In this document: one piece after another, positions 1 to 64,000 of the stretch
Numbering within the stretch: the first letter of the stretch is position 1
Layout: every line of letters starts with the position of its first letter
Assembly (NCBI RefSeq): GCF_001466665.1
Contig: NZ_KQ758903.1
Location: 1,733,684-1,797,683, forward strand
Reading direction: 5' to 3'
Length of the DNA stretch: 64,000 nucleotides
DNA from: Dehalogenimonas alkenigignens
GTDB taxonomy: Bacteria > Chloroflexota > Dehalococcoidia > Dehalococcoidales > Dehalococcoidaceae
Made by a program: the position numbers and the translations under genes
The notes under the pieces: model-generated
What the model was told of the DNA's origin: nothing
Database searches by the model: none
What the model saw: only the letters and a program-made list of their open reading frames with translations

Positions 1-4
1 AAGC

Positions 5-3000
5 TCATTTGCTCGGATTCTCCGGAACCACGACAAGGAACGCGATCACCTCGAAATCATTGATGCCCTGGAATTCGCCTTTGATGGCATACGTACCGCC
101 TGGTATGAACAGGCTGGCTAGGGCACGTTCTTCTTTTTTCCCGACAATGGAGGCGATGGCCGCCGACAGCAACCCCTGGGCAACTCTCATGTCAAAGCCG
201 TTTTTGGTTGCCTTTTCATATGCCGAGCAGGAGACGGCATCGGGAAGATCCCGGCCGATACAAAGCCGTTTCAATCGGTCGAGGACCTGGCGGGCTTGCG
301 TGAACGGAAGCAGAACCGCTCCGTCCTCCCCTACATGAACAACATAGTTGGGTGCAAGCGGATAACCGGGCTCGATGGATTTTAATGCGTTATCGCCGAC
401 AACTCGCAGACAGAATATGATACCCGGGGGTATAGACGCCTCCCCAACCTCCTGGGAGGTGGTAACCGCCATCGCCCCAAAAGGATAGGTGTCCAGTTTG
501 CCGGGGTGATCTTTCATGAAATCGGCCAGATCGGTGCGAAAATCGTTGAGAGTGAGGTCGGCGATAGAAACGCCGCTACTGAGGTCTTCGAGGTCAATCA
601 CCGCGTCTTGTAGCTTGAGGAGCTGCTTGCGGCGGTATTCGAGGTCGTTCATCTGGTTGCCTGACTGATGCTCGATGATGTTCTCTTCTCCGGTAGCTGA
701 AATATCCAGCAGTACCATACGCCCGCTGACGCGCTGTTCGAGGTTGATATATTCCTCCAACTCCATGTTGGGCCAGAAATTGACCAGCTGGATAACCTCG
801 TTTGAAGAGCCGATGCGGTCGATACGGCCGAAGCGTTGGATGATGCGAACGGGATTCCAGTGGATATCGTAATTAACGACGGTATCGCAATCCTGGAGAT
901 TCTGACCTTCGCTGATGCAATCGGTCGCTATTAGTAAATCTATATCGCCCTCGCAGGCGAAGTCTACCGGACGTTCCTTGGAGCGCGGTGAAAAGGCGGT
1001 GATGATGCTGGTGAAATCCTTGCGGAGCCCTGGGAGAGTGGCCTGATTATGGCCAGCACCTGTGACAAGGGCTGACTGCAGCCCCAATTCCTCTTGGGCC
1101 CAACTCGAGAGTTCTTCGTAAAGATAGTGCGCGGTGTCCGCGAAGGCAGTGAACACGATGATCTTCTTATTACCGTGGTTCAGTGGCCGTCTGCATTTAT
1201 TCTCGATCACTTCCCGAAGCGCCTTAAGCTTGGCGTCGCGCGCGGAATCCACCTGCTTGGCGGCCGAAACGAGTGTGGCCAATCGGTTGCGGTCCTCGAT
1301 GAGATCCTGTTTCCAGCGGATCAGGTCAACGTCCTGTAGGAGTACTTTTACTTTCCTTCCGACTAGCAAACTCTCGAATGAAGTGTCGTCCATATCCACA
1401 TCTTCGATATCGATTTCATCGATCGCTCTCTCATGATTGTCAATCTTGGCTAATGTTGCGTTTACGTCTTCGATCTGGCGAGAAACGGTAAGCGCGAACG
1501 AAGTTACGGAACTCTCCATACGTTTGAGAACATTAATACGGAGCAAATGCACCAGGCTCTCTTCCCGGTCGACCTGGCGGAAGAAGCTCTCGCCCCCACG
1601 TATGCGTGTACTGTACTTGGCGTCATAAGCTGCCTGTTTATGTGGTAGTACGTAGCGCAATGGTGCATAGGCGGCGAGTGTGAGACGCCGAATTTCGTCA
1701 TTGATCTCTCGGATCGACCTAAATTCACCCGCGCTGTCGACGTCCGGCTTTATGTTGATCGGTTTTAGCCGTTCCGGGAAACGACCGGTCTCGTCAATGC
1801 CGTAGTATTTTTGTATATGTTTTCGCGAACGAGCAATCGTGAGTAGGTCAAGGAGCTTAAAATAATCGAAACCGAGCATGTCGATAAGCAGCGAAGGCCT
1901 GCGCTTGTTTTCTTCTAGACCCAGCCAACGATTGAATTGGAATTGCGCCTTCCCTACCGTATTCTCGATGCTGGAGATGCCGTGTGTCGATAGCGCCATA
2001 TCATCTGACTCGGTAATGAAGGCAATCTGGTTTTTCAAATCTGCCAGGCGGTTATTGACCGGAGTGGCGGAAAGCATCAGCACACGGGTTTTGACACCGT
2101 TTTTAATAATGCAGCGCATGAGGCGGTCGTAACGCGTCTCGCGGTCGTTATGCGTGGATTTGTTTCTAAAGTTGTGGGATTCGTCGATTACAACCAGGTC
2201 ATAATTTCCCCAGTTGATGTGTGCTAGATCGATATCGCCGGAAGTCCCATTATCGCGTGAAAGGTCAGTATGATTGAGGACGTCGTAATTAAATCGGTCA
2301 GAGGCTAATATGTTGCGGCGATCATTGGCTTTATACAGCGTCCAGTTGTCGCGCAGGCGCTTGGGAACTAGCACTAGCACTCTGTTGTTACGGAGCTCGT
2401 AATACTTGATTATGGCGAGTGCTTCAAAGGTTTTACCTAGGCCGACGCTGTCGGCGACGATGCAACCACCCAATCGCTCCAGTTTGTCGATAGCCCCAAT
2501 AACCCCATCCTTTTGGAACTTGTAAAGTTTCTTCCAGACAACCGTATTGCGAATGCCAGTGGCGGATTTAACAACGCGTTCCTCATCTAGTTGGTCCTCA
2601 CCATTCTTAAAAAGGTGAAACAGCGTCAGGTAATAGATTAGCGAAGGGGCCTTCAGCTCTGACAGATCTCTCAGGCGAGCCAGAAATGTGTTCTTGAACT
2701 CATGCGAGGCTGGTAGCGAATTCCAAAGGTTTGTAAACCAGGAACCGAGTACGGCGGACTCTTCAGGAGCCTCAGAACATTGAATCAGGCTGAATTGATT
2801 ACCTGGAGTAATCCCCAAACCCTCAGTGGTGAAAGGACAAGCTCCAGTAATTACACTCTGAGCCTTGTTGTCTGGTTTACGTACAATGAGGATCGACTGT
2901 GGTGGGGATGTTTTCACTCCGCGCAGGTCGACCTTGTCATTCACCCATTTGGCACACTCGCGTGCTAACCAGCGTTGCTGAAGACGATTTCTAAAAGCAC

Positions 3001-3211
3001 GATCCGAATCCGAACCGGTCAATCCCAGTCCATCGTTAGTATTGGGCAGGACAAACCGACATACATCAAGTTTATCTAACAGGTCGTTCAACTCGGCAAA
3101 AGCAAAGAGGGAAAAACCAGAAGAAGAGAAGTCCAATGACGATTCCGGAACGATGGCACGCCGTAATTCATCTACTACACGATCGCTACCGGTGTTTTTA
3201 ATGAGTTTCAT
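5..3211 (-). CDS. SNF2-family helicase-like ATPase, possibly a defence protein
   Basis: A large SF2/SNF2-type ATPase of about 1,068 residues. Visible motifs in order are Walker A (VGLGKT, near residue 265), a DESH Walker B, SATPVNN motif III, and a C-terminal helicase lobe ending in the RapA-like block QRFGRIDRIGS. Such enzymes couple ATP hydrolysis to movement along DNA. The N-terminal ~240 residues precede the motor and are not assigned. The first in-frame start is a TTG; I prefer the ATG five codons later because TGGAG lies 9 nt ahead of it. It follows a small HTH gene by 48 nt and probably shares its promoter. Single SNF2 proteins of this kind occur in DISARM-like and other restriction loci, but the downstream partners lie outside the window, so the role is inference. 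Confidence 0.85.
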   Translation of the reverse strand: MKLIKNTGSDRVVDELRRAIVPESSLDFSSSGFSLFAFAELNDLLDKLDVCRFVLPNTNDGLGLTGSDSDRAFRNRLQQRWLARECAKWVNDKVDLRGVKTSPPQSILIVRKPDNKAQSVITGACPFTTEGLGITPGNQFSLIQCSEAPEESAVLGSWFTNLWNSLPASHEFKNTFLARLRDLSELKAPSLIYYLTLFHLFKNGEDQLDEERVVKSATGIRNTVVWKKLYKFQKDGVIGAIDKLERLGGCIVADSVGLGKTFEALAIIKYYELRNNRVLVLVPKRLRDNWTLYKANDRRNILASDRFNYDVLNHTDLSRDNGTSGDIDLAHINWGNYDLVVIDESHNFRNKSTHNDRETRYDRLMRCIIKNGVKTRVLMLSATPVNNRLADLKNQIAFITESDDMALSTHGISSIENTVGKAQFQFNRWLGLEENKRRPSLLIDMLGFDYFKLLDLLTIARSRKHIQKYYGIDETGRFPERLKPINIKPDVDSAGEFRSIREINDEIRRLTLAAYAPLRYVLPHKQAAYDAKYSTRIRGGESFFRQVDREESLVHLLRINVLKRMESSVTSFALTVSRQIEDVNATLAKIDNHERAIDEIDIEDVDMDDTSFESLLVGRKVKVLLQDVDLIRWKQDLIEDRNRLATLVSAAKQVDSARDAKLKALREVIENKCRRPLNHGNKKIIVFTAFADTAHYLYEELSSWAQEELGLQSALVTGAGHNQATLPGLRKDFTSIITAFSPRSKERPVDFACEGDIDLLIATDCISEGQNLQDCDTVVNYDIHWNPVRIIQRFGRIDRIGSSNEVIQLVNFWPNMELEEYINLEQRVSGRMVLLDISATGEENIIEHQSGNQMNDLEYRRKQLLKLQDAVIDLEDLSSGVSIADLTLNDFRTDLADFMKDHPGKLDTYPFGAMAVTTSQEVGEASIPPGIIFCLRVVGDNALKSIEPGYPLAPNYVVHVGEDGAVLLPFTQARQVLDRLKRLCIGRDLPDAVSCSAYEKATKNGFDMRVAQGLLSAAIASIVGKKEERALASLFIPGGTYAIKGEFQGINDFEVIAFLVVVPENPSK

Positions 3212-3259
3212 TATTGTAAACTCCAAAGAAGATAGGTTAGAACTCGGTGTGTAACAATC

Positions 3260-3460
3260 CTATTTCTTCCTCTTACCACGCCTCGGCTCATTGTAGTTCG
3301 ACGCAAATTTCGCAACTTCATTCTTGTCAATCAGCCACATATTGTGGATCTTTTTGGCTGGAATACGACCCTCACGACACATTCGTTTCACCGTCTCCCA
3401 ATGAACGCCAAGGACTTCAGCTGCTTCGATTACATTGAAATAGTTATCAAGCACCGGCAT
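3260..3460 (-). CDS. Small excisionase/MerR-type HTH DNA-binding protein
   Basis: A 66-residue protein with the excisionase-family helix-turn-helix pattern: FNVIEAAEVLGVHWETVKR followed by a basic turn, GRIPAKK, and a Trp/Leu-Ile strand, then a basic tail (RRGKRKK). A G-rich site (GGGGGG) lies 8 nt before the ATG. A perfect inverted repeat overlaps the predicted promoter just upstream, so the protein is a good candidate for an autorepressor of this operon with the SNF2 ATPase gene. It could alternatively act as an accessory factor for excision; the distance from the serine recombinase (30 kb) makes a regulatory role more likely. Confidence 0.75.
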   Translation of the reverse strand: MPVLDNYFNVIEAAEVLGVHWETVKRMCREGRIPAKKIHNMWLIDKNEVAKFASNYNEPRRGKRKK

Positions 3461-3482
3461 AACATTTTCCCCCCTGAAGACC

Positions 3483-3524
3483 TATCGGTGTCGCAATATT
3501 ACTATTGCGACACCGATAAATCAA
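3483..3524 (-). promoter_or_regulatory. Promoter embedded in a perfect 16-bp inverted repeat
   Basis: The arm TATCGGTGTCGCAATA (3483-3498) is repeated exactly in inverted form at 3503-3518 with a 4-nt spacer. On the minus strand TTGATT (3524-3519) and TAATAT (3501-3496) are spaced 17 nt, so the palindrome fills the promoter spacer and -10. This is the expected layout of a repressor operator for the HTH gene starting at 3460. Confidence 0.75.
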
Positions 3525-3572
3525 GAGAGGAGCTAGACGAATAAGCCAGTAAGTTGTGAGTCCGATCTGTAC

Positions 3573-3613
3573 AAAAAAAAGAGGTCCTGAAACAATTTCA
3601 GGACCTCTTTTTT
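3573..3613. terminator. Bidirectional rho-independent terminator
   Basis: A 12-bp perfect stem (GAGGTCCTGAAA, 3581-3592, with its complement at 3596-3607) has a 3-nt loop and is flanked by A8 on the left and T6 on the right, so it can stop transcription from either side. It separates the HTH-SNF2 operon promoter from the gene ending at 3707. The stretch 3614-3706 holds nothing else I can identify. Confidence 0.85.
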
Positions 3614-3706
3614 AGCAATCGCTTTTTTACTCGATTAATCGTCAGATGCGGTAGTGCCGCTTTTTGATGTTAACGTATCAGGATTCTTCAAGAGACACCC
3701 TCGTTA

Positions 3707-4006
3707 TTATTGGGGTACCAGGACGAGTTGGTCACCGCTTTCAATTCTTTTTCGCTCTTCAACCACGGCGCCAGTTGGTAAAGACTCCCGAACTGTCTTT
3801 ATCGCCCCCTTAATATTGTCGATGCGTCCGATGCTGCTGGTTAGATGGGCTAGGCGTTCATCGACGTATTGCGGAATATCAGCGATTCCTCTAGCTGCGA
3901 TTGCGACAAGCCTAGCCTGTTCCAATGGCTCGGCGGCTTGGTCAATGAATTCTTCGACCATATCCATCGCCTCGCTGACTTTAAGAGCGCTCCATCTGAT
4001 AGGCAA
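3707..4006 (-). CDS. Small helical protein of unknown function
   Basis: A 99-residue protein that begins with TTG; GGAGG 8 nt upstream supports this start. The sequence is mostly helical and mildly acidic (SEAMDMVEEFIDQAAEPLEQ at residues 11-30) with no Cys motif or membrane segment. I do not recognise the family. It is the last gene before the terminator at 3573-3613 and lies 87 nt downstream of the small plasmid-type protein gene, so the two may be cotranscribed. Confidence 0.55.
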   Translation of the reverse strand: MPIRWSALKVSEAMDMVEEFIDQAAEPLEQARLVAIAARGIADIPQYVDERLAHLTSSIGRIDNIKGAIKTVRESLPTGAVVEERKRIESGDQLVLVPQ

Positions 4007-4093
4007 AGTTACACCTCCATTCGGGCACAGTAGCCCTTCTTATTTGCCGGCATTGACAGATGGCCCTGCGCCGGCGGACAGGGGCTGTCTGGG

Positions 4094-4396
4094 CTAGTAT
4101 TCGTCCGGGAACAAGATCGTCGTCGCCGACCGGTCGGCCTCGGTGATGACCCAGATTTTGGGCAATCCCGCGGCCGTGTACGCTGAAAGCAGTCTGAAGC
4201 CCTTTTTAAGGCTGAGATCGTTCTCCTGCTTGTCGGCTTCGTCAAGGTCGCCCCAGTCACCTTTAGCATGGCGGTTCAAGGAACGGCGCATGAATTCGGC
4301 AAACTCGGGCTTCTCACCGGCCAGGGCGAAGACTCCCCGGGTGGCTACCACCTGGCCTAATGGGACGGTTGGATTGATTACCAATAGTGCGTCCAT
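4094..4396 (-). CDS. Small plasmid/ICE-associated protein
   Basis: The likely product is 100 residues starting at MDALLVINPT, with GAAGGGA upstream; the longer frame in front reads through leader hairpins and looks spurious. The core pattern, with HAKGDWGDLDEADKQEND followed by a Leu-Ser-Ala-Tyr strand and IWVITEADRSATTILFPDEY, belongs to a family I recall being annotated as plasmid-related protein in integrative elements and plasmids. No biochemical function is known to me. Its presence supports a plasmid-like ancestry for this part of the element. Confidence 0.7.
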   Translation of the reverse strand: MDALLVINPTVPLGQVVATRGVFALAGEKPEFAEFMRRSLNRHAKGDWGDLDEADKQENDLSLKKGFRLLSAYTAAGLPKIWVITEADRSATTILFPDEY

Positions 4397-4461
4397 ATTG
4401 TCATTCCCTTCGTTACCTATTTTCCGTTTTCGTGATTGGATTGCCCGTTCAGTCAAAACGA

Positions 4462-4501
4462 AAGGGGATTTTCCCACCGCATGGGGCAGGAATATCCCCT
4501 T
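4462..4501. other. Hairpin in the leader of the small plasmid-type gene
   Basis: AAGGGGAT (4462-4469) pairs with ATCCCCTT (4494-4501), and inside the loop CCC can pair with GGG. It sits ~65 nt before the start at 4396 and just after the clamp-gene terminator. It could be a leader structure or a second terminator element. Confidence 0.4.
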
Positions 4502-4512
4502 ACAAAAAGAAA

Positions 4513-4546
4513 GCACAAAAAGAGGCTTTGACACCTCTTTCTGTGC
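4513..4546 (-). terminator. Terminator after the sliding-clamp homologue
   Basis: An imperfect stem GCACA-AAAAGAGG / CCTCTTT-CTGTGC with an 8-nt loop (4526-4533). Read on the minus strand it is followed by a T-rich run. It lies 40 nt beyond the stop codon of the clamp gene. Confidence 0.6.
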
Positions 4547-4585
4547 GGCTGTTTTGCGAGTTCAAGCGTTCAAGTATCAGGTATT

Positions 4586-5782
4586 TCAGGCTACGGCGAC
4601 TGGTTCTTTGACCTTGCTGTGCTTCTTGGCCTTCGGCTTCTCGGCCTTCGTGATTGCTTCGGCCTCGGCTACGGCTTGGGCGACTTCCTCGGCGGCTACC
4701 GGCTCGGGTTGCGGTTCCGGCTTGACCGGCTCGGCTGTCTCGGCCTTCGGCTCGGCGGGTTCGGCGGTTGGTGCTGTCTCGGCCTTCGCGGGTTCGGCGG
4801 TCTTGGCCGTGTCCGCCGGCTTCTTGGCTTCCGGCAGGAGCATCGGCATGACCACCAACTCATAGTCCGGCGCGGTGAAAAGCATCGGCGACCTTGCGTC
4901 CTTGATCCTTAGCTCGACCATTCCGCCAGAGGCTTTTAGTGCTTCGGCGAGGTATCCGCCGTCAAGCCTTACCTTGATTGGATCGCCGGTGGTGTCGGCG
5001 GGTATTTCCGCTGTCCCCTTGTCATCGGTGTTTGAGACGACCAGCTTGCCGTCCCCGATGGCGAGGTCTAAGGCGTAGGCTTTGACGTTGGCGACGACCT
5101 TGAGCGAGCTAACCGCTTTCATCGCTTCATTGGTATCGAAGCTGGCGCGGATGTTGGCTTCGGCGGGTATGAGCTTCTCGTAGTCCGGGAAGTTCCCGCC
5201 GCATCCCCGCCACGTGTAGCGGATTAGTTCCGTGTCGAGGACTAGGCTCATCGGGTCTTTGTCGCCGTTCTTTTCCAGCGACAGTCTTACCCGTCTAGCC
5301 CGACGAAGTGCGCCGGTGACGCCGCTAAGGTCATCGCGGCTAACGAGCACCTGTCCCTCATCCCCATCGAAGGGTAGGCTCAACACGGCGAGTCGGTAGC
5401 CGTCGGCGGCTACAAGGGTTAGCTTGCCGTCTTTCACCCGAAAGAGAACGCATTGGAGAATTGGGCGGCTTGTCTCATCTGAGGTGAAGGGCAATACCCT
5501 TGAAAGGGCATCCGATAGCTCCGTCGCGCCGAGGTTGGGACTGACCGAGTTTCTGGGGCTTACCCTGATGTCGCACAGGGTAAGGGGTGTCTTTTCGCCG
5601 ACCCAGGCCATGTTGTCGAGGTAGCTGGTGTTACTTCCGCAGACCACCTTGAGGCATTTTCCGGCGACCCGCGATACGCTGGCGTCGCCGTTAGACGGGA
5701 CAATTTTGACGATGTTACTCCCGCCTAAAGACTTAAGGTAGGTGAGAAAGCCTTTCCGCCCGATGGTGAGGTCAAGAAGCAT
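4586..5782 (-). CDS. DNA polymerase III beta (sliding clamp) homologue with shortened first domain and Ala/Glu/Pro tail
   Basis: A 398-residue homologue of the DnaN clamp. Recognisable clamp signatures are PILQCVLF and AADGYRLA (residues ~107-131, domain II), NFPDYEKLIP (~residue 200, start of domain III), and a C-terminal SPMLFTAPDYELVVMPM block. Normal clamps have three domains of ~120 residues in ~370 residues; here only ~85 residues precede domain II, so domain I is shortened or diverged, and the last ~85 residues are a low-complexity Ala/Glu/Pro/Lys tail. The clamp holds polymerase on DNA as a ring; whether this form still dimerises is unknown. It lies downstream of the sigma-like gene on the same strand. 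Element-encoded clamps are uncommon. Confidence 0.8.
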   Translation of the reverse strand: MLLDLTIGRKGFLTYLKSLGGSNIVKIVPSNGDASVSRVAGKCLKVVCGSNTSYLDNMAWVGEKTPLTLCDIRVSPRNSVSPNLGATELSDALSRVLPFTSDETSRPILQCVLFRVKDGKLTLVAADGYRLAVLSLPFDGDEGQVLVSRDDLSGVTGALRRARRVRLSLEKNGDKDPMSLVLDTELIRYTWRGCGGNFPDYEKLIPAEANIRASFDTNEAMKAVSSLKVVANVKAYALDLAIGDGKLVVSNTDDKGTAEIPADTTGDPIKVRLDGGYLAEALKASGGMVELRIKDARSPMLFTAPDYELVVMPMLLPEAKKPADTAKTAEPAKAETAPTAEPAEPKAETAEPVKPEPQPEPVAAEEVAQAVAEAEAITKAEKPKAKKHSKVKEPVAVA

Positions 5783-5953
5783 CGCCCTTTCGGCGAGTGC
5801 CCTTGATAAGGCGTTGACCAGTACCGCCTTGTGCGCTAAAAAGCCCTGACCTGAACGCTTGCCCTCGATATTCAGTTGTTCGATTGTCCGACCCCCTTAA
5901 TGCTATCCGATGACGGGCAAGTCCATCGGCTTCGCCTAGTAGTAAGCTACCGG

Positions 5954-6793
5954 CTACCCGCAAACCGCTGGCATAGCCGAAGCTCCCACTGTATTAGTTG
6001 CGAAAACGGGCGAAAACCTTTCACCGGAAAACAGGCTTTTTTGTTCCCGTTTCCGAAAACGGCAAAGGTAAATCATTTCGGCATTGTCGAGGGCTAACCC
6101 GTCCCGCCGCTTTTCGGCGATGGCGATTAACCTGTCGGGGCATTGGAGAAGGAAGGTATTGGCATCCAGCCAGGCATCGAGGTCCAATGCCCTGTCATCG
6201 GCAATCAGATCGCCGAGTTCGGTGGTGTTGCCTTCGTCGTCCGTGACCGGCTTGTTGAGGCTTTCGAGCTTGACCGCTTTGGGGCAGGCCGAAAACAGCC
6301 AGTCCTCTTTACATTTCCGCCGTTGTGCCTTGCTACAATCCCCGCAGGTAAGGCCATTGTCCATCCGGTAACGCTTCCGCCAGTAGAGAGCTTGGGCGCG
6401 GCTGGCGATACGGTACATGGCCGCTTCGGTGAACGGATGGTGTCCGTTATTCCGTTCCACGTCGGCAAGGGTGAGAATGATGTCATGGAGAAGGTCATCA
6501 CGCTCGTCCGGCTTGGCCTTGTAGCTGAACTTCGAGGCGATGGTATAGAAGGTAAGCCAGTTGCCGGAAAGATGGTCATAGCCGTTGCCGAGTGGATCGG
6601 CTTGCTTTGGTTTTGAGCTTCGATTAGACTTGAAGCCACGCAAGGCGCTTGTCTTAGTGGTTTGACAGGTGGCGACCTTTCCGCACCATCGGCAAACGCC
6701 TTGCCTTTCTTTGAGTACCCAAACCTTGTGACACCGGCTACAGAAGCCCCCAGGCCGGTTCTGTTCCCCCAGTGCTGTTACGCTTGAACTCAC
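5954..6793 (-). CDS. Zinc-ribbon protein with sigma-factor-like region 2
   Basis: A 279-residue protein starting with GTG behind GGGGGAAAGC. The first 45 residues hold a zinc-ribbon (CSRC...CRWC). The middle resembles sigma-70 region 2: YKAKPDERDDLLHDIILTLA, then RIASRAQALYWRKRY, interrupted by a Cys-rich insertion (CGDCSKAQRRKC...C). Residues ~180-200 (ESLNKPVTDDEGNTTELGDL) match the sigma linker style in which LNKP...LGDLI precedes region 4. The C-terminal region 4 is weak. It may be an element-specific sigma factor or a DNA-binding regulator. It stands upstream of the clamp homologue, 171 nt away, a gap in which I see no gene. Confidence 0.6.
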   Translation of the reverse strand: MSSSVTALGEQNRPGGFCSRCHKVWVLKERQGVCRWCGKVATCQTTKTSALRGFKSNRSSKPKQADPLGNGYDHLSGNWLTFYTIASKFSYKAKPDERDDLLHDIILTLADVERNNGHHPFTEAAMYRIASRAQALYWRKRYRMDNGLTCGDCSKAQRRKCKEDWLFSACPKAVKLESLNKPVTDDEGNTTELGDLIADDRALDLDAWLDANTFLLQCPDRLIAIAEKRRDGLALDNAEMIYLCRFRKREQKSLFSGERFSPVFATNTVGASAMPAVCG

Positions 6794-6967
6794 GCTTTCC
6801 CCCTTTCGGGCAAGCGTTCAGGTCAAGGCTTTTCGTGTTCAGTTGTTAAAGTACGTTTGCGTGTTTTTCCAGCTTCATTGTCAAACAAAAAGTCATTTTG
6901 AACATCCTGAAGAACTAGCACGTTTATCACCCTCTCCCGGCCTCTTTGAAGGAGAACGAAGAAAAGA

Positions 6968-6989
6968 AGCCTCCCACTATGGGGAGGCT
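6968..6989 (-). terminator. Terminator of the nuclease operon
   Basis: An 8-bp perfect stem AGCCTCCC (6968-6975) / GGGAGGCT (6982-6989) with a 6-nt loop. On the minus strand a T-rich tract (TTCTTTTC) follows. It lies 43 nt past the stop of the gene ending at 7032. The remaining gap to 6794 shows no gene. Confidence 0.65.
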
Positions 6990-7031
6990 CTATCTGAGAA
7001 GAAGCCTGGGATTTACTTTTAGTCTCGTGTT

Positions 7032-7733
7032 TTAGTGATGGACTGGCAAGAAAACCTCGATAATTCGATCACTGAGAAAGTGCTTATCAGGTAATCCGAG
7101 TTTGGTTTTCATTATACTCAAATGGTCGCGCCACTCGCTGTCGATCAAAGGACCTTTTTGCTCAGAATCGCCGGTAAAATATAGAAATACCATCCAGACA
7201 GGAATATTCTGGCTAGTAAGCCAATAAAGATGCGCCAGGCGGTTGGCATATTGATAATATTTGCCCAGCCAGTCTGAATCGTCATTTACACCCAGAGCAT
7301 CTTTCACAACCTCGATACTTGCCGTAATCAAGCCCAGACTCTTTGGTTTCGCCCCGCAGGCACTTGAAGATGTGCCAACCTCCTTCACATGGCTTTTGGC
7401 TTCAACAAGGACGATACCGTGCCTACCTTTTTTCCCGGGTACTATCGCCAAGGCATCCCAGCACGGGCCAAGGCGCGGCCAGAAAGATGAAAGGTTTTCT
7501 TTAAGGTGTGATAATCCCACCTGGTTCAAGAACTCTGCGTCTCGATATTCTCGGAAGTTTTGACTCTCAAGCGGTGATTTCCAATCGAACACACCATCCG
7601 TAAAATTCTCGAGGGAATGGCTTTGCGCCATCAAATATTGACCGAAATTGATTTGGTATTCCCCATTGATAAGATCCTGGAGGTGTAACCGACTGCCTTT
7701 AACAGCTCTTCCAGTATGTTTTCCTGGCATCAT
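7032..7733 (-). CDS. Predicted PD-(D/E)XK nuclease
   Basis: A 233-residue protein. I use the ATG at 7733 because CGGAG lies just upstream and the longer GTG start overlaps the preceding gene by 55 nt. The motif WDALAIV followed ~18 residues later by VLVEAK (Asp93, Glu111, Lys113 in this numbering) is the PD-(D/E)XK active-site pattern. A second element, WLGKYYQYANRLAHLYWL, follows. The same D...ExK plus GxYYQY arrangement appears in the C-terminal domain of the upstream MBL protein, so the two are probably related and act together. Expected activity: metal-dependent cleavage of DNA or RNA. Confidence 0.65.
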   Translation of the reverse strand: MMPGKHTGRAVKGSRLHLQDLINGEYQINFGQYLMAQSHSLENFTDGVFDWKSPLESQNFREYRDAEFLNQVGLSHLKENLSSFWPRLGPCWDALAIVPGKKGRHGIVLVEAKSHVKEVGTSSSACGAKPKSLGLITASIEVVKDALGVNDDSDWLGKYYQYANRLAHLYWLTSQNIPVWMVFLYFTGDSEQKGPLIDSEWRDHLSIMKTKLGLPDKHFLSDRIIEVFLPVHH

Positions 7734-7744
7734 CTGGCTCCGAG

Positions 7745-9988
7745 TTATTTTCCTGATACCCTTCCGGTACCTTCTAAGGGCGTCGAACTCTGCTCCCACA
7801 TCGCGAGCCCTCCGAGTCTAATTCTGATTTGATCCCGAAAAGGCAATTCCATGGCCTTGGAGATCATTTTATCTTTCCAAATACTATTCGGATTGTAATC
7901 GACCAGATAGAGAATCATCTCGACCTTGCTGATATCCCGAGAAAGTTTCATTTTTTTTAACTGAGCCAGTTGCTCCTCTGACCGCTGAACAAGCCCGAGC
8001 GCAATTTTCTGTTTAAGAATGAGTTCCATCTCATCGCAGAGTGAATCGAGATTGGTTTTAATGTACTGATAGTACCTCCCCAATTGCTGATCAGCGTCTT
8101 GGATGTCATTATTGAGGGCATATTTCACTTCAATCAAAGCCAGTTGCCCAACGGGATTGTTCCCTCCCCGCTTCAAACGTGGCCATTTCAAAGCTAGCAA
8201 GTCCCATCTGTCCGAACCGACACCATATTGATTGGCGAGGATAATATATTCCGAGTTGTTGCGCGCCTCGAAATTGTTAGCTCGGATAATCATTTGCTCG
8301 TATTCAATTTCCATGCTGTTCTTGCCCCTGCTGGAAACCCGGTACATCAACTCAGGGACAACCGTCAGGTAAGCTTGAACGTCTTCAGGGCTGTTTAGGT
8401 ATTTGGGAATTGCCAAGCCTTTGGAGAAGGCTTCATGGATTTCCACCTTGTGGTTCGCTCGTAAACAAAGAATGCAGTTGCCCTTGTAATAGATGCCTAT
8501 CGCTTCATCAGCCGGAGCGACTTCTGGCTTGTGGGGACTATTAAGTTGTCCGCGGAGTTCGAAATGCAGGTCTTTATTGTTCCGCACTAACTCAATTAGC
8601 GGCCGGAACAACCCATCTTTCAGACAGAACTTCTCCAGAAATGCCGTCGAGAGAGCCCTGCATCTCGATTCGGTTAACACGTTTACAACACCAACATCCA
8701 TAATTTCGCCATCCTCCAATTCGGTAACATTTGCGAAAAGTTGGGCGTATTGTTCGGGATGAAACGTATGAACCGGCACAACATGTGCCGGCTTGAGCGC
8801 CTCAACCAAACTTTTCAAATGGCGCACGTAGGCATGACCGCTTGTATGCACCTCAATAAGATCGATTTCTTTAGCCGCCAGGAAGTTTCTCAAGTCTGTT
8901 TTCTCAAGATACCCATGCCACATGGAGTATAAGGCAATGGCTCTGGTTTGAGCATACAACTTAGCTGCGACGATCCGAAAAATCCGATTGTCTTTTACGA
9001 GGACGACTTTATTGTCAGGTTCAGCCTGGATTTCTTCAAACGTAATCCTAGATCGGGAGTATTTTCCGAGGAGCTGTTTATCTTGATCGGCCAACTTCTG
9101 GACATGGTAATGGCTGAAGAAGACACGAATCCCATCCCAATTGAACTGAGGGATGTTTGAGGAGATAGCTTGGAGCTTGTCGAGAACGAAGGCTGTGTAC
9201 AAGTCGATTACCAGAGTTCTTCCAGACCTCCGGGCTGCTCTAAAAAGAGATACTAACCTGTCCAGATTCTGGGAGGAAGTGAAGACATACGCAAGCCCTT
9301 GGTGCGTCTTGAACAGATCGGTAAGCGCATTTTCGACGGCGTTCTCGTCAGGAAACAACCCTTCATCGCGCCCTAACATCGACCCTTCCATGATCAGGGC
9401 ATCGACTTTTTTCGGAGGGCTTTTTAACAACCGGTCGAGCAAGACCATTTTTCGACCGTGACCCCTGAAATCCCCCGTGTAAAAAACGCGCTGATCGTCA
9501 GCTTCAATTGAAAAGGCAAACGCGTCAGGTGCGGAATGGTCCATGAGATAAGGCGTGACAGTGAATTCTCCAATAGCAACTGGTTCCCAAGGTTTCATTG
9601 ATCTGATGTTTTGGGAACTAACGCAAGTGTCGAGGAAGGCGTTGGATACCTCAGCTAAGGCCTGTGTTCCCCGGCTCATAAAAAGTGGTATTCGGGGGTT
9701 CACGAGCCGAAGGAATCCGTAATGATCAAGATGGGCATGCGAGATCAGGATGCCATCAGGCACCGGTCCAGTATCGTCATATAAGCCACTCACCGCCGGC
9801 AAAACGCGTTTGGAAATGAGGTCGGATAAGGCAGAGTCCCGATAGTTGTCCCATTCGAATGGCGATTGGTCTCTGTTGACCAGAGGCATGCCAACGTCCA
9901 GAATGATACGTGTCTTCCCAGAGCTGGAAGTCAATTCGATACATGTCCCGCCGATCTCATGGGTACCTCGATGAATTATTAGTTGCAT
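7745..9988 (-). CDS. Beta-CASP metallo-beta-lactamase fused to a PD-(D/E)XK domain
   Basis: A 747-residue two-domain protein. Residues 1-440 form an RNase J-like MBL/beta-CASP fold: HAHLDH at 84-89, TGDFRGHG at 171-178, an SGHA block at 383-386 and PVHTFH at 405-410. These supply the zinc ligands expected of a nuclease acting on RNA or DNA. Residues ~555-690 contain WDLLALKW (Asp596) and LALIEVK (Glu620, Lys622), a PD-(D/E)XK nuclease pattern. It is the middle gene of an operon: a zinc-ribbon gene 36 nt upstream and a stand-alone PD-(D/E)XK gene 11 nt downstream. The combination of two nuclease folds in one chain is unusual; a role in defence or RNA surveillance is inference. Confidence 0.75.
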   Translation of the reverse strand: MQLIIHRGTHEIGGTCIELTSSSGKTRIILDVGMPLVNRDQSPFEWDNYRDSALSDLISKRVLPAVSGLYDDTGPVPDGILISHAHLDHYGFLRLVNPRIPLFMSRGTQALAEVSNAFLDTCVSSQNIRSMKPWEPVAIGEFTVTPYLMDHSAPDAFAFSIEADDQRVFYTGDFRGHGRKMVLLDRLLKSPPKKVDALIMEGSMLGRDEGLFPDENAVENALTDLFKTHQGLAYVFTSSQNLDRLVSLFRAARRSGRTLVIDLYTAFVLDKLQAISSNIPQFNWDGIRVFFSHYHVQKLADQDKQLLGKYSRSRITFEEIQAEPDNKVVLVKDNRIFRIVAAKLYAQTRAIALYSMWHGYLEKTDLRNFLAAKEIDLIEVHTSGHAYVRHLKSLVEALKPAHVVPVHTFHPEQYAQLFANVTELEDGEIMDVGVVNVLTESRCRALSTAFLEKFCLKDGLFRPLIELVRNNKDLHFELRGQLNSPHKPEVAPADEAIGIYYKGNCILCLRANHKVEIHEAFSKGLAIPKYLNSPEDVQAYLTVVPELMYRVSSRGKNSMEIEYEQMIIRANNFEARNNSEYIILANQYGVGSDRWDLLALKWPRLKRGGNNPVGQLALIEVKYALNNDIQDADQQLGRYYQYIKTNLDSLCDEMELILKQKIALGLVQRSEEQLAQLKKMKLSRDISKVEMILYLVDYNPNSIWKDKMISKAMELPFRDQIRIRLGGLAMWEQSSTPLEGTGRVSGK

Positions 9989-10024
9989 GTTTGTCGATCA
10001 CCCTTTATCGTAACGGCGACAAGT

Positions 10025-10345
10025 CTATTTTGTCCCCCTTGTTGGTCGCTTTGGCATTCTGTGCTTAACATAGAAAGTCTGGAGATCGGGGCAGTCATCA
10101 TCATCCCGCATCGTTATAAATCCACCAAATCTGATCCGGCGCCAACATTTTTTTCCATCGATGAAAACTGGGTTGTCGCCTTCTTCTGACAAGGAATCAA
10201 ATTCGGCAGGCATCCCGAGGCCGTTAAGAGCTCGTTGGTCGCACTGGCGGCATACGATTCCAGGGTATTGGCTAGCTAAGCGAGGATTTGGAATTGTCTG
10301 CCCGCAAATGCTGCAAGAAGTTTCCATTGTACTCTTCTCTCCCAT
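10025..10345 (-). CDS. Small zinc-ribbon protein
   Basis: A ~106-residue protein with two Cys pairs, CSICGQTIP and CRQCDQRA, at the N terminus, followed by a mixed charged region (CWRRIRFGGFITMRDDDDCP). The start is uncertain: the ATG at 10345 follows GGTGGAG closely, another ATG lies at 10327, and the open frame runs up to 10408. Function unknown; zinc ribbons of this type often bind nucleic acid or other proteins. It is the first gene of the operon with the MBL-nuclease fusion. Upstream, 10409-10596 holds no recognisable feature. Confidence 0.6.
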   Translation of the reverse strand: MGEKSTMETSCSICGQTIPNPRLASQYPGIVCRQCDQRALNGLGMPAEFDSLSEEGDNPVFIDGKKCWRRIRFGGFITMRDDDDCPDLQTFYVKHRMPKRPTRGTK

Positions 10346-10596
10346 AATCTCCACCCCTTCAGGGCGGCATAATGATACCCCATCACCTGAAGCCTGACTA
10401 GTAGACATCTGGACACTCGTTTCTATCGAGGAAAACGTGGTATTGATCCGTAAAGCTCCTAATGGTCGGATGACTAATCAGATTTGATTTTTGACGGCAA
10501 GTTCAGTAATGGGTTACACCACGAGCGAGGGCCGCCGCTTGGATTTCCCGAAACTGATTCCTAGCCACAGAATCGTATGCCTGATAAGAATAAGGA

Positions 10597-11361
10597 TCAA
10601 ATGATACAGGGTTGTTTGGGAACGTAGATATAACCATTTTCGGTGGAACCGTAACATTGATATGGAACAAGGCGAGAAAACAAAGCTGCGATGTATAAAC
10701 AAATTATCGAATCTAACACGTCTTCATTTGTTTTTAGTGCCTGTCCGGCAAGTGACCAAATATAATGGTCGTCAAGATACTTTTGATACTCATCGCAAAT
10801 TGAAAGGGAAACAACATTTGATCGGCCAAGGGCCTTTATATAGTTCGCGAGCATCACTTGCCCGTGTCTCTTAACTTCGACCTGACCTTTTTTGTAGGTC
10901 AATCGTTCCGGCAATTTGAAGATCTCGATTATTGCAGGATGAGGGTAACATTCAATTTGAAACCTGAAGTTTCCCGCGTTGCGAAGATGTTTATAGCCTT
11001 TGGCTTCCAAGAAAAGTGATAGCTTGACCCCCGCTGGTTCAGGGTAATTTCCCAAATTTGAAGCATGACACGAAGCACCACGTGCTCCATAGTCGACACT
11101 TACTAATCTCTCACACTCACGTTGCCCCGAATAGTTGTTTATGACAAGCGGCGCATCTATTGCAACGCCATGGAGTTTGTTCTCGAAGAGAAGCAAGGAA
11201 CTCAATCGGTCGAATCCTATTACTGCGGGGATTATTTTAGTGACGGTGAGCTGGCTTCCTGATAACTCCCCTAATGAAACCGCCGAAGGATTCTTTTCAT
11301 TTTTCCATGCAAGGTCGACGCCGGCTAATATCATTTCAACTTTGTCTTTCTCGTTGCCCAT
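10597..11361 (-). CDS. DUF429 family, RNase H-like predicted nuclease
   Basis: A 254-residue protein with the DUF429 signature: AGVDLAW at the N terminus, GVAIDAPL near residue 65, YGARGASCHASNLG, ECYPHPAIIEIF, and EDVLDSIICLYIAALFSR near the C terminus, ending with GYIYVP. The three spaced Asp residues (VDLAW, IDAPL, VLDS) match an RNase H-like catalytic core. The family is uncharacterised; a nuclease role is predicted from the fold. It lies 20 nt after the DUF6236-like gene, so the two probably form a cargo operon with codon use A+T-richer than the neighbours to the right. Confidence 0.75.
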   Translation of the reverse strand: MGNEKDKVEMILAGVDLAWKNEKNPSAVSLGELSGSQLTVTKIIPAVIGFDRLSSLLLFENKLHGVAIDAPLVINNYSGQRECERLVSVDYGARGASCHASNLGNYPEPAGVKLSLFLEAKGYKHLRNAGNFRFQIECYPHPAIIEIFKLPERLTYKKGQVEVKRHGQVMLANYIKALGRSNVVSLSICDEYQKYLDDHYIWSLAGQALKTNEDVLDSIICLYIAALFSRLVPYQCYGSTENGYIYVPKQPCII

Positions 11362-11381
11362 ATTTTATGTGAATCGCATGC

Positions 11382-12404
11382 TTAAGTGTCACGCTTGGTT
11401 TGGGCGGTAGTCTTTGAGAAATGGCGGTGTAGTAATGCGCCATAGGCAAGAGGACGATTGAGCAACGAGTTTCTATCACGTCTTCGTCCCAGATAAGAAA
11501 CGATTGCGGCAGGTAGTGAAAGGGAACCAAGTCCACTCGATATTGTGTGATCTCCTTGAAGTACATTCACGAACGAATCGCTCGCGCCGAGAATTGGCAA
11601 TATATCTAAGAAGACAACCTCGCCCCATGACTCCCGCAGTCGGCTTGAAATATCGTCAATCTCTTCCCTCAATTCTTGTGTTATTGCTTGGCTCCTTTGT
11701 TCCCGTAAGTCACTTTCAGCGATAACAGACAGATCAACGCAAAGCCCTTCGATTTTATTCCTGAAGCGGTCAAGTTGAGCACCGTGTTTTTGCTTGAACT
11801 TGATGATGCTTGGGATGTCGATATCGCCCATCGGAAAAGGAAATAAATCTTCGAGAATTACCCTTCTATGTGAATCTAGTCGGGCGTACTGTTTATATCC
11901 ACCGGCGCCAAGTACCTGAAAGCAGGATTCCTCATTTGTGATTGGAACGCTGTTAACTTCAGGTAAACTACCGAGCACACACGCTAGATAAGACATAAAA
12001 GCATTAGCTACCCAGGAATCCATCTCATACCATGGGTAGTTGGCCGGAGAAGCAACCCCCAGTTCGACAAGGTTTTGGGCAATATGGCCGAGTTTTTCGA
12101 CATGAATAGGAGTTCTCACCGGAGAATGATGCCGTTGAGTTTTTCTGGTCCGAATTCGCTTCTCAACAAAACCTAAAAACGGTTGACCGAAATCCTCAAT
12201 GTCTCCAATTAACTCTGCGGGAATAATTGGATTTATCAATCCCTCTTCAACGAGTTGATACATATGCGGGGGAAGCCGATTTCGGGAATGTAGAGATTCA
12301 TACGGAGAGATAGAACTCAATTGGTCCCAATAAAGCAACATTAGGTACAACCAACGGCCTTGTGGAGGGCTGATATAGGGAAAATAAAGTGCCTTGGATC
12401 TCAT
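11382..12404 (-). CDS. DUF6236-like protein of unknown function
   Basis: A ~340-residue soluble protein. The ATG at 12404 is preferred because GGGGGA lies 6 nt upstream; an earlier in-frame start exists at 12443. The N terminus (KALYFPYISPPQGRWLYLML) and the following LYWDQLSSISPYE match what I remember of the DUF6236 family, in which a short strand precedes a Trp-rich helix. The C-terminal half is helical, with a hydrophobic glycine-rich end (GLGSLSLPAAIVSYL). No catalytic motif is evident. It is cotranscribed with the DUF429 gene. Confidence 0.55.
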   Translation of the reverse strand: MRSKALYFPYISPPQGRWLYLMLLYWDQLSSISPYESLHSRNRLPPHMYQLVEEGLINPIIPAELIGDIEDFGQPFLGFVEKRIRTRKTQRHHSPVRTPIHVEKLGHIAQNLVELGVASPANYPWYEMDSWVANAFMSYLACVLGSLPEVNSVPITNEESCFQVLGAGGYKQYARLDSHRRVILEDLFPFPMGDIDIPSIIKFKQKHGAQLDRFRNKIEGLCVDLSVIAESDLREQRSQAITQELREEIDDISSRLRESWGEVVFLDILPILGASDSFVNVLQGDHTISSGLGSLSLPAAIVSYLGRRRDRNSLLNRPLAYGALLHRHFSKTTAQTKRDT

Positions 12405-12521
12405 TTTGATTCCCCCATTCCCCAGAACCAATTTCGCCGTCATTGTATCATAGCTTTAATCGTTTCAAACGTTCTCAAAGCACAACAAGGTGTTGAGGGT
12501 TCAGCGAGCTGATAAAGAAGT

Positions 12522-13052
12522 TTACTTTTTGATGTGACTCGGCCCGATCTCTGGGTATAAGGTGAACAGCGGGTTTGCCCATGCCTGATCTGAGACAATC
12601 CGGCCTTTAGTTGTTAATCGATAGTAAACTCGTCTAGGAGCATCAGAGTAATGTTCTTGAATTGAGGAAGCCTCAGTCCGCTCAGTGGTTTCAACCCACC
12701 CCAACCTCTTCAATACCCCGAAGTACATTAGAAAGGAGTGGTAGCGCATGTGGGTGAACTTCCGCGATACCTTCCTCAATTGCTTTTGATAGATCTCCTC
12801 GGCGAGTTCCTCGGTGACATCAACGCCGCGAACCACCTGTTTGCTGATGATCCGTTCCGCCCGCTCCCTGGCCGTCGCCCTGGCTAGCGCTTCCTTGTAT
12901 TCGTAGTTGATATCCGCTTGCGGTGCGCCTTTTTCCGGATCAATCCTTGGCGAACCCTCTGGCCCGTTCCCCAGGAGGTATTCCCGGATAAACCAACCAC
13001 AGCCGAACGGCCGGAGGAAGCCGCCCCGACTCGGTCTCAGTTCCATTTCCAT
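12522..13052 (-). CDS. Possible winged-helix protein, unknown
   Basis: A 176-residue protein, 9 nt after the ArdC-like gene and probably the last gene of the long structural operon. The middle is charged and helical (EALARATARERAERI). Residues 105-150 (FGVLKRLGWVETTERTE...RVYYRLTTKGRIVSD) have the look of a winged helix with a wing and recognition helix, so DNA binding is possible. No close family recognised. The 78-nt gap to the DUF6236-like stop region shows no clear terminator. Confidence 0.55.
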   Translation of the reverse strand: MEMELRPSRGGFLRPFGCGWFIREYLLGNGPEGSPRIDPEKGAPQADINYEYKEALARATARERAERIISKQVVRGVDVTEELAEEIYQKQLRKVSRKFTHMRYHSFLMYFGVLKRLGWVETTERTEASSIQEHYSDAPRRVYYRLTTKGRIVSDQAWANPLFTLYPEIGPSHIKK

Positions 13053-13061
13053 GGAGATGCT

Positions 13062-14537
13062 CTAAGCCACCCCTGCCGGCTTTTTGGCCAGGGATTCGAG
13101 GCCTTCGATGATTCTGGTAGTCACCTGGCAGATTGAGGCCAGATTTCGCTCAAGGACTTTCCTGTCCTGCGCCCAGAGAGCGACGTAGGGGAAGGATCTG
13201 GTCCCGGTATCGAACCCGAAGTGGGCACCGACGGCGAAGGCAACGCTTTCGGCGATGGTTTCGGCATCCCGTCTCGGGATGTGGAACACTCCCTCCGAAT
13301 AGTAGTGGGCTACCTCGTGGATCAGCGTCTTCAGTTGCTGGGCTCGTGATTCCTCAGGCCTGACCCAGATTTCCTTGCCGGAGAAGAAGCCCTTGATGGC
13401 CGGATCCTGGTACGGCTTAGAGTCAAACCCGACATGCACGCCTTCACTGCGGACGAGGTGCGTGATGTCGCCGAAAAGCTCCTCATTGGCTTCGCCGGTG
13501 AGCACAGGAACCTCAAATTCGGGCAGCGGCTTGCCCTCGGTCTGACTGAGATCGAAGACGTAGACGACCTTGAAGTAGATCGTCCGCAGAAATTCCTGTT
13601 TCTCCTCTTCCTCGTCGTCTTTCTTGCCTTCGTGTTCATCAACCGGTTCGGCTTTCAAAGACGACTTCGGTGGCAGGCACGGCGCGAGGATGGCAATGCC
13701 CTTCTCGCCCTTCTTCACCCAGCGGCCGAGGTCCTTCCAAGTGTTGAAGCCGGCCACCCTGGTGGCGCTCGGATTCTGGGAGGCGATGAGAATGAGGTTG
13801 CCGATAGAATAGTCGTGGAATTTCGACATGGTGAGCAGGAAGTTCCGGAAATGGCTGCTGGACTGGATGGTATCGACGCCGTCCTTGAGCTTTTTCAAGA
13901 CCTCATCGATGCAGCGCTCTTTAGCCTCGGGCTCGATGGAAAAGCTGTAATCCGGCACCGGAGCACCGACCCAGCTCATCAGGTCGTAGCTTCGCGGAGT
14001 GATGATCTCGCATTTTGTTGATGGCGCCCCGGCTGCCGTCGGCAATTTTGATCCTGAAGAGCCGATGATGGAATCGGAGAAATAGCGGGACAAGCCAATC
14101 AAGAATACCCCGGCCGCCAGGGAACCGCCGAGCAATGCAATAGTGCTTGGCCAATCCGGCGCGGCCGGGGGCGATTCCTGAAGCGAAAGCCAGTTCACTG
14201 AAGCCTCGTCGCCAACCTCGATTTCCGCCAGCTCGCCGGCATTCAGCTCGATGAAGTAACGAACTCGCGAAGTCGAACTGACCAGGTAGCCAGGCGAGAC
14301 ATCACGATAGATCTCTGTTATGGTGAAGTCCTCGGAGAGAAAGACGATGTCCAGCGGGAACAGCATCGGCACGGTCGTCACTTCAATAGCCCGGGAAGAC
14401 CCAAGGTCAAAAAACATTCCGGTCCCGGCCGCAAGCCCGGGTAACCCGCCCAGTCCCTGGGTTAGTTCCCAAGGGGTGGCCGCCACGGCGGCGATCCACT
14501 CCCTGTCTTTGATGGTTATCTTCACCTGGCCGCTCAC
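13062..14537 (-). CDS. DUF192 - membrane segment - ArdC-like antirestriction/metallopeptidase fusion
   Basis: A 491-residue protein with three parts. Residues ~1-115 resemble DUF192 (GMFFDLGSSRAIEVTTVPM, then LDIVFLSEDFTITEI). Residues ~130-152 form a hydrophobic membrane segment. Residues ~205-300 match the ArdC N-terminal ssDNA-binding domain (FRNFLLTMSKFHDYSIGN, VAGFNTWKDLGRWVKKGEKG), and HEVAH at 407-411 with a downstream AETIAESVAF (third ligand Glu) is a zincin active site. ArdC proteins protect incoming DNA from restriction. The GTG start overlaps the stop of the upstream gene (GTGA). Fusion to DUF192 through a membrane segment is unusual and suggests membrane-bound action. Confidence 0.8.
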   Translation of the reverse strand: MSGQVKITIKDREWIAAVAATPWELTQGLGGLPGLAAGTGMFFDLGSSRAIEVTTVPMLFPLDIVFLSEDFTITEIYRDVSPGYLVSSTSRVRYFIELNAGELAEIEVGDEASVNWLSLQESPPAAPDWPSTIALLGGSLAAGVFLIGLSRYFSDSIIGSSGSKLPTAAGAPSTKCEIITPRSYDLMSWVGAPVPDYSFSIEPEAKERCIDEVLKKLKDGVDTIQSSSHFRNFLLTMSKFHDYSIGNLILIASQNPSATRVAGFNTWKDLGRWVKKGEKGIAILAPCLPPKSSLKAEPVDEHEGKKDDEEEEKQEFLRTIYFKVVYVFDLSQTEGKPLPEFEVPVLTGEANEELFGDITHLVRSEGVHVGFDSKPYQDPAIKGFFSGKEIWVRPEESRAQQLKTLIHEVAHYYSEGVFHIPRRDAETIAESVAFAVGAHFGFDTGTRSFPYVALWAQDRKVLERNLASICQVTTRIIEGLESLAKKPAGVA

Positions 14538-14842
14538 CCGCGCCTCCCGGGGATCCGCTTGATACCGTTTCGCTTGCTCTCAAGCACCATCTGTCGGCTT
14601 TCGAAGTCTGTATCTCCAATATCCGATCCGCCGAACATGGCCTGGTCGAAGTTACGGTGCCATCTCGCCGAGGCCTTGAAATCGGTCTTCTCCTCGAATT
14701 TCTCGCCGCGGCTTTTTCGCGGCCTCATACCGGGCGGCGCGATCGCCGACATGCCTTCGAGATAGATCTCGCTCGTCGTGTCCTCGCGGTAGTTTACGGG
14801 AGCGTTCACCCCGAATTCTTCATGATTGGCATATCTGCCCAT
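14534..14842 (-). CDS. Small soluble protein, paralogue of the gene at 22959-23171
   Basis: About 102 residues from the ATG at 14842, which has AGGAGG 9 nt upstream; the longer frame to 14893 has no such site. The N terminus MGRYANHEEFGVNAPVNYRE with EGMSAIAPPG aligns with MGKYASWNDLEKNVPVAYQE and TGMNGIAPSG in the protein at 22959-23171. The rest is basic and Ser/Arg-rich. Two copies flanking the structural block suggest a duplicated particle or scaffold component. It overlaps the tyrosine recombinase gene by 23 nt. Confidence 0.65.
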   Translation of the reverse strand: MGRYANHEEFGVNAPVNYREDTTSEIYLEGMSAIAPPGMRPRKSRGEKFEEKTDFKASARWHRNFDQAMFGGSDIGDTDFESRQMVLESKRNGIKRIPGRRG

Positions 14843-15533
14843 TAGCTTGTCCTCCTTGCCAGAGTTTCCGGTACCATTCCTTCTGCTCTTCACCCGAGAC
14901 CTTGCGATACTTCATGGTGGTGACGATGCTCCGGTGGCCAAGATGCTCCTGCAGCAGCCGTAGCCCGTCGCCCGAGTCATCCGCCTTGACCGCATTAACG
15001 GCGAAGGCGTCGCGGAGCCGGTGAGGCGAGACGTTGTGGGTCTTGCCGCTCTCGGCGTTCACCAACCGTGGAAGACGGGCGCGCTCGGCGCACTCTTTCA
15101 CGATCTGCCAGGCGCGGTTGCGCCGGAGATCAAACAGCTGCTTTTCGCCGTTCCTCTCGACGGCGCCGCCGCGGCCGATGTATTCCTTGAGTAAAGACAA
15201 GGTCAATTCATCCACCGGGATTGTCCGGTAACGGTGATGCTCTTTCTCCTGGGCGACCGCCTTCTCTACTCCCTGCCCGCACCCCGGGCAAAACCTGTGG
15301 CCTTTGCCCAGACGCGCACTGCAGCCCGGGCAGGACAACAGGATTCGAGACTTCAGGTGCTCGATGGTCACCGTGCCGCGTCTGATGTCGATGTCCTTGA
15401 GCCGAAGCGCGAGGGCCTCAGACACCCGGCAGCCAAGGTGAAACAAGAGCCGGATCAACAACCGGTCCCGGAGATACTGCGCCGCGTCTTCGAGCTTGGC
15501 CACGTCGCCCGGTTCCAGGTAAGCCTTGCCCAC
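14820..15533 (-). CDS. Compact tyrosine recombinase with an inserted zinc ribbon
   Basis: A 237-residue integrase-like protein that lacks the N-terminal SAM-like core-binding domain. Catalytic residues are readable: Arg36 (GCRVSEAL), His171 and Arg174 (SPHRLRDAFA), His197/His200 (LLQEHLGHRS) and Tyr209 (TTMKYRK). Between the first Arg and the C-terminal motifs is a zinc ribbon (CPGCSARLG...CPGCGQG, residues 68-85). Such enzymes cut and rejoin DNA at specific sites. It lies inside the structural operon, with its GTG start overlapping the previous stop by 1 nt, so it is more likely to serve inversion or dimer resolution than chromosomal integration, for which the serine recombinase is better placed. 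Confidence 0.8.
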   Translation of the reverse strand: MGKAYLEPGDVAKLEDAAQYLRDRLLIRLLFHLGCRVSEALALRLKDIDIRRGTVTIEHLKSRILLSCPGCSARLGKGHRFCPGCGQGVEKAVAQEKEHHRYRTIPVDELTLSLLKEYIGRGGAVERNGEKQLFDLRRNRAWQIVKECAERARLPRLVNAESGKTHNVSPHRLRDAFAVNAVKADDSGDGLRLLQEHLGHRSIVTTMKYRKVSGEEQKEWYRKLWQGGQANGQICQS

Positions 15534-16003
15534 TAGCCCGACTCCTCACCCAGATTTTGCGTCATAGGCAAGATCATGCCCATCATGAGAAGCATCATGA
15601 GCATAGGCATCATCCCTGAGAGCATGTCGCCGCCCGAAGAGTTGCCGGAGACGATGATAACGGCATCCTGTTCGGCCACGGCGTTCGTGTCTTCGATCCA
15701 GACGCGGAGGCCGAAGGTGCCGTCGTCGATGCCACCGCTTGACTTGGGCACAAGCAGGAAATCGACCGTGCCGTTCCCCTCGGCCGGTGTCGAACTGGCC
15801 GGAAGGACGAGGTCGGCCAGACCGACACAGACATCCACCATGTGCTTGCCAAAAAGATTTGTCGAATAGGGACCGGCCAGGAGCTTCACCGTTTTGGTCA
15901 CGCCAACAACGTACTTGAAGGACACCGTCACCCGGACGGTGTCCCCGGCATTGAAGGTAGTTGGTGAAAGCGCCATCGGCGCAAATGCGATATCGAGTAC
16001 CAC
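15533..16003 (-). CDS. Beta-sandwich protein with Met-rich membrane tail
   Basis: A 156-residue protein starting with GTG behind AGGAGAGG. Residues ~1-118 look like one Ig-like or CARDB-like beta sandwich (AGDTVRVTVSFKYVVGV, GTFGLRVWIEDTNA). Residues ~128-150 are a single membrane segment made mainly of Met and Leu (MLSGMMPMLMMLLMMGMI). The tail is nearly the same in composition and pattern as in the proteins at 22382-22576 and 22613-22816. Interpretation: a surface or particle protein anchored through its C terminus. Family not recognised. Confidence 0.7.
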   Translation of the reverse strand: MVLDIAFAPMALSPTTFNAGDTVRVTVSFKYVVGVTKTVKLLAGPYSTNLFGKHMVDVCVGLADLVLPASSTPAEGNGTVDFLLVPKSSGGIDDGTFGLRVWIEDTNAVAEQDAVIIVSGNSSGGDMLSGMMPMLMMLLMMGMILPMTQNLGEESG

Positions 16004-16012
16004 GATCCTCTC

Positions 16013-16615
16013 CTACACCTTGGCGAAGTCCGAGATCTTGAACTCCGAAATCGTCGGCTGGATCCCGGCGACTAAAAGTGCGTTTTCGTAGCCGAAAAGG
16101 TAGTTCGTCGTCGCCTGGCCGCCGATGCTGGGACTGCCGCCGAATATCTTCACGTAGATGTCGTCCCAGTTGGTGTCGACGTTAGATGGGATCGTGAACA
16201 CGTAGGAGTTGGTGACATTGGGATACGACGGCGGAGTCGTCACCTGCGGGATGCTGAATGTCGTTTGCTGCACCAGCTTTTCATCGAAGCCGAACATGCC
16301 GTTCGTGCCGATGCAGTAGTATCCGGTGACGCCGCTGACCGCCGGGCCGGTGTACTTGAATGAGATCGAAACCATGAGCCGGTCACCGGGGGCGACGGCC
16401 ACCTGCTTCGGCGCCGGATTCATGTAACCGAGGGGGATGTAGACGCCGCCCGCGGCGGTGAAGAATTTGCCGGCTACCGGATCGAAAAAGACGCGCTGGC
16501 CGGTCGCCGGATCGACATACCAGCCGGGCAATGTTGGGTCTTCAGCGAGGGCAACAGCGCCTTCTCCCTGAGCGGTAAAGGGTCTAAGTTCGAGTTCCAG
16601 TTTCTTGAGAACCAT
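16013..16615 (-). CDS. Beta-rich structural protein ending in the DFAK motif
   Basis: A 200-residue protein with GGAGG 6 nt before the ATG. The N-terminal third includes two WW-like tandem blocks (WYVDPATGQRVFFDP, then AGKFFTAAGGVYIP); the remainder reads as a beta sandwich (GDRLMVSISFKYTG, SYVFTIPSNVDTNW). The last residues, PTISEFKISDFAKV, closely match the end of the next gene upstream (PNISDFRIADFAKT). A shared C-terminal motif in otherwise different proteins suggests a sorting or assembly signal. No known family. Confidence 0.7.
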   Translation of the reverse strand: MVLKKLELELRPFTAQGEGAVALAEDPTLPGWYVDPATGQRVFFDPVAGKFFTAAGGVYIPLGYMNPAPKQVAVAPGDRLMVSISFKYTGPAVSGVTGYYCIGTNGMFGFDEKLVQQTTFSIPQVTTPPSYPNVTNSYVFTIPSNVDTNWDDIYVKIFGGSPSIGGQATTNYLFGYENALLVAGIQPTISEFKISDFAKV

Positions 16616-16624
16616 GTGTTCCTC

Positions 16625-17011
16625 CTATGTTTTGGCAAAATCGGCGATGCGAAAGTCCGAGATATTTGGGGATCCGACTGAGGCGAGATTCACCGTCTTT
16701 GTCATCTCATCGTCGGCATACCACACTCCGTCGGCGCCGTACCAGAAGCTTTTAACGCGAACGGTTACTTTCTGGCCGGGCATGTAAAAATAGCCGGAAA
16801 ACGGCCAGGTAACCTGAGCATCGACGTTGGTCCAGTCCACCGGGATAACGGTGCCCGGGTAGGGCGGAGCGCCGTATTCCAGCGTCGCCGCCACTTTGAT
16901 GGCGATCGGTGCCGAGTAGGTGTTCTTCACCCGAATTGTAATTTCCACCCGGCTGCCGGAGGCGGCTTCGGACGAGGCATCGATGGAGATGATATCGGCG
17001 TACTGCGCCAT
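16625..17011 (-). CDS. Beta-sandwich protein ending in the DFAK motif
   Basis: A 128-residue protein with GAGGAG upstream of the ATG and its start adjacent to the stop of the membrane-protein gene. Its single domain looks like a beta sandwich (GSRVEITIRVKNTYSAPIAI, GQKVTVRVKSFWYG). It ends PNISDFRIADFAKT, like its downstream neighbour. It lacks signal peptide and membrane segments. Likely a structural component of the same assembly; function not known. Confidence 0.7.
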   Translation of the reverse strand: MAQYADIISIDASSEAASGSRVEITIRVKNTYSAPIAIKVAATLEYGAPPYPGTVIPVDWTNVDAQVTWPFSGYFYMPGQKVTVRVKSFWYGADGVWYADDEMTKTVNLASVGSPNISDFRIADFAKT

Positions 17012-17320
17012 TTAACTCTCCTCAGGATCCTCCGGAGCTTCCCGAGCCAATGGGAAACTGCCGTTGCCGAAGTTTCCGGAGAGCCTGTTGCCGATGACGT
17101 CGACGCCGGCGCCGCCCAGGAATGCATAAAAAAGCGCGGCAACGTCGATCGGACCGGCGAGGCTAGAGCCAAGAGCCAACACCACCCCGGCGATCAGTGA
17201 CCGGACGATAGACCCCCCGAACTTCCGCAGGTCGAAGGCCTCTTTGCTTTCAAGCCAGCCGAGGGCCGCGGCGACAATACCTCCGAAGAGGGCTGCCAAT
17301 GCGATAAACAGTCTCTCCAT
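17012..17320 (-). CDS. Small membrane protein
   Basis: A 102-residue protein with hydrophobic stretches at residues ~3-22 (LFIALAALFGGIVAAALGWL) and ~38-75 (SLIAGVVLALGSSLAGPIDV and following AALFYAFLGGAGVDVIG), then an acidic tail. The topology (two to three segments, short loops) resembles phage holins, but the similarity is of shape only. It sits between the beta-sandwich genes and the protease gene in the same operon. Confidence 0.6.
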   Translation of the reverse strand: MERLFIALAALFGGIVAAALGWLESKEAFDLRKFGGSIVRSLIAGVVLALGSSLAGPIDVAALFYAFLGGAGVDVIGNRLSGNFGNGSFPLAREAPEDPEES

Positions 17321-17325
17321 GGCCG

Positions 17326-17517
17326 TCAGTCCTTCTTTCGGTTGATGCAGATGAACTTGCCCCAGATAACGCCGCCCATGGCGATGAGGCAGCTGCCGCT
17401 GGTGGTGACCACCAACCCGTAATCGACAGAACTTGCCAGCTCGATGCCGATGCCGACGCCGGTTGCGCCGATGCCCACAAGCTCAATGACGATGGCTGCA
17501 ATCATTCCTTTGTTCAT
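17326..17517 (-). CDS. Very small two-segment membrane protein
   Basis: A 63-residue protein with two hydrophobic segments (IAAIVIELVGIGATGVGIGI and LVVTTSGSCLIAMGGVIWG) and a basic end (INRKKD). Its ATG directly follows the stop codon of the protease gene, so translation is probably coupled. Together with the next gene it forms a membrane-protein pair. No known family. Confidence 0.6.
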   Translation of the reverse strand: MNKGMIAAIVIELVGIGATGVGIGIELASSVDYGLVVTTSGSCLIAMGGVIWGKFICINRKKD

Positions 17518-18774
17518 CTATATCGCTCCCATTACGCCGGCCATCATCATCATGGCGGTCATCATTTGAACCATTTCCGTTGTCTGGTTGTTTGGCGAAG
17601 CGCTGCTCATCACCTGGCCGAGCATGGCGCCCATGGCCGGCAGGCCGTAGCCGTAGGCATTGTCCTTGCCAAGAGGCGCGTCCTGCGGCTTGGTCGAAAA
17701 ACACGGCGCCACTTCCCTGGCCGCCGTCCAGCGGTAGCCCCAACCCTCGCCGTAAGCCCTGCGGCCACTCTCCCAGAGGAGGCCGGTGAGTCCGGCAAGC
17801 ATCGGCGCGGCAAAGCTTGTTCCCGACTTCACCAGGAAGTCCTCGTCGTTTTTATCGGAGGCCATCTCGAGGTTGGTGCCCCAAATGACGAAATCCGGCT
17901 TGGTCTCGCCCTGGACGGTCGGGCCTCGCGAGGATCTCTCCCAGACAAGGAGTTCACCGAATGTCTCTACCGCGCCCACGGCGATGACCTCCGGCTCGCA
18001 GGCCGGTAGCATCACCGTCGTCATCTTGGGTCCGGTGTTGCCGGCCGCGGCGATGACATCGAGACCGTATTCAACGCTTGCCATGCGGCAGGCCACGCGG
18101 ACCGGATTGTCCGGATCGCCGTCATCCTCGCCGCCGAGCGAGAGGTTTATCACATTGGGATAGAGGTCGTCGGTCGGTAAAAGCCCGGAGGTCCTTGCCT
18201 GCTCGGCGAGGTCGCACACCCGGTCGATGCCCAGCACAATGGCTTCGTCCGAGGCGATACCCTCGTCGCCGATGACCTTGATGTTCATGATGGAAGCGCC
18301 GGGCGAGACACCGGCGTTTTCACCCAGGGCGTGCATTCCACCGGCGATGGTGAAGGCTACCTGAGTGCCGTGTCCGAAGACGTCGGCAGCCGTCGGCGAT
18401 TCGGTGAAGTTCGCTTCATAGACCACCTTGCCCTGTAGCGACCGGTGGGTCTTACGGACGCCGCTATCTAATACAGCCACAGTCAGGCCGGTACCGGTGA
18501 TCGCCGGGGTAAAATAGCCCCGGAGAAGATAGAATACGTCCGAGATGCTCTCGGCCGGCGGCGCCTGGGCGGTCATCTGACTGGTGCCGTATTCCTTGAG
18601 GAGTTTAAGCACCAGACCCGGGACCGCGGCCAGTTTCTCGGCCTGGGCTTGGTCCAGTTCACAGAAGACCTGGCCGATGACCTCCGCCTTTTTCAGGTTC
18701 CGGGCGCCGATCTTTTTTGCTTCGACCTCGATATCGGTCAGGCTTTTACCTTTTGGAATGATGGCGTAGCGCAT
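17518..18774 (-). CDS. Subtilisin-like (S8) serine protease with Met-rich C terminus
   Basis: A 418-residue peptidase S8. The catalytic triad and oxyanion residue are readable: Asp103 (VAVLDSGV), His135 (FGHGTQVA), Asn246 (AAAGNTG) and Ser320 (SGTSFAAP). Residues 1-80 look like an inhibitor-type propeptide. There is no signal peptide, so it is cytoplasmic, particle-bound or exported in another way. The final ~35 residues are Met-rich (MVQMMTAMMMMAGVMGAI), echoing the membrane tails of neighbouring structural proteins. It has AAGGAGATGAA before its ATG. Location inside the structural operon suggests it matures those proteins. Confidence 0.85.
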   Translation of the reverse strand: MRYAIIPKGKSLTDIEVEAKKIGARNLKKAEVIGQVFCELDQAQAEKLAAVPGLVLKLLKEYGTSQMTAQAPPAESISDVFYLLRGYFTPAITGTGLTVAVLDSGVRKTHRSLQGKVVYEANFTESPTAADVFGHGTQVAFTIAGGMHALGENAGVSPGASIMNIKVIGDEGIASDEAIVLGIDRVCDLAEQARTSGLLPTDDLYPNVINLSLGGEDDGDPDNPVRVACRMASVEYGLDVIAAAGNTGPKMTTVMLPACEPEVIAVGAVETFGELLVWERSSRGPTVQGETKPDFVIWGTNLEMASDKNDEDFLVKSGTSFAAPMLAGLTGLLWESGRRAYGEGWGYRWTAAREVAPCFSTKPQDAPLGKDNAYGYGLPAMGAMLGQVMSSASPNNQTTEMVQMMTAMMMMAGVMGAI

Positions 18775-18783
18775 TTCATCTCC

Positions 18784-19539
18784 TTATGCTGGATAGGCCA
18801 GCTGGATGGTGTAGGTCACTTTGAGCTGACCGGTGTTGGGCACGGTGACGGTTGACGCCAGGAGGTCGCGGGAAAACATGATCGGGCCGGTCCCGGCCGA
18901 GTAGAATTTAACTTTGCCGTACAGGGCGACCTCGTTCACTCCGATGTCCGCACCGGAGTTGTTGTTGATATAACGGATTAAAGTGTCGGTGAGGGTTTTG
19001 GTGGGAGCGTCATACGTAATCGAATGGAGATCCGACTGGGCATAGTCCATCTGACCGGCTCCTGAGCCGTTGGCGATCGGAGCCCCCAGGACGTATCCGT
19101 CGAACGATTCGGGAAAGTTATTGGTGCCGACGATGATACTTTTATCCGTCGTACCGGCGGTAGCTAGCAACCCGGTGTCGGTTGACCGCGTGTTTACATC
19201 GACGTTTTCATCCCAGCCGGCGACTCTATTCAAACCCCAACCTGAGCCGTTGGGGTAGATGTTGCCGTTGGTCCACTTCAGGGAGATAGCGCCGGCTTCG
19301 AATAAATTGGTACCGGTGAGGCCGTAGGCAGCCATCTGGGAGAACAGGAAGTTATAGGCGTTGCGGTTCCAGGAGTGGCTCCGCTGCTTGTGAGCGTGGA
19401 TGGTTTTGCCATCACGATCCAAGACCTCCATTTCAAGAAAAGTCTTGAAAACGGGCAGCTTGAGTTCGGTGCCCAGCTTTTCGAAGCGGCGGTACTTGGT
19501 TTCCAGCTTCGGGTCTTCAATATAGAATCGTTCGGTCAT
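18784..19539 (-). CDS. Phage-like structural protein
   Basis: A ~251-residue protein from the ATG at 19539, with AGGAG 10 nt upstream. The C-terminal strand pattern (IMFSRDLLASTVTVPNTGQL then KVTYTIQLAYP) is of a type I associate with virion structural proteins annotated in bacteriophages. The middle is Gly/Asn/Thr-rich, typical of surface-exposed beta structure (KWTNGNIYPNGSGWGL). No membrane segment. It may be a shell, fibre or adhesin subunit and is the best single hint that this block builds a particle. Confidence 0.6.
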   Translation of the reverse strand: MTERFYIEDPKLETKYRRFEKLGTELKLPVFKTFLEMEVLDRDGKTIHAHKQRSHSWNRNAYNFLFSQMAAYGLTGTNLFEAGAISLKWTNGNIYPNGSGWGLNRVAGWDENVDVNTRSTDTGLLATAGTTDKSIIVGTNNFPESFDGYVLGAPIANGSGAGQMDYAQSDLHSITYDAPTKTLTDTLIRYINNNSGADIGVNEVALYGKVKFYSAGTGPIMFSRDLLASTVTVPNTGQLKVTYTIQLAYPA

Positions 19540-19552
19540 TTTCGTTTTTCTC

Positions 19553-20056
19553 CTAAACAAGTTGTGCTGTAACACCGATGCTCGGCGCCTGAACTGCGAG
19601 CGTCATGGCTCTGCTTTGAGCCAATTCGACATTGGCTTCACTCGAAACCGCGATGACCGGCGCCGCAACAGAAAGCGCCTTCCCGGCTGTAAAGGCGCCG
19701 CCCGAGTGATCTTCGGCGGCCGTAAGGAGCATGGACGGTCTCGGCATGACGAGGAGCGGCGGGTCGGCGACGCGGTTGACCGCGCCGGTCATGTAGGCGA
19801 TCAGCTCCTGGATGTCCAGCCAACCCGGCCGGCCGCCGCCCTGGTTAAGCGCCTTGAGGACGTTGTAGCCGGTGCCGTACTGGATGGGCAGGCGTTCGAA
19901 GACGGCCTGACCCCGGTAGATGATGTCGCCCGGCTGCATCAGAGCGTCGATCCCGCCCAGGTTGCGAATGAGCTTCCCGCCCCAGTCTTTGTCGGTATCG
20001 ATCTCGATTTCCGACAGCCTGGTTGCTCCCGATTTTGCTCTTACGAAAAGGCTCAC
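19553..20056 (-). CDS. Possible structural protein
   Basis: A 167-residue protein starting with GTG, GGAGG 8 nt upstream, immediately after the previous stop. Residues ~15-90 (LSEIEIDTDKDWGGKLIRNL, GDIIYRGQAVFERLPI) are mixed alpha/beta; the C-terminal third is Ala/Val-rich with small residues (KALSVAAPVIAVSSEANVEL). No family recognised. Context places it with the structural set. Confidence 0.6.
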   Translation of the reverse strand: MSLFVRAKSGATRLSEIEIDTDKDWGGKLIRNLGGIDALMQPGDIIYRGQAVFERLPIQYGTGYNVLKALNQGGGRPGWLDIQELIAYMTGAVNRVADPPLLVMPRPSMLLTAAEDHSGGAFTAGKALSVAAPVIAVSSEANVELAQSRAMTLAVQAPSIGVTAQLV

Positions 20057-20524
20057 CTACATGGCCTCCAGCAGAAAGTCGTAGTCGACCGCCTTGCCGT
20101 TGTCGGCCGGGTCGTTGCTCCGGACGGTTATCCTTAGTGTGTCGTGGATCGCCCAACTTCCGTTCACCACCGGGAGGCCCGGCCCGTCGGCGGCGGCATC
20201 GAAAGACTGTTCGTAAACTCTTCGCTCCACGCCGTTTATCTTCTTGTACAACCGGACTGTTACCTGGGTTCCGGCCAGGTTCTGGATCCCGAGCGAAAGG
20301 TCGTGCAGCTTGTATTTCGCTCCGGGCGCACCCACGACGATCAGGTTGCTTTCAGCGACCTGCCAGTCGGCGACGGCGAAACCAACGTAAGGCACCTCGC
20401 CGGCAAGCTTGTCGGTCTGGCTCCTCACCGCCTCAACTCTCCCCTCGAGGCTGGCGATAGCCGCCTCGATAGCCTTCAGAGAGACCTTTGTTTTGCTGTC
20501 CTCGACGTAGAACTCGCCAGGCAT
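20057..20524 (-). CDS. Coiled-coil plus beta-domain structural protein
   Basis: About 155 residues from the ATG at 20524, which overlaps the previous stop by 1 nt (TGATG); the longer frame upstream runs over the preceding gene. The N terminus is a predicted coiled coil (LKAIEAAIASLEGRVEAVRS), then a beta domain (ESNLIVVGAPGAKYKLHDLS, TVRLYKKINGVERRVYEQ). This layout suits a short trimeric fibre or spike subunit. No known family. Confidence 0.6.
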   Translation of the reverse strand: MPGEFYVEDSKTKVSLKAIEAAIASLEGRVEAVRSQTDKLAGEVPYVGFAVADWQVAESNLIVVGAPGAKYKLHDLSLGIQNLAGTQVTVRLYKKINGVERRVYEQSFDAAADGPGLPVVNGSWAIHDTLRITVRSNDPADNGKAVDYDFLLEAM

Positions 20525-21090
20525 CAGCTTCCCCTCCCCAGCGGCAACTGTTTCACCGGCTCTTTTCCCGGCTCGAGCCGTTTGGTTTGATCCTTTTTGG
20601 GCTGCATCGCCGATGCCACCATGCCCAGCATCAAAACGGGCAATATCATGCCCATCATTTGGCTCAAGTCGAATCCCGAAGAACCGGTGTTCACCGGCGC
20701 TCCCGGCCAAGCAGGCGGAAGAACCGAACTGCTAGGCGCTACCAGCATGGTGGCCGCCGAGTCGATGACCTCGCCGGAATCTTTCTCGTATAGAAGCAGC
20801 GTAAGAACCGCGTTGGTCTCGGAAAAACGCAGAGCGCCTTTAAGCTTGGCGACATCCCCCGGCTCGACTTTGAACCAGGTGTAACCGAAGACCGGCAGGG
20901 CCTCTTCGCTGATCTGGGTCGTGTCCCGCGACAGCCTGGCTAAGAGGGCATACTCTTTGTCGACGTCCGTTGGATTGGCCACATAGACAGAAAGTCCGAG
21001 GTCGTAGCCCGGGGTATAGTAGAGCCACGGCGGCAGGTCCCAGAAGACGTCGCCCAGCGTTCCACCCATAACCGATGACGCTTGGCTCAT
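20524..21090 (-). CDS. Beta-sandwich protein with Met-rich membrane segment
   Basis: A 188-residue protein. Residues ~25-115 look like a beta sandwich (YDLGLSVYVANPTDVDKEYA, AVLTLLLYEKDSGEV). Residues ~140-162 form one Met/Leu-rich membrane segment (LSQMMGMILPVLMLGMVA) followed by a charged tail (QPKKDQTKRLEPGKE). Same plan as the protein at 15533-16003. The ATG overlaps the previous stop (ATGA). Likely anchored component of the assembly. Confidence 0.65.
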   Translation of the reverse strand: MSQASSVMGGTLGDVFWDLPPWLYYTPGYDLGLSVYVANPTDVDKEYALLARLSRDTTQISEEALPVFGYTWFKVEPGDVAKLKGALRFSETNAVLTLLLYEKDSGEVIDSAATMLVAPSSSVLPPAWPGAPVNTGSSGFDLSQMMGMILPVLMLGMVASAMQPKKDQTKRLEPGKEPVKQLPLGRGS

Positions 21091-21248
21091 AGCGGGAACT
21101 CTACGTCCTCGCCCTTGAGCGCTTTTCTCACGGTGGATAGAGCCCAGGCGCCCAGGGCGACCATCATGGCGACGCCGATTAGAGCCGAAAACGCCGATTG
21201 CCAGAACATCGGCTGAAAGGTGTTGTACTCTGCGGGATAGCTGGTCAC
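21087..21248 (-). CDS. Single-pass 53-residue membrane protein
   Basis: The likely start is GTG at 21248, in a GTGA overlap with the upstream stop and with GAGG 7 nt before it; the longer frame reads through the neighbour in another phase. One membrane segment (SALIGVAMMVALGAWALS) and a short acidic tail follow a YPAEYNTFQP N terminus. Size and topology resemble minor coat or pilin-like subunits; that is analogy only. Confidence 0.55.
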   Translation of the reverse strand: MTSYPAEYNTFQPMFWQSAFSALIGVAMMVALGAWALSTVRKALKGEDVEFPL

Positions 21249-21745
21249 GATTTTGCCTCGGGTAGTTTCTTGGGTTTTGAAGGTGCCGTGAGCGGCTTCA
21301 TCACCTGCATCAGGATGAACATGACCAGAAGCATCATGCCTATGTTGATGAGGCTGCTGATGAGATTCTTCACATCCTCCGGGATGAGCCACCAGATGAC
21401 GGTGCCAACCAGCGGCGGCAGGGCGATGAAGCCGATAATCCCGGCGATGACCGGCAGCCAGGCGAATCCCTTCTGCCAGGCCAGATAGACGGCAGGTTTA
21501 TCGGGATCGGCATGGACGATAAAGCTGTAGCCGGGCCAGTGCTCGACGCCGGCGTCGTTGAAAGCCTGCTCTATCTGTACCAAAGTCTCGGCCGAGGGGA
21601 ATGCCTCGAAATCGAGCCGGGCCAAGAAAAGAGCGCCTTCGTCTGAGCTCTCTTCGAGCGGGGCGAAGGCGCCCAGTCCTTCTATGCTGCCGGCAATTCC
21701 CAGAGGTATCGCCCGGTAGCCCTGCGGCACCATCGCATAGGGCAT
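21245..21745 (-). CDS. Two-segment membrane protein with soluble N-terminal domain
   Basis: A 166-residue protein. Residues ~1-90 form a soluble domain (ALFLARLDFEAFPSAETLVQ). Two hydrophobic segments follow: WLPVIAGIIGFIALPPLVGT (~95-118) and LINIGMMLLVMFILMQVM (~132-150), the second again rich in Met. The tail is basic. No family recognised; part of the structural operon. Confidence 0.65.
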   Translation of the reverse strand: MPYAMVPQGYRAIPLGIAGSIEGLGAFAPLEESSDEGALFLARLDFEAFPSAETLVQIEQAFNDAGVEHWPGYSFIVHADPDKPAVYLAWQKGFAWLPVIAGIIGFIALPPLVGTVIWWLIPEDVKNLISSLINIGMMLLVMFILMQVMKPLTAPSKPKKLPEAKS

Positions 21746-21762
21746 GGGAAACCTCCCTACGC

Positions 21763-22350
21763 TTAGACTAGCCGCCTGGCCTTGCGGCCGTACGGACTGA
21801 GGGTCACCTTTCGGGCGGCGGTGGTGCCTCCGGCGGCGGTCACAGTGGCCATCACCGAGAGCTTGTCGCCGCCGATGAGCCGGAGATCGGCGCCGAGCTG
21901 CCCAGCCTCGGCCAGATCGTAGCTCTCGTCATTACCTGCCGCCTGGTCGGTGCCCAGGTATTTCTTATCGATGGCGTCCGTCTTCGGGAACTTCGAGACG
22001 CGGACGTTGCCGGAGACCTCGGCCTCGGTGATGAGGTTGAGGCGGTTCAGGAACCAGACCTCGCCGGCTGGCACCTCCAGCTCAACGGTCTTGACCGTGT
22101 CCTGGGCGGATGCGTCGGGTATCGTCACCTCGACCTTGTCGCGCTCGTCGATCCTATCCTCGGTATGTATGGCCTCGGCGTTAAGCAGGGCTTCCCGGAG
22201 GACCTGGAGCGGCAAGCCCATCCAGGCGCCGGACTCGTTGTCGTAGACGCCGATCAGGGCCAGCGACTGCCCGAGCGGAGGCACCCAGCCCTTGGGAGGC
22301 CGCGCCCCGGGGTAGCCCGGGTACTGCTGCGGGATATTCTCTTTCGTCAT
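21763..22350 (-). CDS. Beta-rich structural protein with Pro/Gly N terminus
   Basis: About 195 residues from the ATG at 22350; AGGAGG is 10 nt upstream of it but only 1 nt from the alternative ATG at 22359. The N terminus is Pro/Gly/Tyr-rich (PQQYPGYPGARPPKGWVPP), like the heads of the two downstream-adjacent Met-rich proteins. The rest reads as beta sandwich (TVKTVELEVPAGEVWFLNRL, LSVMATVTAAGGTTAARKVT). A candidate major subunit judging by its position next to the Met-rich proteins; not identified. Confidence 0.65.
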   Translation of the reverse strand: MTKENIPQQYPGYPGARPPKGWVPPLGQSLALIGVYDNESGAWMGLPLQVLREALLNAEAIHTEDRIDERDKVEVTIPDASAQDTVKTVELEVPAGEVWFLNRLNLITEAEVSGNVRVSKFPKTDAIDKKYLGTDQAAGNDESYDLAEAGQLGADLRLIGGDKLSVMATVTAAGGTTAARKVTLSPYGRKARRLV

Positions 22351-22381
22351 GAATTTCATTCCTCCTGTCTAGCGGGCTCGC

Positions 22382-22576
22382 CTAAGACTTTGAAGTGATG
22401 CCCTTCATCATCGGCATCAGGAGGGCCATCATCATCACCATCATGATCATCGGCATCATGGCCGAGAACATGCTGGTCATGTCGGTGGTCTGAAGGGGAT
22501 AGTAGCCGCCGACGGTGCCATACTGGTACTGCTGCGGGCGGACCTGCTGGGTATTGAACTGCTGGGCGGGATACAT
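22382..22576 (-). CDS. Met-rich membrane miniprotein, copy 1
   Basis: A 64-residue protein with AGGAGGTAGC before its ATG. The N-terminal 30 residues are Gln/Tyr/Pro-rich (QQVRPQQYQYGTVGGYYP); the C-terminal half is one membrane segment made almost only of Met with Ile/Val/Ala (SAMMPMIMMVMMMALLMPMM) and a KGITSKS end. It is clearly paralogous to the next gene. Met-rich segments could form flexible helices or bind Cu(I); neither is shown. Confidence 0.75.
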   Translation of the reverse strand: MYPAQQFNTQQVRPQQYQYGTVGGYYPLQTTDMTSMFSAMMPMIMMVMMMALLMPMMKGITSKS

Positions 22577-22612
22577 TTTTTAGCTACCTCCTGTAGTCGA
22601 CTTCGTTTTGGT

Positions 22613-22816
22613 TCAGTCCTTGGACGTGACGCCCTTCATCATGGGCATGATGATAGCCATCATCATCACCATCATGATCATGGGCATCATGGCGGAAAAC
22701 ATCCCCGAAAAGGGATCGGTGGTCTGGGACGGGTAGTAGGCCGAAGGTCCGGCCACCTGCATCGGACCCGCCTGGCCCGGCGCGAACGGCCCGCTGATTT
22801 GCTGTGTCCTGTACAT
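22613..22816 (-). CDS. Met-rich membrane miniprotein, copy 2
   Basis: A 67-residue paralogue of the preceding gene. Both share YYPxQTTD, then MFSAMMPMIMMVMMMA, then MPMMKG and TSK. The N terminus is Gln/Gly/Pro-rich. AAGGAG precedes the ATG. Tandem duplication and strong ribosome binding sites suggest high expression, as for a major coat or membrane-lining subunit. Family not recognised. Confidence 0.75.
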   Translation of the reverse strand: MYRTQQISGPFAPGQAGPMQVAGPSAYYPSQTTDPFSGMFSAMMPMIMMVMMMAIIMPMMKGVTSKD

Positions 22817-22884
22817 CGCTTTCTCCTTGTTGCTTTCGGTTGATTCTCATGCGCTAGCCTGATGTCGTCTCCCCCGAGCTGTTC

Positions 22885-22914
22885 CCCTCACCGCCGCCGC
22901 GACAGCGGTGAGGG
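22885..22914. other. Intercistronic stem-loop before the Met-rich genes
   Basis: CCCTCACCGC (22885-22894) pairs perfectly with GCGGTGAGGG (22905-22914) around a 10-nt loop. It lies in the 142-nt gap between the first gene of the operon and the tandem Met-rich genes and lacks a T-run, so mRNA stabilisation or processing is more likely than termination. Confidence 0.55.
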
Positions 22915-22958
22915 ATAGAAAACTAGCCTCCAGGGGAGATCATCAGGCGAAGGTGGCG

Positions 22959-23171
22959 CTACTCGAACATGGCGCGCTTGTAGCCGCTAACCATGACCGG
23001 ACCCTTGCCGTCGACGCCGTCGCGATAATGGCTAACCCGGCCTTCCTTGACCTTGAGGCCGGACGGCGCGATGCCGTTCATGCCGGTGCGGAAGGCTTCG
23101 GGGGTGGCTTTCTCCTGATAGGCGACGGGGACATTCTTTTCCAGGTCGTTCCAGCTGGCGTACTTACCCAT
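22959..23171 (-). CDS. Small soluble protein, paralogue of the gene at 14534-14842
   Basis: A 70-residue protein and the first gene of the structural operon, with AGGAGG before the ATG. MGKYASWNDLEKNVPVAYQE and TGMNGIAPSGLKVKEG align with the start of the protein at 14534-14842. The C terminus is GYKRAMFE. No known family. Its position as lead gene suggests early or abundant expression. Confidence 0.6.
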   Translation of the reverse strand: MGKYASWNDLEKNVPVAYQEKATPEAFRTGMNGIAPSGLKVKEGRVSHYRDGVDGKGPVMVSGYKRAMFE

Positions 23172-23246
23172 ACGGGCACCTCCTATTTAGTCTCGGTCCG
23201 TTCGCGGCCGGGACAGTTTTCGGGGTTCACCCTGGTCGGAAAGGCA

Positions 23247-23399
23247 AAGGGGTCAGCCTGAACCTAGCCGATCCAGAGTGCTGACCCCTTGTTGAAGCCT
23301 GTGAGCTGCCACTGAAAGCAAATAGCCTCGTGAGCCAACTTCAGTCGGCAAGCTCACGAGGCTTACGGTTTCAGATTATACAGGCCGTATTTAGCCTGT
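23247..23399. repeat. Three successive perfect hairpins between divergent operons
   Basis: Three inverted repeats lie in a row: AAGGGGTCAGC (23247-23257) with 23280-23290; AGCCTCGTGAGC (23324-23335) with 23352-23363; ACAGGC (23380-23385) with 23394-23399. They fill the gap between the structural operon (minus) and the Xre-ImmA cargo (plus). None is followed by a clear T-run in the direction of an incoming gene. They may be regulatory structures, an origin-like region, or the scar of the cargo insertion. Confidence 0.6.
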
Positions 23400-23437
23400 C
23401 AATAGGTTGAGGGTATTTTAGCTTTGATCGATATCAA

Positions 23438-23459
23438 GGTCACAATTTTGGTCACAATT
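23438..23459 (+). repeat. Direct repeat GGTCACAATT x2
   Basis: GGTCACAATT occurs at 23438-23447 and 23450-23459, a 12-nt period, ~70 nt before the start of the plus-strand cargo pair. A TATGAT box lies at 23481-23486 but no convincing -35 accompanies it. The repeats may be binding sites for the Xre-type regulator encoded downstream. Confidence 0.5.
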
Positions 23460-23524
23460 ATATTGCTTCTGGTCAGCATCTATGATAAAATCACTTCCAT
23501 AGAATCCAAGTCGTGAGGTTTCAA

Positions 23525-24163
23525 ATGTTTATTACTCTGGACGAGGCTACGGAGATTATCACTCCCGAGTTGGCTAGCAATCTTGCCTATTGTGCATCGT
23601 CTTCATTCAAGGACTGGTTCACTGAAGTATCAGAAAACGGAAGGGCTACTAGTACGCCTTGCACAAAGGCTAGTTTTATTAACGACAGGATGATCCATTA
23701 CGCCAAGACACTATTTCCTCCAACACCAGGATCGGCCATCAGGGTAATCAAGATCCATGGGCGATATCAAATTTTGATCGAAAACAAGCTAATCTTTAAA
23801 ATGAAAAAATTAAACCAAAACCTTCTGACGAGTAACATCCCTACTCGAACAGTGATAAACTTTAACAGGCAACTCTGCCCACCTGAATACGGAACTCAAC
23901 TTCGTTTTACTAATATGCCAGACGATATCACTCATCTAATTGTAGGATATAGAGAAAACTCACTAAAGACAGGAATTGGTTGTTTCATCACTTGCCCTGA
24001 TGGAAAACGCAATCGCTGGATCTTTCCAATCGGTTTCGCTCCCTTACCCATTGTGGCTAACAATTATGTTCCGGTTGAGCCAGATTCGCCTCGAGTCCAA
24101 CCAAAAAAGGTCACACCCAAGATTCAATCAGATCTATTAGGAGTAACCGAAACTCATGACTAA
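23525..24163 (+). CDS. Unknown partner of an Xre-ImmA protein
   Basis: About 212 residues from the ATG at 23525, with GAGG 7 nt upstream; the GTG at 23513 is an alternative. It is visibly A+T-richer than the flanking operons. The N terminus (MFITLDEATEIITPELASNL) is helical and the C-terminal half beta-rich (THLIVGYRENSLKTGIGCFI). Its end overlaps the Xre-ImmA gene by 8 nt. By position it could be the toxin or effector of a toxin-antitoxin-like pair. I do not recognise the family. Confidence 0.6.
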   Translation: MFITLDEATEIITPELASNLAYCASSSFKDWFTEVSENGRATSTPCTKASFINDRMIHYAKTLFPPTPGSAIRVIKIHGRYQILIENKLIFKMKKLNQNLLTSNIPTRTVINFNRQLCPPEYGTQLRFTNMPDDITHLIVGYRENSLKTGIGCFITCPDGKRNRWIFPIGFAPLPIVANNYVPVEPDSPRVQPKKVTPKIQSDLLGVTETHD

Positions 24164-25277
24164 TAGTGCGCCCTTTAATCCTGAGATGCTGGCTTTGGCG
24201 AGACAATCTCGAGGATACACGCAGACTGAGCTAGCGCAGCTCCTTTCAGTGTCACCAGGATGGTTGTCAAAGATTGAGGCTGGATTAAAAGAAGTCAGCA
24301 TCGAATTTGCGCAAAGGCTAGCAGAAGTACTTGATTACCCGGTCTTATTTTTTTATAAAAGTGCAAGAATATGCGGGCCGGGTATCAATGAAGTGTTTCA
24401 TCGGTGCCGTTCGAAAATCCCCGTTAAGGCTAGGGACAAGAATCAGGCTTGGACTGAAATTAATCGCTTGAACCTTGAATCTCTGCTTCGGGGTGTAAAT
24501 CTCGGTGATATTGAAATACCTCAATATGATATTTATGAATTCGATGGGAATGTACGCGACATCGCTCGATCAGTTAGAGCCAAATGGCAGTTACCACATG
24601 GCCCAATCAGAAATGTGATTAAAACAATTGAAGAAGCAAGGGGAATCGTAATTCCAATAAAATTTGAAAGCCGTTTAGTGGATGCCACGAGTCGATGGCC
24701 CGCAAATATGCCTCCCCTTTTTTTCATGGGTCTGGATTTTCCGACTGACCGTACTCGCTTTTCTCTGTGCCATGAATTAGGGCATATGGTAATGCATCAA
24801 AATGGCCCTAATCCTTATCAGGAAGAACAGGCAAATGAATTCGCAGCTGAGTTTCTAATGCCGGAAGATGAAATTAGGCCATTTCTTATGGACCTAACCC
24901 TCCCAAAATTAGCAGCATTGAAGCCCTATTGGAAGGTATCGATGGCAGCCTTGTTAAAGAGAGCCAAAGATATTGAAGCGATTACTGAACGGCACGCCAA
25001 GACACTATGGATCGAAATGGGGAAGGCTGGCTATCGAACTAGAGAACCTGTTGAGTTAGACTTACTTAGAGAAGAACCCAAGCTGCTGCAAGAAATCATT
25101 GGTGTGTACTGCAACGAAATGGGTTATTCAGTAAAGGAACTGGCATCACTGTTTAAACTAAAAGAACATGAAGTGTGTAGATTATACTTTGGAGCTCCGG
25201 ATAGCAGTGAAGCAGACGAAGTTAAGGCAGCGATAGAAGAAGCCGAAAGAATTCTCAATGAATATCGTCATAACTGA
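24156..25277 (+). CDS. Xre-ImmA/IrrE regulator-metallopeptidase
   Basis: A 373-residue protein with an N-terminal Xre helix-turn-helix (RGYTQTELAQLLSVSPGWLS) and a ImmA/IrrE zinc peptidase domain with intact HELGH and downstream EEQANEFAAEFLMP. Members of this class repress genes and cleave partner or repressor proteins after stress, or act as antitoxins. It is translationally coupled to the unknown gene upstream, on the strand opposite to the surrounding operons, and A+T-rich, all pointing to an independent cargo cassette. Confidence 0.85.
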   Translation: MTNSAPFNPEMLALARQSRGYTQTELAQLLSVSPGWLSKIEAGLKEVSIEFAQRLAEVLDYPVLFFYKSARICGPGINEVFHRCRSKIPVKARDKNQAWTEINRLNLESLLRGVNLGDIEIPQYDIYEFDGNVRDIARSVRAKWQLPHGPIRNVIKTIEEARGIVIPIKFESRLVDATSRWPANMPPLFFMGLDFPTDRTRFSLCHELGHMVMHQNGPNPYQEEQANEFAAEFLMPEDEIRPFLMDLTLPKLAALKPYWKVSMAALLKRAKDIEAITERHAKTLWIEMGKAGYRTREPVELDLLREEPKLLQEIIGVYCNEMGYSVKELASLFKLKEHEVCRLYFGAPDSSEADEVKAAIEEAERILNEYRHN

Positions 25278-25304
25278 ACCTAAATAATTATTAAGACAAC
25301 GGCA

Positions 25305-25529
25305 TTAGTCAAACATCGCCTCCTGCCAGTTCCGCCATTTCTTGTCCTGGGCTTCGGCGTAACGCTTCACCGCCTTTGCCGCCCACTCTCTCCGTCTAGC
25401 TGCCAGCACGTCTTCACTTAGGGATCGAGAGACCGCCGGAGGAGACGTCTCCTCCGGCGGTCTTCGCATCTCGTAATCGGCCCTCAGGAGCGCGGCGAGA
25501 GCGAGTAAGGTGAAGTAGTTATTCCACAT
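25305..25529 (-). CDS. Small charged protein with hydrophobic N terminus
   Basis: About 74 residues from the ATG at 25529, overlapping the upstream gene by 11 nt; the longer frame reads over that gene. N-terminal hydrophobic stretch (YFTLLALAALLRADY) then a charged helical tail (ARRREWAAKAVKRYAEAQDK). It is the last gene of the minus-strand replication/regulation operon before the cargo cassette. Function unknown. Confidence 0.5.
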   Translation of the reverse strand: MWNNYFTLLALAALLRADYEMRRPPEETSPPAVSRSLSEDVLAARRREWAAKAVKRYAEAQDKKWRNWQEAMFD

Positions 25530-25764
25530 TGATGATCTTGCCCTTGATGCCGAACATCGTGGAAAAGCCCCAAGCCAACTGCTCGCACAGCTTGTCCACC
25601 GGCTCACCTAGGTCGAGTTTCTCGTTCGGGTCCAGGAGATAGAACCTGACCTCGAGTCGGCCTTCCTTCCGGCGCTTGGTGATCTCCATGCCCATATGGC
25701 GCCCGACCTCCTGAGCCTGCTCCATTTGCTGCCGGTTGATGCCAGCCATTCCCGGATTAAACAT
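25519..25764 (-). CDS. Small soluble alpha/beta protein
   Basis: An 81-residue protein from the ATG at 25764, with AGGAGG upstream; it overlaps the stop of the zinc-finger gene by 1 nt (TAATG). The N terminus is helical (NRQQMEQAQEVGRHMGMEIT) and followed by RLEVRFYLLDPNEKLDLG. No family recognised. Translational coupling implies it works with the zinc-finger protein. Confidence 0.6.
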   Translation of the reverse strand: MFNPGMAGINRQQMEQAQEVGRHMGMEITKRRKEGRLEVRFYLLDPNEKLDLGEPVDKLCEQLAWGFSTMFGIKGKIINVE

Positions 25765-26549
25765 TACATGCCTCCTTTCTGTTGTTCTGTCTCCCAGCCT
25801 TCCGGCACGCCGCCGCCACCCCGGCCTGGAAACATCTGCTGCTCCATGATGCCCCACACCATATCCATCACCTTGTCGATCCTTTTGGTGTAAGCCTCGT
25901 CAACCGTCTTCGGCGGCGGTCCCTTGGGTAACTTCTCTTCGATGTAGCCCAAAACACCGCCGACCGCCTCCTGAGCCGCTTCCCTGGCCATTTCCGAACT
26001 GGCGCCCCGGGCCCTGGCCGCGGCGGCATCAAGCTCCTCGCGGGAGGCGTTCAGCATCCGAAGAAGCGGCTCGAAGCGTTTGGCCTCGGCTTCGGCCTGG
26101 GTCTTCTGGATCTGGGCGAGCTCCATCACAAGAAGCATCGATGACCTGAGCTTCATCATGCCCCGGAGCTCGCACTCCTCTTCGTAGCTGTCGCCCATGT
26201 ATCGGCGCAGGACCGCCTCCGGGGAAATGACCTCGCTCTGCTTGTACGTCGCCGGCAGGGCGCTTGATTGGGCGTCGGCTGCCGGGATCATCTTGGCCAG
26301 CTCCTGGCGGACCGTTCTTTCCTTAAAGTGAAGGTCTTTGGTGAGTTGCTCGAAGCTGTAACCCTGACCCAGGTACTCCCGGATCTCAGCGGCGATGCTT
26401 TCTTCATCGACCTTTACTTCCACCTGTTCGGGGGTCTTGCTTTCGCTCATGGGCTGTTCATCCTTATTCACCGGATGGGCGCCCGACGTATGACCGCCGA
26501 GGGCCTTAATCGATTTGAACTTCCTGTTGCAGATCTTGCATGTGTACAC
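25764..26549 (-). CDS. C2H2 zinc-finger protein with helical body
   Basis: A 261-residue protein beginning with a C2H2 finger, CKICNRKFKSIKALGGHTSG then AH (Cys4, Cys7, His20, His25). The KALGGH core resembles the plant-type QALGGH finger and the fingers found in archaeal viruses; such fingers are uncommon in bacteria. Residues ~50-95 may be an HTH (LTKDLHFKERTVRQELAKMI). The rest is helical and Ala/Glu-rich, ending in a Gly/Pro-rich tail. Probably a DNA-binding regulator or packaging/partition protein of the element. Tandem repeats lie ~80 nt upstream. Confidence 0.75.
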   Translation of the reverse strand: MYTCKICNRKFKSIKALGGHTSGAHPVNKDEQPMSESKTPEQVEVKVDEESIAAEIREYLGQGYSFEQLTKDLHFKERTVRQELAKMIPAADAQSSALPATYKQSEVISPEAVLRRYMGDSYEEECELRGMMKLRSSMLLVMELAQIQKTQAEAEAKRFEPLLRMLNASREELDAAAARARGASSEMAREAAQEAVGGVLGYIEEKLPKGPPPKTVDEAYTKRIDKVMDMVWGIMEQQMFPGRGGGGVPEGWETEQQKGGM

Positions 26550-26629
26550 TTCCTGCCTCCTGTGACCGGCGCCGCACCGGGTAAAAGGTCAATGAACCAT
26601 CCTGTGGAACGTACAGGCCGTGACTACAG

Positions 26630-26669
26630 TGTAAATACCCGCTGTAAATACCCGCCTGTAGATACCCGA
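26630..26669. repeat. Three tandem TGTAAATACCCGC-type repeats
   Basis: TGTAAATACCCGC is repeated exactly at 26630-26642 and 26643-26655, and TGTAGATACCCGA follows at 26657-26669. The repeats lie in the 195-nt gap between the AAA+ gene and the zinc-finger gene, ahead of the latter. They look like binding sites (operator or iterons); the C2H2 protein is the obvious candidate ligand. Nothing else is recognisable in this gap. Confidence 0.75.
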
Positions 26670-26744
26670 AATTGACTTAATATTCCGGCCTCCCCTCCCC
26701 CGGGGGTCACCCCCTCCCCATCGTCCGGCGAGTCGCCCAGGGGC

Positions 26745-27659
26745 TCATTTTGTTTCTCCTCCTAAAAGTAATCCGATTGCCTTTTCTACGCCGAGTTGAG
26801 GGGCGAGGCGCGCCACCCTGATGGCGTCGCGGACATTCTGGGTGAGGCCGTCCAGGCGGCTGGCAATCTCTCCGGCAAGCTCGGGACTTAAGCCTTCGCA
26901 TCGCACCAGCACGCCCTGTACCACGGTAAGATATTCCGCCCGGCCGTACGGAAGGAGTTGACGGATGGCGAACCGAGACCTCAGCTCCGGCGACAGTTTT
27001 TCGCTTCTGTTGGAGGCGGCGATGACGCGAAGTGGGTTGCTCAGGTTGAGCTCCCGGCCTCTTTTAGCCCGAACGAGCCGCCCGCCTTCCATCATGGTGA
27101 GAAGCGCCGCGGTGTCGGCGGCGTTCATCTTGTCGATCTCGTCGATGAGAAGGATTCCCGGCTCCCGCTCGGCCACCAGGTCCCATAGCCCGGCCTTCGA
27201 TGTCGCCGAACCCACCAGCCAGATGGCTTTCTCGCCCCCGGCCCTTTCGATGTCCCACAGAAAGAGCGTCTTGGCCAGCGCCGGCGGCCCGGTCAGAAGG
27301 ACGTGCACTGGCTTTTCGGCAAGGAGCGACGCCCTCAGAAGCTCTTTCACGCCGTCATGGCCGATGATGTCCCCGAAAAGAGTGTCAGTCTCGGCTAGGT
27401 TTGGTTCCTGGCGCGTCTCGGCGGGTGCGTTTTCGGCTGAAAGAAGGCTTTTGCCCATTTCGCTCAACCGGTAACCGGTGTGGGAGTTGGAGCGAAAGAC
27501 ATTTTCGAGGTAGCCGTCCTTGAAAAGCCGGGAGAGCGTCGCCGGCCAGATGCGGACATGCCGCCAGCCCCAGCCGATGCGGTAGTCCTTGTCCATGTCG
27601 ACCGAGTCTTCAAACCGTGCGATCTCCGAAAGAAGCTCCAGGGTGTTGTCTTCCTTCAT
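26745..27659 (-). CDS. AAA+ ATPase with N-terminal winged-helix-like region
   Basis: About 304 residues from the ATG at 27659 (GGGGGTGG upstream, 2 nt after the J-protein stop). Walker A is TGPPALAKT, Walker B ILLIDEIDKM, sensor 1 VIAASNRSEKL, with an arginine-finger-like LRSRFAIR. The N-terminal ~85 residues look like a winged helix (LSRLFKDGYLENVFRSNSHT). The motor resembles MoxR/RuvB-type AAA+ proteins that load or remodel DNA-bound complexes. Adjacent to replication genes, it may be a helicase loader or DNA translocation factor. Confidence 0.8.
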   Translation of the reverse strand: MKEDNTLELLSEIARFEDSVDMDKDYRIGWGWRHVRIWPATLSRLFKDGYLENVFRSNSHTGYRLSEMGKSLLSAENAPAETRQEPNLAETDTLFGDIIGHDGVKELLRASLLAEKPVHVLLTGPPALAKTLFLWDIERAGGEKAIWLVGSATSKAGLWDLVAEREPGILLIDEIDKMNAADTAALLTMMEGGRLVRAKRGRELNLSNPLRVIAASNRSEKLSPELRSRFAIRQLLPYGRAEYLTVVQGVLVRCEGLSPELAGEIASRLDGLTQNVRDAIRVARLAPQLGVEKAIGLLLGGETK

Positions 27660-27661
27660 CG

Positions 27662-28021
27662 TTACCACCCCCTTTCTTTTGAAACTTTCTTGAAAGCCTC
27701 GGTGACAAGCTGTGTCAGGTACTCGGTGCCCTTTATGCCGGCGGTGTCGGGATGAACCTTTCTCAGGAGGTCCAAATAACGCCGCCGTACCTGTTCTTGC
27801 GGCATGGAGCGGTCGCAGCCGAGAATACGGTAGGGGTCAAAAGCCGGCTGAGGGGACGCCACAACCCTTTCAGTCGCCGAAATGTCCATCCCAAGCCTTT
27901 GGGCGAAACCGATGATGACGGCCGGGTCCGCGGCACTGGTAAAGAGGTCAGCCATGAAAGCCTGAAGCTCGTACGCCAGGTTCTGCTGCATCCGTTTGAT
28001 ACGGTTGAAACGCTCTTCCAT
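27662..28021 (-). CDS. J-domain protein
   Basis: About 119 residues from the ATG at 28021. The C-terminal 60 residues form a J domain: DPYRILGCDRSMPQEQVRRR, then RKVHPDTAG with the HPD triad, then a third helix (AFKKVSKERGW). J domains stimulate Hsp70 (DnaK). The N-terminal helix (RFNRIKRMQQNLAYELQAFM) may bind the client. Phages and plasmids use such proteins to borrow host DnaK for replication or assembly; it sits directly before the AAA+ gene. Confidence 0.75.
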   Translation of the reverse strand: MEERFNRIKRMQQNLAYELQAFMADLFTSAADPAVIIGFAQRLGMDISATERVVASPQPAFDPYRILGCDRSMPQEQVRRRYLDLLRKVHPDTAGIKGTEYLTQLVTEAFKKVSKERGW

Positions 28022-28023
28022 GT

Positions 28024-28245
28024 TTACCACCAGAAATGACCGCATAAGATGCCCAGGAAGAAGCCGAAGAGGATCTGCCACCAGTATTTGCCGCCGATCC
28101 TGGCAACAAGTAATCCCAGACCGAGGAAGATGAGCATGAAAACGAGCGGCGATTTCTTCTGGTCGTCGCGGATAATCTCAGTCCACGGCCGGCCGCCCAC
28201 CCGGCGCCACAGGCTTTCATAGAGCCTTCCCAGAAAATCGATCAC
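28024..28245 (-). CDS. Small membrane protein
   Basis: A 73-residue protein with two closely spaced hydrophobic segments (LVFMLIFLGLGLLVARIGG and ILFGFFLGILCGHFWW) after a basic soluble head. It overlaps its upstream neighbour by 4 nt. Function unknown; it may anchor the replication proteins to the membrane. Confidence 0.6.
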   Translation of the reverse strand: MIDFLGRLYESLWRRVGGRPWTEIIRDDQKKSPLVFMLIFLGLGLLVARIGGKYWWQILFGFFLGILCGHFWW

Positions 28246-28487
28246 TTCTTGCCTCCTTTCGGTTTCAGCCAGCCGCGGTCTTCCTGGGGAATGGCCGGGA
28301 CAAGTTTGTCGCAGTCAGGACAGGCCTGGCAGATGTCGAGCACCAGGGGTTCGCCGCGGGCGAGGCGTTTCAGGTCTAAACTGCCGGTTCCCGCCTTGAA
28401 GGACAGGGGGTAGCCTCTGCGGCAATAAATGCGCTGTCCCAGCACCCGGGCATGGTTGCAGTCGTAGAGCGATCGCCTTTTCTTCAT
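28242..28487 (-). CDS. Small Cys-rich, possibly zinc-binding protein
   Basis: An 81-residue basic protein with Cys10, Cys22 and CQACPDC (starting near residue 53), a likely zinc or Fe-S binding set. It overlaps the primase/helicase gene by 4 nt, so it is cotranslated. I do not recognise the family. Confidence 0.6.
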   Translation of the reverse strand: MKKRRSLYDCNHARVLGQRIYCRRGYPLSFKAGTGSLDLKRLARGEPLVLDICQACPDCDKLVPAIPQEDRGWLKPKGGKK

Positions 28488-30781
28488 TTCACCCTCACCG
28501 AAGACTCTTCCTGGCCATAATCAATATCGATGCCCCTTTTATACCCGCCCAAACCGTCCGAACCGTCCGCACTGTCCGCCTCACGATTGGGCTTAGCTTT
28601 GGGGCTTGGCGGACGGTTTGTAAGGGGTTCGGCCAAACCGTCCGCCAAATCAGGGGATTTAGCTTCAGCCGGCGGACGGTTTACTAAACCGTCTTCAAAA
28701 CCGTCCGCCGAATTTGTATCTAAAGCGGACGGTTCGGACGGAGCGGACGGTTTTTCAGGGGATACGGGGATATCCTGTTTCATGCCGTACATCGAGGCGA
28801 TCCTTTGAGCCCGCTCAGGCTCCCAGCGGATCAGCCTCTGGCGGCCTTTGCCGACCCGGTCCTTGGCAAAGCCGAGTCTCTTGGTCAGATGCCCCACCCG
28901 CTCCGCCGTCAGTTCGGACGCCTCTTCATCGAGCCGGTTGGCCCGCGTGGCGATGCTCCTCGATGTTAGCTCGCCGCCCTCTCCAACAAGCTCGATCATG
29001 GCGGCAAGCACCCGTCCGGCATCGCTTTCCCGTCGCCTGGCATAAAGGGATTCCTGCAGCCGGTGAACGAAGCTGCCGAGTGCTTCCGCCATGGCGTGGT
29101 CGCCGTTAAGCATAGCCTTCATGGGAATGAGTATCTCCTGGAGACGCGGCTGAAGATTCGGTTCGAGCAGTTCGTTGCCGAAGGTCTTGCCCCTGAGGCG
29201 GCAAAGATTGTGAAGACGAAATGTCAAAAGCTTTGACCGCAGGGTACCGACCTCTTTGTCGAAAGAAGCCGGCAGCACCCGGGGGATGTCGTCGCGGGTA
29301 AGCGGCATCATTTCGGAGGTGAGACAGCGGCTTTCCAGTGCCTCATCGCTGAAAGGAAATCTTGTTGAAAGTAGTTTCGGACCGAACACCTGGTAGCCGC
29401 GCGGAAACCATTTGCCGTTTTCCTTGTCGGCCCGTAAGACCGGCATCCCCGGCCGGTAGCCGTTATTCAGAAGTTTGACCATTTCCGCCCAGGCGGTCGA
29501 GTCTTTGAAGTCTGCCTCATCCAGGACCAGCGTCCCCCGGAACTGCTCCAGGATGCGGAAGATCGGCGACGGCGTGGTGGCGCCGGAGGCGAACATCGGC
29601 CGGAAACAAATACTCCCAACCACCTGCAGAAAGCGCGTCTTGCCGGTGCCCCAGTCGCCGATCACCCGAAGATACGGGATCGAGGGGGCGAACTCGTACA
29701 CCCAGCTCAAAAGCACATATAAAGCGACAATCTCCTCGAAGTCGGCCGGAAGCTCCAGGTAGTAATGAATGAACCTTTGGATTTCGCTGAAAAGGCGGGC
29801 TTGCGAATCGTACGGCGCGGCCGTTGGGGCAAAATGAACCACGTGACCGACCAGCATGTCTTGAGTCGGCAGATAAGTCACCTTCGGCGTCTCATGTTGG
29901 TAAGCCTTTCTGACGGCGCCGTTCACTGAAACCATAAAGTATCGCTCATCCTCATCGACCACCATCTCGCCGACCGTTCCGTCGCGGAGGACGAAGCCGG
30001 ATACATAGCGCTCCTTGTCTTCTTCCTCCAGCTTAAACTCCCCGACGAGCTTTTCGGCATCGGCGAGGGAATGCTTGAGCAGATAATCGTCGATGCCGGT
30101 CTTCTGCTGGCCTTCCAGCTGCGGCAACTGGACGATATGAAGGCTGGCATCCTTGCGCCGGAGGTGTTCGGCGATGTGCGAGAGTGCCTTTTTCACCGGC
30201 TCCTTTGTCGCGATATCGGAATCGAAGGCGAGATAGACCTGCCGGTCTTTCAGTACGATGTGATCCCAGTCGGCCAGGAGCGTGACGCCGCCGAACTCGT
30301 TCTTGCCCTTGAAGCCCCAGACGCCTGTGACGGATATGGCGCAGGCGCCATGGCCGGCCAGGGCATCGGCTTTCTTTGAGCCTTCGGTGATCCAGAGGGG
30401 GACCTTGGGGATTCCGAGGGCTTTCTGGCAGCGCGGCGGGCAGTCGAGTCGGTTGCTTGAGCCGGCCGGTAGTTCGTACTTGACCGTTTTGCCTTGGGTG
30501 TTGGTGCGAGGATTATCGGACCGGAACTGGTAGCCGGCTGGCTGCCCATCGACGCCCCATAAGGGAATTAAAAGGCCAGGCACGCGCTGCTGAGCCGGTG
30601 CAAAGCCGAACCTTCCCAGCTCGGCTTTGCACACGATGCTCCGGTACTTCCGCTCCCGGATGACGTCGAGGTCGAGGCCGGTTTCTTCCAAAAGATGCTT
30701 CAGGTGACTTTCCAGAAGCTCCGGCGCGGCCTCGGAAAACACGCCTCCGCTAGCGGCCTTTTCACCGCTCATATCTTTCAT
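28484..30781 (-). CDS. Replication protein: TOPRIM-like (DUF3854) plus NTPase
   Basis: A 765-residue fusion. Residues ~60-245 resemble the DUF3854/TOPRIM primase-type domain (WITEGSKKADAL with Glu133; LAFDSD with Asp187/Asp189; TGIDDYL). Residues ~330-480 hold a helicase-type NTPase: Walker A GDWGTGKT (375-382) and Walker B LVLDEAD (418-424). The C-terminal ~110 residues are disordered and Pro/Ala/Asp-rich, and this stretch of the gene is built of short DNA repeats. Expected role: primase-helicase initiating replication of the element. It is the first large gene after the RDF-like gene (12 nt). Confidence 0.8.
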   Translation of the reverse strand: MKDMSGEKAASGGVFSEAAPELLESHLKHLLEETGLDLDVIRERKYRSIVCKAELGRFGFAPAQQRVPGLLIPLWGVDGQPAGYQFRSDNPRTNTQGKTVKYELPAGSSNRLDCPPRCQKALGIPKVPLWITEGSKKADALAGHGACAISVTGVWGFKGKNEFGGVTLLADWDHIVLKDRQVYLAFDSDIATKEPVKKALSHIAEHLRRKDASLHIVQLPQLEGQQKTGIDDYLLKHSLADAEKLVGEFKLEEEDKERYVSGFVLRDGTVGEMVVDEDERYFMVSVNGAVRKAYQHETPKVTYLPTQDMLVGHVVHFAPTAAPYDSQARLFSEIQRFIHYYLELPADFEEIVALYVLLSWVYEFAPSIPYLRVIGDWGTGKTRFLQVVGSICFRPMFASGATTPSPIFRILEQFRGTLVLDEADFKDSTAWAEMVKLLNNGYRPGMPVLRADKENGKWFPRGYQVFGPKLLSTRFPFSDEALESRCLTSEMMPLTRDDIPRVLPASFDKEVGTLRSKLLTFRLHNLCRLRGKTFGNELLEPNLQPRLQEILIPMKAMLNGDHAMAEALGSFVHRLQESLYARRRESDAGRVLAAMIELVGEGGELTSRSIATRANRLDEEASELTAERVGHLTKRLGFAKDRVGKGRQRLIRWEPERAQRIASMYGMKQDIPVSPEKPSAPSEPSALDTNSADGFEDGLVNRPPAEAKSPDLADGLAEPLTNRPPSPKAKPNREADSADGSDGLGGYKRGIDIDYGQEESSVRVK
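28552..28752. repeat. Iteron-like cluster of AACCGTCCG in both orientations
   Basis: Eight exact 9-mers lie within 201 bp: AACCGTCCG at 28552, 28561, 28636 and 28699, and its complement at 28610, 28673, 28726 and 28744, plus near copies at about 28570, 28687 and 28735. Several pair into hairpins; 28606-28620 and 28634-28648 are a perfect 15-bp inverted repeat. The ends are tandem triplets at 9-bp steps in opposite orientation. All lie within the 3' end of the replication gene, suggesting a replication origin. Confidence 0.7.
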
Positions 30782-30793
30782 GGCTATGGTCGA

Positions 30794-31777
30794 CTAGGAG
30801 GCGGCGTCGCGGTCGACGGCTTTTAGGAAGCGGCTGAGGGCCTCGGCAGAAAATTTCGCCGGCGGTAGCGGCCAGTTGAAGTCCCGTATCTCGACGTCGA
30901 TGTTGCAATGCTTGCTAAACCACTGCCTGAGCTGGTGTTCCCGAATGTCGAGCTGCCACACTTTGCTCTTGGCTTTGTCCCAGAGCCTGATGAGGTCGCG
31001 CTCGGTAACGCCGTCTTCGAGCCTGACATTCTCTTTATTGATGTTAATTGCCTCTTCGGGGAAAAGGTCGTCCGGCGCCGCACTGTCGGGCGGCGGCAGG
31101 AGCAGCACCTCGCTCGGAGGCAACTGGGCGAGCTTCTGGATCTCGGCCAGAGTAGAATGCGAGGTCAGCAGCAACACCCGAACCGTTTTCTTCCTGCCCT
31201 CGACGTCGACCTCTTTCTCGATGAGCCTTAAAGAAAGAGGAATCATCGACAACCGGCCGCAGGCGCTCTTTATGAGGTCAAGACTGTTATTCACGTTAAG
31301 GATGGAATGGTACGAGCCGGTGTCGAGCTGGTAGACGCCGATGCCCGGGCAGTCGGGGATGAGGAACTGGAGGTTCATCACCCGCTTGCAGCGACCGGTC
31401 TCGTAGTGGTGGCATGACTTCGGGCTGCAGGCTATTTCCCTAAGCTCGGTCTCGGCATCCTCATGGGTGGCGATTTGGCCGGTTTTGATGTTCACCCTGG
31501 CCACCGCCGTCTCGCCATCGCCGCGGCAGATGAGGCCGCGGTAGGCCGAATAGCACCTGAGGTACTGGCTCGCCCATTGGTTCGAGTTTTCGGTCGGCAG
31601 CATGACCGAAAGCTCGGTCGGACACTGCCCAAAGACCTTCTTCACCTCATCCGGGCAGACGAAGTAATCGGTCGGGACCGGGTACGAGAACCCTTCGCTA
31701 GACTCCTTCGTCAGTCCCAGCCTGATTTTGCCCAGCCTCGGCAACCTGATGACTCCGGTGATTCCCTTGATCGGCAT
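30794..31777 (-). CDS. Recombination directionality factor-like protein (phiC31 Gp3-like family)
   Basis: A 327-residue soluble protein. The pattern PTDYFVC, PTELSVMLP, WASQYLRCYSAYRGLICRGD, then a Cys cluster (CSPKSCHHYETGRCK) and VMNLQFLIPDCPGIGVYQLD matches what I know of the family annotated as recombination directionality factor, which includes the phiC31-type Gp3 proteins. These bind large serine integrases and switch them to excision. A large serine recombinase lies 1.8 kb away, across the repressor switch, which fits. The Cys residues probably bind zinc. Confidence 0.65.
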   Translation of the reverse strand: MPIKGITGVIRLPRLGKIRLGLTKESSEGFSYPVPTDYFVCPDEVKKVFGQCPTELSVMLPTENSNQWASQYLRCYSAYRGLICRGDGETAVARVNIKTGQIATHEDAETELREIACSPKSCHHYETGRCKRVMNLQFLIPDCPGIGVYQLDTGSYHSILNVNNSLDLIKSACGRLSMIPLSLRLIEKEVDVEGRKKTVRVLLLTSHSTLAEIQKLAQLPPSEVLLLPPPDSAAPDDLFPEEAININKENVRLEDGVTERDLIRLWDKAKSKVWQLDIREHQLRQWFSKHCNIDVEIRDFNWPLPPAKFSAEALSRFLKAVDRDAAS

Positions 31778-31901
31778 TTCCTTCCTCCTCGATCTTACTT
31801 TCCCTGGAATTCGCGTTGTCCATCTGATAAAGCCGGGCGATCATGCGAGCCAGAATCCGCAGACCGCTGTCCATCACTTTCTCCTCTGCCTCGCTAACCA
31901 T
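31698..31901 (-). CDS. Small helical protein overlapping the RDF-like gene
   Basis: A possible 67-residue protein starting at ATG 31901 with GAGG 9 nt upstream, overlapping the repressor gene stop by 8 nt and the RDF-like gene by 80 nt. The first 27 residues (SEAEEKVMDSGLRILARMIA) form a convincing amphipathic helix; the rest may be only the out-of-frame reading of the neighbour. Moderate support. Confidence 0.4.
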   Translation of the reverse strand: MVSEAEEKVMDSGLRILARMIARLYQMDNANSRESKIEEEGNADQGNHRSHQVAEAGQNQAGTDEGV

Positions 31902-32121
31902 CACCGTTTTCCTCGATGGTGAACAAGTCGTCGAATGAATAACTTTTGAAATAGTCGAGGAGTGTCTGACGCACGGCGGCTGTGGGAGCCTGCTTGCCGT
32001 TCAGGATGCGGCAGAGGTAACTCGGCGTGATCCCGATCTTCTTGGCCAGGAGCTTGCGCGAAAGGTTGTGTCGGAGCATTGCCTTTTCGAGGTTGTCTCT
32101 GTTCAATAACACCTTGAACAT
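31894..32121 (-). CDS. Xre-family repressor
   Basis: A 75-residue protein that is almost entirely a helix-turn-helix (LEKAMLRHNLSRKLLAKKIG, ITPSYLCRILNGKQAP). AGGAG precedes the ATG by 6 nt. It is divergent from a second Xre gene across a 160-bp promoter region with repeated operator-like sequences, the standard architecture of a lysogeny-type switch. Its operon leads into the RDF and replication genes, so it probably controls excision and replication. Confidence 0.8.
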   Translation of the reverse strand: MFKVLLNRDNLEKAMLRHNLSRKLLAKKIGITPSYLCRILNGKQAPTAAVRQTLLDYFKSYSFDDLFTIEENGDG

Positions 32122-32142
32122 GTGCTACTCCTGAAATTAGAA

Positions 32143-32180
32143 GTGAGCACAATAGTAAAACATATAACTGGTCTGGTCAA
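32143..32180 (-). promoter_or_regulatory. Leftward promoter with overlapping operator
   Basis: On the minus strand TTGACC (32180-32175) and TACTAT (32157-32152) are spaced 17 nt. The -10 overlaps GTGAGCACAATAG (from 32143), which resembles the TCACAATCAT sites found at 32191-32200 and, inverted, at 32259-32268. Drives the small Xre repressor, RDF-like and replication genes. Confidence 0.75.
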
Positions 32181-32190
32181 GGGCGTTATG

Positions 32191-32268
32191 TCACAATCAT
32201 CTCAAATTAGATGCAAATAATTGTCGGAAACATGTTGCAACTGTTACCGGAATGTGCTATGATTGTGA
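32191..32268 (+). promoter_or_regulatory. Rightward promoter with inverted operator sites
   Basis: TTGCAA (32235-32240) and TATGAT (32258-32263) are spaced 17 nt. TCACAATCAT at 32191-32200 recurs in exact inverted form at 32259-32268, covering the -10. The start codon at 32282 leaves only a ~12-nt leader containing GGAGG. Drives the second Xre gene, the ImmA-like gene and the serine recombinase. Confidence 0.75.
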
Positions 32269-32281
32269 ACATGGAGGGCTT

Positions 32282-32683
32282 ATGCCGGATTTCGCCGCGT
32301 ATATCAGGCAGCTTCGCCAGAAGCAACGTCTGTCCCTAAGAGATGTCGCTCAGAAGACCGGGATCTCGTATTCTTATTTAGCCCAAATCGAGCACGGCCG
32401 GAGGAACCCTCCCGGTCCGGATTTCATGAAGCGCCTGGCGCCGGTCTACCAGGTGACGCTCCGGGACCTTCTAAGAGCGGCTGGTTACCTGGAAGAGAGC
32501 ACGAGCTCGACCCTTAGCGATGAGCAGGAGGTGGAGATGGCCTTCAACTACGTCATGAACGATCCGCGCTACCAGTCCGGCACCCGGATGAGCGGTGAAC
32601 TGACGACGGACGTGAAACGCTTCATCGTCGAGATGTACGAAAAGGCCACGGGAAAGAAGTTGCTGCCAGAGTCCCATTCGTGA
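32282..32683 (+). CDS. Xre-family regulator
   Basis: A 133-residue protein from the ATG at 32282 (GGAGG 5 nt upstream). The N-terminal HTH is typical: QRLSLRDVAQKTGISYSYLA then QIEHGRRNPPGPDFM. The C-terminal part (EMAFNYVMNDPRYQSGTRMS, VKRFIVEMYEKATGKKL) is likely for dimerisation or sensing. It overlaps the ImmA-like gene by 4 nt (GTGA), so the pair is coexpressed; in such pairs the peptidase usually acts on the repressor. Confidence 0.85.
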   Translation: MPDFAAYIRQLRQKQRLSLRDVAQKTGISYSYLAQIEHGRRNPPGPDFMKRLAPVYQVTLRDLLRAAGYLEESTSSTLSDEQEVEMAFNYVMNDPRYQSGTRMSGELTTDVKRFIVEMYEKATGKKLLPESHS

Positions 32684-33612
32684 AAATCTCAAACGATCTA
32701 CGGGGCTTCTGTGAGCACCTGGTGAGAAAGTTCGGTAGCCCTGGAGCTACCTCCGAAGAGCAAAAGGCCGAGGAGTTCAGGAGGGTTTATCTTAGGAACT
32801 TGCCTTTGAATCTGAAATCGATCAGGGCGATCGCTTCATGCTGCGGCGCGGAGCTCAGGGGATTAGAAAAAATGCCCCGGAATGTCCGGGGGTATCACGA
32901 AATCTGCGATGGGCGACTCAATATTTACTACCGGAAAGATGATACGGTCAGCGGTATCCAGAATACTATCCTTCATGAGTTGAGGGAGATGATGGAAACC
33001 CTCTTTTCCACCATTGAACCCGGTTATGAGCCTCTAAGGACTAGCGCCCGCCATCTCGCCGCCAACCGCTTTGCCACCGCGGTTTTACTGCCCGAGGAGA
33101 AATTCAAGGCCGATGTTTTCAGTTCCGGATTTGATGTGTACGGTCTTTCTCAGACGTATTCGAAAAGTGCATCTCAGGTACTTCTCCGCATGGGGGAAGT
33201 ACTTCAAAGCCGCCTTTTCTTCTACGGCGCGTTGTTCGAGCCGGACGACCCCGAAGGCCAGGAATGGGCTGTCACATATTGGACCGGTAGCAGCAACGAG
33301 GATGCTGAAGCGAATGTCTTTGGCCTGGACGGTTTGTTTCCCAAGCGAGGCAGGCGGGCTCTTCCGGGTTCGCTCATTGATCTGACAATTAAATCGGGAA
33401 AAGCCCACCTAGTGCGCCGGATCACGCTAGGCGGCCCGGAAGATTTCGATGATGGCGAACTTGTGGCGCTTGCTGTTCCCATCGTGGGCGAGGCGACAGG
33501 AATTGAAAAGGTAGCGCTGGTGGTGCTTCTGTCCCGTGATGTCCGACTACTTGAGCCCCAAATCGAACGTATCAATCCGGAAATCATCGAGTCTTTCCAT
33601 AGACATCTTTAG
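32680..33612 (+). CDS. ImmA/IrrE-like protein with altered zinc motif
   Basis: A 310-residue protein. The peptidase signature is recognisable but changed: the expected HExxH reads HELRE (ILHELREMMETLF), while the downstream AANRFATAVLLPEEKF corresponds to the usual ANxFAxxLLMP block. A C-terminal ~120-residue domain (LIDLTIKSGKAHLVRRITLG) may sense a ligand. In integrative elements ImmA cleaves the ImmR repressor to start excision. Loss of the second His could mean a non-catalytic sensor or an altered metal site. It lies 12 nt before the serine recombinase gene. Confidence 0.7.
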   Translation: MKISNDLRGFCEHLVRKFGSPGATSEEQKAEEFRRVYLRNLPLNLKSIRAIASCCGAELRGLEKMPRNVRGYHEICDGRLNIYYRKDDTVSGIQNTILHELREMMETLFSTIEPGYEPLRTSARHLAANRFATAVLLPEEKFKADVFSSGFDVYGLSQTYSKSASQVLLRMGEVLQSRLFFYGALFEPDDPEGQEWAVTYWTGSSNEDAEANVFGLDGLFPKRGRRALPGSLIDLTIKSGKAHLVRRITLGGPEDFDDGELVALAVPIVGEATGIEKVALVVLLSRDVRLLEPQIERINPEIIESFHRHL

Positions 33613-33624
33613 GGGGAAAGGGCA

Positions 33625-35229
33625 ATGGAAACCGACGGAAAAAGAGCCGTAATCTATGCGAGGGTGTCATCAGATAAACAGGATGTCGACCTTTCTATCT
33701 CAGCCCAGCTGAGAGCCCTCAAGGAATTCGCGACCAGAAACCGACTTCAGATCGTACAAGAATTCATCGATGAAGCCGAAACAGGCCGGACAACCGCCCG
33801 GCCGGCTTTTCGCGAAATGGTGGCTTCGGCTCGCCGGTCGCCGAAGCCGTTTGATGTCATTTTGGTCTGGAAATACTCCCGATTCGCCCGTAGCCGTGAG
33901 GACTCGATCGTTTACAAGGCTGTTCTCCGGAAAAACGGAGTCCAGGTGGTTTCAATCAATGAACCCTTCGACGACACGCCCACTGGCCGATTACTTGAAG
34001 CCATCATAGAAAGCCTGGATGAGTTTTACTCCGACAATCTCGGTGAAGAAGTGACTCGCGGTTTGAAGGAGAGCGCTTCGCGTGGCTTTTATGTCTCACA
34101 CAAAGCTCCGTACGGGTACCGCAAGATCAAGGTGAAAGATGGCGCGAAAGAACGCACCAAGCTCGACATAGAACCGGGCGAAGGCAAAACGGTTGCGTCT
34201 CTCTTTGACAAGGTGATTCACGGCCAGGGATTAACCGAAATTGCCAAGGAATTGAACTCCAAATCGATCTCTTCGCCTACAGGCAAGACCTGGGGCAAGA
34301 CGAGCGTCCGGGCTATCCTGGCTAACGAGGTTTATACGGGAATCCTTGTCTGGGGCCGAGACAACAGACGCGGATTCGATCCGATCAGAGTAGAGGGAGC
34401 AGTCCCGCCGATCGTTTCGCATGACACTTTTACCAAAGTCCAACACCTGCTGAGAGAAAGAGCACCTGGCCGAACTCATCCGAAACGGGTCATCAGCAAA
34501 TTCCTGTTAAGCGGCCTGGTCCGGTGCGGCCACTGCGGTAAAGCCCTTGTCGGAGCCGATGCCAAAGGCGGCAAATTCACCTACTACGCTTGCGGGACGA
34601 TCATCAAGAAAGGCGCGGGCTCCTGCCGCGGCGGCTATCTCAATAGCTCGAAATTTGAAAGCCAGGTCATCCGCAAGATCAAGGAAAACATCCTGACCAC
34701 CAGCAACCTCTACAAACTGGTCGAGATGGTAAACAATGAGATGGATTCGACATCTCACAACTATCAGGACGACTTTAATGTAGTTTCGGCGGAAATCCTC
34801 GACACGAACCGTCGGCTGGAAAATCTCTATGATGCCGTTGAGAGCGGCAAAATCGACTTAAGCGACCTATCGCCAAGAATCCGCGATCTGAGACTTCGAC
34901 TTGAGAATCTCAAAGACAGGAAATTGCAACTTGAAGGTCTTTTAGCAGAAAGACGCATCGAACTCGCGGACAAGAAGATCATCGATGCCTACGTAAACGA
35001 CTTACGGCTGGAACTGGATAGCGGCGCTTTAATGGAAAGGAAGGCCTTCATTAAGACGTTTGTGAATGAGATAGAAGTTACCGGCAAAAAGGCTGTTTTA
35101 AGATACACCATACCCTTGACGCCGAAGGCCTTGAAAGAGGAGACGATAGGAGTTCTGTCTACCGAACACTATGGTGGGCGGCCGTGGACTCGAACCACGG
35201 ACTTCCTGCGTGTGAAGCAGGCGTTCTAA
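33625..35229 (+). CDS. Large serine recombinase (integrase)
   Basis: A 534-residue recombinase with a resolvase catalytic domain (VIYARVSSDKQ, catalytic Ser15; RFARSREDSIVYKAVL), a recombinase domain, a zinc ribbon (RCGHCGKAL ... CGTIIKKGAGSC, residues ~295-335) and a coiled coil, the standard architecture of integrases of phages and integrative elements. It inserts and, with an RDF, excises DNA at attachment sites. The last ~19 codons and the stop lie inside the tRNA-Val gene (GGRPWTRTTDFLRVKQAF is tRNA sequence read as protein), so the coding end is created by integration. RBS GGGGGAAAGG before the ATG. Confidence 0.92.
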   Translation: METDGKRAVIYARVSSDKQDVDLSISAQLRALKEFATRNRLQIVQEFIDEAETGRTTARPAFREMVASARRSPKPFDVILVWKYSRFARSREDSIVYKAVLRKNGVQVVSINEPFDDTPTGRLLEAIIESLDEFYSDNLGEEVTRGLKESASRGFYVSHKAPYGYRKIKVKDGAKERTKLDIEPGEGKTVASLFDKVIHGQGLTEIAKELNSKSISSPTGKTWGKTSVRAILANEVYTGILVWGRDNRRGFDPIRVEGAVPPIVSHDTFTKVQHLLRERAPGRTHPKRVISKFLLSGLVRCGHCGKALVGADAKGGKFTYYACGTIIKKGAGSCRGGYLNSSKFESQVIRKIKENILTTSNLYKLVEMVNNEMDSTSHNYQDDFNVVSAEILDTNRRLENLYDAVESGKIDLSDLSPRIRDLRLRLENLKDRKLQLEGLLAERRIELADKKIIDAYVNDLRLELDSGALMERKAFIKTFVNEIEVTGKKAVLRYTIPLTPKALKEETIGVLSTEHYGGRPWTRTTDFLRVKQAF

Positions 35230-35247
35230 CCACTGAACTAGCCGCCC
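35172..35247 (-). tRNA. tRNA-Val (anticodon CAC), integration target
   Basis: Acceptor GGGCGGC/GCCGCCC, anticodon stem CCTGC/GCAGG with loop TTCACAC (anticodon CAC), and T-loop GGTTCGAGTCC are readable; CCA is encoded (35174-35172). The 3' end faces the element, and the serine recombinase reading frame enters it, so the attachment core is expected in the 3' half of this gene. Confidence 0.93.
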
Positions 35248-35258
35248 AGAGGAAGCTC

Positions 35259-35288
35259 ATTGTAACTCGAACCGCCGCGGGGTTTCAA
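35259..35288 (-). promoter_or_regulatory. Promoter of tRNA-Val
   Basis: On the minus strand TTGAAA (35288-35283) and TACAAT (35264-35259) are spaced 18 nt and lie 12 nt ahead of the mature tRNA 5' end. The promoter is on the chromosomal side, so the tRNA stays expressed after integration. Confidence 0.6.
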
Positions 35289-35399
35289 ATGACGCCGGGC
35301 GGCAGGCGGCAGGTACAGCTTCAAAACCCGCCTTCCGTCCAGTCCAAATCCGTTCCGGCGGGCGGTTTCAGGCACGGCTCGGCGGGGTAAACTGAAGCC

Positions 35400-36098
35400 A
35401 TGAATATAACGGTCAGGCGGATGACTATCCCGAAAGCGGCGGCGAGCCGGGCGGCGGACGCCGCTTGCCTGGTCTTCCCGCTGCTGTTTATGGCCGTCAC
35501 CACGGCGCTGGAGACGATTCAGCCGGGCTTCGACCGGGTGGCCAATACCATCAGCGAGCTGGTCTGGGGGCCGTTCGGCTGGATCGAGGCGGCGATGTTC
35601 GCCTGTTTCGCCGCGGTCATGGCGCTTTCGGCAGCCCGGCTGCGGGAAGCCGCTTTGCCCCTGGGCCTGGCGGCGGCGGGCTTCATGCTGATCGCCGTTT
35701 TCCCGACCCAGGCGCCGGGGGGCGGGCAGACGGCGGCATCGCTCATCCATGAACTCTCAGCCCAAACCATCGCCGCGCTGCTGCCGGCGGCCTGCTTCTG
35801 CCTGGCTTACCGGCTGCGCAAGGAACCGGCGCAGCGGGCGGCGGTGAGCTTCAGCGTGACGGCCGGCATTATCGGCACCGTCTTCAACGCGGCAGGCTTT
35901 GTCGCGGTACACACCGACGCGGCGTGGATCGGCGCTGTCGAAAGGCTGATCATGCTGAACGGGTTGATCTGGCTGGAACTGATGACGCTGCTGCGCTGGG
36001 CGGCGGAGCGGCCGGCGGTCTCAATGAAGACGGCTGCGGGCATCGAAAACCGGGCGGCGGTCCGGGTGGACTGCTGCCAGCGGCGGGACCGGCGCTAA
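35400..36098 (+). CDS. DUF998 family membrane protein
   Basis: A 232-residue integral membrane protein with about six hydrophobic segments. FDRVANTISELVWGPFGWIE in the first loop and HELSAQTIAALLPAACFCLA in the middle fit the DUF998 family. Function unknown. It is the first chromosomal gene beyond the element. The gap 35248-35399 otherwise holds only the tRNA promoter and G+C-rich sequence with no gene. Confidence 0.75.
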   Translation: MNITVRRMTIPKAAASRAADAACLVFPLLFMAVTTALETIQPGFDRVANTISELVWGPFGWIEAAMFACFAAVMALSAARLREAALPLGLAAAGFMLIAVFPTQAPGGGQTAASLIHELSAQTIAALLPAACFCLAYRLRKEPAQRAAVSFSVTAGIIGTVFNAAGFVAVHTDAAWIGAVERLIMLNGLIWLELMTLLRWAAERPAVSMKTAAGIENRAAVRVDCCQRRDRR

Positions 36099-36105
36099 GG
36101 GCGCG

Positions 36106-39100
36106 TCACCGCCGGCAGTACCGGATAATCTCGGCGAAGTTGGAGATACGCGTCCGGTTGTTGCTCTCCATGATGCCGTCATAAGTCAAAGTCAGCCACG
36201 GCTTGCCGCCGGAGGCCAGTTTTTCGGCCATGGCGGCGACGATGCCGCCGGGCATACAGCCGTGAGGCATGACCGAGATGACGCCGGCGAATTCCTCGCT
36301 TTTCAGCCATTCCAGGCCGGAGCCGATGGACATCACCGCTTCGCTGCCGCAGCGGGGCGACAGGTGGCGGCGGGATTCGGCCAGGATGGCTTTCACCGAT
36401 TCATGCTGCAGGCCGTTGCCGCCCCGGTCGGCGGCGGCGAACAGCCGGTCGGCGTCGGCGCTGATGAAACGGTAGCGGAGGTAACTCTTGGGCAGCTTGC
36501 CGAAGCGGCGGAAGCGGAAATGGTCCTCCACCTGGCGGTACAGGATGTATTTGATCCACTCGCCCACCGGGGAGACGGTCACCTCCAGCCCGGCCGCCTC
36601 GCAGCTGCGGGCCAGGTCATTATTGGCGAAGCAGTTAGCCCGGAGGTAGATTTCGCCGTTGATGCCCACCAGCGGACGCCGGGGCAGGGATTTGTCCCGG
36701 ATATGTTCGAAATCAGCCGCCACAGCTTCCAGAACAGGGGCGAGATCCTGGCGGCGGCGGGCGGCGGCCTTGAGGCGGGCCAGGCTTTCATCAAACAGGC
36801 GGTCGGCGGCGCCGGGCTGGCTCTCGTAGGGGCGGGTCCGCCACAGCAGCTTTTCCAGGCAGTCGGCGGCGAAGACCGCGCCGGCGGCGCGGCGCGGGAA
36901 GTCCGGACCCAGGTTCATATCATGGTAGCCGGCGTTGGAGGTGGTGGAGCGGATGGGGATGTCGAAGCCGGCCTGCCGCAGCTCGACGCCCTGCTCCAGA
37001 GCGTATTTACCCAGCCGGCACGGGCCGTAGGCTGAGGCCATGATCAACTCATATTCGTTTTCCCGGCCGGAGCAGTCGTGGCAGAAGCGCAGGAAATCAC
37101 CCAGGGTCAGGCGGTACGGCAGGCATTCCGTCCCCGCCGTCACTTTGTTCGACAGCTCCAGGCTGCGTTCATCCGAATCCGGCAGCACCAGCACCTTGCC
37201 GCCGTCGGCCTCGATGGCGCCGGCGACGAGTTCGATGAACGGACCCATACTGGGGGCGACCAGCGTCCGGGAGGTCCGGTCGATCGGCCGGGTGTGGCGG
37301 TAGACGGCGGGCGGCGGCTCCGCCGGCTGGCCGGACTCGCTGTAGCCGGCGATGGTATCGACAAAAGCCTCCAGCCGGGTGACGATGCCGGCCTCGGCGG
37401 CGTGCTCGTCAATCTCCAGTTGACCCATGGGCTTGCCGCCCATGATGTCTTCCAGTAGCGGCAGGATGAAAGAGTTGGGGCCGCAGCCGAAGTTGGTCAG
37501 GAACAGCCCGTAGAGGTTGGGCGTCCGGGCGATGATGGCCGCGGCGGCGATGAATTTGCTCTCATACGACCAGTACGGCCGGTCGGAATAAGCGCGGATA
37601 TCCACTGTATCCAGCGGCAGGTAATCCAGCGGGATGGGAACCACGCCCAGTTGAGCTAAAGTCTCGGCGATGCCCAGGTTGGCGCCGGGGTCGCCAGACA
37701 TGTAAGACCGGGTAATGATTACCACCCCGATCTTGCCGTTCGGTTCGAGCTGTTCGAGACAGGCCCGGCCGCGGGCCGCCCTGGCCTCTTCGAAACGCCG
37801 CTGCGCCGCCAAACCCGCCAGGCTGGCTTTCCTGGCCTGATCAGATCTGAAGCCCATCTGCACGCCCGCCCTGGTCAGGTTGGCGATAACTTCATCGGGC
37901 CCCAGGCTGAAGTCCAGCACCGGCGTCAGCAGGCGGCTACCCAGGCCCAGAGCTTCCCGGATAACATCGCCTGAAGCCTGAACCAGGGGGCAGGCGTATT
38001 TTTGGTCCTCATCGCCCTGCTTGGCGCCCAGGCGGATAGCGGTGGGATAGAGAATGAAATCGGTCTTATCAATGAGCGACGCCGCGTGGCCGTGGAGCAG
38101 TTTCATCGGGAAGCAGCTGTCGGTATAAGCCAGTTCCACTGACTGCTCGATGATTTTACCGGTGGTCCGCCCGGAAAGGACCGCCCGGGCGCCGAGCGCC
38201 TTCAGAAACCCGGTCAGCAGCGGCGCCAGGTCATGGGTCATGAGCGCCCGGGGAATGCCTACCCGCACCCCGGGGCCTGGCGCCGGCCGGTATTCCGCCA
38301 GCAGCAGTTCTTCGCGGTCGTCGAACGGCGTGGTCTGCTTGGCCCGGTCGGTGCGGGCGTCATAGCGGTCGCAGCGGCTGCCGTAGTAGCTCAACCGGCC
38401 GCCGGGAAGCTCCATCTGAGTGATGGTGCAGTAGTTGTCGCAGTGGTGACAGGTAAAGGTCTTGAGGTCGCAGCGGCTGTCGGCCACCGTCTTACAACCA
38501 CGGAAAGCCGATGCTTGGTTGGCCGGGCGCCGGTCGCGCGCCAATAGCGCGGCGCCGATGGCCCCGCTGACCTCCCGGTGCCCGGCTACCTTCAACTCAT
38601 GATCGGGCAGCTGCTGCCTGAAGGCGGCCACCACCGCTTCGTTGTAAAAGACCGCCCCGGTGAGAATGATCCGGCGTCCCAGCTTCCGGTGCGATACGAC
38701 TTTTGAAAGGTAATTCTTGGCGATGGCATTGGCCAGCGAGGCGGTGATGACCGGCAGCGCCACCCCTTCCTGCTGGGCGGCCGTCACCGACTGGCTCATG
38801 AAAGCGGCGCAGCGGGTGCCGAGATCTATGGTATAGGGCGCGGTGAAAGCCAGGCGGGCAAAATCGCCGTTGGTCACCCTGACCCCCAGCATCTCGGCCA
38901 GTTCGTCAATGAAGCTGCCGGTGCCGGCGGCGCAGGCTTTATTCATCTGGTAGTCAATGACCACCCCGCGCCGCTTGAGCACCAGTTTGGAGTCCTGGCC
39001 GCCGATTTCGATAATATCGGCATCGGGATCGATTTCCAGGGCCGCCCGGGTCTGGGCGGTGATTTCATTTTTTATCAGGTCGGCCCCGATAAAGCCGCCC

Positions 39101-40266
39101 ACCAGGTAGCGGCCGGAACCGGTGACCCCGGCGCCGAGAATTTCCACCTGGCCGGCGCCCGCTTCCAGCAGGCGTTCCATCACCTGTTTGACCGCGTCGA
39201 TCGGCCGGCCGGCGGTCATCAGGTAGGTCTTGGCCAGTATGGCGCCGCCGGTTTCATCCAGTATGACCGCCTTGGTGCTGGTGGACCCGATGTCAATACC
39301 GAGATAACCCCTTACCGGGGCGGCAACCGGCGGCGGCGCCGCCGGAGGCGGGTCGGCGCCCCGGACCAGCGGTGGTGAATGTAAATAGCGCTCACGTTCC
39401 GCCGCCGGAGGGATGCTGCCAATAGTTGAGCGGATACCCCGGGACAGCAGGGCGGCGCCGAAAGCCTCGGTAAACAATCCGTCAGGTGGAACAGTGACCG
39501 TCACCGGTTTCCCAGCCCGTCCCGAGAGGATCTCGGTTAACGCCTTTGCCACCGCGCCGTTGGCCGCCACCCCGCCGATGAGATAAATCGGCTCTTCAAA
39601 ATTTCCCTTTTTGAGGGAAGCGATCATCCTGGCGATGCTTTCGCACAGGGCGTAGAGCATCGCCGGCAGCGACACCCCTTTTTGCTGCAGGTGGATCAGA
39701 TCGCTCTTGGCGAAAACGCTGCAGCGGGCCGCGATGCGCGGCGCCGGGCCGGTATGTTCCAGCGCCAGCCGGGTGAAATCCTCCATGGACAATCCCAGCC
39801 GGTAAGCCTGCTGTTCCAGGAAGCGGCCGGTGCCGGCGGCGCATAACGGATTAGAAACCGCCTGCCAGGGCCGTTTTAACCCGTTTTCAAGCGTGATCAC
39901 CAGCGATGTCTGGCCGCCGATCTGGACGACGGTCCTGGCCGCCGGGAAGGATTCGAGGACCCCGGCGGCGGCGGCTAGCGAGCTGGAGTAATCCCCCCAG
40001 CCCCAATCTGCCGGAATGATGCCCTTGCCTGAACCCGACATTCCGGCTCCCGCCACCCGGCTGCGCTCCGGCAGGCGGTCCAGCAGGCGGTTGACCGCGT
40101 CGCGGGCGTCGGAAACTATCCTTTCGGCGTCTGTCCTGACCGCCCGCCCGGCTGAATCCACCAGGCACAACTTAACGTTGACCGAACCGATATCAAGGCC
40201 CAGATAATATTCCGGGGCATTAGCCTGTCCGGGTATGTCAGAAGTTCCAGCCGGCGAGTCCTTCAT
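36106..40266 (-). CDS. Acyl-CoA dehydratase activase-related protein (two ASKHA domains, DUF2229, HgdB-like)
   Basis: A 1,386-residue multidomain protein. Two ASKHA ATPase domains of the BcrA/BadF/HgdC type begin at YLGLDIGSVNVKL (~26) and YLGIDIGSTSTKA (~322); each has the CAAGTGxF motif near the Fe-S site. A Cys cluster (CHHCDNYC) follows, then a DUF2229-type domain (VGIPRALMTHDL, TDSCFPMKLLHGH) and a C-terminal HgdB-like dehydratase segment (VTAGTECLPYR). Related proteins use ATP to drive low-potential electrons to a (R)-2-hydroxyacyl-CoA dehydratase-type centre in anaerobes. The exact substrate is unknown. No partner subunit lies nearby. Confidence 0.88.
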   Translation of the reverse strand: MKDSPAGTSDIPGQANAPEYYLGLDIGSVNVKLCLVDSAGRAVRTDAERIVSDARDAVNRLLDRLPERSRVAGAGMSGSGKGIIPADWGWGDYSSSLAAAAGVLESFPAARTVVQIGGQTSLVITLENGLKRPWQAVSNPLCAAGTGRFLEQQAYRLGLSMEDFTRLALEHTGPAPRIAARCSVFAKSDLIHLQQKGVSLPAMLYALCESIARMIASLKKGNFEEPIYLIGGVAANGAVAKALTEILSGRAGKPVTVTVPPDGLFTEAFGAALLSRGIRSTIGSIPPAAERERYLHSPPLVRGADPPPAAPPPVAAPVRGYLGIDIGSTSTKAVILDETGGAILAKTYLMTAGRPIDAVKQVMERLLEAGAGQVEILGAGVTGSGRYLVGGFIGADLIKNEITAQTRAALEIDPDADIIEIGGQDSKLVLKRRGVVIDYQMNKACAAGTGSFIDELAEMLGVRVTNGDFARLAFTAPYTIDLGTRCAAFMSQSVTAAQQEGVALPVITASLANAIAKNYLSKVVSHRKLGRRIILTGAVFYNEAVVAAFRQQLPDHELKVAGHREVSGAIGAALLARDRRPANQASAFRGCKTVADSRCDLKTFTCHHCDNYCTITQMELPGGRLSYYGSRCDRYDARTDRAKQTTPFDDREELLLAEYRPAPGPGVRVGIPRALMTHDLAPLLTGFLKALGARAVLSGRTTGKIIEQSVELAYTDSCFPMKLLHGHAASLIDKTDFILYPTAIRLGAKQGDEDQKYACPLVQASGDVIREALGLGSRLLTPVLDFSLGPDEVIANLTRAGVQMGFRSDQARKASLAGLAAQRRFEEARAARGRACLEQLEPNGKIGVVIITRSYMSGDPGANLGIAETLAQLGVVPIPLDYLPLDTVDIRAYSDRPYWSYESKFIAAAAIIARTPNLYGLFLTNFGCGPNSFILPLLEDIMGGKPMGQLEIDEHAAEAGIVTRLEAFVDTIAGYSESGQPAEPPPAVYRHTRPIDRTSRTLVAPSMGPFIELVAGAIEADGGKVLVLPDSDERSLELSNKVTAGTECLPYRLTLGDFLRFCHDCSGRENEYELIMASAYGPCRLGKYALEQGVELRQAGFDIPIRSTTSNAGYHDMNLGPDFPRRAAGAVFAADCLEKLLWRTRPYESQPGAADRLFDESLARLKAAARRRQDLAPVLEAVAADFEHIRDKSLPRRPLVGINGEIYLRANCFANNDLARSCEAAGLEVTVSPVGEWIKYILYRQVEDHFRFRRFGKLPKSYLRYRFISADADRLFAAADRGGNGLQHESVKAILAESRRHLSPRCGSEAVMSIGSGLEWLKSEEFAGVISVMPHGCMPGGIVAAMAEKLASGGKPWLTLTYDGIMESNNRTRISNFAEIIRYCRR

Positions 40267-40407
40267 CTGGTATCTATCGTCCTACGATGTTATTTCGTTT
40301 CTAAACAGCACCCGCAGGTGTTTTTTGAGCCTTCCTCGCCATCGCGTTAATTTTCCGGCGGCGGTGCGGAAGAAGCCGAGTTGGGCGGCAGCTAACCAGG
40401 GGCAAGA

Positions 40408-41427
40408 CTAGGGGAACCGGGCGAGTCTGGGCAGGCCGGTTGTTTCAGGATAGCCCAGCATCAGGTTCATGTTCTGGATCGCCTGACCGGCGGCGCCTTT
40501 GACCAGATTGTCGATGGCGGCGGTCACAATGAGCATCCCGGCGCGCCGGTCCACGGCGGCATTTACCAGGCAGGCGTTGCTGCCGGAGGCGTGCTTGGTG
40601 TGCGGCGGTTCCGGCACGACCCGGACGAAAGGCTCTCCGGCGTAGAAGCCGGCATACAGCCGGACGGCCTCCTCAGCCGTGAGCTCGCCGTTAAGCCTGG
40701 CGTAGCAGGTAGCCAGAATGCCTCGGGTCATGGGGGTAAGGTGAGGCGTAAAGGTCAGCGCCGGCATGGCGCCGTCAATTGCCTTAAGGGCCTGAAATAT
40801 CTCGGGCTGGTGGCGGTGGGCGGCGATGGCGTAGGCGCAGACATCCTCGTCCGCCTCGCAAAAGTGGCTGGCAAGCTTGAGCGCCCGGCCGGCGCCGGAG
40901 ATGCCGCTCTTGGCGTCGACGATGATGCCGCCGGTGACAATGCCGGCTTTGAGCGCCGGAGCCAGCGCCAGGATGGAGGCGGTGGGGTAGCAGCCGGGGT
41001 TGGCCACCAGCCTGGCCGACTGGATTTCCGCCCGGTTAAGCTCCGGCAGGCCGTATACTGCGTCGGCTAGGAGTTGGGGCGCCGGATGGCGGAAAGCGTA
41101 CCATTCATCGTACAGGGCGGCGTCCTTGAGCCGGAAATCCGCCGAAAGGTCCACCGCCGGGACGCCCTTTTCAATGAACGGCAGCAGCCTTTCAGCGCTC
41201 TCATGGTGCGGCAGGGCCGAGAATATGAAATCGACTTGGCCCAATTCGGCTTCGATGGCAAGGTCAAGCGGCGCCAGATGGGGGAAAACCTGCCCCAGCT
41301 TCTGACCGGCGGCGCTGCGGCCGGTGACGGAGACCAGGTCGACCAGCGGATGGTCGGCCAGCAGGCGCGCCAGTTCGGCTCCGGCATAGCCGGTGACGTT
41401 CAAAATGCCGACTCGAGTCCTGGACAT
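40408..41427 (-). CDS. argC: N-acetyl-gamma-glutamyl-phosphate reductase
   Basis: A 339-residue protein of normal ArgC length. It has the NAD(P) loop GYAGAELARLL, the catalytic Cys in NPGCYPTASILAL (~residue 145) and AHRHQPEI later. It reduces N-acetylglutamyl phosphate to the semialdehyde in arginine synthesis. The ATG is only ~5-12 nt behind a possible TATACT -10 box (41433-41438), so the mRNA may be almost leaderless. Other arg genes are not in the window. Confidence 0.95.
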   Translation of the reverse strand: MSRTRVGILNVTGYAGAELARLLADHPLVDLVSVTGRSAAGQKLGQVFPHLAPLDLAIEAELGQVDFIFSALPHHESAERLLPFIEKGVPAVDLSADFRLKDAALYDEWYAFRHPAPQLLADAVYGLPELNRAEIQSARLVANPGCYPTASILALAPALKAGIVTGGIIVDAKSGISGAGRALKLASHFCEADEDVCAYAIAAHRHQPEIFQALKAIDGAMPALTFTPHLTPMTRGILATCYARLNGELTAEEAVRLYAGFYAGEPFVRVVPEPPHTKHASGSNACLVNAAVDRRAGMLIVTAAIDNLVKGAAGQAIQNMNLMLGYPETTGLPRLARFP

Positions 41428-41607
41428 TGTACACCAGTATACCAGTTGCCCATCTCGTGCGCTAATGGGCCATCTGGTCCTGCGATACGGCTTTTTCCTT
41501 CAGGTCGCGGTCCATGACAGGCAAACCCCAAACCCGAGTTCGGCTACTGCTGGCCGAGCGCTTCATGCTAGAATTAGCTACCTCTTTTTACGAAACCGGA
41601 GCAGCGC

Positions 41608-43302
41608 TTGGAAAGCCTCGGCCTGGGATTTGAAATCATCATCGTGCTGGTGGCCGCCGTGGCCGGCGGCGTCCTGGCGCACCGCTTGAGGCTGCCGGTA
41701 CTGCTGGGTTACCTGCTGGCCGGCATGCTGGTGTCGCCGCACGGCTTGGGGCTGGTTCAGGACACCGCGGCTATCGAGGGGCTGGCCCAAATCGGCGTCG
41801 TCCTGCTGTTGTTCACCCTCGGCCTGGAATTTTCACTGGACGAACTGCGCAAGATCGGCGCCGTGGCGGTGCTTGGGGGTATCGCCCAGATACTGCTCAC
41901 CGCCCTGGCCGGATTCGGGCTGGGCTCCGCCCTGGGCTGGCCGGTGGCCGAATCCATCTTTTTCGGCTTCCTGATCTCCCTGTCTTCAACACTGATCGTC
42001 CTGAAGCTCCTCCTCGAACGGGGTGAGTTCGACAGCTGCCACGGGCGCATCATGACCGGCATCCTGCTGGTGCAGGACCTGTCGCTGGTGCCGCTGATGA
42101 TCATCCTGCCGACGCTGGGAACTACGGGCGCCGATGTCGGGCCGGCGCTGCTCGAAGCCGGGCGCAACGCCCTGGGTTTCATCGTGGTCATGCTCGGCGC
42201 CGGTTTGTTCCTGCTGCCCAAGGTCCTCGACCGGGTTGCCCGCGCCCGCTCCAGGGAGCTGTTCTTGATTTCGGTGGTTTCGCTGTCGCTGGCGGCGGCC
42301 ATCGCCGCCGCCTTCTTCGGGGTTTCGGCGGCCGTCGGCGCCTTCATCGCCGGCCTTCTCATCGGCCGGTCGGTCTTCGCCCGGCAGGCGCTGGCCGACA
42401 TCGTGCCCTTCCGCGATGCTTTCGGCGCGCTGTTCTTCGTTTCCCTGGGCACCCTGGCCGATTTGTCTTTCATCACCGCCAACCCCGGGCTGATCATCGG
42501 CGTGGTCGCTTTCATCATCGCGGTGAAGTTTTTTATCTGCGCCGCCATACCCTGGATTTTCGGCTATAACGCGCGCACCGCCCTGTTTACCGGTTTCGGC
42601 CTGACCCAGATCGGGGAATTCAGCTTCGTCCTGGCTGGCGTCGGCGTCGCCGCCGGAATCCTCCGTGAGACCACCTACGCCCTGACGCTGGGCGCCGCCA
42701 TCACCACCATGGTCTTGACTCCTTTCGTCATGTCGGCGGCCCATTTCGCCTACCGGCAGCTGGAGAAGTTCAGGTTCGGCCAGCGGATGCTGAGCCTGCG
42801 GGCTGACGAAAGCAATCACGCGGTCCAACCGCTGTCCGGGCACACCATCATCTGCGGCGGCGGCCGGACCTCGGATACCCTGGTGAAGGTCCTGTCACGG
42901 CGCAAACTGGCCTACCTGATCATCGATCTGGACCCGCAGGTGATCAAGCGCCTGCGGCGGGCCAGCGTGCCGTCAATCTACGGCGACGCCTCTAACCCGG
43001 AAATCCTGGCCTGCGCCGGCCTGGAAAAGGCTAAACTGCTGGTGTGCACCTTCCCCAGCTTCCTCGACGTCGAGATCACGGTGAAAAACGCCCGGAGCGT
43101 CAACCCGCGGATCGACATCGTCGCCCGGGTGGAGCGTGACCGGGACGCCGAGACCCTGCGCAATATCGGCGTCAACGAACTGGTCAAGCCGCAGTTCGAA
43201 GCCTCGCTGGAGATCACCCGCCACGCCCTGCACCGCTACGGCGTCAACGCTACCGAGATCCAGTACCTGCTGAACAGCCTGCGCCAGGGCACGATGAGTT
43301 GA
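41608..43302 (+). CDS. Kef-type monovalent cation:proton antiporter (CPA2) with TrkA-N domain
   Basis: A 564-residue protein starting with TTG behind GGAG. About 12 membrane segments of the Na+/H+ exchanger fold occupy residues 1-385 (LGYLLAGMLVSPHGLGLVQD, TLGLEFSLDELRKIG, GFGLTQIGEFSFVLAGVG). Residues ~410-530 form a RCK/TrkA-N domain (HTIICGGGRTSDTLVKVL, IYGDASNPEIL). The protein exchanges K+ or Na+ for H+ across the membrane under nucleotide control. The 180-nt gap from argC holds divergent promoters not clearly defined. Confidence 0.9.
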   Translation: MESLGLGFEIIIVLVAAVAGGVLAHRLRLPVLLGYLLAGMLVSPHGLGLVQDTAAIEGLAQIGVVLLLFTLGLEFSLDELRKIGAVAVLGGIAQILLTALAGFGLGSALGWPVAESIFFGFLISLSSTLIVLKLLLERGEFDSCHGRIMTGILLVQDLSLVPLMIILPTLGTTGADVGPALLEAGRNALGFIVVMLGAGLFLLPKVLDRVARARSRELFLISVVSLSLAAAIAAAFFGVSAAVGAFIAGLLIGRSVFARQALADIVPFRDAFGALFFVSLGTLADLSFITANPGLIIGVVAFIIAVKFFICAAIPWIFGYNARTALFTGFGLTQIGEFSFVLAGVGVAAGILRETTYALTLGAAITTMVLTPFVMSAAHFAYRQLEKFRFGQRMLSLRADESNHAVQPLSGHTIICGGGRTSDTLVKVLSRRKLAYLIIDLDPQVIKRLRRASVPSIYGDASNPEILACAGLEKAKLLVCTFPSFLDVEITVKNARSVNPRIDIVARVERDRDAETLRNIGVNELVKPQFEASLEITRHALHRYGVNATEIQYLLNSLRQGTMS

Positions 43303-43346
43303 GGACCGCGGGCGGCAGACATATTCCAATAGAAGAGAGGGCTTAA

Positions 43347-43931
43347 ATGGCATATGAAGTCTCGGTCAGGCTGCTGGCCATCACCCCGGACGCCGAACTG
43401 CTGACGGAGCAGGCCGGACGGCTGTGCTACGCCAGCGGCAATAAACTGGGCACCAATGAGAACTGGCTGCAGGCGCGCATCAGGCAGGGGCACGAAAGCC
43501 TGATCGAGCACGCCTCGGCCACCTTTTACATCAAGGCTTCCCGGGCGCTGACCCACGAGCTCGTCCGCCACCGCATCGCTTCCTATTCCCAGCGCAGCCA
43601 GCGCTACGTGAAGGAAACGGCGGCGGACTACATCACTCCGGCCGAGCTCGGCGAGGCCGATGGCGCCGAAGGCATCTTCAACGAAGCCATGTCCGCCGCC
43701 TGGGAGGCTTACCGCAGGCTGCTGGAGGCGGGTATCAAACCTGAGATTGCCCGCTACGTCCTGCCCAACGCCTGCGCCACCGAAATCATCTGCACCTGGA
43801 ACTTCCGGGAAATCCGGCACCTTATCCGGCTGCGCAGCGGCCCGGCCGCCCTGCCGGAGATGCGCCTGGTGGTGGCCGGCATCAAGTCCATCATGCAGGA
43901 ACAGGCGCCCAAGATCTTCGGGGATATGTAG
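43347..43931 (+). CDS. thyX: FAD-dependent thymidylate synthase
   Basis: A 194-residue protein with the ThyX motif RHRIASYSQRSQRYV (RHRxxSxxxxSxRY) at residues ~72-86 and the second conserved block IKPEIARYVLPNACATEI. It methylates dUMP using methylene-THF, NADPH and FAD. AGAGAGGG lies before the ATG. Slightly shorter than many homologues but complete. The methylene-THF comes from GlyA, encoded 15 kb away. Confidence 0.95.
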   Translation: MAYEVSVRLLAITPDAELLTEQAGRLCYASGNKLGTNENWLQARIRQGHESLIEHASATFYIKASRALTHELVRHRIASYSQRSQRYVKETAADYITPAELGEADGAEGIFNEAMSAAWEAYRRLLEAGIKPEIARYVLPNACATEIICTWNFREIRHLIRLRSGPAALPEMRLVVAGIKSIMQEQAPKIFGDM

Positions 43932-43978
43932 CCATTCCGGATGCCCGCCGCTGCCCGGTTACGGTAAAATAGAAAGAC

Positions 43979-44440
43979 ATGAATATCGCAGTCAGACAGG
44001 CGACGGCCGCCGACGCGCCGGTGATAGTCAATCTCATCGAGGCGCTGGCGGAATATGAGGCGCTCGAACCTCCGACCGATGCCGCCCGAGCCCGCCTGGC
44101 GGCGGAGCTGGCCTCGCCCAGGCCCCGTTTCGAAGCCTTCATCGCCGAATGCGGCGGCGAACCGGCCGGTTTCGCTTTAGTATTTGAAACCTACTCCAGC
44201 TTCCTGGCGAAGCCGAAATTATATCTGGAAGACATCTTCGTGCTGCCGGCCTTCCGCCGCCACGGAGTTGGCAAAGCCCTTTTTGAACACCTCGCGGCCG
44301 CAGCCAGGCGGCGCGGCTGCGCCGTGATGGAGTGGACGGCGCTGGACTGGAATAGCCCCGCTCATAAATTCTACGGCAAAATGGGCGGGCGGCACCTCAA
44401 AGCCTGGCAGGTCTTCCGCCTCGATCTCGATGCCCCCTGA
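43979..44440 (+). CDS. GNAT acetyltransferase, diamine-acetyltransferase-like
   Basis: A 153-residue GCN5-family N-acetyltransferase. LEDIFVLPAFRRHGVGKALF contains the acetyl-CoA loop (RxxGxG), and MEWTALDWNSPAHKFYGKMG is the late GNAT motif typical of spermidine/spermine or diamine N-acetyltransferases. The substrate is not proven. RBS AGAAAGAC precedes the ATG. Confidence 0.85.
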   Translation: MNIAVRQATAADAPVIVNLIEALAEYEALEPPTDAARARLAAELASPRPRFEAFIAECGGEPAGFALVFETYSSFLAKPKLYLEDIFVLPAFRRHGVGKALFEHLAAAARRRGCAVMEWTALDWNSPAHKFYGKMGGRHLKAWQVFRLDLDAP

Positions 44441-44476
44441 CCATCGCCGAGGCTCAAACCGGCGGCATCGGGTGCG

Positions 44477-44505
44477 TTGATGCGGTCTTTGCCTTATCAT
44501 ATTAA
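44477..44505 (+). promoter_or_regulatory. Promoter of the processing protease gene
   Basis: TTGATG (44477-44482) and TATTAA (44500-44505) are spaced 17 nt, 27 nt before the start codon at 44533, which has AGGAG 6 nt upstream. Confidence 0.6.
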
Positions 44506-44532
44506 TATGTACACCCTCATCAGGAGAATGTT

Positions 44533-45663
44533 ATGTCTACCCGCTGGAAAATAGCCCTGGGCAGCGTCCTGGCCGTAGTACTGATAGCTTTTTCCTTCGG
44601 CGCGGGGTATTTCACCGCGCTGCTGGCGCCGGCCTCCGGCGATGAACTCGACCGCGTTGTCGATGCCTGGGACACCATCGCCGGCCGCTACGTCGAGCCG
44701 GACAAAATCGACCGGAACGCCCTGGCCGAAGCGGCCATCCGGGGTATGATGGACTACCTGAACGACCCCTATTCGGCTTACCTCGACGCCGCGGGCTACG
44801 CCGCCATGCAGGACGATTTCGAAGGCACCTACAGCGGCATCGGGGCGGAGATGGGGCTGCGCGACGGCCGGCTGGTGGTTATCGCCGTTTATCCCGGCTC
44901 CCCCGCCGCCAGGGCCGGCATGCAGGCCGGCGACCGCATCGCCGCCGTCAACGGCGCCTCCACCGAGGGATTGACCCTGGCTGAATTGGGTCCGCTGGTG
45001 CGAGGCGAACTCGGTACCCAGGTCACTATCACCATCGACCGCGGCGGCGCCGCGTTGTCTTTCACCATGACCCGGGAGACGATCACCCCGCCTTCCATCA
45101 GGTTCGAGATGCTGGGAACGGTGGCTCATATCGAGATCTTCAGCTTCAATCAGCACGCCGATGAAGATCTGCTGCCGATCATCCAGGGGTTGTCCTCAAA
45201 CGGCGCCACCTCGATCATCCTGGACCTCCGGGGCAATCCCGGCGGATTGGTGACCACGGTGGTCAACACCGCTTCATATTTCCTTCGCGACAGCGTGGTG
45301 CTGACCATCCGGGACAGCGACGGCGCCACAACCACCCACCGGACGGTTACCCAGGGGGCGTTTACCAACCTGCCGATGGTGGTGCTGGTGGACGGCTTTT
45401 CCGCCTCCGGTTCAGAAGTGCTGGCCGGGGCTTTGCAGGACCACGGCCGGGCGGTGGTGGCCGGCGCCCAGACTTTCGGCAAAGGCAGCGTCAATCAGTT
45501 GTTCCCGCTGCCCGGGGACACCGGCATCTATCTGACTATCGCCCGGTGGCTGACCCCGGACGGCCACCTGATAGAGGGCGTGGGCATCACCCCGGACTAT
45601 CCGCTGGAGCTGACCGGCGGCGGCCTGCTGGACTGGGCGTTGGATTACCTCGCGGCCGGCTAA
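44533..45663 (+). CDS. C-terminal processing peptidase (S41) with PDZ domain
   Basis: A 376-residue CtpA-type protease. Residues ~7-30 are a signal anchor (IALGSVLAVVLIAFSFGAGY); a PDZ domain spans ~105-170 (VIAVYPGSPAARAGMQAGDR); the S41 active site has Ser in DGFSASGSEVLAGAL and Lys in TFGKGSVNQ. It cleaves C-terminal tails of extracytoplasmic proteins. Normal length. A short inverted repeat after the stop may terminate it. Confidence 0.93.
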   Translation: MSTRWKIALGSVLAVVLIAFSFGAGYFTALLAPASGDELDRVVDAWDTIAGRYVEPDKIDRNALAEAAIRGMMDYLNDPYSAYLDAAGYAAMQDDFEGTYSGIGAEMGLRDGRLVVIAVYPGSPAARAGMQAGDRIAAVNGASTEGLTLAELGPLVRGELGTQVTITIDRGGAALSFTMTRETITPPSIRFEMLGTVAHIEIFSFNQHADEDLLPIIQGLSSNGATSIILDLRGNPGGLVTTVVNTASYFLRDSVVLTIRDSDGATTTHRTVTQGAFTNLPMVVLVDGFSASGSEVLAGALQDHGRAVVAGAQTFGKGSVNQLFPLPGDTGIYLTIARWLTPDGHLIEGVGITPDYPLELTGGGLLDWALDYLAAG

Positions 45664-45677
45664 AAGGCCCAAAATAT

Positions 45678-45709
45678 AAGAGAAGGGAGCCCTGCGGGGG
45701 CTCCCTCTT
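45678..45709. terminator. Possible terminator between convergent genes
   Basis: A stem around GGGAGCCC (45685-45692) and GGGGCTCCC (45697-45705), extended by AAGAG/CTCTT-like pairing, with a weak T-rich edge. Between the protease gene and the convergent small gene ending at 45735. Confidence 0.6.
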
Positions 45710-45734
45710 AATCCAAGCGCCGATCCGGTCCTGA

Positions 45735-45959
45735 TCAGTTCTGGCCGGCGGTCTTCAGCACCGAGTCAACCATGGCCGCGGTGGCGTCGAGGCTGTCCAG
45801 ATCAAGCGAAAGGCCAAGTTCTCTCAGTTCGGCGTATCCCAGGCCGCGGAATTTCTTCCGGGCGGCCGAGCGGCACATCTCGTCATAAAGATCTATCCAC
45901 TGGGTTCCGGCGCGGCGGGCGCAGAGGAGGACGAATTCGTGGAGGTGGGGGTGAGTCAT
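45735..45959 (-). CDS. Small conserved-looking protein, unknown
   Basis: A 74-residue soluble helical protein (HEFVLLCARRAGTQWIDLYD, KKFRGLGYAELRELGLSLDL). No motif or signal peptide. It may be a real short gene: codon composition is like the neighbours and the frame ends just past the terminator. No recognised family. The gap 45960-46194 holds nothing else evident. Confidence 0.5.
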   Translation of the reverse strand: MTHPHLHEFVLLCARRAGTQWIDLYDEMCRSAARKKFRGLGYAELRELGLSLDLDSLDATAAMVDSVLKTAGQN

Positions 45960-46194
45960 AACGACGGCATTATAACCGAAGATATCCGCGGCATATCAAG
46001 AACGAATAAATGGAAATAGAGGCATCCAGCGCCTGATGTCATAGCCTTTGTTCAGTATCCAGACCGCCGCTATCTCTATCTTTCGCTATCATCACGCTGT
46101 GCTACCCTGGACAAGCCCGCCCGGAAGTGCTGATAATCAAAAGTGTCGAGGCAGTCTGGACGCCTGGCTAAGGGGAAGGATCTTAATATTAAAG

Positions 46195-46556
46195 GCCAAG
46201 CCGAGCTGTAAGCCGAGTTCTGTATCCTTCAAAGAAGGACGGCAGCCATCTATCTAGCCCCGCCGTTACCGGCGGGATCATGCGGCCAACCCGGGGACAG
46301 CGCGGACACGCCTTAAGTCCCCCTATTTGGCCTTGCTCCGGGTGGGGTTTTCACGGCCGGACGGTCTCCCGCCCGCCGGTGAGCTCTTAACTCGCCATTT
46401 CACCCTTGCCCGCATCCCGAAGGACCGCTGGCGGTATGTTTCTGTGGCACTTTCCGTAGGGTCGCCCCTCCCGGGCGTTACCCGGCACCCTGTCCGTCGG
46501 AGCTCGGACTTTCCTCCCGGGCCCGAAGGCCCCGGCGGCTGCCCGCTCGGCTTGGC
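46195..46556 (-). ncRNA. rnpB: RNase P RNA, bacterial type A
   Basis: The minus strand carries the conserved pieces in order: P1 5' strand GCCAAGCCGAGC (46556-46545), GAGGAAAGTCCGAGCTCC, CAGAAACATACCGCC, and ACAGAACTCGGCTTACAG before the P1 3' strand GCTCGGCTTGGC (46206-46195). The two P1 strands pair over 12 bp and give a length of 362 nt, normal for type A. It is the catalytic subunit that matures tRNA 5' ends. Confidence 0.95.
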
Positions 46557-46563
46557 GGTAATT

Positions 46564-46592
46564 ACTTTAGCTGAATGATATCTTTATGTCAA
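46564..46592 (-). promoter_or_regulatory. Promoter of rnpB
   Basis: TTGACA (46592-46587) and TAAAGT (46569-46564) are spaced 17 nt and place the start about 7 nt further, at the P1 5' end. The -35 abuts the stop codon of the upstream MBL gene. Confidence 0.75.
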
Positions 46593-46593
46593 T

Positions 46594-47988
46594 TTATAGG
46601 TCGAAACTCTGGCCATACTCCGGCGCCGTCACCGGCCAGCCGGTGCGCCGCGCCAGTTCCCCGGCAAACTCTTTTTCGATATCTTCCTCGCCGTGGGTCA
46701 CGAAAACCTGCTTCAGCGGACGCTTGAAAGACGAAGCCCAGTCGAGGAGTTCGCTCCGCCCGGCGTGGGCGGACAGCCCGGGGACCTGTTCGATCCTGGC
46801 TTTGACCTCGTATTCCCGGCCGAGAATCCTGACCGGCGTGGTGCCGCTCAGGATCACCCGTCCCAATGTGCCGCGGGCCTGGTAGCCGACGAACAGGATG
46901 GTGCTTTCAGCTCTTGAGATGTTATTGATGAGATGATGTTTGATGCGGCCGCCGGTGGCCATGCCCGAACCGGCGATAATGATGGCGGGACTCCTGTCAT
47001 CGGCGATCGCCCGGGAGGCGGATGCCGAAGCCGTCAGCTTGAGGCCGCCGAACTCAAAAGGGGAACCTTTGCGGTAATTGTCGATCTCTCCGCCCCAGAG
47101 TTCCGGGTGCCGGGTGAAGATCTCGGTCAGCTTGATCGCCATCGGGCTGTCGACGTACACCGGCAGCCGCGCCACCCTGCCGGAAGCCAGCAGCCTCTTC
47201 AGATAAAACAGCAGTTCCTGAGTCCGCTCCAGCGCGAAGGCCGGGATGATGACGTTGCCGCCGCGGTTCACCGTTTCATTGATGATATCGCCCAGTTTGC
47301 CTTCGACTTCCTCAGCCGGAGGGTGTTCGCGGTCGCCGTAGGTGGATTCAATGACCAGATAGTCCAGCGTCGACCGGGGAAGCGAAGGCGCGTCCTGCAG
47401 CGGCCTTTCCGGCCGGCCGATATCCCCTGAGAAACAGATGGTGCGCTCCGCCCTGCCCGACTTGAACTCGAGATAAATCATGGCTGATCCCAGGACATGC
47501 CCGGCGTCGGCGAAGACGGCTGTTGTTCCATCGAAGGCGACCGGTTTGCCATACTCAATCGGCCGGAACATTGGAACGCAGGCCTGGGCGTCTTCCACAG
47601 TATACAGCGGTTCTTCCGGGTACGGGCCGCTGCGTCCCTCGCGGCGGTGGCGCCGCTTTTTGGCGTCGGCGTCTTCTTCCTGGATGCGGGCCGAGTCCAG
47701 CAGCATGACCTCGGCCATCTCCAGCGTGGCATCAGTGGCGTAGACCCTGCCTTTGAAGCCGTCGCGCACCAGTTTGGGCAGTAGGCCGATATGATCAAGG
47801 TGGGCGTGGGTCAGGAGCACGGCTTCGATCTTGGCCGGTTCCAGCGGCGAGGGGTCCCAGTTGCGCGACAGGAACTCCCGCTCCTGGTACAGCCCGCAGT
47901 CTACCAGAAGCTGGGTATGGGTATCCTCGAAAAGATAACGCGAACCGGTGACATTGCCCGCCGCGCCGAGGAAGGTGAGTTTAGGCAT
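46594..47988 (-). CDS. Beta-CASP MBL RNA-processing exonuclease (YSH1/CPSF-like)
   Basis: A ~464-residue protein from the ATG at 47988; an in-frame TTG lies 18 nt further up. MBL motifs are THAHLDHIG, GHVLGSAMIYLE, FSGDIG and STYGDREH; the beta-CASP part has IPAFALERTQELLF and IIAGSGMATGGRIKHHL, and VPGLSAHAGRSELLDW and VTHGEEDI close the fold. Family members are RNA endo/exonucleases. It is followed by rnpB on the same strand. Confidence 0.9.
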   Translation of the reverse strand: MPKLTFLGAAGNVTGSRYLFEDTHTQLLVDCGLYQEREFLSRNWDPSPLEPAKIEAVLLTHAHLDHIGLLPKLVRDGFKGRVYATDATLEMAEVMLLDSARIQEEDADAKKRRHRREGRSGPYPEEPLYTVEDAQACVPMFRPIEYGKPVAFDGTTAVFADAGHVLGSAMIYLEFKSGRAERTICFSGDIGRPERPLQDAPSLPRSTLDYLVIESTYGDREHPPAEEVEGKLGDIINETVNRGGNVIIPAFALERTQELLFYLKRLLASGRVARLPVYVDSPMAIKLTEIFTRHPELWGGEIDNYRKGSPFEFGGLKLTASASASRAIADDRSPAIIIAGSGMATGGRIKHHLINNISRAESTILFVGYQARGTLGRVILSGTTPVRILGREYEVKARIEQVPGLSAHAGRSELLDWASSFKRPLKQVFVTHGEEDIEKEFAGELARRTGWPVTAPEYGQSFDL

Positions 47989-48061
47989 GATTATACGATA
48001 GCGCAATAGCTACCCGCGGGCAACTTGAGCGCGTTTCAGGAAGCATGGCCATGGCCGACTG

Positions 48062-50416
48062 TCATCTGCCGGGATATTCCTCGTCCGCCGGCACCTCCGC
48101 GCCGCCGTCATCGGTGTCCTCGCCCAGGGCTTCTTTGACCTCATCGGCCAGCCTGGCCGCCCGGGGGTAGCCTATATGGAGCTTGCGCTGTAAGAACGAC
48201 GCCGAGATGGTCCCCGTCTCCTCCGCCAGCTGCATCGCGGTATCGAACAGGCTGTCGCGCTGTTGCTTGCCGGTGATGCCGGGCATCGGAGCCTGGGCAG
48301 CGGAGAGTTCCTCCACCTTGAGCATCGGCGCCTGGGCCTCCGGGTGCTGCCCGTTCCAGAAATAGACCAGCCGCTCCGTCTCCAGGTCGGAGACATAGCA
48401 GCCCTGCAGTCTCTTGGGCTTGGCGGCGTCGGTGGGCATATAGAGCATGTCGCCGCGGCCGAGCAGCTTTTCGGCGCCGACGGAATCAAGAATGGTGCGG
48501 GAATCCACCTGGGAGGTCACGGCAAAGGAAATGCGGGTGGGGAAGTTGGCTTTTATGAGGCCGGTGATGACGTCCACCGACGGCCGCTGGGTGGCGACGA
48601 CGAGGTGGATGCCCACGGCGCGGGCCATCTGCGCCAGCCGGCAAAGCAGGTGTTCCACGTCGTCGAAACCGGCCATCATCAGATCCGCCAGTTCGTCGAT
48701 GACCAGGATGAGATAAGGCATTTTCTCGATGCCCGTTTTCTTGTTGTAGGCATCGATGTTGCGGGCGGTGACCTCGGCCATCCGCTTATAGCGCCGGTCC
48801 ATTTCGCCGGCCAGCCACTTGAGGGCGCCGATGGCTTTATCGACATCGACGATGACCGGCGCCGCCAGGTGGGGCATCGAGTTATACGGCGTGAGTTCGA
48901 CCCGCTTGGGATCGATCATGATGAAGCGTACCTCGTTGGGGGTGTTGTTCATCAGGATGCAGCAGATGAGGGCATTGAGGCATACCGTCTTGCCGGAGCC
49001 GGTGGCGCCGGCAATGAGCAAGTGCGGCATTTTGGCCAGGTCGCCGACCACCGCTTCGCCGCCGGCCCCCTTGCCCAGAGCCACCGCCAGCGGCGCTTTC
49101 GCCTTGAGCTTCTGGAAGGCGGTGGTTTCCATGACGGTGCGCATGCTCACCGAGCCCAGCATGGTGTTGGGGACTTCGATGCCGACCAGCGACTTGCCGG
49201 GGATGGGCGCCTCGATGCGGATCGACGGCGCGGCCAGCGCCAGAGCCAGGTCGTTGGCCAGGCTGGAGATGCGGTCAACCTTGACCCGCGTCCGCCCCGT
49301 TTCCACCTGCTTGCTGACGACGTTGCCGTCTTTATCTTTTTCCTTGAGTTCCTTGACCCGGCGGTCCCAGCCGGGTTCGACGCCGAACTGGGTGACCGTC
49401 GGCCCGGCGTTGATCTGGACCACGCTGCCCTCGACGCCGTAGGACGCCAGGGCATCCTCGATCATCCGGGCCCGCTGCTGGTTGTCGGCCTCGCCGTACT
49501 CGATTTCAGGGGTGTAATCCAGAATATCCATCGGCGGCAGCCGCCAGCCGTCCGTCATTAAAAGGGCTGCCGTTTCGCCGTACTTGCGCCAGACATCCTG
49601 GGCGACCTGCTTCAGGTCGCGCGGTTCCCCCGCTTTTTCACTCTTGACTTCATCTTTGACCGCGCCGGAAGCCGCGGCTTTGTCCTCGGCGCCGACCAGC
49701 GTCGAGGCCGGGATGGCCGTTTCCGCTTTCGCCGGGGCGGGATCGGGGACAGTCCGATCAACTACCGAAGCGGTGCGGAGCGGGCGGCCGCCGGCCGGCG
49801 GCGGGTTAAGCTGGAAGCCTTCCGGCATCGGCCGGTCCCTATCAACGCGGAACGGGCGGCTGAGCGCGGCGCCCAGCCGCTTCGCCGCTTTCCAGGCCGG
49901 CGCCGGGACAAGTAAAATCAAAGCGAGCAGAAACAGGACCAGCACCCGGAAGACGCCGCGGGCGCCGGTATCGGAGCCGATGATAGACAGCCCGATCGCC
50001 CCGCCCGCCCCGGCCAGGCCGAGCAGCCCCCAGACGGCGATGATAAGGACGGCGGCCCCCAGCCAGCGGTACCAGTAAATGAAAGTCGTCTGCTTAGCGA
50101 AGGCGATGACGGATTCGCGTTTGAACACCGCCAGAGCCAGGCCGATGCCTAAAAGCACCAGCAGCAGCCCCCAGCCGAAAACCGCCGCCGTGCCGGAGAA
50201 GACCTGGTTGATCAGGGTATCGATGCGTTCCCGCTGCCAGATGATCAGCCCTATGACACCGACAACTGCTGCCGCCCTGAGCAACCAGCCCAGGTTCAGC
50301 TTTTTCGGCGGGGCTTGCCGGCCGGCGTGCCGTTTGTTGGCCCGCGCCGTTTTAGCGGAGCCGCGTTCCCCGGCCCTCACGGGCTTATTGGACTTGCCAT
50401 TCCTTGATTTTGACAT
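48062..50416 (-). CDS. ftsK: DNA translocase FtsK/SpoIIIE
   Basis: A ~784-residue protein from the ATG at 50416. A basic head is followed by four membrane segments (residues ~45-185 of this frame), a short linker, and the motor with Walker A GATGSGKTVCLNALIC and Walker B YLILVIDELADLMM, MARAVGIHLVVATQRPSVDV and the C-terminal winged-helix gamma domain (QRKLHIGYPRAARLADE). It pumps DNA through the division septum. The SD is weak. Confidence 0.95.
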   Translation of the reverse strand: MSKSRNGKSNKPVRAGERGSAKTARANKRHAGRQAPPKKLNLGWLLRAAAVVGVIGLIIWQRERIDTLINQVFSGTAAVFGWGLLLVLLGIGLALAVFKRESVIAFAKQTTFIYWYRWLGAAVLIIAVWGLLGLAGAGGAIGLSIIGSDTGARGVFRVLVLFLLALILLVPAPAWKAAKRLGAALSRPFRVDRDRPMPEGFQLNPPPAGGRPLRTASVVDRTVPDPAPAKAETAIPASTLVGAEDKAAASGAVKDEVKSEKAGEPRDLKQVAQDVWRKYGETAALLMTDGWRLPPMDILDYTPEIEYGEADNQQRARMIEDALASYGVEGSVVQINAGPTVTQFGVEPGWDRRVKELKEKDKDGNVVSKQVETGRTRVKVDRISSLANDLALALAAPSIRIEAPIPGKSLVGIEVPNTMLGSVSMRTVMETTAFQKLKAKAPLAVALGKGAGGEAVVGDLAKMPHLLIAGATGSGKTVCLNALICCILMNNTPNEVRFIMIDPKRVELTPYNSMPHLAAPVIVDVDKAIGALKWLAGEMDRRYKRMAEVTARNIDAYNKKTGIEKMPYLILVIDELADLMMAGFDDVEHLLCRLAQMARAVGIHLVVATQRPSVDVITGLIKANFPTRISFAVTSQVDSRTILDSVGAEKLLGRGDMLYMPTDAAKPKRLQGCYVSDLETERLVYFWNGQHPEAQAPMLKVEELSAAQAPMPGITGKQQRDSLFDTAMQLAEETGTISASFLQRKLHIGYPRAARLADEVKEALGEDTDDGGAEVPADEEYPGR

Positions 50417-50495
50417 AAGTGTTCTACAAGACCAGAGTTTATCAGGCGCCGCTGGCGCTGTAAAGAGTACCAAATTCCCCGGCGGCGCGCCCCGG

Positions 50496-50696
50496 CTACT
50501 TCCGGCCGCCGCTCTCCCGGGATGAAGTAACCAGCCGGTAGCCCTGGTGCACCATAAACAGCCCGACCAGCGACAGCCCCATTCTCAGGGCGAAATCGTC
50601 GCTGGCGAAAGCCAGGTACTCGGCGTCAATGACGATGCTGGCCAGCAGCACCGCCCCGGCGACGCCGACAACCAGGCCCGCGAGCGTTTTCAACAT
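50496..50696 (-). CDS. Small membrane protein
   Basis: A 66-residue protein with two hydrophobic segments (LAGLVVGVAGAVLLASIVI and ALRMGLSLVGLFMVHQGYR) and a basic tail. It lies 10 nt downstream of the RNase J gene and ~80 nt before ftsK on the same strand, so these genes may be cotranscribed. No known family. Confidence 0.6.
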   Translation of the reverse strand: MLKTLAGLVVGVAGAVLLASIVIDAEYLAFASDDFALRMGLSLVGLFMVHQGYRLVTSSRESGGRK

Positions 50697-50706
50697 GCGT
50701 CCTCTC

Positions 50707-52488
50707 CTAAACCGTCACCAGCACCGGCAGCACCATCGGCCGCCGCCGCGTCCGGTCGTAATAGAACTTGGACAGCAGGTCGCGCACCCGGTTGCTGATG
50801 ACCGTCGAGTCCGAGATCCGCTGTTTTTCTTCCTCGAACAGCCGGGTGACGATGTCCCGGCTCTCTTCCATCAGCGCCCGGCCGGCTTCGGGATCAACGA
50901 AGCCGCGTGAGACGATATCCGGCCGCACCGCCAGGTGTCCGGTCGAAGCGTCCAGGGTGACGATGGCCACCACGATGCCGTCCTGGGACAGCATCTTGCG
51001 GTTGCGCAGGACGACGCCGTTGATATCGCCCACCGACACGCCGTCGACATAGACGTTGGAGGCCGGGACGTGGCCGGTCACCTTGCCGCCGCCCGGCGCC
51101 AGTTCAAGAATATCACCGTCTTCCAGGATGAAAACGTTTTCTTCCGGCACCCCCATATCCCGCGCCAGCTGGGCGTGGAGCTTTAAATGGCGGTACTCGC
51201 CGTGGACCGGCACGAAGTATTGCGGCCGGATGAGGCTTTGCAGCAACCGCAGTTCCTCCTGGGAAGCGTGGCCGTGGACATGGACCTTGGCTATCCGGTC
51301 ATAAAAAACCTGGGCCCCCTGCCGGAACAGGCTGTCGATTGTCTTCGAAACCACCGACTCGTTGCCGGGTATGGGCGAGGCGGAGATGATGACCGTATCG
51401 CCCTGCTTGATCTGCACCTCGCGGTGCTCCCGGTTGGCGATGCGGACCAGCGCCGAGGTCGGTTCGCCCTGGGAGCCGGTGGTAATGAGCGCCACCCGGT
51501 TGGCCGGGAAGCGGTGCATCTCGGACAGCTCGCCGAGGAGGCCGTCCGCCGCCCTGAGATAACCCATCTTGAGCGCCATTTTGACGATCTCGTTCATGCC
51601 GCGGCCGGCGATGAAGACCTTGCGGTTGAACCGGGCGGCGGCGTCCATGACCTGCTGGATGCGCGCCACCAGCGAGGCGAAGGTGGTGACGATCACCCGG
51701 CCCGGCGCGGCGGACATGATATTGGAGATGGTCTCGCCGACCACCTTCTCCGACGGGGTGTAGCCGGCCAGTTCAACGTGGGTGGAATCTGCCATCAGGA
51801 GCAGCACGCCCTCAGCCCCAACCTGCGCCAGCCGCGACAGGTCAGACGGGCGGCAGTCTACCGGGGTATAGTCCAGCTTGAAATCGCCGGAATGGACGAT
51901 GGTGCCCACCGGGGTGCGGATGATCAGCCCGGCGGCGTCGGGGATGGAATGGCACATGGCCACGAACTCGATGTTGAACTGCCCCAACTGGAAGCTGCCG
52001 CCGGGGCGGACCTCATGAATCCTGGCGTTGTGCACCCTGGATTCTTTGAGTTTGACCGAAATCAGGCCGTGAGGCAGCGGGGCACAGTAAATGGGCACGT
52101 CGAGCTGGGGCAGGACATAGGCCAGGGCGCCGATATGGTCTTCATGGCCGTGGGTGATGATGATGCCGCGGACTTTATCCTTGTGCTCCACCAGGTAGGT
52201 GACATCCGGGATGACCAGGTCGATGCCCGGCATATCTTCTTCTGGGAACATCAGGCCGCAGTCGATGACGATGATGTCGTCGGCGTATTCGACGACCATC
52301 ATGTTCTTGCCGATCTCCCCCAGGCCGCCAAGCGGAATGATCCTGATCTTGGAGCCCGGCCCGCGGCGGGGCGGCGGGGCGGCTTGCGGGGCGCGGCACT
52401 GGGCGCTAGAAACCGAAGAGTTTGAGCTGGCTGTGGGCTTCCGCCGGCGCCGGCTCGGTCTGGGCGGCTGGGGCTGCTGGTCGTTCAC
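50707..52488 (-). CDS. rnj: Ribonuclease J
   Basis: A 593-residue RNase J with MBL motif THGHEDHIGALAYVL, IHSGDFKLDYTPVD, the beta-CASP motif LITTGSQGEPTSALVRI and HVHGHASQEELRLL, and the C-terminal domain. It degrades and matures RNA 5' to 3'. The GTG start and the first ~27 codons overlap the upstream uracil-DNA glycosylase gene by 83 nt; the N-terminal 45 residues are Pro/Arg/Ser-rich and not conserved, so the true start may be further downstream at a non-ATG codon. Confidence 0.93.
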   Translation of the reverse strand: MNDQQPQPPRPSRRRRKPTASSNSSVSSAQCRAPQAAPPPRRGPGSKIRIIPLGGLGEIGKNMMVVEYADDIIVIDCGLMFPEEDMPGIDLVIPDVTYLVEHKDKVRGIIITHGHEDHIGALAYVLPQLDVPIYCAPLPHGLISVKLKESRVHNARIHEVRPGGSFQLGQFNIEFVAMCHSIPDAAGLIIRTPVGTIVHSGDFKLDYTPVDCRPSDLSRLAQVGAEGVLLLMADSTHVELAGYTPSEKVVGETISNIMSAAPGRVIVTTFASLVARIQQVMDAAARFNRKVFIAGRGMNEIVKMALKMGYLRAADGLLGELSEMHRFPANRVALITTGSQGEPTSALVRIANREHREVQIKQGDTVIISASPIPGNESVVSKTIDSLFRQGAQVFYDRIAKVHVHGHASQEELRLLQSLIRPQYFVPVHGEYRHLKLHAQLARDMGVPEENVFILEDGDILELAPGGGKVTGHVPASNVYVDGVSVGDINGVVLRNRKMLSQDGIVVAIVTLDASTGHLAVRPDIVSRGFVDPEAGRALMEESRDIVTRLFEEEKQRISDSTVISNRVRDLLSKFYYDRTRRRPMVLPVLVTV

Positions 52489-53050
52489 TTTTTCTTATAT
52501 CCTCGAGTATTTTGGGCAGTTTGAGCATGTCCGCTTCGATGACGGAGCGCAGCGATCCCTGGTGCAGCGCCGCCGCCGGGTGATACATGGCGAAACAGGT
52601 GTAAGCGCCACATTTTTCAGCCTGGCCGTGGATCCGGGAGATGGTCGCCCCGGGGAAAAAGCGGGCCATCGAAAATCGGCCGAGGGTGACGATCACTTTA
52701 GGCTTGATAATTTCAAGCTGCCGGTCCAGCCATGGCTTGCAGGCCAGAATCTCTTCCGGCAGCGGGTCGCGGTTGCCCGGCGGCCGTGATTTGACGATAT
52801 TGGTGATGTAAACATCCTGGCGTTTTAAGCCGATGGATTCGATTAGCTGGGTCAGGAACTGGCCCGCCGCGCCGCAGAACGGCCGGCCGGTCTGGTCTTC
52901 GTTGAAGCCCGGACCTTCGCCGATGAACATGATCTCGGCGCTCGGGTTGCCCTCGCCGGGTACGGCATAGGTGCGGCCGGCGGCCAGGGCGCAGCGCCGG
53001 CAGCCGGCGATTTCGCGGGCCAGGGCCTCCAGGGCAGTGGCATCAGCCAT
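52406..53050 (-). CDS. Type 4 uracil-DNA glycosylase (4Fe-4S)
   Basis: A 214-residue family 4 UDG. CRRCALA near the N terminus supplies two of four Fe-S Cys; the UDG motif A is FIGEGPGFNEDQTGRPFCGA and the second motif MYHPAAALHQ; other cluster Cys lie at ACKPW and ~residue 145. It removes uracil from DNA. The C-terminal ~28 codons overlap RNase J. The C-terminal tail after residue ~175 is Pro/Ala-rich and ends LKLFGF, resembling a clamp-binding peptide. Confidence 0.93.
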   Translation of the reverse strand: MADATALEALAREIAGCRRCALAAGRTYAVPGEGNPSAEIMFIGEGPGFNEDQTGRPFCGAAGQFLTQLIESIGLKRQDVYITNIVKSRPPGNRDPLPEEILACKPWLDRQLEIIKPKVIVTLGRFSMARFFPGATISRIHGQAEKCGAYTCFAMYHPAAALHQGSLRSVIEADMLKLPKILEDIRKSERPAAPAAQTEPAPAEAHSQLKLFGF

Positions 53051-53180
53051 GAGTTAATCGTTGAAGCGTCATTCAAAGGCATATTAACACCGGAGTGGGG
53101 CGGAGTCAATCGATACTCGTTCACCATTTCGAAGCGACCTCTAATCTAATGGAACAAGCCGCTACAAGACACAAAAATGA

Positions 53181-54098
53181 TCAATTCTCAGTAACTATCC
53201 CGTGAATAAGCAACTTGGCTGGGAGAATATCATCAAGATTCATTACATCTTTTTCAGAAAGCTCAATGAGATTGAGATTATTTTTTGAATAGATGCTTAG
53301 TTTTTCTTTTTTACGAGTTTGATATTGAACGTCTTCCAACCCCCAGTACTCCAAATATACTTTTTGGGTCGGGATATAAAAATCGCAATAAATATCTTCC
53401 TCGACTGGAAGTTTTCTCTCGTAAGCATGGACTATCTTTGCATCATATAACCAGTTATCAATTATTATCTCAGACTTCGAACGCACCATGTGCCCATCTT
53501 TCGCCCGGTGTTCAGCTTTGAATTTTTCCCGAAACCCCACCTGCTGATCGCCCTCTTTGGGCGTTTGCATTAATTGCGGTGAAACGTCACCCTGAGATTC
53601 TCTGATACTTGCGTTTATTATTTGGTTGCTAAGGAGGTTCGCAGGCCAACGAACAAAAGAGATGCCTGTATTCGCGTAGCGCTCTTCCACTCCACCCAGT
53701 TTCCGCCCCAATTCGGTAACGTGCCAGCCTTTGTTTTGTTCACGCGGGTCTTTTCTAATATATCCAAGTTCGGAGAGTATGGAGTTGATTCTTTCCCCTG
53801 ACATATTGAAACTTTTTCCAATTGTGCTTGCAGTTATCATCTCCTGCGTCGTTTGTTTTTTCAACCACGTTTGATATTCATCCTTTATGTTGTAAGGCCA
53901 TGCGATATACCTACCATACTGACTTTCTTTGTAGACACCACCTTTGCTAACGCCTAATTTCGTAAGCTCCCAAGTGTTATTTTCAGTATTCCTGAAGATA
54001 TATCCCACTTCGGCAAAATCTTGAAAGACACTTTGCGAGTTCACACTCAGTTCTTTGGCTATACCAGAAATTGAAATCTCCTTTAAATGCTCGCCCAT
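53181..54098 (-). CDS. Tandem winged-helix protein with VSR-like endonuclease domain
   Basis: A 305-residue protein, A+T-richer than its neighbours, with two tandem repeats (ISGIAKELSVNSQSVFQDFA...GGVYKESQYGRYIAWP and ITASTIGKSFNMSGERINSI...GGVEERYANTGISFVRWP, residues ~8-70 and ~85-155), each like a winged helix. The C-terminal ~110 residues (RSKSEIIIDNWLYDAKIVHA, IYCDFYIPTQKVYLEYWG) match the PD-(D/E)XK/VSR-like endonuclease pattern found in many orphan and defence genes. Function unknown; probably horizontally acquired. The gap 53051-53180 shows nothing else. Confidence 0.7.
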   Translation of the reverse strand: MGEHLKEISISGIAKELSVNSQSVFQDFAEVGYIFRNTENNTWELTKLGVSKGGVYKESQYGRYIAWPYNIKDEYQTWLKKQTTQEMITASTIGKSFNMSGERINSILSELGYIRKDPREQNKGWHVTELGRKLGGVEERYANTGISFVRWPANLLSNQIINASIRESQGDVSPQLMQTPKEGDQQVGFREKFKAEHRAKDGHMVRSKSEIIIDNWLYDAKIVHAYERKLPVEEDIYCDFYIPTQKVYLEYWGLEDVQYQTRKKEKLSIYSKNNLNLIELSEKDVMNLDDILPAKLLIHGIVTEN

Positions 54099-54166
54099 CT
54101 TGCTACCTTAATCCTCCCTATACTGAGTGTGTTATCGCGTATTGTATCAATCATCAATACTATTGA

Positions 54167-54742
54167 CTAATCAATCACAACCTCCATCCCGTACAACAGG
54201 TTCATCGCCTCCGGCAAAGAAAACCTGGCGCCTTTAAGATTGTTGTGATAGGCGCTGATGGCATAGTTTTTGGCACCCCGGAAGTCCGCACCGGCTAGAT
54301 TGGTCTTGAAAAAACGGCTGTTTTCAAAGTCGGTGCCGGTGAACACGCCGCCGCTTAAGTCCGCTTCGATAAACGCGGCTTCTTTGGCTTCGCACTTCTC
54401 TATCCGGATACCGGGAATGGTCAGCAGCTTGAAATTGGAGTAATTGATCTTGCAGCCGCAGAATTCCAGCTCCTCGATGGCTTCGGCCAGCGTCCAGTCC
54501 ATGCCCACCACCTGGGAATTGATGAACTTGACCCCGGTGAACCGGGAATTCGGCGGTTTGACGGCAATCAACCGGCATTCAATGAAGCGGCAGTCGATGA
54601 ATTTACAGCCGTCCAGCCTGACCTCGATGAAGCTGCACTTCCGGAATTCGCAGCCTTCGTACTGCCTGCCCTGCAGCGTCTGCTGCGACATGACCAGGCT
54701 GTCGAATATTTCGTCGCTGTAAAGAATCTGTGTGTGAGGCAC
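54167..54742 (-). CDS. Pentapeptide-repeat protein
   Basis: A 191-residue right-handed beta-helix protein with pentapeptides in runs, e.g. GCEFRKCSFIEVRLDGCKF and IEADLSGGVFTGTDFENSRF (A/C-D/N-L/F-x-x). Length and layout resemble the Qnr-like family (GyrA protection), but the link is not shown. GTG start, with a TATAAT box (54761-54756 on the minus strand) only ~10 nt upstream; the mRNA may be nearly leaderless. Confidence 0.8.
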   Translation of the reverse strand: MPHTQILYSDEIFDSLVMSQQTLQGRQYEGCEFRKCSFIEVRLDGCKFIDCRFIECRLIAVKPPNSRFTGVKFINSQVVGMDWTLAEAIEELEFCGCKINYSNFKLLTIPGIRIEKCEAKEAAFIEADLSGGVFTGTDFENSRFFKTNLAGADFRGAKNYAISAYHNNLKGARFSLPEAMNLLYGMEVVID

Positions 54743-54859
54743 GGGCGCATTATACTCCAGGGAAGCGCCGCTCTCTACGCCAGGTTGATTGAACCGCGGA
54801 ACGCATCGTCTTATAATCCGCTGGGACGTTTAGCTTGAGGAGTCGCCGGCCGTACCACC

Positions 54860-56146
54860 ATGCGCAAGCTTCTATTGCTGCAGCCGCCGTCCCTGACCAG
54901 GGTTCACCGGGGCCTCTATAATCTTGCCGCCCTGGCGACTTATGTCGAGGGTTTCTGCGAAGTCCGCGTCCACGATTCAACGGATGCCGCGCTGGAAACC
55001 TGCCTCATTGATTTTCAGCCGCACATTGTTGGCATCACTTCGTATACCGTTACCTACGGCGAAAGCATCGAGCAAATGAGGATTGTGAAAGATGTCCTGC
55101 CGCAGGCTATCAGGCTTATCGGCGGTTCCCACATCAGCTGCCTGCCTGAAAGCCTTGACCCGGTATTCGATGCCGGAGTTGTCGGCGACGGGGAAGAAAC
55201 CCTCAAAGAGATCATCGAGCGGGGAAGCCGGGACACGCTGGGCTCTATCCGCGGCTTGTGCTGCCGAAAAGACGAACGCGTCATTCTAAACCCGAGGCCC
55301 CCGGTAGATCCGGGCACGCTGCCTGTTCCCAAGCTTCACGTCTACGCGCCGCATGTCTATCAAAGCGGCTGTGTCGGCTTTATAACTTCCCGCGGCTGCC
55401 CGTTTCACTGCGCTTTCTGCTACAACCCGGCAATGCAGAACCGGCTGCGGAACTACCCGGTAGCGTGGGTCGCCGACCAGTTTGAATATGCCATGAAGGT
55501 CCTGGGCGCGGGCTACCTGATGATGCTGGATGACACGGTGAGCCTGAGCGCCGAAAGGTTGAGTGCCATCCGCGCCGAATTGGACCGCCGCCGCTTGGGC
55601 TCATTCCAGGCGGCGGTCAATATCCGCAGTTCGACCGTAAACGACGGTCTTTGCCAGGCATTGAAGGATCTGAATGTCGTCAGCTGGAACTGCGGGTTCG
55701 AATCCGGCTCTGACCGGGTTCTCAAGCGGATCAAAGGCCGCTCCGCGAGCGTCGCAAAGCATTATGAACTGGTATGCCAGGCTGACCGTTACAATGTCGC
55801 TTTGAACGGTTCGTTCATGTTCGGCGCCCCCGGCGAGACGGCGTCCGATATGGAGAGTACCCTGTCGTTCATGGAGTACCTGTCGGCGGAAAAAAAGGCC
55901 GGGCGTTACCGCGGCGGGTTCTGGTCGTTCTGCGCCACGCCGCTTCCGGGTACGGCATGGTGGCAAACCGCCTTAAGCCACGGCAAGGTCGGCATCCCCA
56001 TGGACTGGAGCAAGCTGGATATCAAATCTTTCGACCACCATCTGCTGCTCGATGCGTCCGTCTCCGACAAAGCATGGCGGGGAATTGTGGAACGCGCCGC
56101 CGCCGTCGCTCGGGAAGCCAACAGCTACGCCTGGTCGCCGGGCTAG
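54860..56146 (+). CDS. B12-binding-domain radical SAM protein
   Basis: A 428-residue enzyme. Residues ~1-140 form a B12-binding-like Rossmann domain (LLLLQPPSLTRVHRGLYNLA, VGITSYTVTYGESIEQM, LIGGSHIS); the radical SAM cluster motif is RGCPFHCAFCYN (CxxxCxxC, ~residue 178); later motifs include MMLDDTV and WNCGFESGSDRVLKRI. The lack of a DxHxxG motif in the first domain leaves cobalamin binding uncertain. Likely a methyltransferase or rearrangement enzyme of unknown substrate. It converges on the methyltransferase gene with a 4-nt overlap. Confidence 0.88.
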   Translation: MRKLLLLQPPSLTRVHRGLYNLAALATYVEGFCEVRVHDSTDAALETCLIDFQPHIVGITSYTVTYGESIEQMRIVKDVLPQAIRLIGGSHISCLPESLDPVFDAGVVGDGEETLKEIIERGSRDTLGSIRGLCCRKDERVILNPRPPVDPGTLPVPKLHVYAPHVYQSGCVGFITSRGCPFHCAFCYNPAMQNRLRNYPVAWVADQFEYAMKVLGAGYLMMLDDTVSLSAERLSAIRAELDRRRLGSFQAAVNIRSSTVNDGLCQALKDLNVVSWNCGFESGSDRVLKRIKGRSASVAKHYELVCQADRYNVALNGSFMFGAPGETASDMESTLSFMEYLSAEKKAGRYRGGFWSFCATPLPGTAWWQTALSHGKVGIPMDWSKLDIKSFDHHLLLDASVSDKAWRGIVERAAAVAREANSYAWSPG

Positions 56147-57033
56147 ATTTTTTCCGCTTCTATAAGGTCGACGGAATATACGTAAGCCATGGTGTCCTGC
56201 GCCTGAAGACGCCACTCGATGCCGCTTGTTTCACTCAGAATCCGGTAGCGGAAACCGCACCAGGGCAGTGCGTTGCCGGTCAATAAGTCGAGGACGAAAG
56301 CGTGGGGCGCCTGCTCCGGGGTTTCCAGCCATCCTTTGCTGATGCTTTCAGTCCAGGTGTAAGGAGAACTGAGCAGCAGCCGGCCGCCCGGCTTCAGAGC
56401 CGCGTCCATTTGGCCTAAAGCCAGAAGCGGCTGCGCCACGGAATCGATGACATTCAGGGCGCTGACCGAATCGAAGGTCTCCATCAGGAACGGCGGATTA
56501 TGAATATCGGCCAGGACAAAAATTACATTTTCCGGCGGAACAAATTCGGATTCAACCTCTCTGTCGGCCATCGCCCGGTGCTTTTTGCGGAAGTTCGCCC
56601 GGCCTTTGCGCTGGATGGCGGCGGCCGCCTCCAGGTAGCTGGAGTTGGCGTCTACTCCGACGGCTAGAGACGCGTGGCGGGCGGATTCGAAGGTATAGCG
56701 CCCCACACCGCAGCCGGCGTCGAGGTGCGGCCCGCCGGGGCGCGGCGTGCCGGTGATCTTGTTCCAGTAAACGGCGTTGGTGCTTCCATAGTGGGAATCT
56801 AAATACTGGTTGAGTTGAATTTCAGTGGAATTTATGCCTTCGATGAACCGCGGTACGCCGTTCCTGATTGGATAGCGGGCGCCGCAATTGGGACATTCCA
56901 GGCTACCGGAGATAATGTGATGCCCTTCAGTTTCGTCGGGCCGGCAGCTGAGACGGTACTGGACTATCCGATCGTCCGTCTGGCGGCATGACGTACAGTA
57001 AAGCCCGATCCTCTCCAGCGCCTCCGCCAGCAT
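56143..57033 (-). CDS. SAM-dependent methyltransferase with N-terminal zinc ribbon
   Basis: A 296-residue protein. The first ~70 residues carry a Trm112/YbaR-like zinc ribbon (CTSCRQTDD ... CPNCGARYPIRNGVPRF). The SAM domain has motif I HLDAGCGVGRYTFESARHA (~108-125) and motif IV LADIHNPPFL with the later LKPGGRLLLSSPYTW. The substrate is unknown. It is convergent with the radical SAM gene, so any functional link is by position only. Confidence 0.85.
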   Translation of the reverse strand: MLAEALERIGLYCTSCRQTDDRIVQYRLSCRPDETEGHHIISGSLECPNCGARYPIRNGVPRFIEGINSTEIQLNQYLDSHYGSTNAVYWNKITGTPRPGGPHLDAGCGVGRYTFESARHASLAVGVDANSSYLEAAAAIQRKGRANFRKKHRAMADREVESEFVPPENVIFVLADIHNPPFLMETFDSVSALNVIDSVAQPLLALGQMDAALKPGGRLLLSSPYTWTESISKGWLETPEQAPHAFVLDLLTGNALPWCGFRYRILSETSGIEWRLQAQDTMAYVYSVDLIEAEKI

Positions 57034-57073
57034 TCTAACTCTCTGATGCCATGAAATGACCGGCTTCTCTTCT

Positions 57074-57817
57074 TCACCCGGAACCGGCGGTGATTACTTG
57101 CCCTGTCCCGCCGCAGTGCCGGGTCTCAGCCCCGATCCGAACCGCCCGCCGTCCATTGATCGTCACGTTGGAATCGGGACCGGCGCTGGTAATTTCGTAT
57201 GTGTTGGGCCCGCAGCAGGCGGCGTGGACGCCCCGGTCGCCTACCCGGGCTGCCGGTCGGCCGTTGATCAGGACGTTGGGACTGCCGCTGATGATCGGCC
57301 CAATCGTCGGATGAGGGCAGGCGGGGCAGCCATGCGCGTCGTCAGGGCATTGCGCTTTATCTCCTATCGCCGCATATCCTGCGGATGACACGGCGTTGAC
57401 GTTGATGGATTTCTCGTATTTTTTCCCGCCCACTTCAATAGATACTGTGAGCCGGTTGGAGCCGGCGGAATTGAAAGTCGGGCGGGTGGTGGCACCTATT
57501 TCAGGGCTGAAAGACGCGGTGCCGCTCCATCTCACATTATGGGACATATCCGTGCCGTTGACCGAACAGGTGGCGCCGAAACTCCAACCGCTGACGAACA
57601 CGTTCTCGCTCCGGCCGGCAGGGTATCTTATCGCCAGTTTAACCGGGCCATTGGTGTCCTCATCCCCATCATCGTCACTGCTCAGGGCTTCGCGGATTTT
57701 CTCAAGTATCTCATCAAGCGTCATGTCATCGCTGAACCCGGCGCACCCGCTCAAGGTGATACCCAGAGTTGACACCATCGATAAAACCAGAAATCTCCTG
57801 CGGTCCATCTCAGTCAT
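57074..57817 (-). CDS. Tat-type lipoprotein with PAAR-like domain
   Basis: A 247-residue protein. The N terminus has RRRFL and ends at the lipobox LSGC (Cys~24), a Tat-like lipoprotein signal. Residues ~60-145 are an Ig-like beta domain. The C-terminal ~95 residues look PAAR-like: AIGDKAQCPDDAHGCPACPH, VLINGRPAARVGDRGVHAAC, VTINGRRAVRIGAETRHCGG, with the His/Cys zinc set typical of T6SS and injection-spike tips. No T6SS genes are seen here. AAGGAAA before the ATG. Cotranscribed with the gene at 57857-58591. Confidence 0.75.
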   Translation of the reverse strand: MTEMDRRRFLVLSMVSTLGITLSGCAGFSDDMTLDEILEKIREALSSDDDGDEDTNGPVKLAIRYPAGRSENVFVSGWSFGATCSVNGTDMSHNVRWSGTASFSPEIGATTRPTFNSAGSNRLTVSIEVGGKKYEKSINVNAVSSAGYAAIGDKAQCPDDAHGCPACPHPTIGPIISGSPNVLINGRPAARVGDRGVHAACCGPNTYEITSAGPDSNVTINGRRAVRIGAETRHCGGTGQVITAGSG

Positions 57818-57856
57818 AGTGCTTTTCCTTCCCGTTAATCACGCCGATGTTATGAA

Positions 57857-58591
57857 CTATTCCGGGGTCACGAACTTCAGCCACGGGCTGATGCTGGCCA
57901 GCGGCCGGTCCATATCGAAATTGACCTTCCCCTGGCTGATGGTCATGCTCCGGATGTTGTAGCCTTCCGAAGTCAGGCTGTTGCCGATGCCGTTAAGTAT
58001 TGAGTCGGTATTGCTCTCAACCCAGCCGAGCGGGACGCTGATGCGACCGATTTCCAGCTTCTCCAGGTCAGAGGTGACCACGTTGTTGGAAATGCTGAGG
58101 GTTCCCGCGGCGTAGACATTCACCCATTTGGCGGTCTTGACGATCCCCATGACCGTGTCAACGATGCCCCCGGACACGCCGTAATCTTCCAGTATCTCCT
58201 GCAGCCCGGCGACATCGAGCACCCCGGATACCTCTACCTGTCCGCCCTCGCCGAACTTCACCTGGACAAATTTGACCGGGAAATCCGGGATGTCTCCCAG
58301 CGACAGCATTGAGGAAGCCTGCTCGTTGGTCAGGCTGCCGGTAACTCTGGTGTATATCAGAGGGTTCTGAATGATGGCTTGAAGTTCGGAAGTGGTCAGC
58401 GGCTTTCGCAACGCCGCCAGGCCGTCCGCGGCGCTCTCGGTACTGATTTCCACCCCCAGGTCTCTTGGGGTGTTAGTCCCGAGCAGCTTCGAGGCGATAG
58501 GCACGTTGCCCAGAAAATAACCCGCGGCAAAGAAGACTATCAGGAGAAAAGTCAGTAACACGCCGAGGCGGAACAGCCATTTATTCTTCAT
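57857..58591 (-). CDS. Membrane-anchored extracytoplasmic protein, unknown
   Basis: About 244 residues from the ATG at 58591 (AGAGG upstream). An N-terminal anchor (LFRLGVLLTFLLIVFFAAGY) precedes a mixed soluble domain (TSELQAIIQNPLIYTRVTGS, VQVKFGEGGQVEVSGVLDVA, KLEIGRISVPLGWVESNTDS) with a lipid-binding (TULIP-like) feel. No confident family. It leads the operon with the PAAR-like lipoprotein, 39 nt downstream, under a palindromic promoter. Confidence 0.65.
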   Translation of the reverse strand: MKNKWLFRLGVLLTFLLIVFFAAGYFLGNVPIASKLLGTNTPRDLGVEISTESAADGLAALRKPLTTSELQAIIQNPLIYTRVTGSLTNEQASSMLSLGDIPDFPVKFVQVKFGEGGQVEVSGVLDVAGLQEILEDYGVSGGIVDTVMGIVKTAKWVNVYAAGTLSISNNVVTSDLEKLEIGRISVPLGWVESNTDSILNGIGNSLTSEGYNIRSMTISQGKVNFDMDRPLASISPWLKFVTPE

Positions 58592-58644
58592 TAGCGGCAA
58601 CCTCTTCTATCGCTGCGGTTTCAGGTGAAATTTACATTTCGACG

Positions 58645-58677
58645 ATGATATATTGACGCCTTCAAGCTGTCAATATA
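58645..58677 (-). promoter_or_regulatory. Promoter with a 9-bp inverted repeat
   Basis: On the minus strand TTGACA (58673-58668) and TATCAT (58650-58645) are spaced 17 nt. TATATTGAC (58649-58657) and GTCAATATA (58669-58677) form an inverted repeat that covers the promoter, so a repressor may act here. It drives the PAAR-lipoprotein operon. Confidence 0.65.
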
Positions 58678-58779
58678 CTTTTGATATTAATTTGTAAACG
58701 TTATGTTGTCACGTTTTCAATATAAAAACGCTGAAGAATACAAACGTTGATTTTTCAACCCAAAAACGACAAAACTCGC

Positions 58780-58810
58780 TTGACAATTATAGGAACACTT
58801 GTGCTATATT
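58780..58810 (+). promoter_or_regulatory. Possible upstream promoter of glyA
   Basis: TTGACA (58780-58785) with TATATT (58805-58810) has a 19-nt spacer, but the -10 carries an extended TGC element. It would give a ~275-nt leader to glyA. The leader contains no riboswitch that I can recognise and the frame through it looks non-coding. Confidence 0.45.
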
Positions 58811-59031
58811 ACCGGGCGATGATTACGACCGATATCTTGACATGCTCCGCCGAAGAGACCGGTGCGCCCGCTGCGGGTTTTGTTTACCAACCGGACGACT
58901 TTCGTTTCCCGCGTTCAGCCCATCGCGGATTTTCGGCTTCGTTTCCCGAAAACACATCTTTTTCCGCGATGAACAAATACAAATCCACCTTCAGCCGGCA
59001 CACGGAAAAGTATGACGCCCGCCGCCCGACT

Positions 59032-59040
59032 TGCTATAAT
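59032..59040 (+). promoter_or_regulatory. Extended -10 promoter of glyA
   Basis: TGCTATAAT at 59032-59040 is a perfect extended -10 without a good -35, 50 nt before the GTG start. Confidence 0.5.
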
Positions 59041-59090
59041 GACCCTTGCTCCACGCCCGCCGAGGGGCAGGGCTTTTTGAAAGGAAAAAT

Positions 59091-60338
<1,248 letters not shown>

Positions 60339-60356
60339 CCAGAAAGAGGAATGCCA

Positions 60357-61301
60357 ATGGATGAATTGAAGGTATTCACCGGCAACGCCCACCCGGCGCT
60401 GGCCAAAGCCGTCGTCGAGTACCTGGGCATTCCGCTGGGCGGCAGCCAGGTGTTCCAGTTCTCCAACGAGAATATCTTCGTAAAAATCCTGGACAACGTG
60501 CGCAACCGCGATACTTTCATCGTTCAGCCGTTTTCGACTCCAGTTAACCAGAGCATACTGGAACTCCTGATCATGATCGACGCCTTAAAACGGGCCTCGG
60601 CCGGCCGGATCACCGCCGTCATCCCTTACTATGCTTACGGCCGCACCGATAAAAAAGATCAGCCCCGCGTGCCAATCACGGCCCGCCTGCTGGCGGACCT
60701 GTTGACCGTAGCCGGCGCCAACCGCGTGCTCACCGTGGACCTGCACGCCGCCCAGATACAGGGCTTTTTCAACATCCCGGTCGATGAACTGTCGGCCATC
60801 AACCTGCTGACCGGCTACATTAAGAAGAAAGAGTTGGCCAATCTGGTGGTGGTAGCCACCGATATCGGTATTTCCAAACGGGCCCGCGACTTCGCCGCCA
60901 AGCTGAACGCGCCGCTGGCCATCATCGAGAAGCGCCGCGTCGGCAACGAGGACAAGACAGAGACGCTGAACATCATCGGTGAAGTCAAAGGCCGGATCGC
61001 CCTGACCGTTGACGACGAGATCGACACCGCCGGCTCTCTGGTCAATTCTGTTAAGACCCTGCTCGAGGCCGGCGCCACCGAGGTCTATGCCTGCTGCACC
61101 CACCCCATCCTCTCAGGGCCGGCCATCAAGCGGATTGAAGCCTCGGCGGTCAGGGAAGTAATCGTCACCGACACCGTGCCAGTGCCGCCCGAGAAACGAA
61201 CCGGCAAAATTATCGTTCTTCCCGTTGCGCCCCTGCTGGGAGAAGCCATCCACCGCATTCACACCGGCCTTTCGGTCGGCGCTATGTTCCAGCAGGAATG
61301 A
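60357..61301 (+). CDS. prs: Ribose-phosphate pyrophosphokinase
   Basis: A 314-residue protein from the ATG at 60357, with AGAGGA 7 nt upstream (the ATG 6 nt earlier is too close). PRPP synthetase motifs: the flexible loop YYAYGRTDKKDQPR, VDLHAAQIQGFF, and the PRPP site LTVDDEIDTAGSLV. It makes PRPP from ribose 5-phosphate and ATP for nucleotide synthesis. Likely cotranscribed with glyA and the J-domain gene. Confidence 0.95.
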   Translation: MDELKVFTGNAHPALAKAVVEYLGIPLGGSQVFQFSNENIFVKILDNVRNRDTFIVQPFSTPVNQSILELLIMIDALKRASAGRITAVIPYYAYGRTDKKDQPRVPITARLLADLLTVAGANRVLTVDLHAAQIQGFFNIPVDELSAINLLTGYIKKKELANLVVVATDIGISKRARDFAAKLNAPLAIIEKRRVGNEDKTETLNIIGEVKGRIALTVDDEIDTAGSLVNSVKTLLEAGATEVYACCTHPILSGPAIKRIEASAVREVIVTDTVPVPPEKRTGKIIVLPVAPLLGEAIHRIHTGLSVGAMFQQE

Positions 61302-61314
61302 CAGCGGATCGATC

Positions 61315-61605
61315 ATGAAGCCGACTGCAGCCCCGAGTTTCGAAGAAATAACGAAAGCCCGCCTTCTTCTGAACCTGGGAGAGGCAGCCACCTTAAAGGA
61401 AATCAAATCCGCCTACCGGCGCCTGTCGCATCGGCTCCACCCCGATAAACAGGGAGAGGCTCCCGCGATGGCCAGACTAAACAAGGCTTATGAAACCCTG
61501 ATGAGCTATGTCGAGGATTATGCTTACGGATTCACCGAAGCCGAGTTCTTCCGAAGATACCCCCGGGCCGAGCATCTTGACCGATTTTTCGAGGGCGGCT
61601 TTTAG
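61315..61605 (+). CDS. Short J-domain protein
   Basis: About 96 residues from the ATG at 61315, 13 nt after prs. The J domain is canonical (ARLLLNLGEAATLKEIKSAY, RLSHRLHPDKQGEA with HPD, then ARLNKAYETLMSYV); the C-terminal ~30 residues are aromatic and acidic. Probably a specialised DnaK co-chaperone; convergent with mutL. Confidence 0.75.
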   Translation: MKPTAAPSFEEITKARLLLNLGEAATLKEIKSAYRRLSHRLHPDKQGEAPAMARLNKAYETLMSYVEDYAYGFTEAEFFRRYPRAEHLDRFFEGGF

Positions 61606-61611
61606 GAACCC

Positions 61612-63312
61612 TCAAGCGCGCTTGAAATGCCGTTCCAGCGCCGCGGAATCCAGTTTGAGCAGGGTTGGGCGGCCGTGGGGGCAGGTGTTGGGAACTTTAG
61701 CCTTCTCCAGATCGAGCAGCAACACCCGGATCTCATCAATGGAGAGTGTCTTGCCCGCCCGCACTGCTGAATGACAGGCGATGAGTTCGGCCAACCGTTC
61801 CTCGCCGCGGGAGACGGACTCCGGCGAGTTCAGGAATTCACGCAGGGCTGTTCGCCAGTCGCCTCCGGACAGGGCCTGGGGTATGGCGCGGACGAGGATA
61901 CTGCGGCCGCCGAATGCCTCGGTCACGAAGCCACATTCGGAAAGCACCGGTGTTAATACCGGATAGCGGCCAGCCTCGGCCGGGGAGAGCTCGACATTCT
62001 GCGGCTCCAACAGGGCTTGCGACGACGGCGAGCGGTTTGCCCGTTCCACCAGTACCTTTTCATACATAATTCGCTCGTGGGCGGCGTGCTGGTCAATGAT
62101 GTACAGCCCGTCCGGGCCTTCGGCCAGGATATAGCAGCCGGCCAACTGTCCCAGCGGGCGCAGCGCCGGCAGAGCCTGTGAAAAGATTGGTCCCGACTCC
62201 GATGATAATGCCTTCGCCCGGGTGAAAAAATCATCCGCCGAGGGTGACGGCTTGAAAACTCCCGGCCGGTAGGGCGCTGCGGTTTCACCGGCAGCGGGAG
62301 TTTGGGCCTCGATAGCCGGTACAGGAGATCCGCACAGCAGCGCGTCCCGCGCCGCCCGCCGCACGAAGTCGAAGACCTTGCCGTCCTCTCGGAATTTTAT
62401 CTCGGTCTTGGCGGGATGGATGTTGATATCGATGTCCGACGGCGGCAGCACGAGGTTGACGACCGCCACCGGATAACGACCGACAGTAAGCAAGCCGCGG
62501 TAAGCCTCCTCGACCGCCCTGGACAGCATGCTGTTCCTGATCCAGCGTCGGTTGACGAAAAAGTACATCCCGCTGCGATTGGCGCGGGAGGCGTCCGGGG
62601 GAGAGACCAGACCGCCGACAGTAAATAATCCCTCGGCGGCGGCGGCTTCAATCATCCGGGCGGCGATGTCGCCGCCGAGGACCTCGGCGGCGACATCGCG
62701 CAGCCGGCCGCTGCCCGGCGTAGACAGGATTTCCCGACCGTCGACCGAAAGGCGAAACTTTATGCCGGGGTAAGCCATGGCGTAGTTGGCGACCGTGTTC
62801 ACGATATGACCGGTCTCGGTAGCATCGGATTTGAGGAATTTGAGACGGGCGGGCACCTCTTTGAACAGATGGGTGACGGAGATGGTGGTGCCGCAAGCCC
62901 GGGCGGCAGGTACGATTTTTTCATGATGACCGGCGCCCAATGTCAAACGACTGCCTGCAAACGCCCCGGAGACGGCGCTGGTAACCTCGATGTCAGCGAC
63001 GGCGGCGATCGAAGCCAGTGCCTCGCCGCGAAACCCCAGGGTCTCAAGCGTCGAGAGATCATCGAAAGATACGATTTTGGATGTGGCGTGGCGAGTGAAA
63101 GCCAATGATAGCTCGTCCGACGGGATACCGCAGCCGTCGTCGGCCACCCTGATCAGGGCGGCGCCGCCGCCTTTGATTTCGATATCGATGCGCCGGGCGC
63201 CGGCGTCGAGAGAGTTCTCCAGCAGTTCTTTGACCGCCGAAGCCGGCCGCTCAACCACCTCTCCGGCGGCAATCCTGGCCACGGTCCGGGGGTCGAGAAC
63301 GCGGATGGGCAT
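61612..63312 (-). CDS. mutL: DNA mismatch repair protein MutL
   Basis: A 566-residue protein with GHKL ATPase motifs: AAGEVVERPASAVKELLENS, DDGCGIPSDEL, and HATSKI with LGFRGEALASI. The C terminus has the QHAAHER and CPHGRPTLLKL motifs of the MutL dimerisation/endonuclease region. The CPHGRP motif suggests a nicking endonuclease MutL. It starts adjacent to the stop of the helicase gene, so they form an operon. No mutS in the window. Confidence 0.96.
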   Translation of the reverse strand: MPIRVLDPRTVARIAAGEVVERPASAVKELLENSLDAGARRIDIEIKGGGAALIRVADDGCGIPSDELSLAFTRHATSKIVSFDDLSTLETLGFRGEALASIAAVADIEVTSAVSGAFAGSRLTLGAGHHEKIVPAARACGTTISVTHLFKEVPARLKFLKSDATETGHIVNTVANYAMAYPGIKFRLSVDGREILSTPGSGRLRDVAAEVLGGDIAARMIEAAAAEGLFTVGGLVSPPDASRANRSGMYFFVNRRWIRNSMLSRAVEEAYRGLLTVGRYPVAVVNLVLPPSDIDINIHPAKTEIKFREDGKVFDFVRRAARDALLCGSPVPAIEAQTPAAGETAAPYRPGVFKPSPSADDFFTRAKALSSESGPIFSQALPALRPLGQLAGCYILAEGPDGLYIIDQHAAHERIMYEKVLVERANRSPSSQALLEPQNVELSPAEAGRYPVLTPVLSECGFVTEAFGGRSILVRAIPQALSGGDWRTALREFLNSPESVSRGEERLAELIACHSAVRAGKTLSIDEIRVLLLDLEKAKVPNTCPHGRPTLLKLDSAALERHFKRA

Positions 63313-64000
63313 TCAGGTCTTCTCCAGCTTAGCGAAAGACAGCAGCAGTTTTTTAAGACCCCTGTCTTTGAAAGAAACGACGATCTCATGGTCGTCCTTG
63401 ACCGGCAGGGTGCTGATGACCACGCCGTCGCCGAAGACCGGGTGGCGCACCTGGTCGCCGGTCTTGTAGGCCGGCGCCGAAGGCCTGACGTGCGTTCGAG
63501 ACAGCCCCGGGGCCGCAGATTTCGATACCTGAGCCGCCTGGGCCTGCGGCGGCCGCTCGGCATACTGGTAGAGTTTCTTCTGGAGCGGGATGAGCGGCTG
63601 CACCGGTTCGTTGGGGGAGACCGCCTCGGTGGTCAAGTTCGATGGAATGGCTTCCAGGAAGCGGGAAGGCTCGTTGACCGTGCTGCCGCCCATCAGGCTG
63701 CGGCGGAAAGCGCGCAAGAGGTACAGCCGCCGTTTGGCGCGGGTCACGCCGACATAGCACAACCGCCGCTCCTCCTCCATTTGGGCAGGGTCGTCGAAGG
63801 AGCGGAAATGCGGCAGCACTCCCTCCTCCAGACCGACGATAAAAACCACCGGGAACTCCAGCCCCTTGGCCTGGTGCAGGGTGATCAGGGTTACGCCGCC
63901 CTCAGTCTCGTCCAGATTGTCGAGGTCGGAAACCAGGCTAACGCTCTCCAGGAAAGGCGACAGCGCCTCACCCGGGGGTAAACCGTTGAATGGTTCGGCT
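63313..64000 (-). CDS. pcrA: UvrD/PcrA-type helicase, C-terminal part
   Basis: The open frame continues past the window edge (5' part missing). GVTLITLHQAKGLEFPVVFI with GLEEGVLPH and EEERRLCYVGVTRAKRRLYL are UvrD/PcrA motifs IV-VI. The C-terminal ~60 residues (HPVFGDGVVISTLPVKDDHE, SFKDRGLKKLLLSFAKL) resemble the PcrA C-terminal RNA-polymerase-binding Tudor-like domain. It unwinds DNA in repair and removes transcription obstacles. Confidence 0.9.
   Translation of the reverse strand, partial: AEPFNGLPPGEALSPFLESVSLVSDLDNLDETEGGVTLITLHQAKGLEFPVVFIVGLEEGVLPHFRSFDDPAQMEEERRLCYVGVTRAKRRLYLLRAFRRSLMGGSTVNEPSRFLEAIPSNLTTEAVSPNEPVQPLIPLQKKLYQYAERPPQAQAAQVSKSAAPGLSRTHVRPSAPAYKTGDQVRHPVFGDGVVISTLPVKDDHEIVVSFKDRGLKKLLLSFAKLEKT

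Follow-up and report, generated by a model that had tools for sequence, protein, structure and literature searches.

Beta-CASP nucleases are textbook RNA-processing enzymes. One of them, Cas14 of type VII CRISPR-Cas, is a beta-CASP RNase effector in mobile-element defence (PMC10910872), and a His rather than a Val at motif C distinguishes the RNA-acting type of beta-CASP MBL (PMC3095777). MBL-superfamily nucleases are also found in defence loci paired with another enzyme, as in the trypsin-MBL nuclease pairs (HamM and its relatives), in which the MBLs are protease-activated, ComEC-type DNases (PMC12799240). Among PD-(D/E)XK nucleases, HamA of Hachiman, SduA of Shedu and Card1/Can2 have in common a fold, a D...ExK core and a QxxxY helix motif; Hachiman brings a helicase and Card1/Can2 a CARF domain.

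The locus described here shares features with all of these systems. The window, the 64,000-nt stretch of DNA that was analysed, lies in the 1.85-Mb single-contig chromosome of Dehalogenimonas alkenigignens and encodes a 747-aa protein in which a beta-CASP MBL is joined to a PD-(D/E)XK domain, a fusion proposed in an earlier note and now confirmed by motifs, alignments and structure matches. Both folds and their active sites are present, the two nucleases occur obligately together, their distribution is patchy and mobile, and the gene lies in a cargo slot. We consider it rather probable that the protein represents an uncatalogued mobile two-nuclease conflict module, made of a beta-CASP MBL of the RNA-cutting type and a PD-(D/E)XK protein that carries an N-terminal domain of its own. 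The relevant features of the operon are as follows.

10345 (or 10327) to 10025, minus strand: gene for the zinc-ribbon protein, co-directional with the fusion gene
9988-7745, minus strand: gene for the 747-aa fusion (beta-CASP MBL, R479/Y500/G503 domain, PD-(D/E)XK domain)
8693-9988, minus strand: EF2904/RNase J-type beta-CASP MBL domain (residues 1-432 of the fusion)
Residues about 433-552 of the fusion, minus strand: N-terminal domain of the partner with R479, Y500 and G503, recognised by column conservation
7784-8332, minus strand: PD-(D/E)XK domain (residues about 553-735), recognised by invariance, strand/helix order and structure matches
8201-8203, 8129-8131 and 8123-8125, minus strand: PD-(D/E)XK catalytic codons for D596, E620 and K622, respectively
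7733 (or 7730) to 7032, minus strand: gene for a second PD-(D/E)XK-like protein (PD2) of about 233 aa, with D93, E111 and K113
6990-6967, minus strand: terminator-like hairpin 3' of the last gene (PD2), a consensus match only

The MBL half contains the full set of motifs expected of a beta-CASP MBL, including HxHxDH (residues 84-89), the motif 3 His, the motif 4 Asp and motifs A (E201), B (H385) and C (H407). In alignments of 11 and 6 sequences, H84, H86, D88, H89, H151, D173, E201, H385 and H407 were invariant among relatives, and the zinc and beta-CASP residues listed in the earlier note all proved real. The top sequence match was EF2904 (PDB 2az4; 7e-16, profile 1e-34), and an AlphaFold model of residues 1-432 (pLDDT mostly 75-95) was matched by Foldseek best to 2az4 (E 4.5e-25, TMt 0.78) and then to RNase J (about 1e-22), in agreement with an RNase J-like MBL and beta-CASP fold. 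The match to the RNase J model TIGR00649 (7.6e-23, 80.7 bits) lies below the curated cut-off of 400, which places the protein outside RNase J proper. H407 is the His that marks the RNA-acting branch, and from this residue the MBL half is predicted to cut RNA. While EF2904 and RNase J are thus the closest matches in sequence, structure and motifs, the window MBL belongs to its own mobile, patchy clade that is obligately paired with a PD-(D/E)XK protein, unlike EF2904-type relatives, which are found in transporter or housekeeping operons. The likeness to Cas14 is that of a beta-CASP RNase in defence; the match itself is weak (0.0016; 16.8 bits versus a cut-off of 800), and the ten neighbouring genes scanned encode no Cas protein, whereas a type VII CRISPR-Cas locus would be expected to include Cas5/Cas7.

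The second half of the fusion was recognised as a PD-(D/E)XK nuclease by its D...(E/D)xK site, core topology and structure matches. When 12 sequences of the C-terminal domain were aligned, only E560, D596, E620 and K622 were strictly invariant, three of them being the residues that had been named beforehand, and Q635 and Y639 of a Q635xxxY639 motif were nearly so. Among 13 diverse partner sequences, with identities down to 14%, the only positions kept in at least 12 rows were R479, Y500, G503, E560, D596, E620 and K622. A predicted model of the C-terminal domain, of moderate confidence (mean pLDDT 65), has the order alpha-beta-beta-beta-alpha-beta. A search of the domain sequence against the PDB and a comparison of the part with Pfam and PADLOC gave no match, and Foldseek alone yielded no match to the model below 0.001; PD-(D/E)XK matches surfaced only in VIA-align, where nearly all top structural matches were PD-(D/E)XK enzymes (Z of 8.7 for HamA, 8.2 for EndoMS, 6.6 for Card1 and 6.3 for SduA, with Can2 and FokI also matched). 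The window protein therefore resembles HamA, SduA and Card1/Can2 in fold, D...ExK core and QxxxY helix motif, but it has no PADLOC match, carries a unique N-terminal R/Y/G domain and an MBL partner, and is accompanied by neither a helicase, as in Hachiman, nor a CARF domain, as in Card1/Can2. Similarly, it recalls the trypsin-MBL pairs in joining an MBL-superfamily nuclease to another enzyme, but the MBL is of the beta-CASP type, the partner is a nuclease, and the operon lacks a protease.

The suggestion that such a system had not been described agrees with what we found: PADLOC 2.0 matched the fusion, PD2 and the zinc-ribbon protein to 0 families, the MBL and PD-(D/E)XK pair is not covered by any Pfam, NCBIfam or PADLOC model, and no description of it was found in the open papers searched, a set that leaves most subscription papers and bioRxiv outside its scope. 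The parts of the module belong to known superfamilies, and their combination was not found in the libraries searched.

All three genes lie on the minus strand in the order zinc ribbon, fusion, PD2, with intergenic gaps of 36 and 11 nt, as noted earlier. The fusion, PD2 and zinc-ribbon genes are maintained, as shown by a dN/dS relative to genome G001 of 0.04-0.14; the values for the MBL and C-terminal halves of the fusion (0.04-0.11) indicate purifying selection on both. Of the proposed terminator, the hairpin at 6990-6967 is present (9 pairs and a T-rich tail), but terminator-like sites in the whole region are not in excess relative to shuffled sequence. The proposal of the earlier note that the three genes form one system did not hold. 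The zinc-ribbon protein (CxxC...CxxC and GDNPVFIDGxKCWRR) has relatives in haloarchaeal plasmids without an MBL. For PD2, 3 of 400 phylum genomes and one Azospirillum plasmid have a copy with no annotated MBL in the vicinity. The pair formed by the window and G001 is the only place where either was seen alongside the MBL, and nearly every other MBL locus lacks them. A three-gene unit was therefore rejected. PD2 was correctly described as having the motif layout of the fused domain, with D93, E111, K113 and YQ kept in G001 and in the 33%-identical Azospirillum homologue, but these motifs do not establish it as a close relative of that domain (profile match probability 16%), leaving a close paralogy unsupported. 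The zinc-ribbon protein and PD2 are independent variable cargo rather than core components; they may help, without defining the system. A further gene pair adjoins the operon and is kept with it in G001: one gene for a DUF429 protein (PADLOC candidate PDC-S44, 2e-67) and one DUF6236-like gene, separated by 20 nt, at 10597-12443 on the minus strand. A DUF429-like gene is also found near the PD2 homologue in Azospirillum (L063).

The conserved unit is the MBL with its PD-(D/E)XK partner, fused here and usually encoded by adjacent genes elsewhere. MBL relatives were found in 6 of 400 phylum genomes, in 14 of 393 class genomes (13 without one outgroup-like match), in 9 plasmid records and in 6 viral-collection contigs, and nearly all adjoin a PD-(D/E)XK-type gene. 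The partner family is present in 10 of the 393 class genomes, all 10 among the 13 MBL carriers (hypergeometric 1.3e-17, or 1.5e-14 at the genus level, with phylogeny ignored), and in 7 of 72,556 plasmid records, every one of which bears the MBL (7/7; two of these, from Rhizobium, are near-identical). The partner is fused to the MBL in three genomes, namely the window genome, G001 and G734 (which appears to be the same genome as L014 and was counted once). It lies directly downstream of the MBL in G158, G741, G604, G546 and G664, the last copy being interrupted by a TAG. It is also downstream in Rhizobium phaseoli and, with one small ORF between, in Ochrobactrum. In Cupriavidus, two Sphingomonas, Cereibacter and two prophage contigs the order is reversed, with the partner immediately upstream. 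The partner profile was matched at 6e-26 and 1e-29 by two prophage loci that were not part of its training set, with a 4-nt overlap with the MBL gene. In the closest relatives (G741, G604, G546 and G158), the C-terminal half of the fusion is a separate gene directly downstream of the MBL, and in the tree the fused forms group with unfused G741 inside the downstream-partner group. As the tree nests them among downstream-partner loci, the fusion seems to have arisen when two adjacent genes were joined. Distances among the MBLs are correlated with those among their partners (Mantel r 0.65, p 5e-5).

Partner type is also exchanged between clades. At seven loci (G007, G204, G104, G508, v41, v93 and v95), the MBL neighbours a different PD-(D/E)XK-like protein; for those of G204, G007 and G104 the alignment to the catalytic segment exceeds controls, and those of G508, v41, v93 and v95 are recognised by motif only. 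Profile comparison gave no confirmation for v41, v93, v95, G508 and others, whose divergent partners are counted as motif-level. A far Butyrivibrio relative has a PD-(D/E)XK neighbour by motif together with a WYL regulator, and the MBL copies of Rhizobium leguminosarum and Prevotella have no recognisable partner at the locus. A genome-contig search with a single protein returned only one partial locus, and viral scans with PD2 and with the C-terminal alignment returned no relatives. Some MBL loci (G546, G158, L014 and Sphingomonas) contain additional PD-(D/E)XK-like genes from other families, so a variable third gene is possible.

Such tight pairing, with overlapping genes and a location on plasmids and islands, would also suit a toxin-antitoxin or addiction module in which one nuclease is a toxin checked by its partner, serving maintenance of the element. 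We regard this as unlikely: both partners have full catalytic residues, three genomes encode them as a single chain, neither is of small size or typical of antitoxins, and the type of partner is swapped among clades.

The pattern of occurrence is more readily explained by a mobile conflict module. The module is patchy, being present in 2-4% of genomes, and is found on plasmids, prophage contigs and islands. Copies on prophage contigs lie next to a terminase gene, in a tail-gene (tape-measure) region and near integrases, other copies lie beside serine recombinases, and in Cereibacter one copy lies between TniB/TniQ transposition genes. Neighbours elsewhere include type IIG R-M, HEC-01, HEC-06/Orf5 and Hhe/PDC-S37-like genes (a Hhe-like helicase), and WYL regulators adjoin four loci. 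This distribution and these neighbourhoods are the pattern of mobile conflict genes; neither of the refuting conditions of the earlier note, single-copy housekeeping orthologues or unconserved PD-(D/E)XK residues, was found, as this is an accessory gene on mobile elements in which D596, E620 and K622 are invariant. Separately, a 124-158-aa protein (GIFWxV...HxxxW...PRGRI...) adjoins the MBL in four alphaproteobacterial plasmid loci (L042, L016, L017 and L044).

The host locus follows this pattern, as an integrated element occupies the first approximately 35 kb of the window, with the following landmarks.

5954-6793, minus strand: backbone gene that borders the cargo slot and recurs in congeners
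6794-12521: cargo slot, between the backbone genes at 5954-6793 and 12522-13052, with contents that vary in sister elements
12522-14537, minus strand: backbone genes flanking the cargo slot, encoding a 176-aa protein and a DUF192-ArdC antirestriction protein
30794-35229: mobility end of the element, with a Gp3-like recombination directionality factor (30794-31777) and a large serine recombinase (33625-35229)
35172-35247: tRNA-Val, abutted by the large serine recombinase at the right end of the element

The element also encodes DNA polymerase III beta-like, AAA, DUF3854 (primase-like) and SNF2 proteins, and relatives of its backbone genes are present in several copies in the host genome and in other genomes of the genus. 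The antirestriction protein, in which DUF192 is fused to an ArdC-N domain (13062-14537, minus strand), occurs in most element copies of the genus. A 30-nt, near-identical repeat (97%) is found at 35151-35180, overlapping the 3' end of tRNA-Val, and at genome positions 237541-237570, the distant copy being a possible second attachment site. The cargo slot of sister elements is occupied by a SIR2 protein, by an LmuB-like ATPase together with SoFic, by a 1358-aa HEAT-like protein or by an NDT-like pair, and in others it holds metabolic genes or long reductive-dehalogenase modules. The SIR2, LmuB-like and SoFic genes among these are of known defence kinds. The mobile setting among other cargo that had been suggested for the operon is thus borne out, as it occupies a slot of a serine-recombinase element whose contents differ in sisters. 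Across loci L079-L090, this one Dehalogenimonas slot (6794-12521 in the window) carries defence-type genes or reductive-dehalogenase/corrinoid modules. In G003 (L080 2408-6484), the 1358-aa HEAT-repeat-like protein stands alone in the slot and has no PADLOC match. The cargo of G007 (L081 2285-4134) consists of two genes, one for a 410-aa protein and one for a product of 206 aa that weakly resembles NDT (nucleoside deoxyribosyltransferase) retron effectors, and is possibly another undescribed defence pair.

The other replication genes of the element (DNA polymerase III beta, primase-like DUF3854 and helicase) could point to self-serving nucleic-acid processing, such as transcript maturation, replication or transfer, rather than conflict. 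We give this reading little weight, because the module is variable-slot cargo that sister elements sharing the backbone lack, and is found also on unrelated plasmids and prophages and, in Cereibacter, between TniB/TniQ genes. An accessory role in host RNA metabolism, with a duplicated RNase J beside a nuclease by chance, is very improbable: although the MBL is RNase J-like (TIGR00649) and the host has its own RNase J gene at 50707-52488, patchy presence, statistically obligate PD-(D/E)XK pairing and mobile contexts largely refute it, housekeeping operons being found only for the more distant EF2904-like proteins, and a housekeeping RNase J identity was rejected on the same grounds of patchiness and pairing.

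Returning to the mobile two-nuclease conflict module, its likely role, judged from sequence, is a candidate anti-phage or anti-plasmid function. Because the pair recurs in unrelated bacteria, on their plasmids, prophages and islands, it probably serves as an uncatalogued weapon against phages or competing mobile DNA; location alone is no proof of defence, because the same slot holds metabolic and reductive-dehalogenase genes. We infer that the MBL and PD-(D/E)XK nucleases would work together in a single complex. The PD-(D/E)XK protein, whose R/Y/G domain is a candidate sensor, would recognise and cut invading or modified nucleic acid, probably DNA, and the MBL would degrade RNA, probably the transcripts of the invader or, on activation, the cell's own RNA, with the outcome that phages or competing mobile elements would be blocked. 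At slightly less than even odds, in our estimate, the pair may represent an undescribed mobile immunity family that crosses phyla, its beta-CASP RNase and PD-(D/E)XK DNase functioning as a single enzyme to destroy the RNA as well as the DNA of the invader, with a nuclease half that is replaceable by other PD-(D/E)XK types and is sometimes fused.

If this is true, a set of nucleases now annotated as 'hypothetical protein' would gain a proposed function, and the gene pair, being self-contained, can be cloned and tested. Our findings suggest that, in the Dehalogenimonas islands that spread organohalide-respiration genes, defence-type genes are carried in the very same cargo slot. More broadly, a mobile beta-CASP/PD-(D/E)XK pair would constitute a second route of beta-CASP nucleases into genetic conflict, besides the type VII CRISPR effector.

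Follow-up and report, generated by a model that had tools for sequence, protein, structure and literature searches.

An integrative element in the tRNA-Val(CAC) gene

We analyzed a 64,000-nt window of the Dehalogenimonas alkenigignens genome, which very probably contains part of a 43.5-kb integrative element whose own large serine integrase placed it in tRNA-Val(CAC) and which carries a Gp3-like candidate recombination directionality factor (RDF) under predicted Xre/M78 control. Window positions 30794-35247 comprise a PF18897 gene, a divergent pair of Xre genes, an M78-like gene, the large serine integrase and the tRNA, and the order of the five protein genes was repeated in the 9 modules examined. 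The first-pass annotation had listed a serine integrase, a Gp3-type gene and a divergent Xre pair at tRNA-Val, and all of these parts are present (Table 1). The tRNA is the only one that ARAGORN found in the window, and no other tRNA-Val(CAC) gene was found in the genome. Directly readable from the DNA are the gene content, both element ends, the core, the palindrome, the tRNA overlap, the same architecture at many tRNA genes and recent movement between species. No terminase, portal or capsid gene was found among the portion of the ORFs that was scanned with PHROGs.

Table 1. Features of the Val element and its target (window coordinates)
Feature	Position	Strand	Remarks
In-window part of the 43,469-bp integrated element	1..35171		left end (attR) outside the window
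Candidate Gp3-type RDF	30794..31777	-	327 aa; PF18897, E 1.6e-47
Xre-type HTH protein A	31894..32121	-	75 aa; PF01381, 1.8e-9; conserved in 9 modules
Divergent intergenic region between the Xre genes, candidate operators/promoters	32122..32251		inverted repeat
Xre-type HTH protein B	32252..32683	+	143 aa; PF13560, 6.6e-14; conserved in 9 modules
IrrE/M78-like protein	32680..33612	+	310 aa; PF06114, 20.1 bits, below the 22-bit cut-off; conserved in 9 modules
Large serine integrase	33625..35229	+	534 aa integrated; PF00239, PF07508, PF13408; 3' 58 nt antisense to tRNA
attL element-side (P) arm, within the integrase gene	35149..35171	+	GTTCT at 35152-35156; dyad partner at attR
8-bp core TGGTGGGC common to attL and attR	35172..35179	+	predicted crossover between 35176 and 35177
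Chromosomal half of attL: the tRNA-Val(CAC) gene, intact after insertion	35172..35247	-	ARAGORN

Element ends and position of the crossover

The left end of the element, attR, lies at genome position 1725386, approximately 8.3 kb left of window base 1, giving an attL-attR interval of 43,469 bp. Within the window itself, blastn and a pattern search with the tRNA end returned nothing credible for attR. A direct-repeat scan alone also missed the site because the core is only 8 bp long; it was found by a dyad search. The attP site rebuilt from both ends is an imperfect palindrome centered between tRNA positions 72 and 71, and its center reads as the antisense of the tRNA 3' end (TGGTGG = CCACCA). 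Integration at the 3' end of tRNA-Val, as proposed beforehand, is thus borne out by two located ends, a palindromic attP that can be reconstructed and a gene order found in 9 modules.

When the center was left free, the dyad scan returned the same 72/71 position for the Val, Ala-GGC, Ile, His and Arg elements, with scores of 20-22, above the 19 that was the highest value among 100 null scans. Manual reading gave the 72/71 center also for two Ala elements in reverse orientation in the sister genome G006, and it was read twice in an element termed X and once in an element termed Y, bringing the total to 10 elements (~8 distinct attP sites) in both orientations. Core length ranged from 5 to 15 bp, with a central palindrome. 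Searches for the attR of the Ala-TGC (G000), Ile (G011) and Glu (G010) elements did not find one; one candidate, G010_C3, was discarded, as its score of 18 did not exceed the null. The exact crossover dinucleotide given in Table 1 is what this geometry predicts.

In the proposed mechanism, attP, which lies where the integrase gene ends, would recombine with the tRNA gene, strands being exchanged between acceptor positions 72 and 71. The final tRNA nucleotides are all that the element would have to provide; the tRNA stays whole, and the last codons of the integrase are read from the tRNA antisense strand. On excision, attP would be re-formed, the tRNA gene released and the integrase left with a different tail.

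According to the first-pass annotation, an intact tRNA-Val elsewhere with a different junction would refute its reading. A query with the joined flanks against the D. alkenigignens genome revealed no such copy, only the two junction halves and one weak, non-tRNA piece. In G006, the match to the flank of the Val element stops exactly at the core; an empty Val site was not found there, as both Val flanks are present with an unrelated 7.3-kb insert between them. Among viral contigs, 56 matches to the attP pattern were obtained, which we take to be chance matches because none of them carries this integrase; neither a rebuilt attP together with this integrase nor an excised form was found in these contigs.

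A Gp3-like protein and a putative Xre/M78 control region

The product of the PF18897 gene scored 162.3 bits against this family (cut-off 23.6), and phiC31 Gp3 itself matches it with 64.4 bits. The earlier description of a gene resembling phiC31 Gp3 across a divergent repressor region agrees with the family that both proteins share. All 12 Gp3-like genes in 8 genomes of the genus are located ~3 kb from a PF07508 gene, that is, together with a large serine recombinase, and in the modules examined they lie on the strand opposite the integrase. From this gene content, the Gp3-like protein would be the directionality factor that lets the integrase act on attL x attR. That it is instead a relic, or regulates something else, is improbable but deserves consideration: within the genus about half of the clade lacks the gene, as do 18 of 20 members from other genera (those with at least 3.5 kb of upstream sequence), and the pairing departs from that of phiC31, whose integrase is of another lineage and whose RDF is 18% identical and 244 aa long, compared to 327 aa. 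Against this stand the family match shared by the two proteins, phiC31 Gp3 being an established RDF (PMC5814800), and the constant placement next to the recombinase in the genus. A search for a solved structure of the Gp3-like protein gave no match.

The Xre intergenic region, parts of which are conserved between modules, is marked by an 18-nt inverted repeat (arms 32191-32208 and 32251-32268, 83% complementary). Judged by gene content, the divergent Xre pair and the M78-like protein would set when the integrase and the directionality factor are made, and the M78-like protein (310 aa) is possibly an antirepressor protease. The labels "excision module" and "switch" are likewise readings of which genes lie together.

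The integrase and its tRNA-encoded tail

Large serine integrases carry the catalytic motif Y-x-R-V-S near the N-terminus. This motif is found in the Val-element integrase, and residues Y11, R13, S15, S16 and Q19 are invariant in A1. The protein combines the Resolvase (1.5e-33), Recombinase (2.4e-22) and Zn-ribbon (5.4e-13) domains (Pfam E-values), matches a PHROG integrase (9.8e-116), and is accompanied by a short, dyad-symmetric attP with a short core, as expected of this class. The integrase profile of the clade gave 72 bits with the SPbeta type but only 21.7 bits with the phiC31 integrase.

The recombinase had been described as abutting tRNA-Val. The two genes do adjoin, but this is not mere abutment, since the last 58 nt of the integrase gene overlap the tRNA antisense. 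In the integrated state the last 18 codons are read from the antisense of the tRNA, ending ...GGRPWTRTTDFLRVKQAF, whereas the computed circular form has 536 aa instead of 534 aa and another tail, ...GGLRCTTDRTPVFEIVFDAL. For each of the three elements that were computed (Val, Ala-GGC and Ala-CGC), recombination alters the tail, which would suit a functional switch, where the C-termini of the integrated and circular states bias direction or stability. We consider such a role very unlikely: tails at 41 loci are anywhere between 11 and 89 codons long, arguing that the tail is probably unconstrained and leading us to reject it as a conserved domain, and the portion of PMC4701971 used here describes a comparable swap of integrase 3' ends at rumA without assigning it a function.

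A clade of integrases at tRNA genes

In the D. alkenigignens genome, 6 of 7 PF07508 genes end in a tRNA or tmRNA gene. The related integrases, which come mostly from Dehalococcoidia/Chloroflexi genomes, formed a set of 73 loci, of which 58 were testable after removal of 8 fragments, 4 loci with less than 150 bp after the integrase and 3 non-members. Forty-four of these 58 end inside an antisense tRNA gene, covering 14 anticodons and 10 isotypes; taken together, the two counts indicate that the overlap is not due to chance. The remaining 14 comprise 5 that carry a tRNA 3' end in sense, 2 with a truncated tRNA and 7 that are unexplained. A GTTCT arm is found at the same distance, 25 nt from the 72/71 center, in 40 of 45 loci, and the Val-element integrase shows both the ORF end inside the antisense tRNA and this arm. 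Ten isotype changes were counted on the integrase tree, a count drawn from those of its 54 clade and candidate rows that carry a tRNA label. The tree omits 19 of the 73 rows, including the full-length L038, L044, L046, L047, L059 and L061, which were dropped because the start-motif filter was too strict, and it includes L071, which is not a clade member.

The recurrence of palindromic attP arms inside the 3' end of the serine integrase gene, together with the integrase, at 14 anticodons also bears on whether another recombinase made the insertion. Tyrosine integrases usually show a longer block of identity than serine integrases. That the 237-aa tyrosine recombinase (PHROG integrase) encoded at 14820-15533 inserted the element, with the serine integrase as a passenger, can be given very little credence, although tyrosine integrases usually use tRNA 3' ends, since that protein is a shared cargo or module gene that lies divergently beside the integrase in other modules and away from the junction here, and the 5-15-bp core with its central palindrome fits a serine integrase.

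The GTTC of the tRNA T-loop in attB matches the GTTC of the attP arms with an offset of 6 bp and presumably lies about where the zinc domain would bind. The zinc-domain offset between attP and attB is 5 bp, and the T-loop GTTC was consequently rejected as an exact mimic of the zinc-domain site. Visual inspection of 5 flanks revealed no conserved motif in the half of attB that lies outside the tRNA. We tentatively suggest, as a reading with less than even prospects, that the clade is specialized on tRNA genes as a class: the attP center would copy the near-universal CCA end, the crossover would always fall at 72/71, and isotypes would shift via few core bases. As part of the same speculative reading, the outer part of the attB half-site would be the invariant T-loop (GTTC), and the enzyme would read tRNA-ness instead of a single gene while its targets stay functional.

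The Ala-GGC element has an intact empty site in G006, with 87% identity over 370 bp across the junction. Elements X and Y are identical at 1500 of 1500 nt left of the tRNA, and their target genes are swapped between two species (tRNA-Ala CGC and TGC, respectively, in G000; TGC and CGC in G002). Recent movement follows from this identical stretch next to swapped tRNA-Ala genes; element X is 98.8-99.9% identical over ~51 kb.

Comparison with known systems

Serine integrases in tRNA or tmRNA genes and exchanged integrase 3' ends are already known; our literature search found neither a tRNA-targeting clade of several isotypes nor a uniform acceptor-end crossover. A serine integrase at a tRNA gene had been singled out as unusual, and PMC3218068, in the section consulted, indeed terms such integration "rare". 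Its examples are Mycobacterium AICE serine recombinases in tRNA-Leu and phage phiRSM1 in tRNA-Ser, which like the Val element integrate into tRNA genes; the same section gives one tRNA gene per group and reports no multi-isotype clade or shared acceptor-end crossover.

The ssrA recombinases invoked earlier as a precedent do belong to the same bacterial group, but the ssrA integrase of D. alkenigignens is only 29% identical over 416 aa and has another neighbourhood; it is a distant paralogue on a long branch, and the Val integrase is a different gene. The Dehalococcoides ssrA islands carry DsiB, a serine recombinase of ~540 aa, at the tmRNA 3' end, and resemble the Val element in having attL within the integrase gene and in tandem island arrays (as presented in the available part of PMC3146451). 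According to the same part, they use ssrA as their only target gene and insert in the tmRNA T-loop with a 20-bp repeat, in contrast to tRNA-Val and the 72/71 center with a 5-15-bp core, and their module includes DsiA, ParB, Mom, a RecF homologue and a protein with an RNA-polymerase domain. None of these was seen in the Val module, where the neighbours of the integrase are the Gp3-like, the two Xre and the M78-like genes.

Streptococcal ICEs with a serine integrase at rumA have the direct repeat within the integrase and exchange 3' ends with the target gene, which is protein-coding, while the partner of the Val element is a non-coding tRNA gene that stays whole (PMC4701971, in part). Multi-targeting large serine recombinases, in which one integrase clade uses many targets, are surveyed in PMC10083194, whose main text, as far as it was covered, names clusters of protein genes and no tRNA. 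The Val clade differs from them in that specificity appears to be held at one tRNA position and not relaxed.

Implications

The way in which large serine integrases come to use a new target is still an open question, with relevance to genome engineering. Many integrase/attP/attB sets with defined isotype switches are available in the clade, among them identical integrases that occur in nature at two different tRNA-Ala genes. As every bacterium has tRNA genes and these are conserved, tools for insertion at predictable sites without disruption could be derived from such integrases. If recognition of tRNA genes as a class holds true, an integrase would move between isotypes without breaking its target tRNA. 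For the ecology of Dehalococcoidia, the hot spots for islands with defence genes and other cargo include tRNA genes in addition to ssrA.

A serine integrase module that ends within a tRNA-Val gene

The window lies at C1:1733684-1797683 of G000, a one-contig genome of 1.85 Mb. Every part of the module listed by the first-pass annotation was found, namely a Gp3-like gene, two Xre genes, an M78-like gene, a large serine integrase gene and tRNA-Val. The integrase had been described as abutting the tRNA; the final 58 nt of the integrase gene are in fact antisense to the tRNA gene. The integration module is genuine, and the earlier reading is supported and extended, with excision, recombination directionality factor (RDF) function and an Xre switch as putative roles assigned from the sequence. 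The region between the Xre genes contains an 18-nt inverted repeat and partly conserved stretches, putatively regulatory DNA.

Features of the integration module and of the Val element (the two genes placed on locus L011 lie left of the window)
Feature	Stretch	Position	Strand	Remarks
Type III restriction enzyme and methylase	L011	14332-19240	-	991 aa and 642 aa
HKD/SNF2-type helicase	window	5-3226	-	
Tyrosine recombinase	window	14820-15533	-	237 aa, zinc-finger-like insert
Xre + M78 protein	window	24156-25277	+	PADLOC RmrA family, best E 2.8e-63; PHROG 2439
Gp3-like gene	window	30794-31777	-	
Xre gene	window	31894-32121	-	
Xre gene	window	32252-32683	+	
M78-like gene	window	32680-33612	+	
Large serine integrase	window	33625-35229	+	
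tRNA-Val(CAC)	window	35172-35247	-	

Ends and cargo of the Val element

No second copy of the tRNA end was present within the 64-kb window. The mirror image of the tRNA-adjoining arm was sought in the neighbouring stretches, which placed attR at genome position 1725386, some 8.3 kb beyond the left edge of the window. The sequence TGGTGGGC is common to attL and attR, and the element measures 43,469 bp. When rebuilt, attP reads GGAGTTCTGTCTACCGAACACTA-TGGTGGGC-TACGGTGTACGACAGACAGAACTCC and forms an imperfect palindrome. Both flanks occur in the sister species genome G006 (85% and 91% identity), where the match of the left flank ends at the core. Since an unrelated 7.3-kb segment separates the two flanks there, an empty Val site was not observed. 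This segment (C1:772570-779906, L131) carries a 1797-codon open frame and no integrase of the tRNA clade. For the Ala-GGC element of G000 the empty site is present in G006: a 370-bp alignment of the joined flanks (87%) passes through a continuous tRNA, which sets the element length at 55,162 bp.

The cargo comprises a type III restriction enzyme and methylase, an SNF2 helicase, an RmrA-family regulator, an ArdC-domain protein, a beta-clamp-like protein, a subtilase and the tyrosine recombinase; restriction enzyme, methylase and helicase form a defence island inside the element. No terminase or capsid gene was found among the subset of element ORFs scanned, hence the element resembles an integrative island more than it does a tailed prophage.

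One integrase family appears to target many tRNA genes

Of the seven genes with a PF07508 recombinase domain in G000, six terminate in tRNA genes (Val-CAC, Ala-GGC, Ala-CGC, Ala-TGC and Ile-GAT) or in the tmRNA gene ssrA. The five tRNA integrases form one family, the other four being 42-53% identical to that of the window. Scans gathered loci from genome contigs (45), viral contigs (8) and the genus (21); 73 had a recognisable integrase and 58 were testable. The integrase end lay within an antisense tRNA gene in 44 of the 58, covering 14 anticodons and 10 isotypes (Ala, Val, Ile, Asn, Met, Leu, Arg, His, Glu and Gln). Among the remaining 14, five have a tRNA 3' end in sense, read from the sequence by eye (L041, L076, L088, L096, L099), two have a truncated antisense tRNA (L032, L092), and seven are accounted for by none of these arrangements. 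The records stem mainly from MAGs of Dehalococcoidia and further Chloroflexi, with labels such as Zixiibacteriota, Melainabacteria, Caenarcanales and Erginobacter on some.

A quick tree was built from 56 rows, of which 54 belong to the clade or are candidates for it and two are others; 19 of the 73 rows are absent from it, six of them full-length and excluded by an over-strict filter. The tRNA clade is set apart from the ssrA integrase and the seventh recombinase of G000, both on long branches, and locus L071 falls outside it. At least 10 changes of isotype and 21 of anticodon are required on this tree.

A probable common crossover position

A GTTC motif lies 25 nt from the point between tRNA acceptor positions 72 and 71 (72|71) in 40 of 45 loci. 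We scanned for attR while allowing the palindrome centre to shift three bases either way. The centre fell at offset 0 for five elements, Val (score 21), Ala-GGC (22) and Ile (21) of G000, His of G008 (20; 14.2 kb) and Arg of G009 (22; 9.2 kb), whereas 100 null scans averaged 16.6 and never exceeded 19. No attR was obtained for Ala-TGC (G000), Ile (G011) or Glu (G010), and a candidate, G010_C3, scored 18, inside the null range. The Ala-CGC attR was missed because it lay outside the DNA scanned; a genome-wide pattern search located this end 67.1 kb off, beyond the contig join, at 51,668-51,697(-).

Two integrases of G006, both in the sense group, point away from the tRNA. Each belongs to an inferred element (about 79 kb and 64 kb) that has a tRNA-Ala gene at its opposite end, and the matching arm directly follows that gene, with the centre again at 72|71. 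This centre was found in ten elements: the five from the scan, two in G006, element X in G000 and G002, and element Y in G002. X enters this list twice, with one attP used by both genomes, and shares its far arm and core with the Ala-GGC element, leaving about eight distinct attP sites.

Recent movement and a natural target swap

In G000 and G002, which represent one species each, two integrase genes agree at every one of the 1500 nt adjoining the tRNA. Element X occupies tRNA-Ala(CGC) in G000 and tRNA-Ala(TGC) in G002, and for element Y the targets are reversed. The two copies of X are 98.8-99.9% identical over about 51 kb, and both have the far arm, with different DNA outside it. The CGC and TGC genes differ by at most one base in the 30 nt adjoining the 3' end, so that a single integrase would meet nearly the same half-site in either. 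The G002 copy of X contains about 4.9 kb (G002:C1:1863190-1868127) for which the G000 contig join has no equivalent; this is either inserted DNA or DNA missing from the G000 closure.

At tRNA-Ile and tRNA-Ala(CGC), the left flank of attR is the arm of another element, and we read these flanks as tandem-array remnants. Left of the tRNA-Ile element (G000:C1:233561-237600) are two attP-like arm pairs about 4 kb apart, likely left over from a tandem array as well. On the outer side of the Ala-CGC attR (L200, G000:C1:51668-51720), the flank resembles the arm of a reverse-orientation element, which would mean that one tRNA was used in tandem by both orientation types.

A candidate directionality factor

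The Gp3-like protein of the window scores 162 bits against PF18897, and phiC31 Gp3 itself 64 bits; pairwise identity between the two is 18%. Twelve such genes occur in eight genus genomes, all of them with a PF07508 gene at a distance of about 3 kb, and nine modules among the 21 stretches compared have the order Gp3-like, Xre, then divergently Xre, M78-like, integrase. Against RDF function, however, roughly half the integrases in the genus lack the gene, as do 18 of the 20 non-genus integrases with at least 3.5 kb of upstream DNA. At several of these loci a divergent tyrosine recombinase is found in its place, namely at Ile and Ala-TGC of G000, at two other genus loci, and at L038, L043, L046 and L074.

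Relatives of the tyrosine recombinase of the window adjoin the integrase divergently in modules without a Gp3-like gene; the window protein may resolve dimers or substitute for an RDF. In Gp3-less modules an HTH-like gene encoding roughly 315-322 aa also lies immediately 5' of the integrase (L016, 16577-17524; L027, minus strand) and is a candidate alternative directionality factor.

Relation to known serine integrases

In published reports, serine-recombinase insertion into tRNA genes is termed rare, with a tRNA-Leu group and phiRSM1 named (PMC3218068), ssrA islands have attL within dsiB (PMC3146451), and integrase and rumA 3' ends are exchanged (PMC4701971). The word 'tRNA' is absent from the main text of a survey of thousands of large serine recombinases (PMC10083194). 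Searches of the freely accessible literature turned up no account of serine integrases that, as one clade, use a single acceptor position in tRNAs of many isotypes; the TIGER/Islander databases may already hold such cases. The exact crossover dinucleotide is predicted. Known chemistry here acts on an unusual class of target, the crossover position is unusually regular, and elements X and Y amount to a target-swap experiment made by nature.
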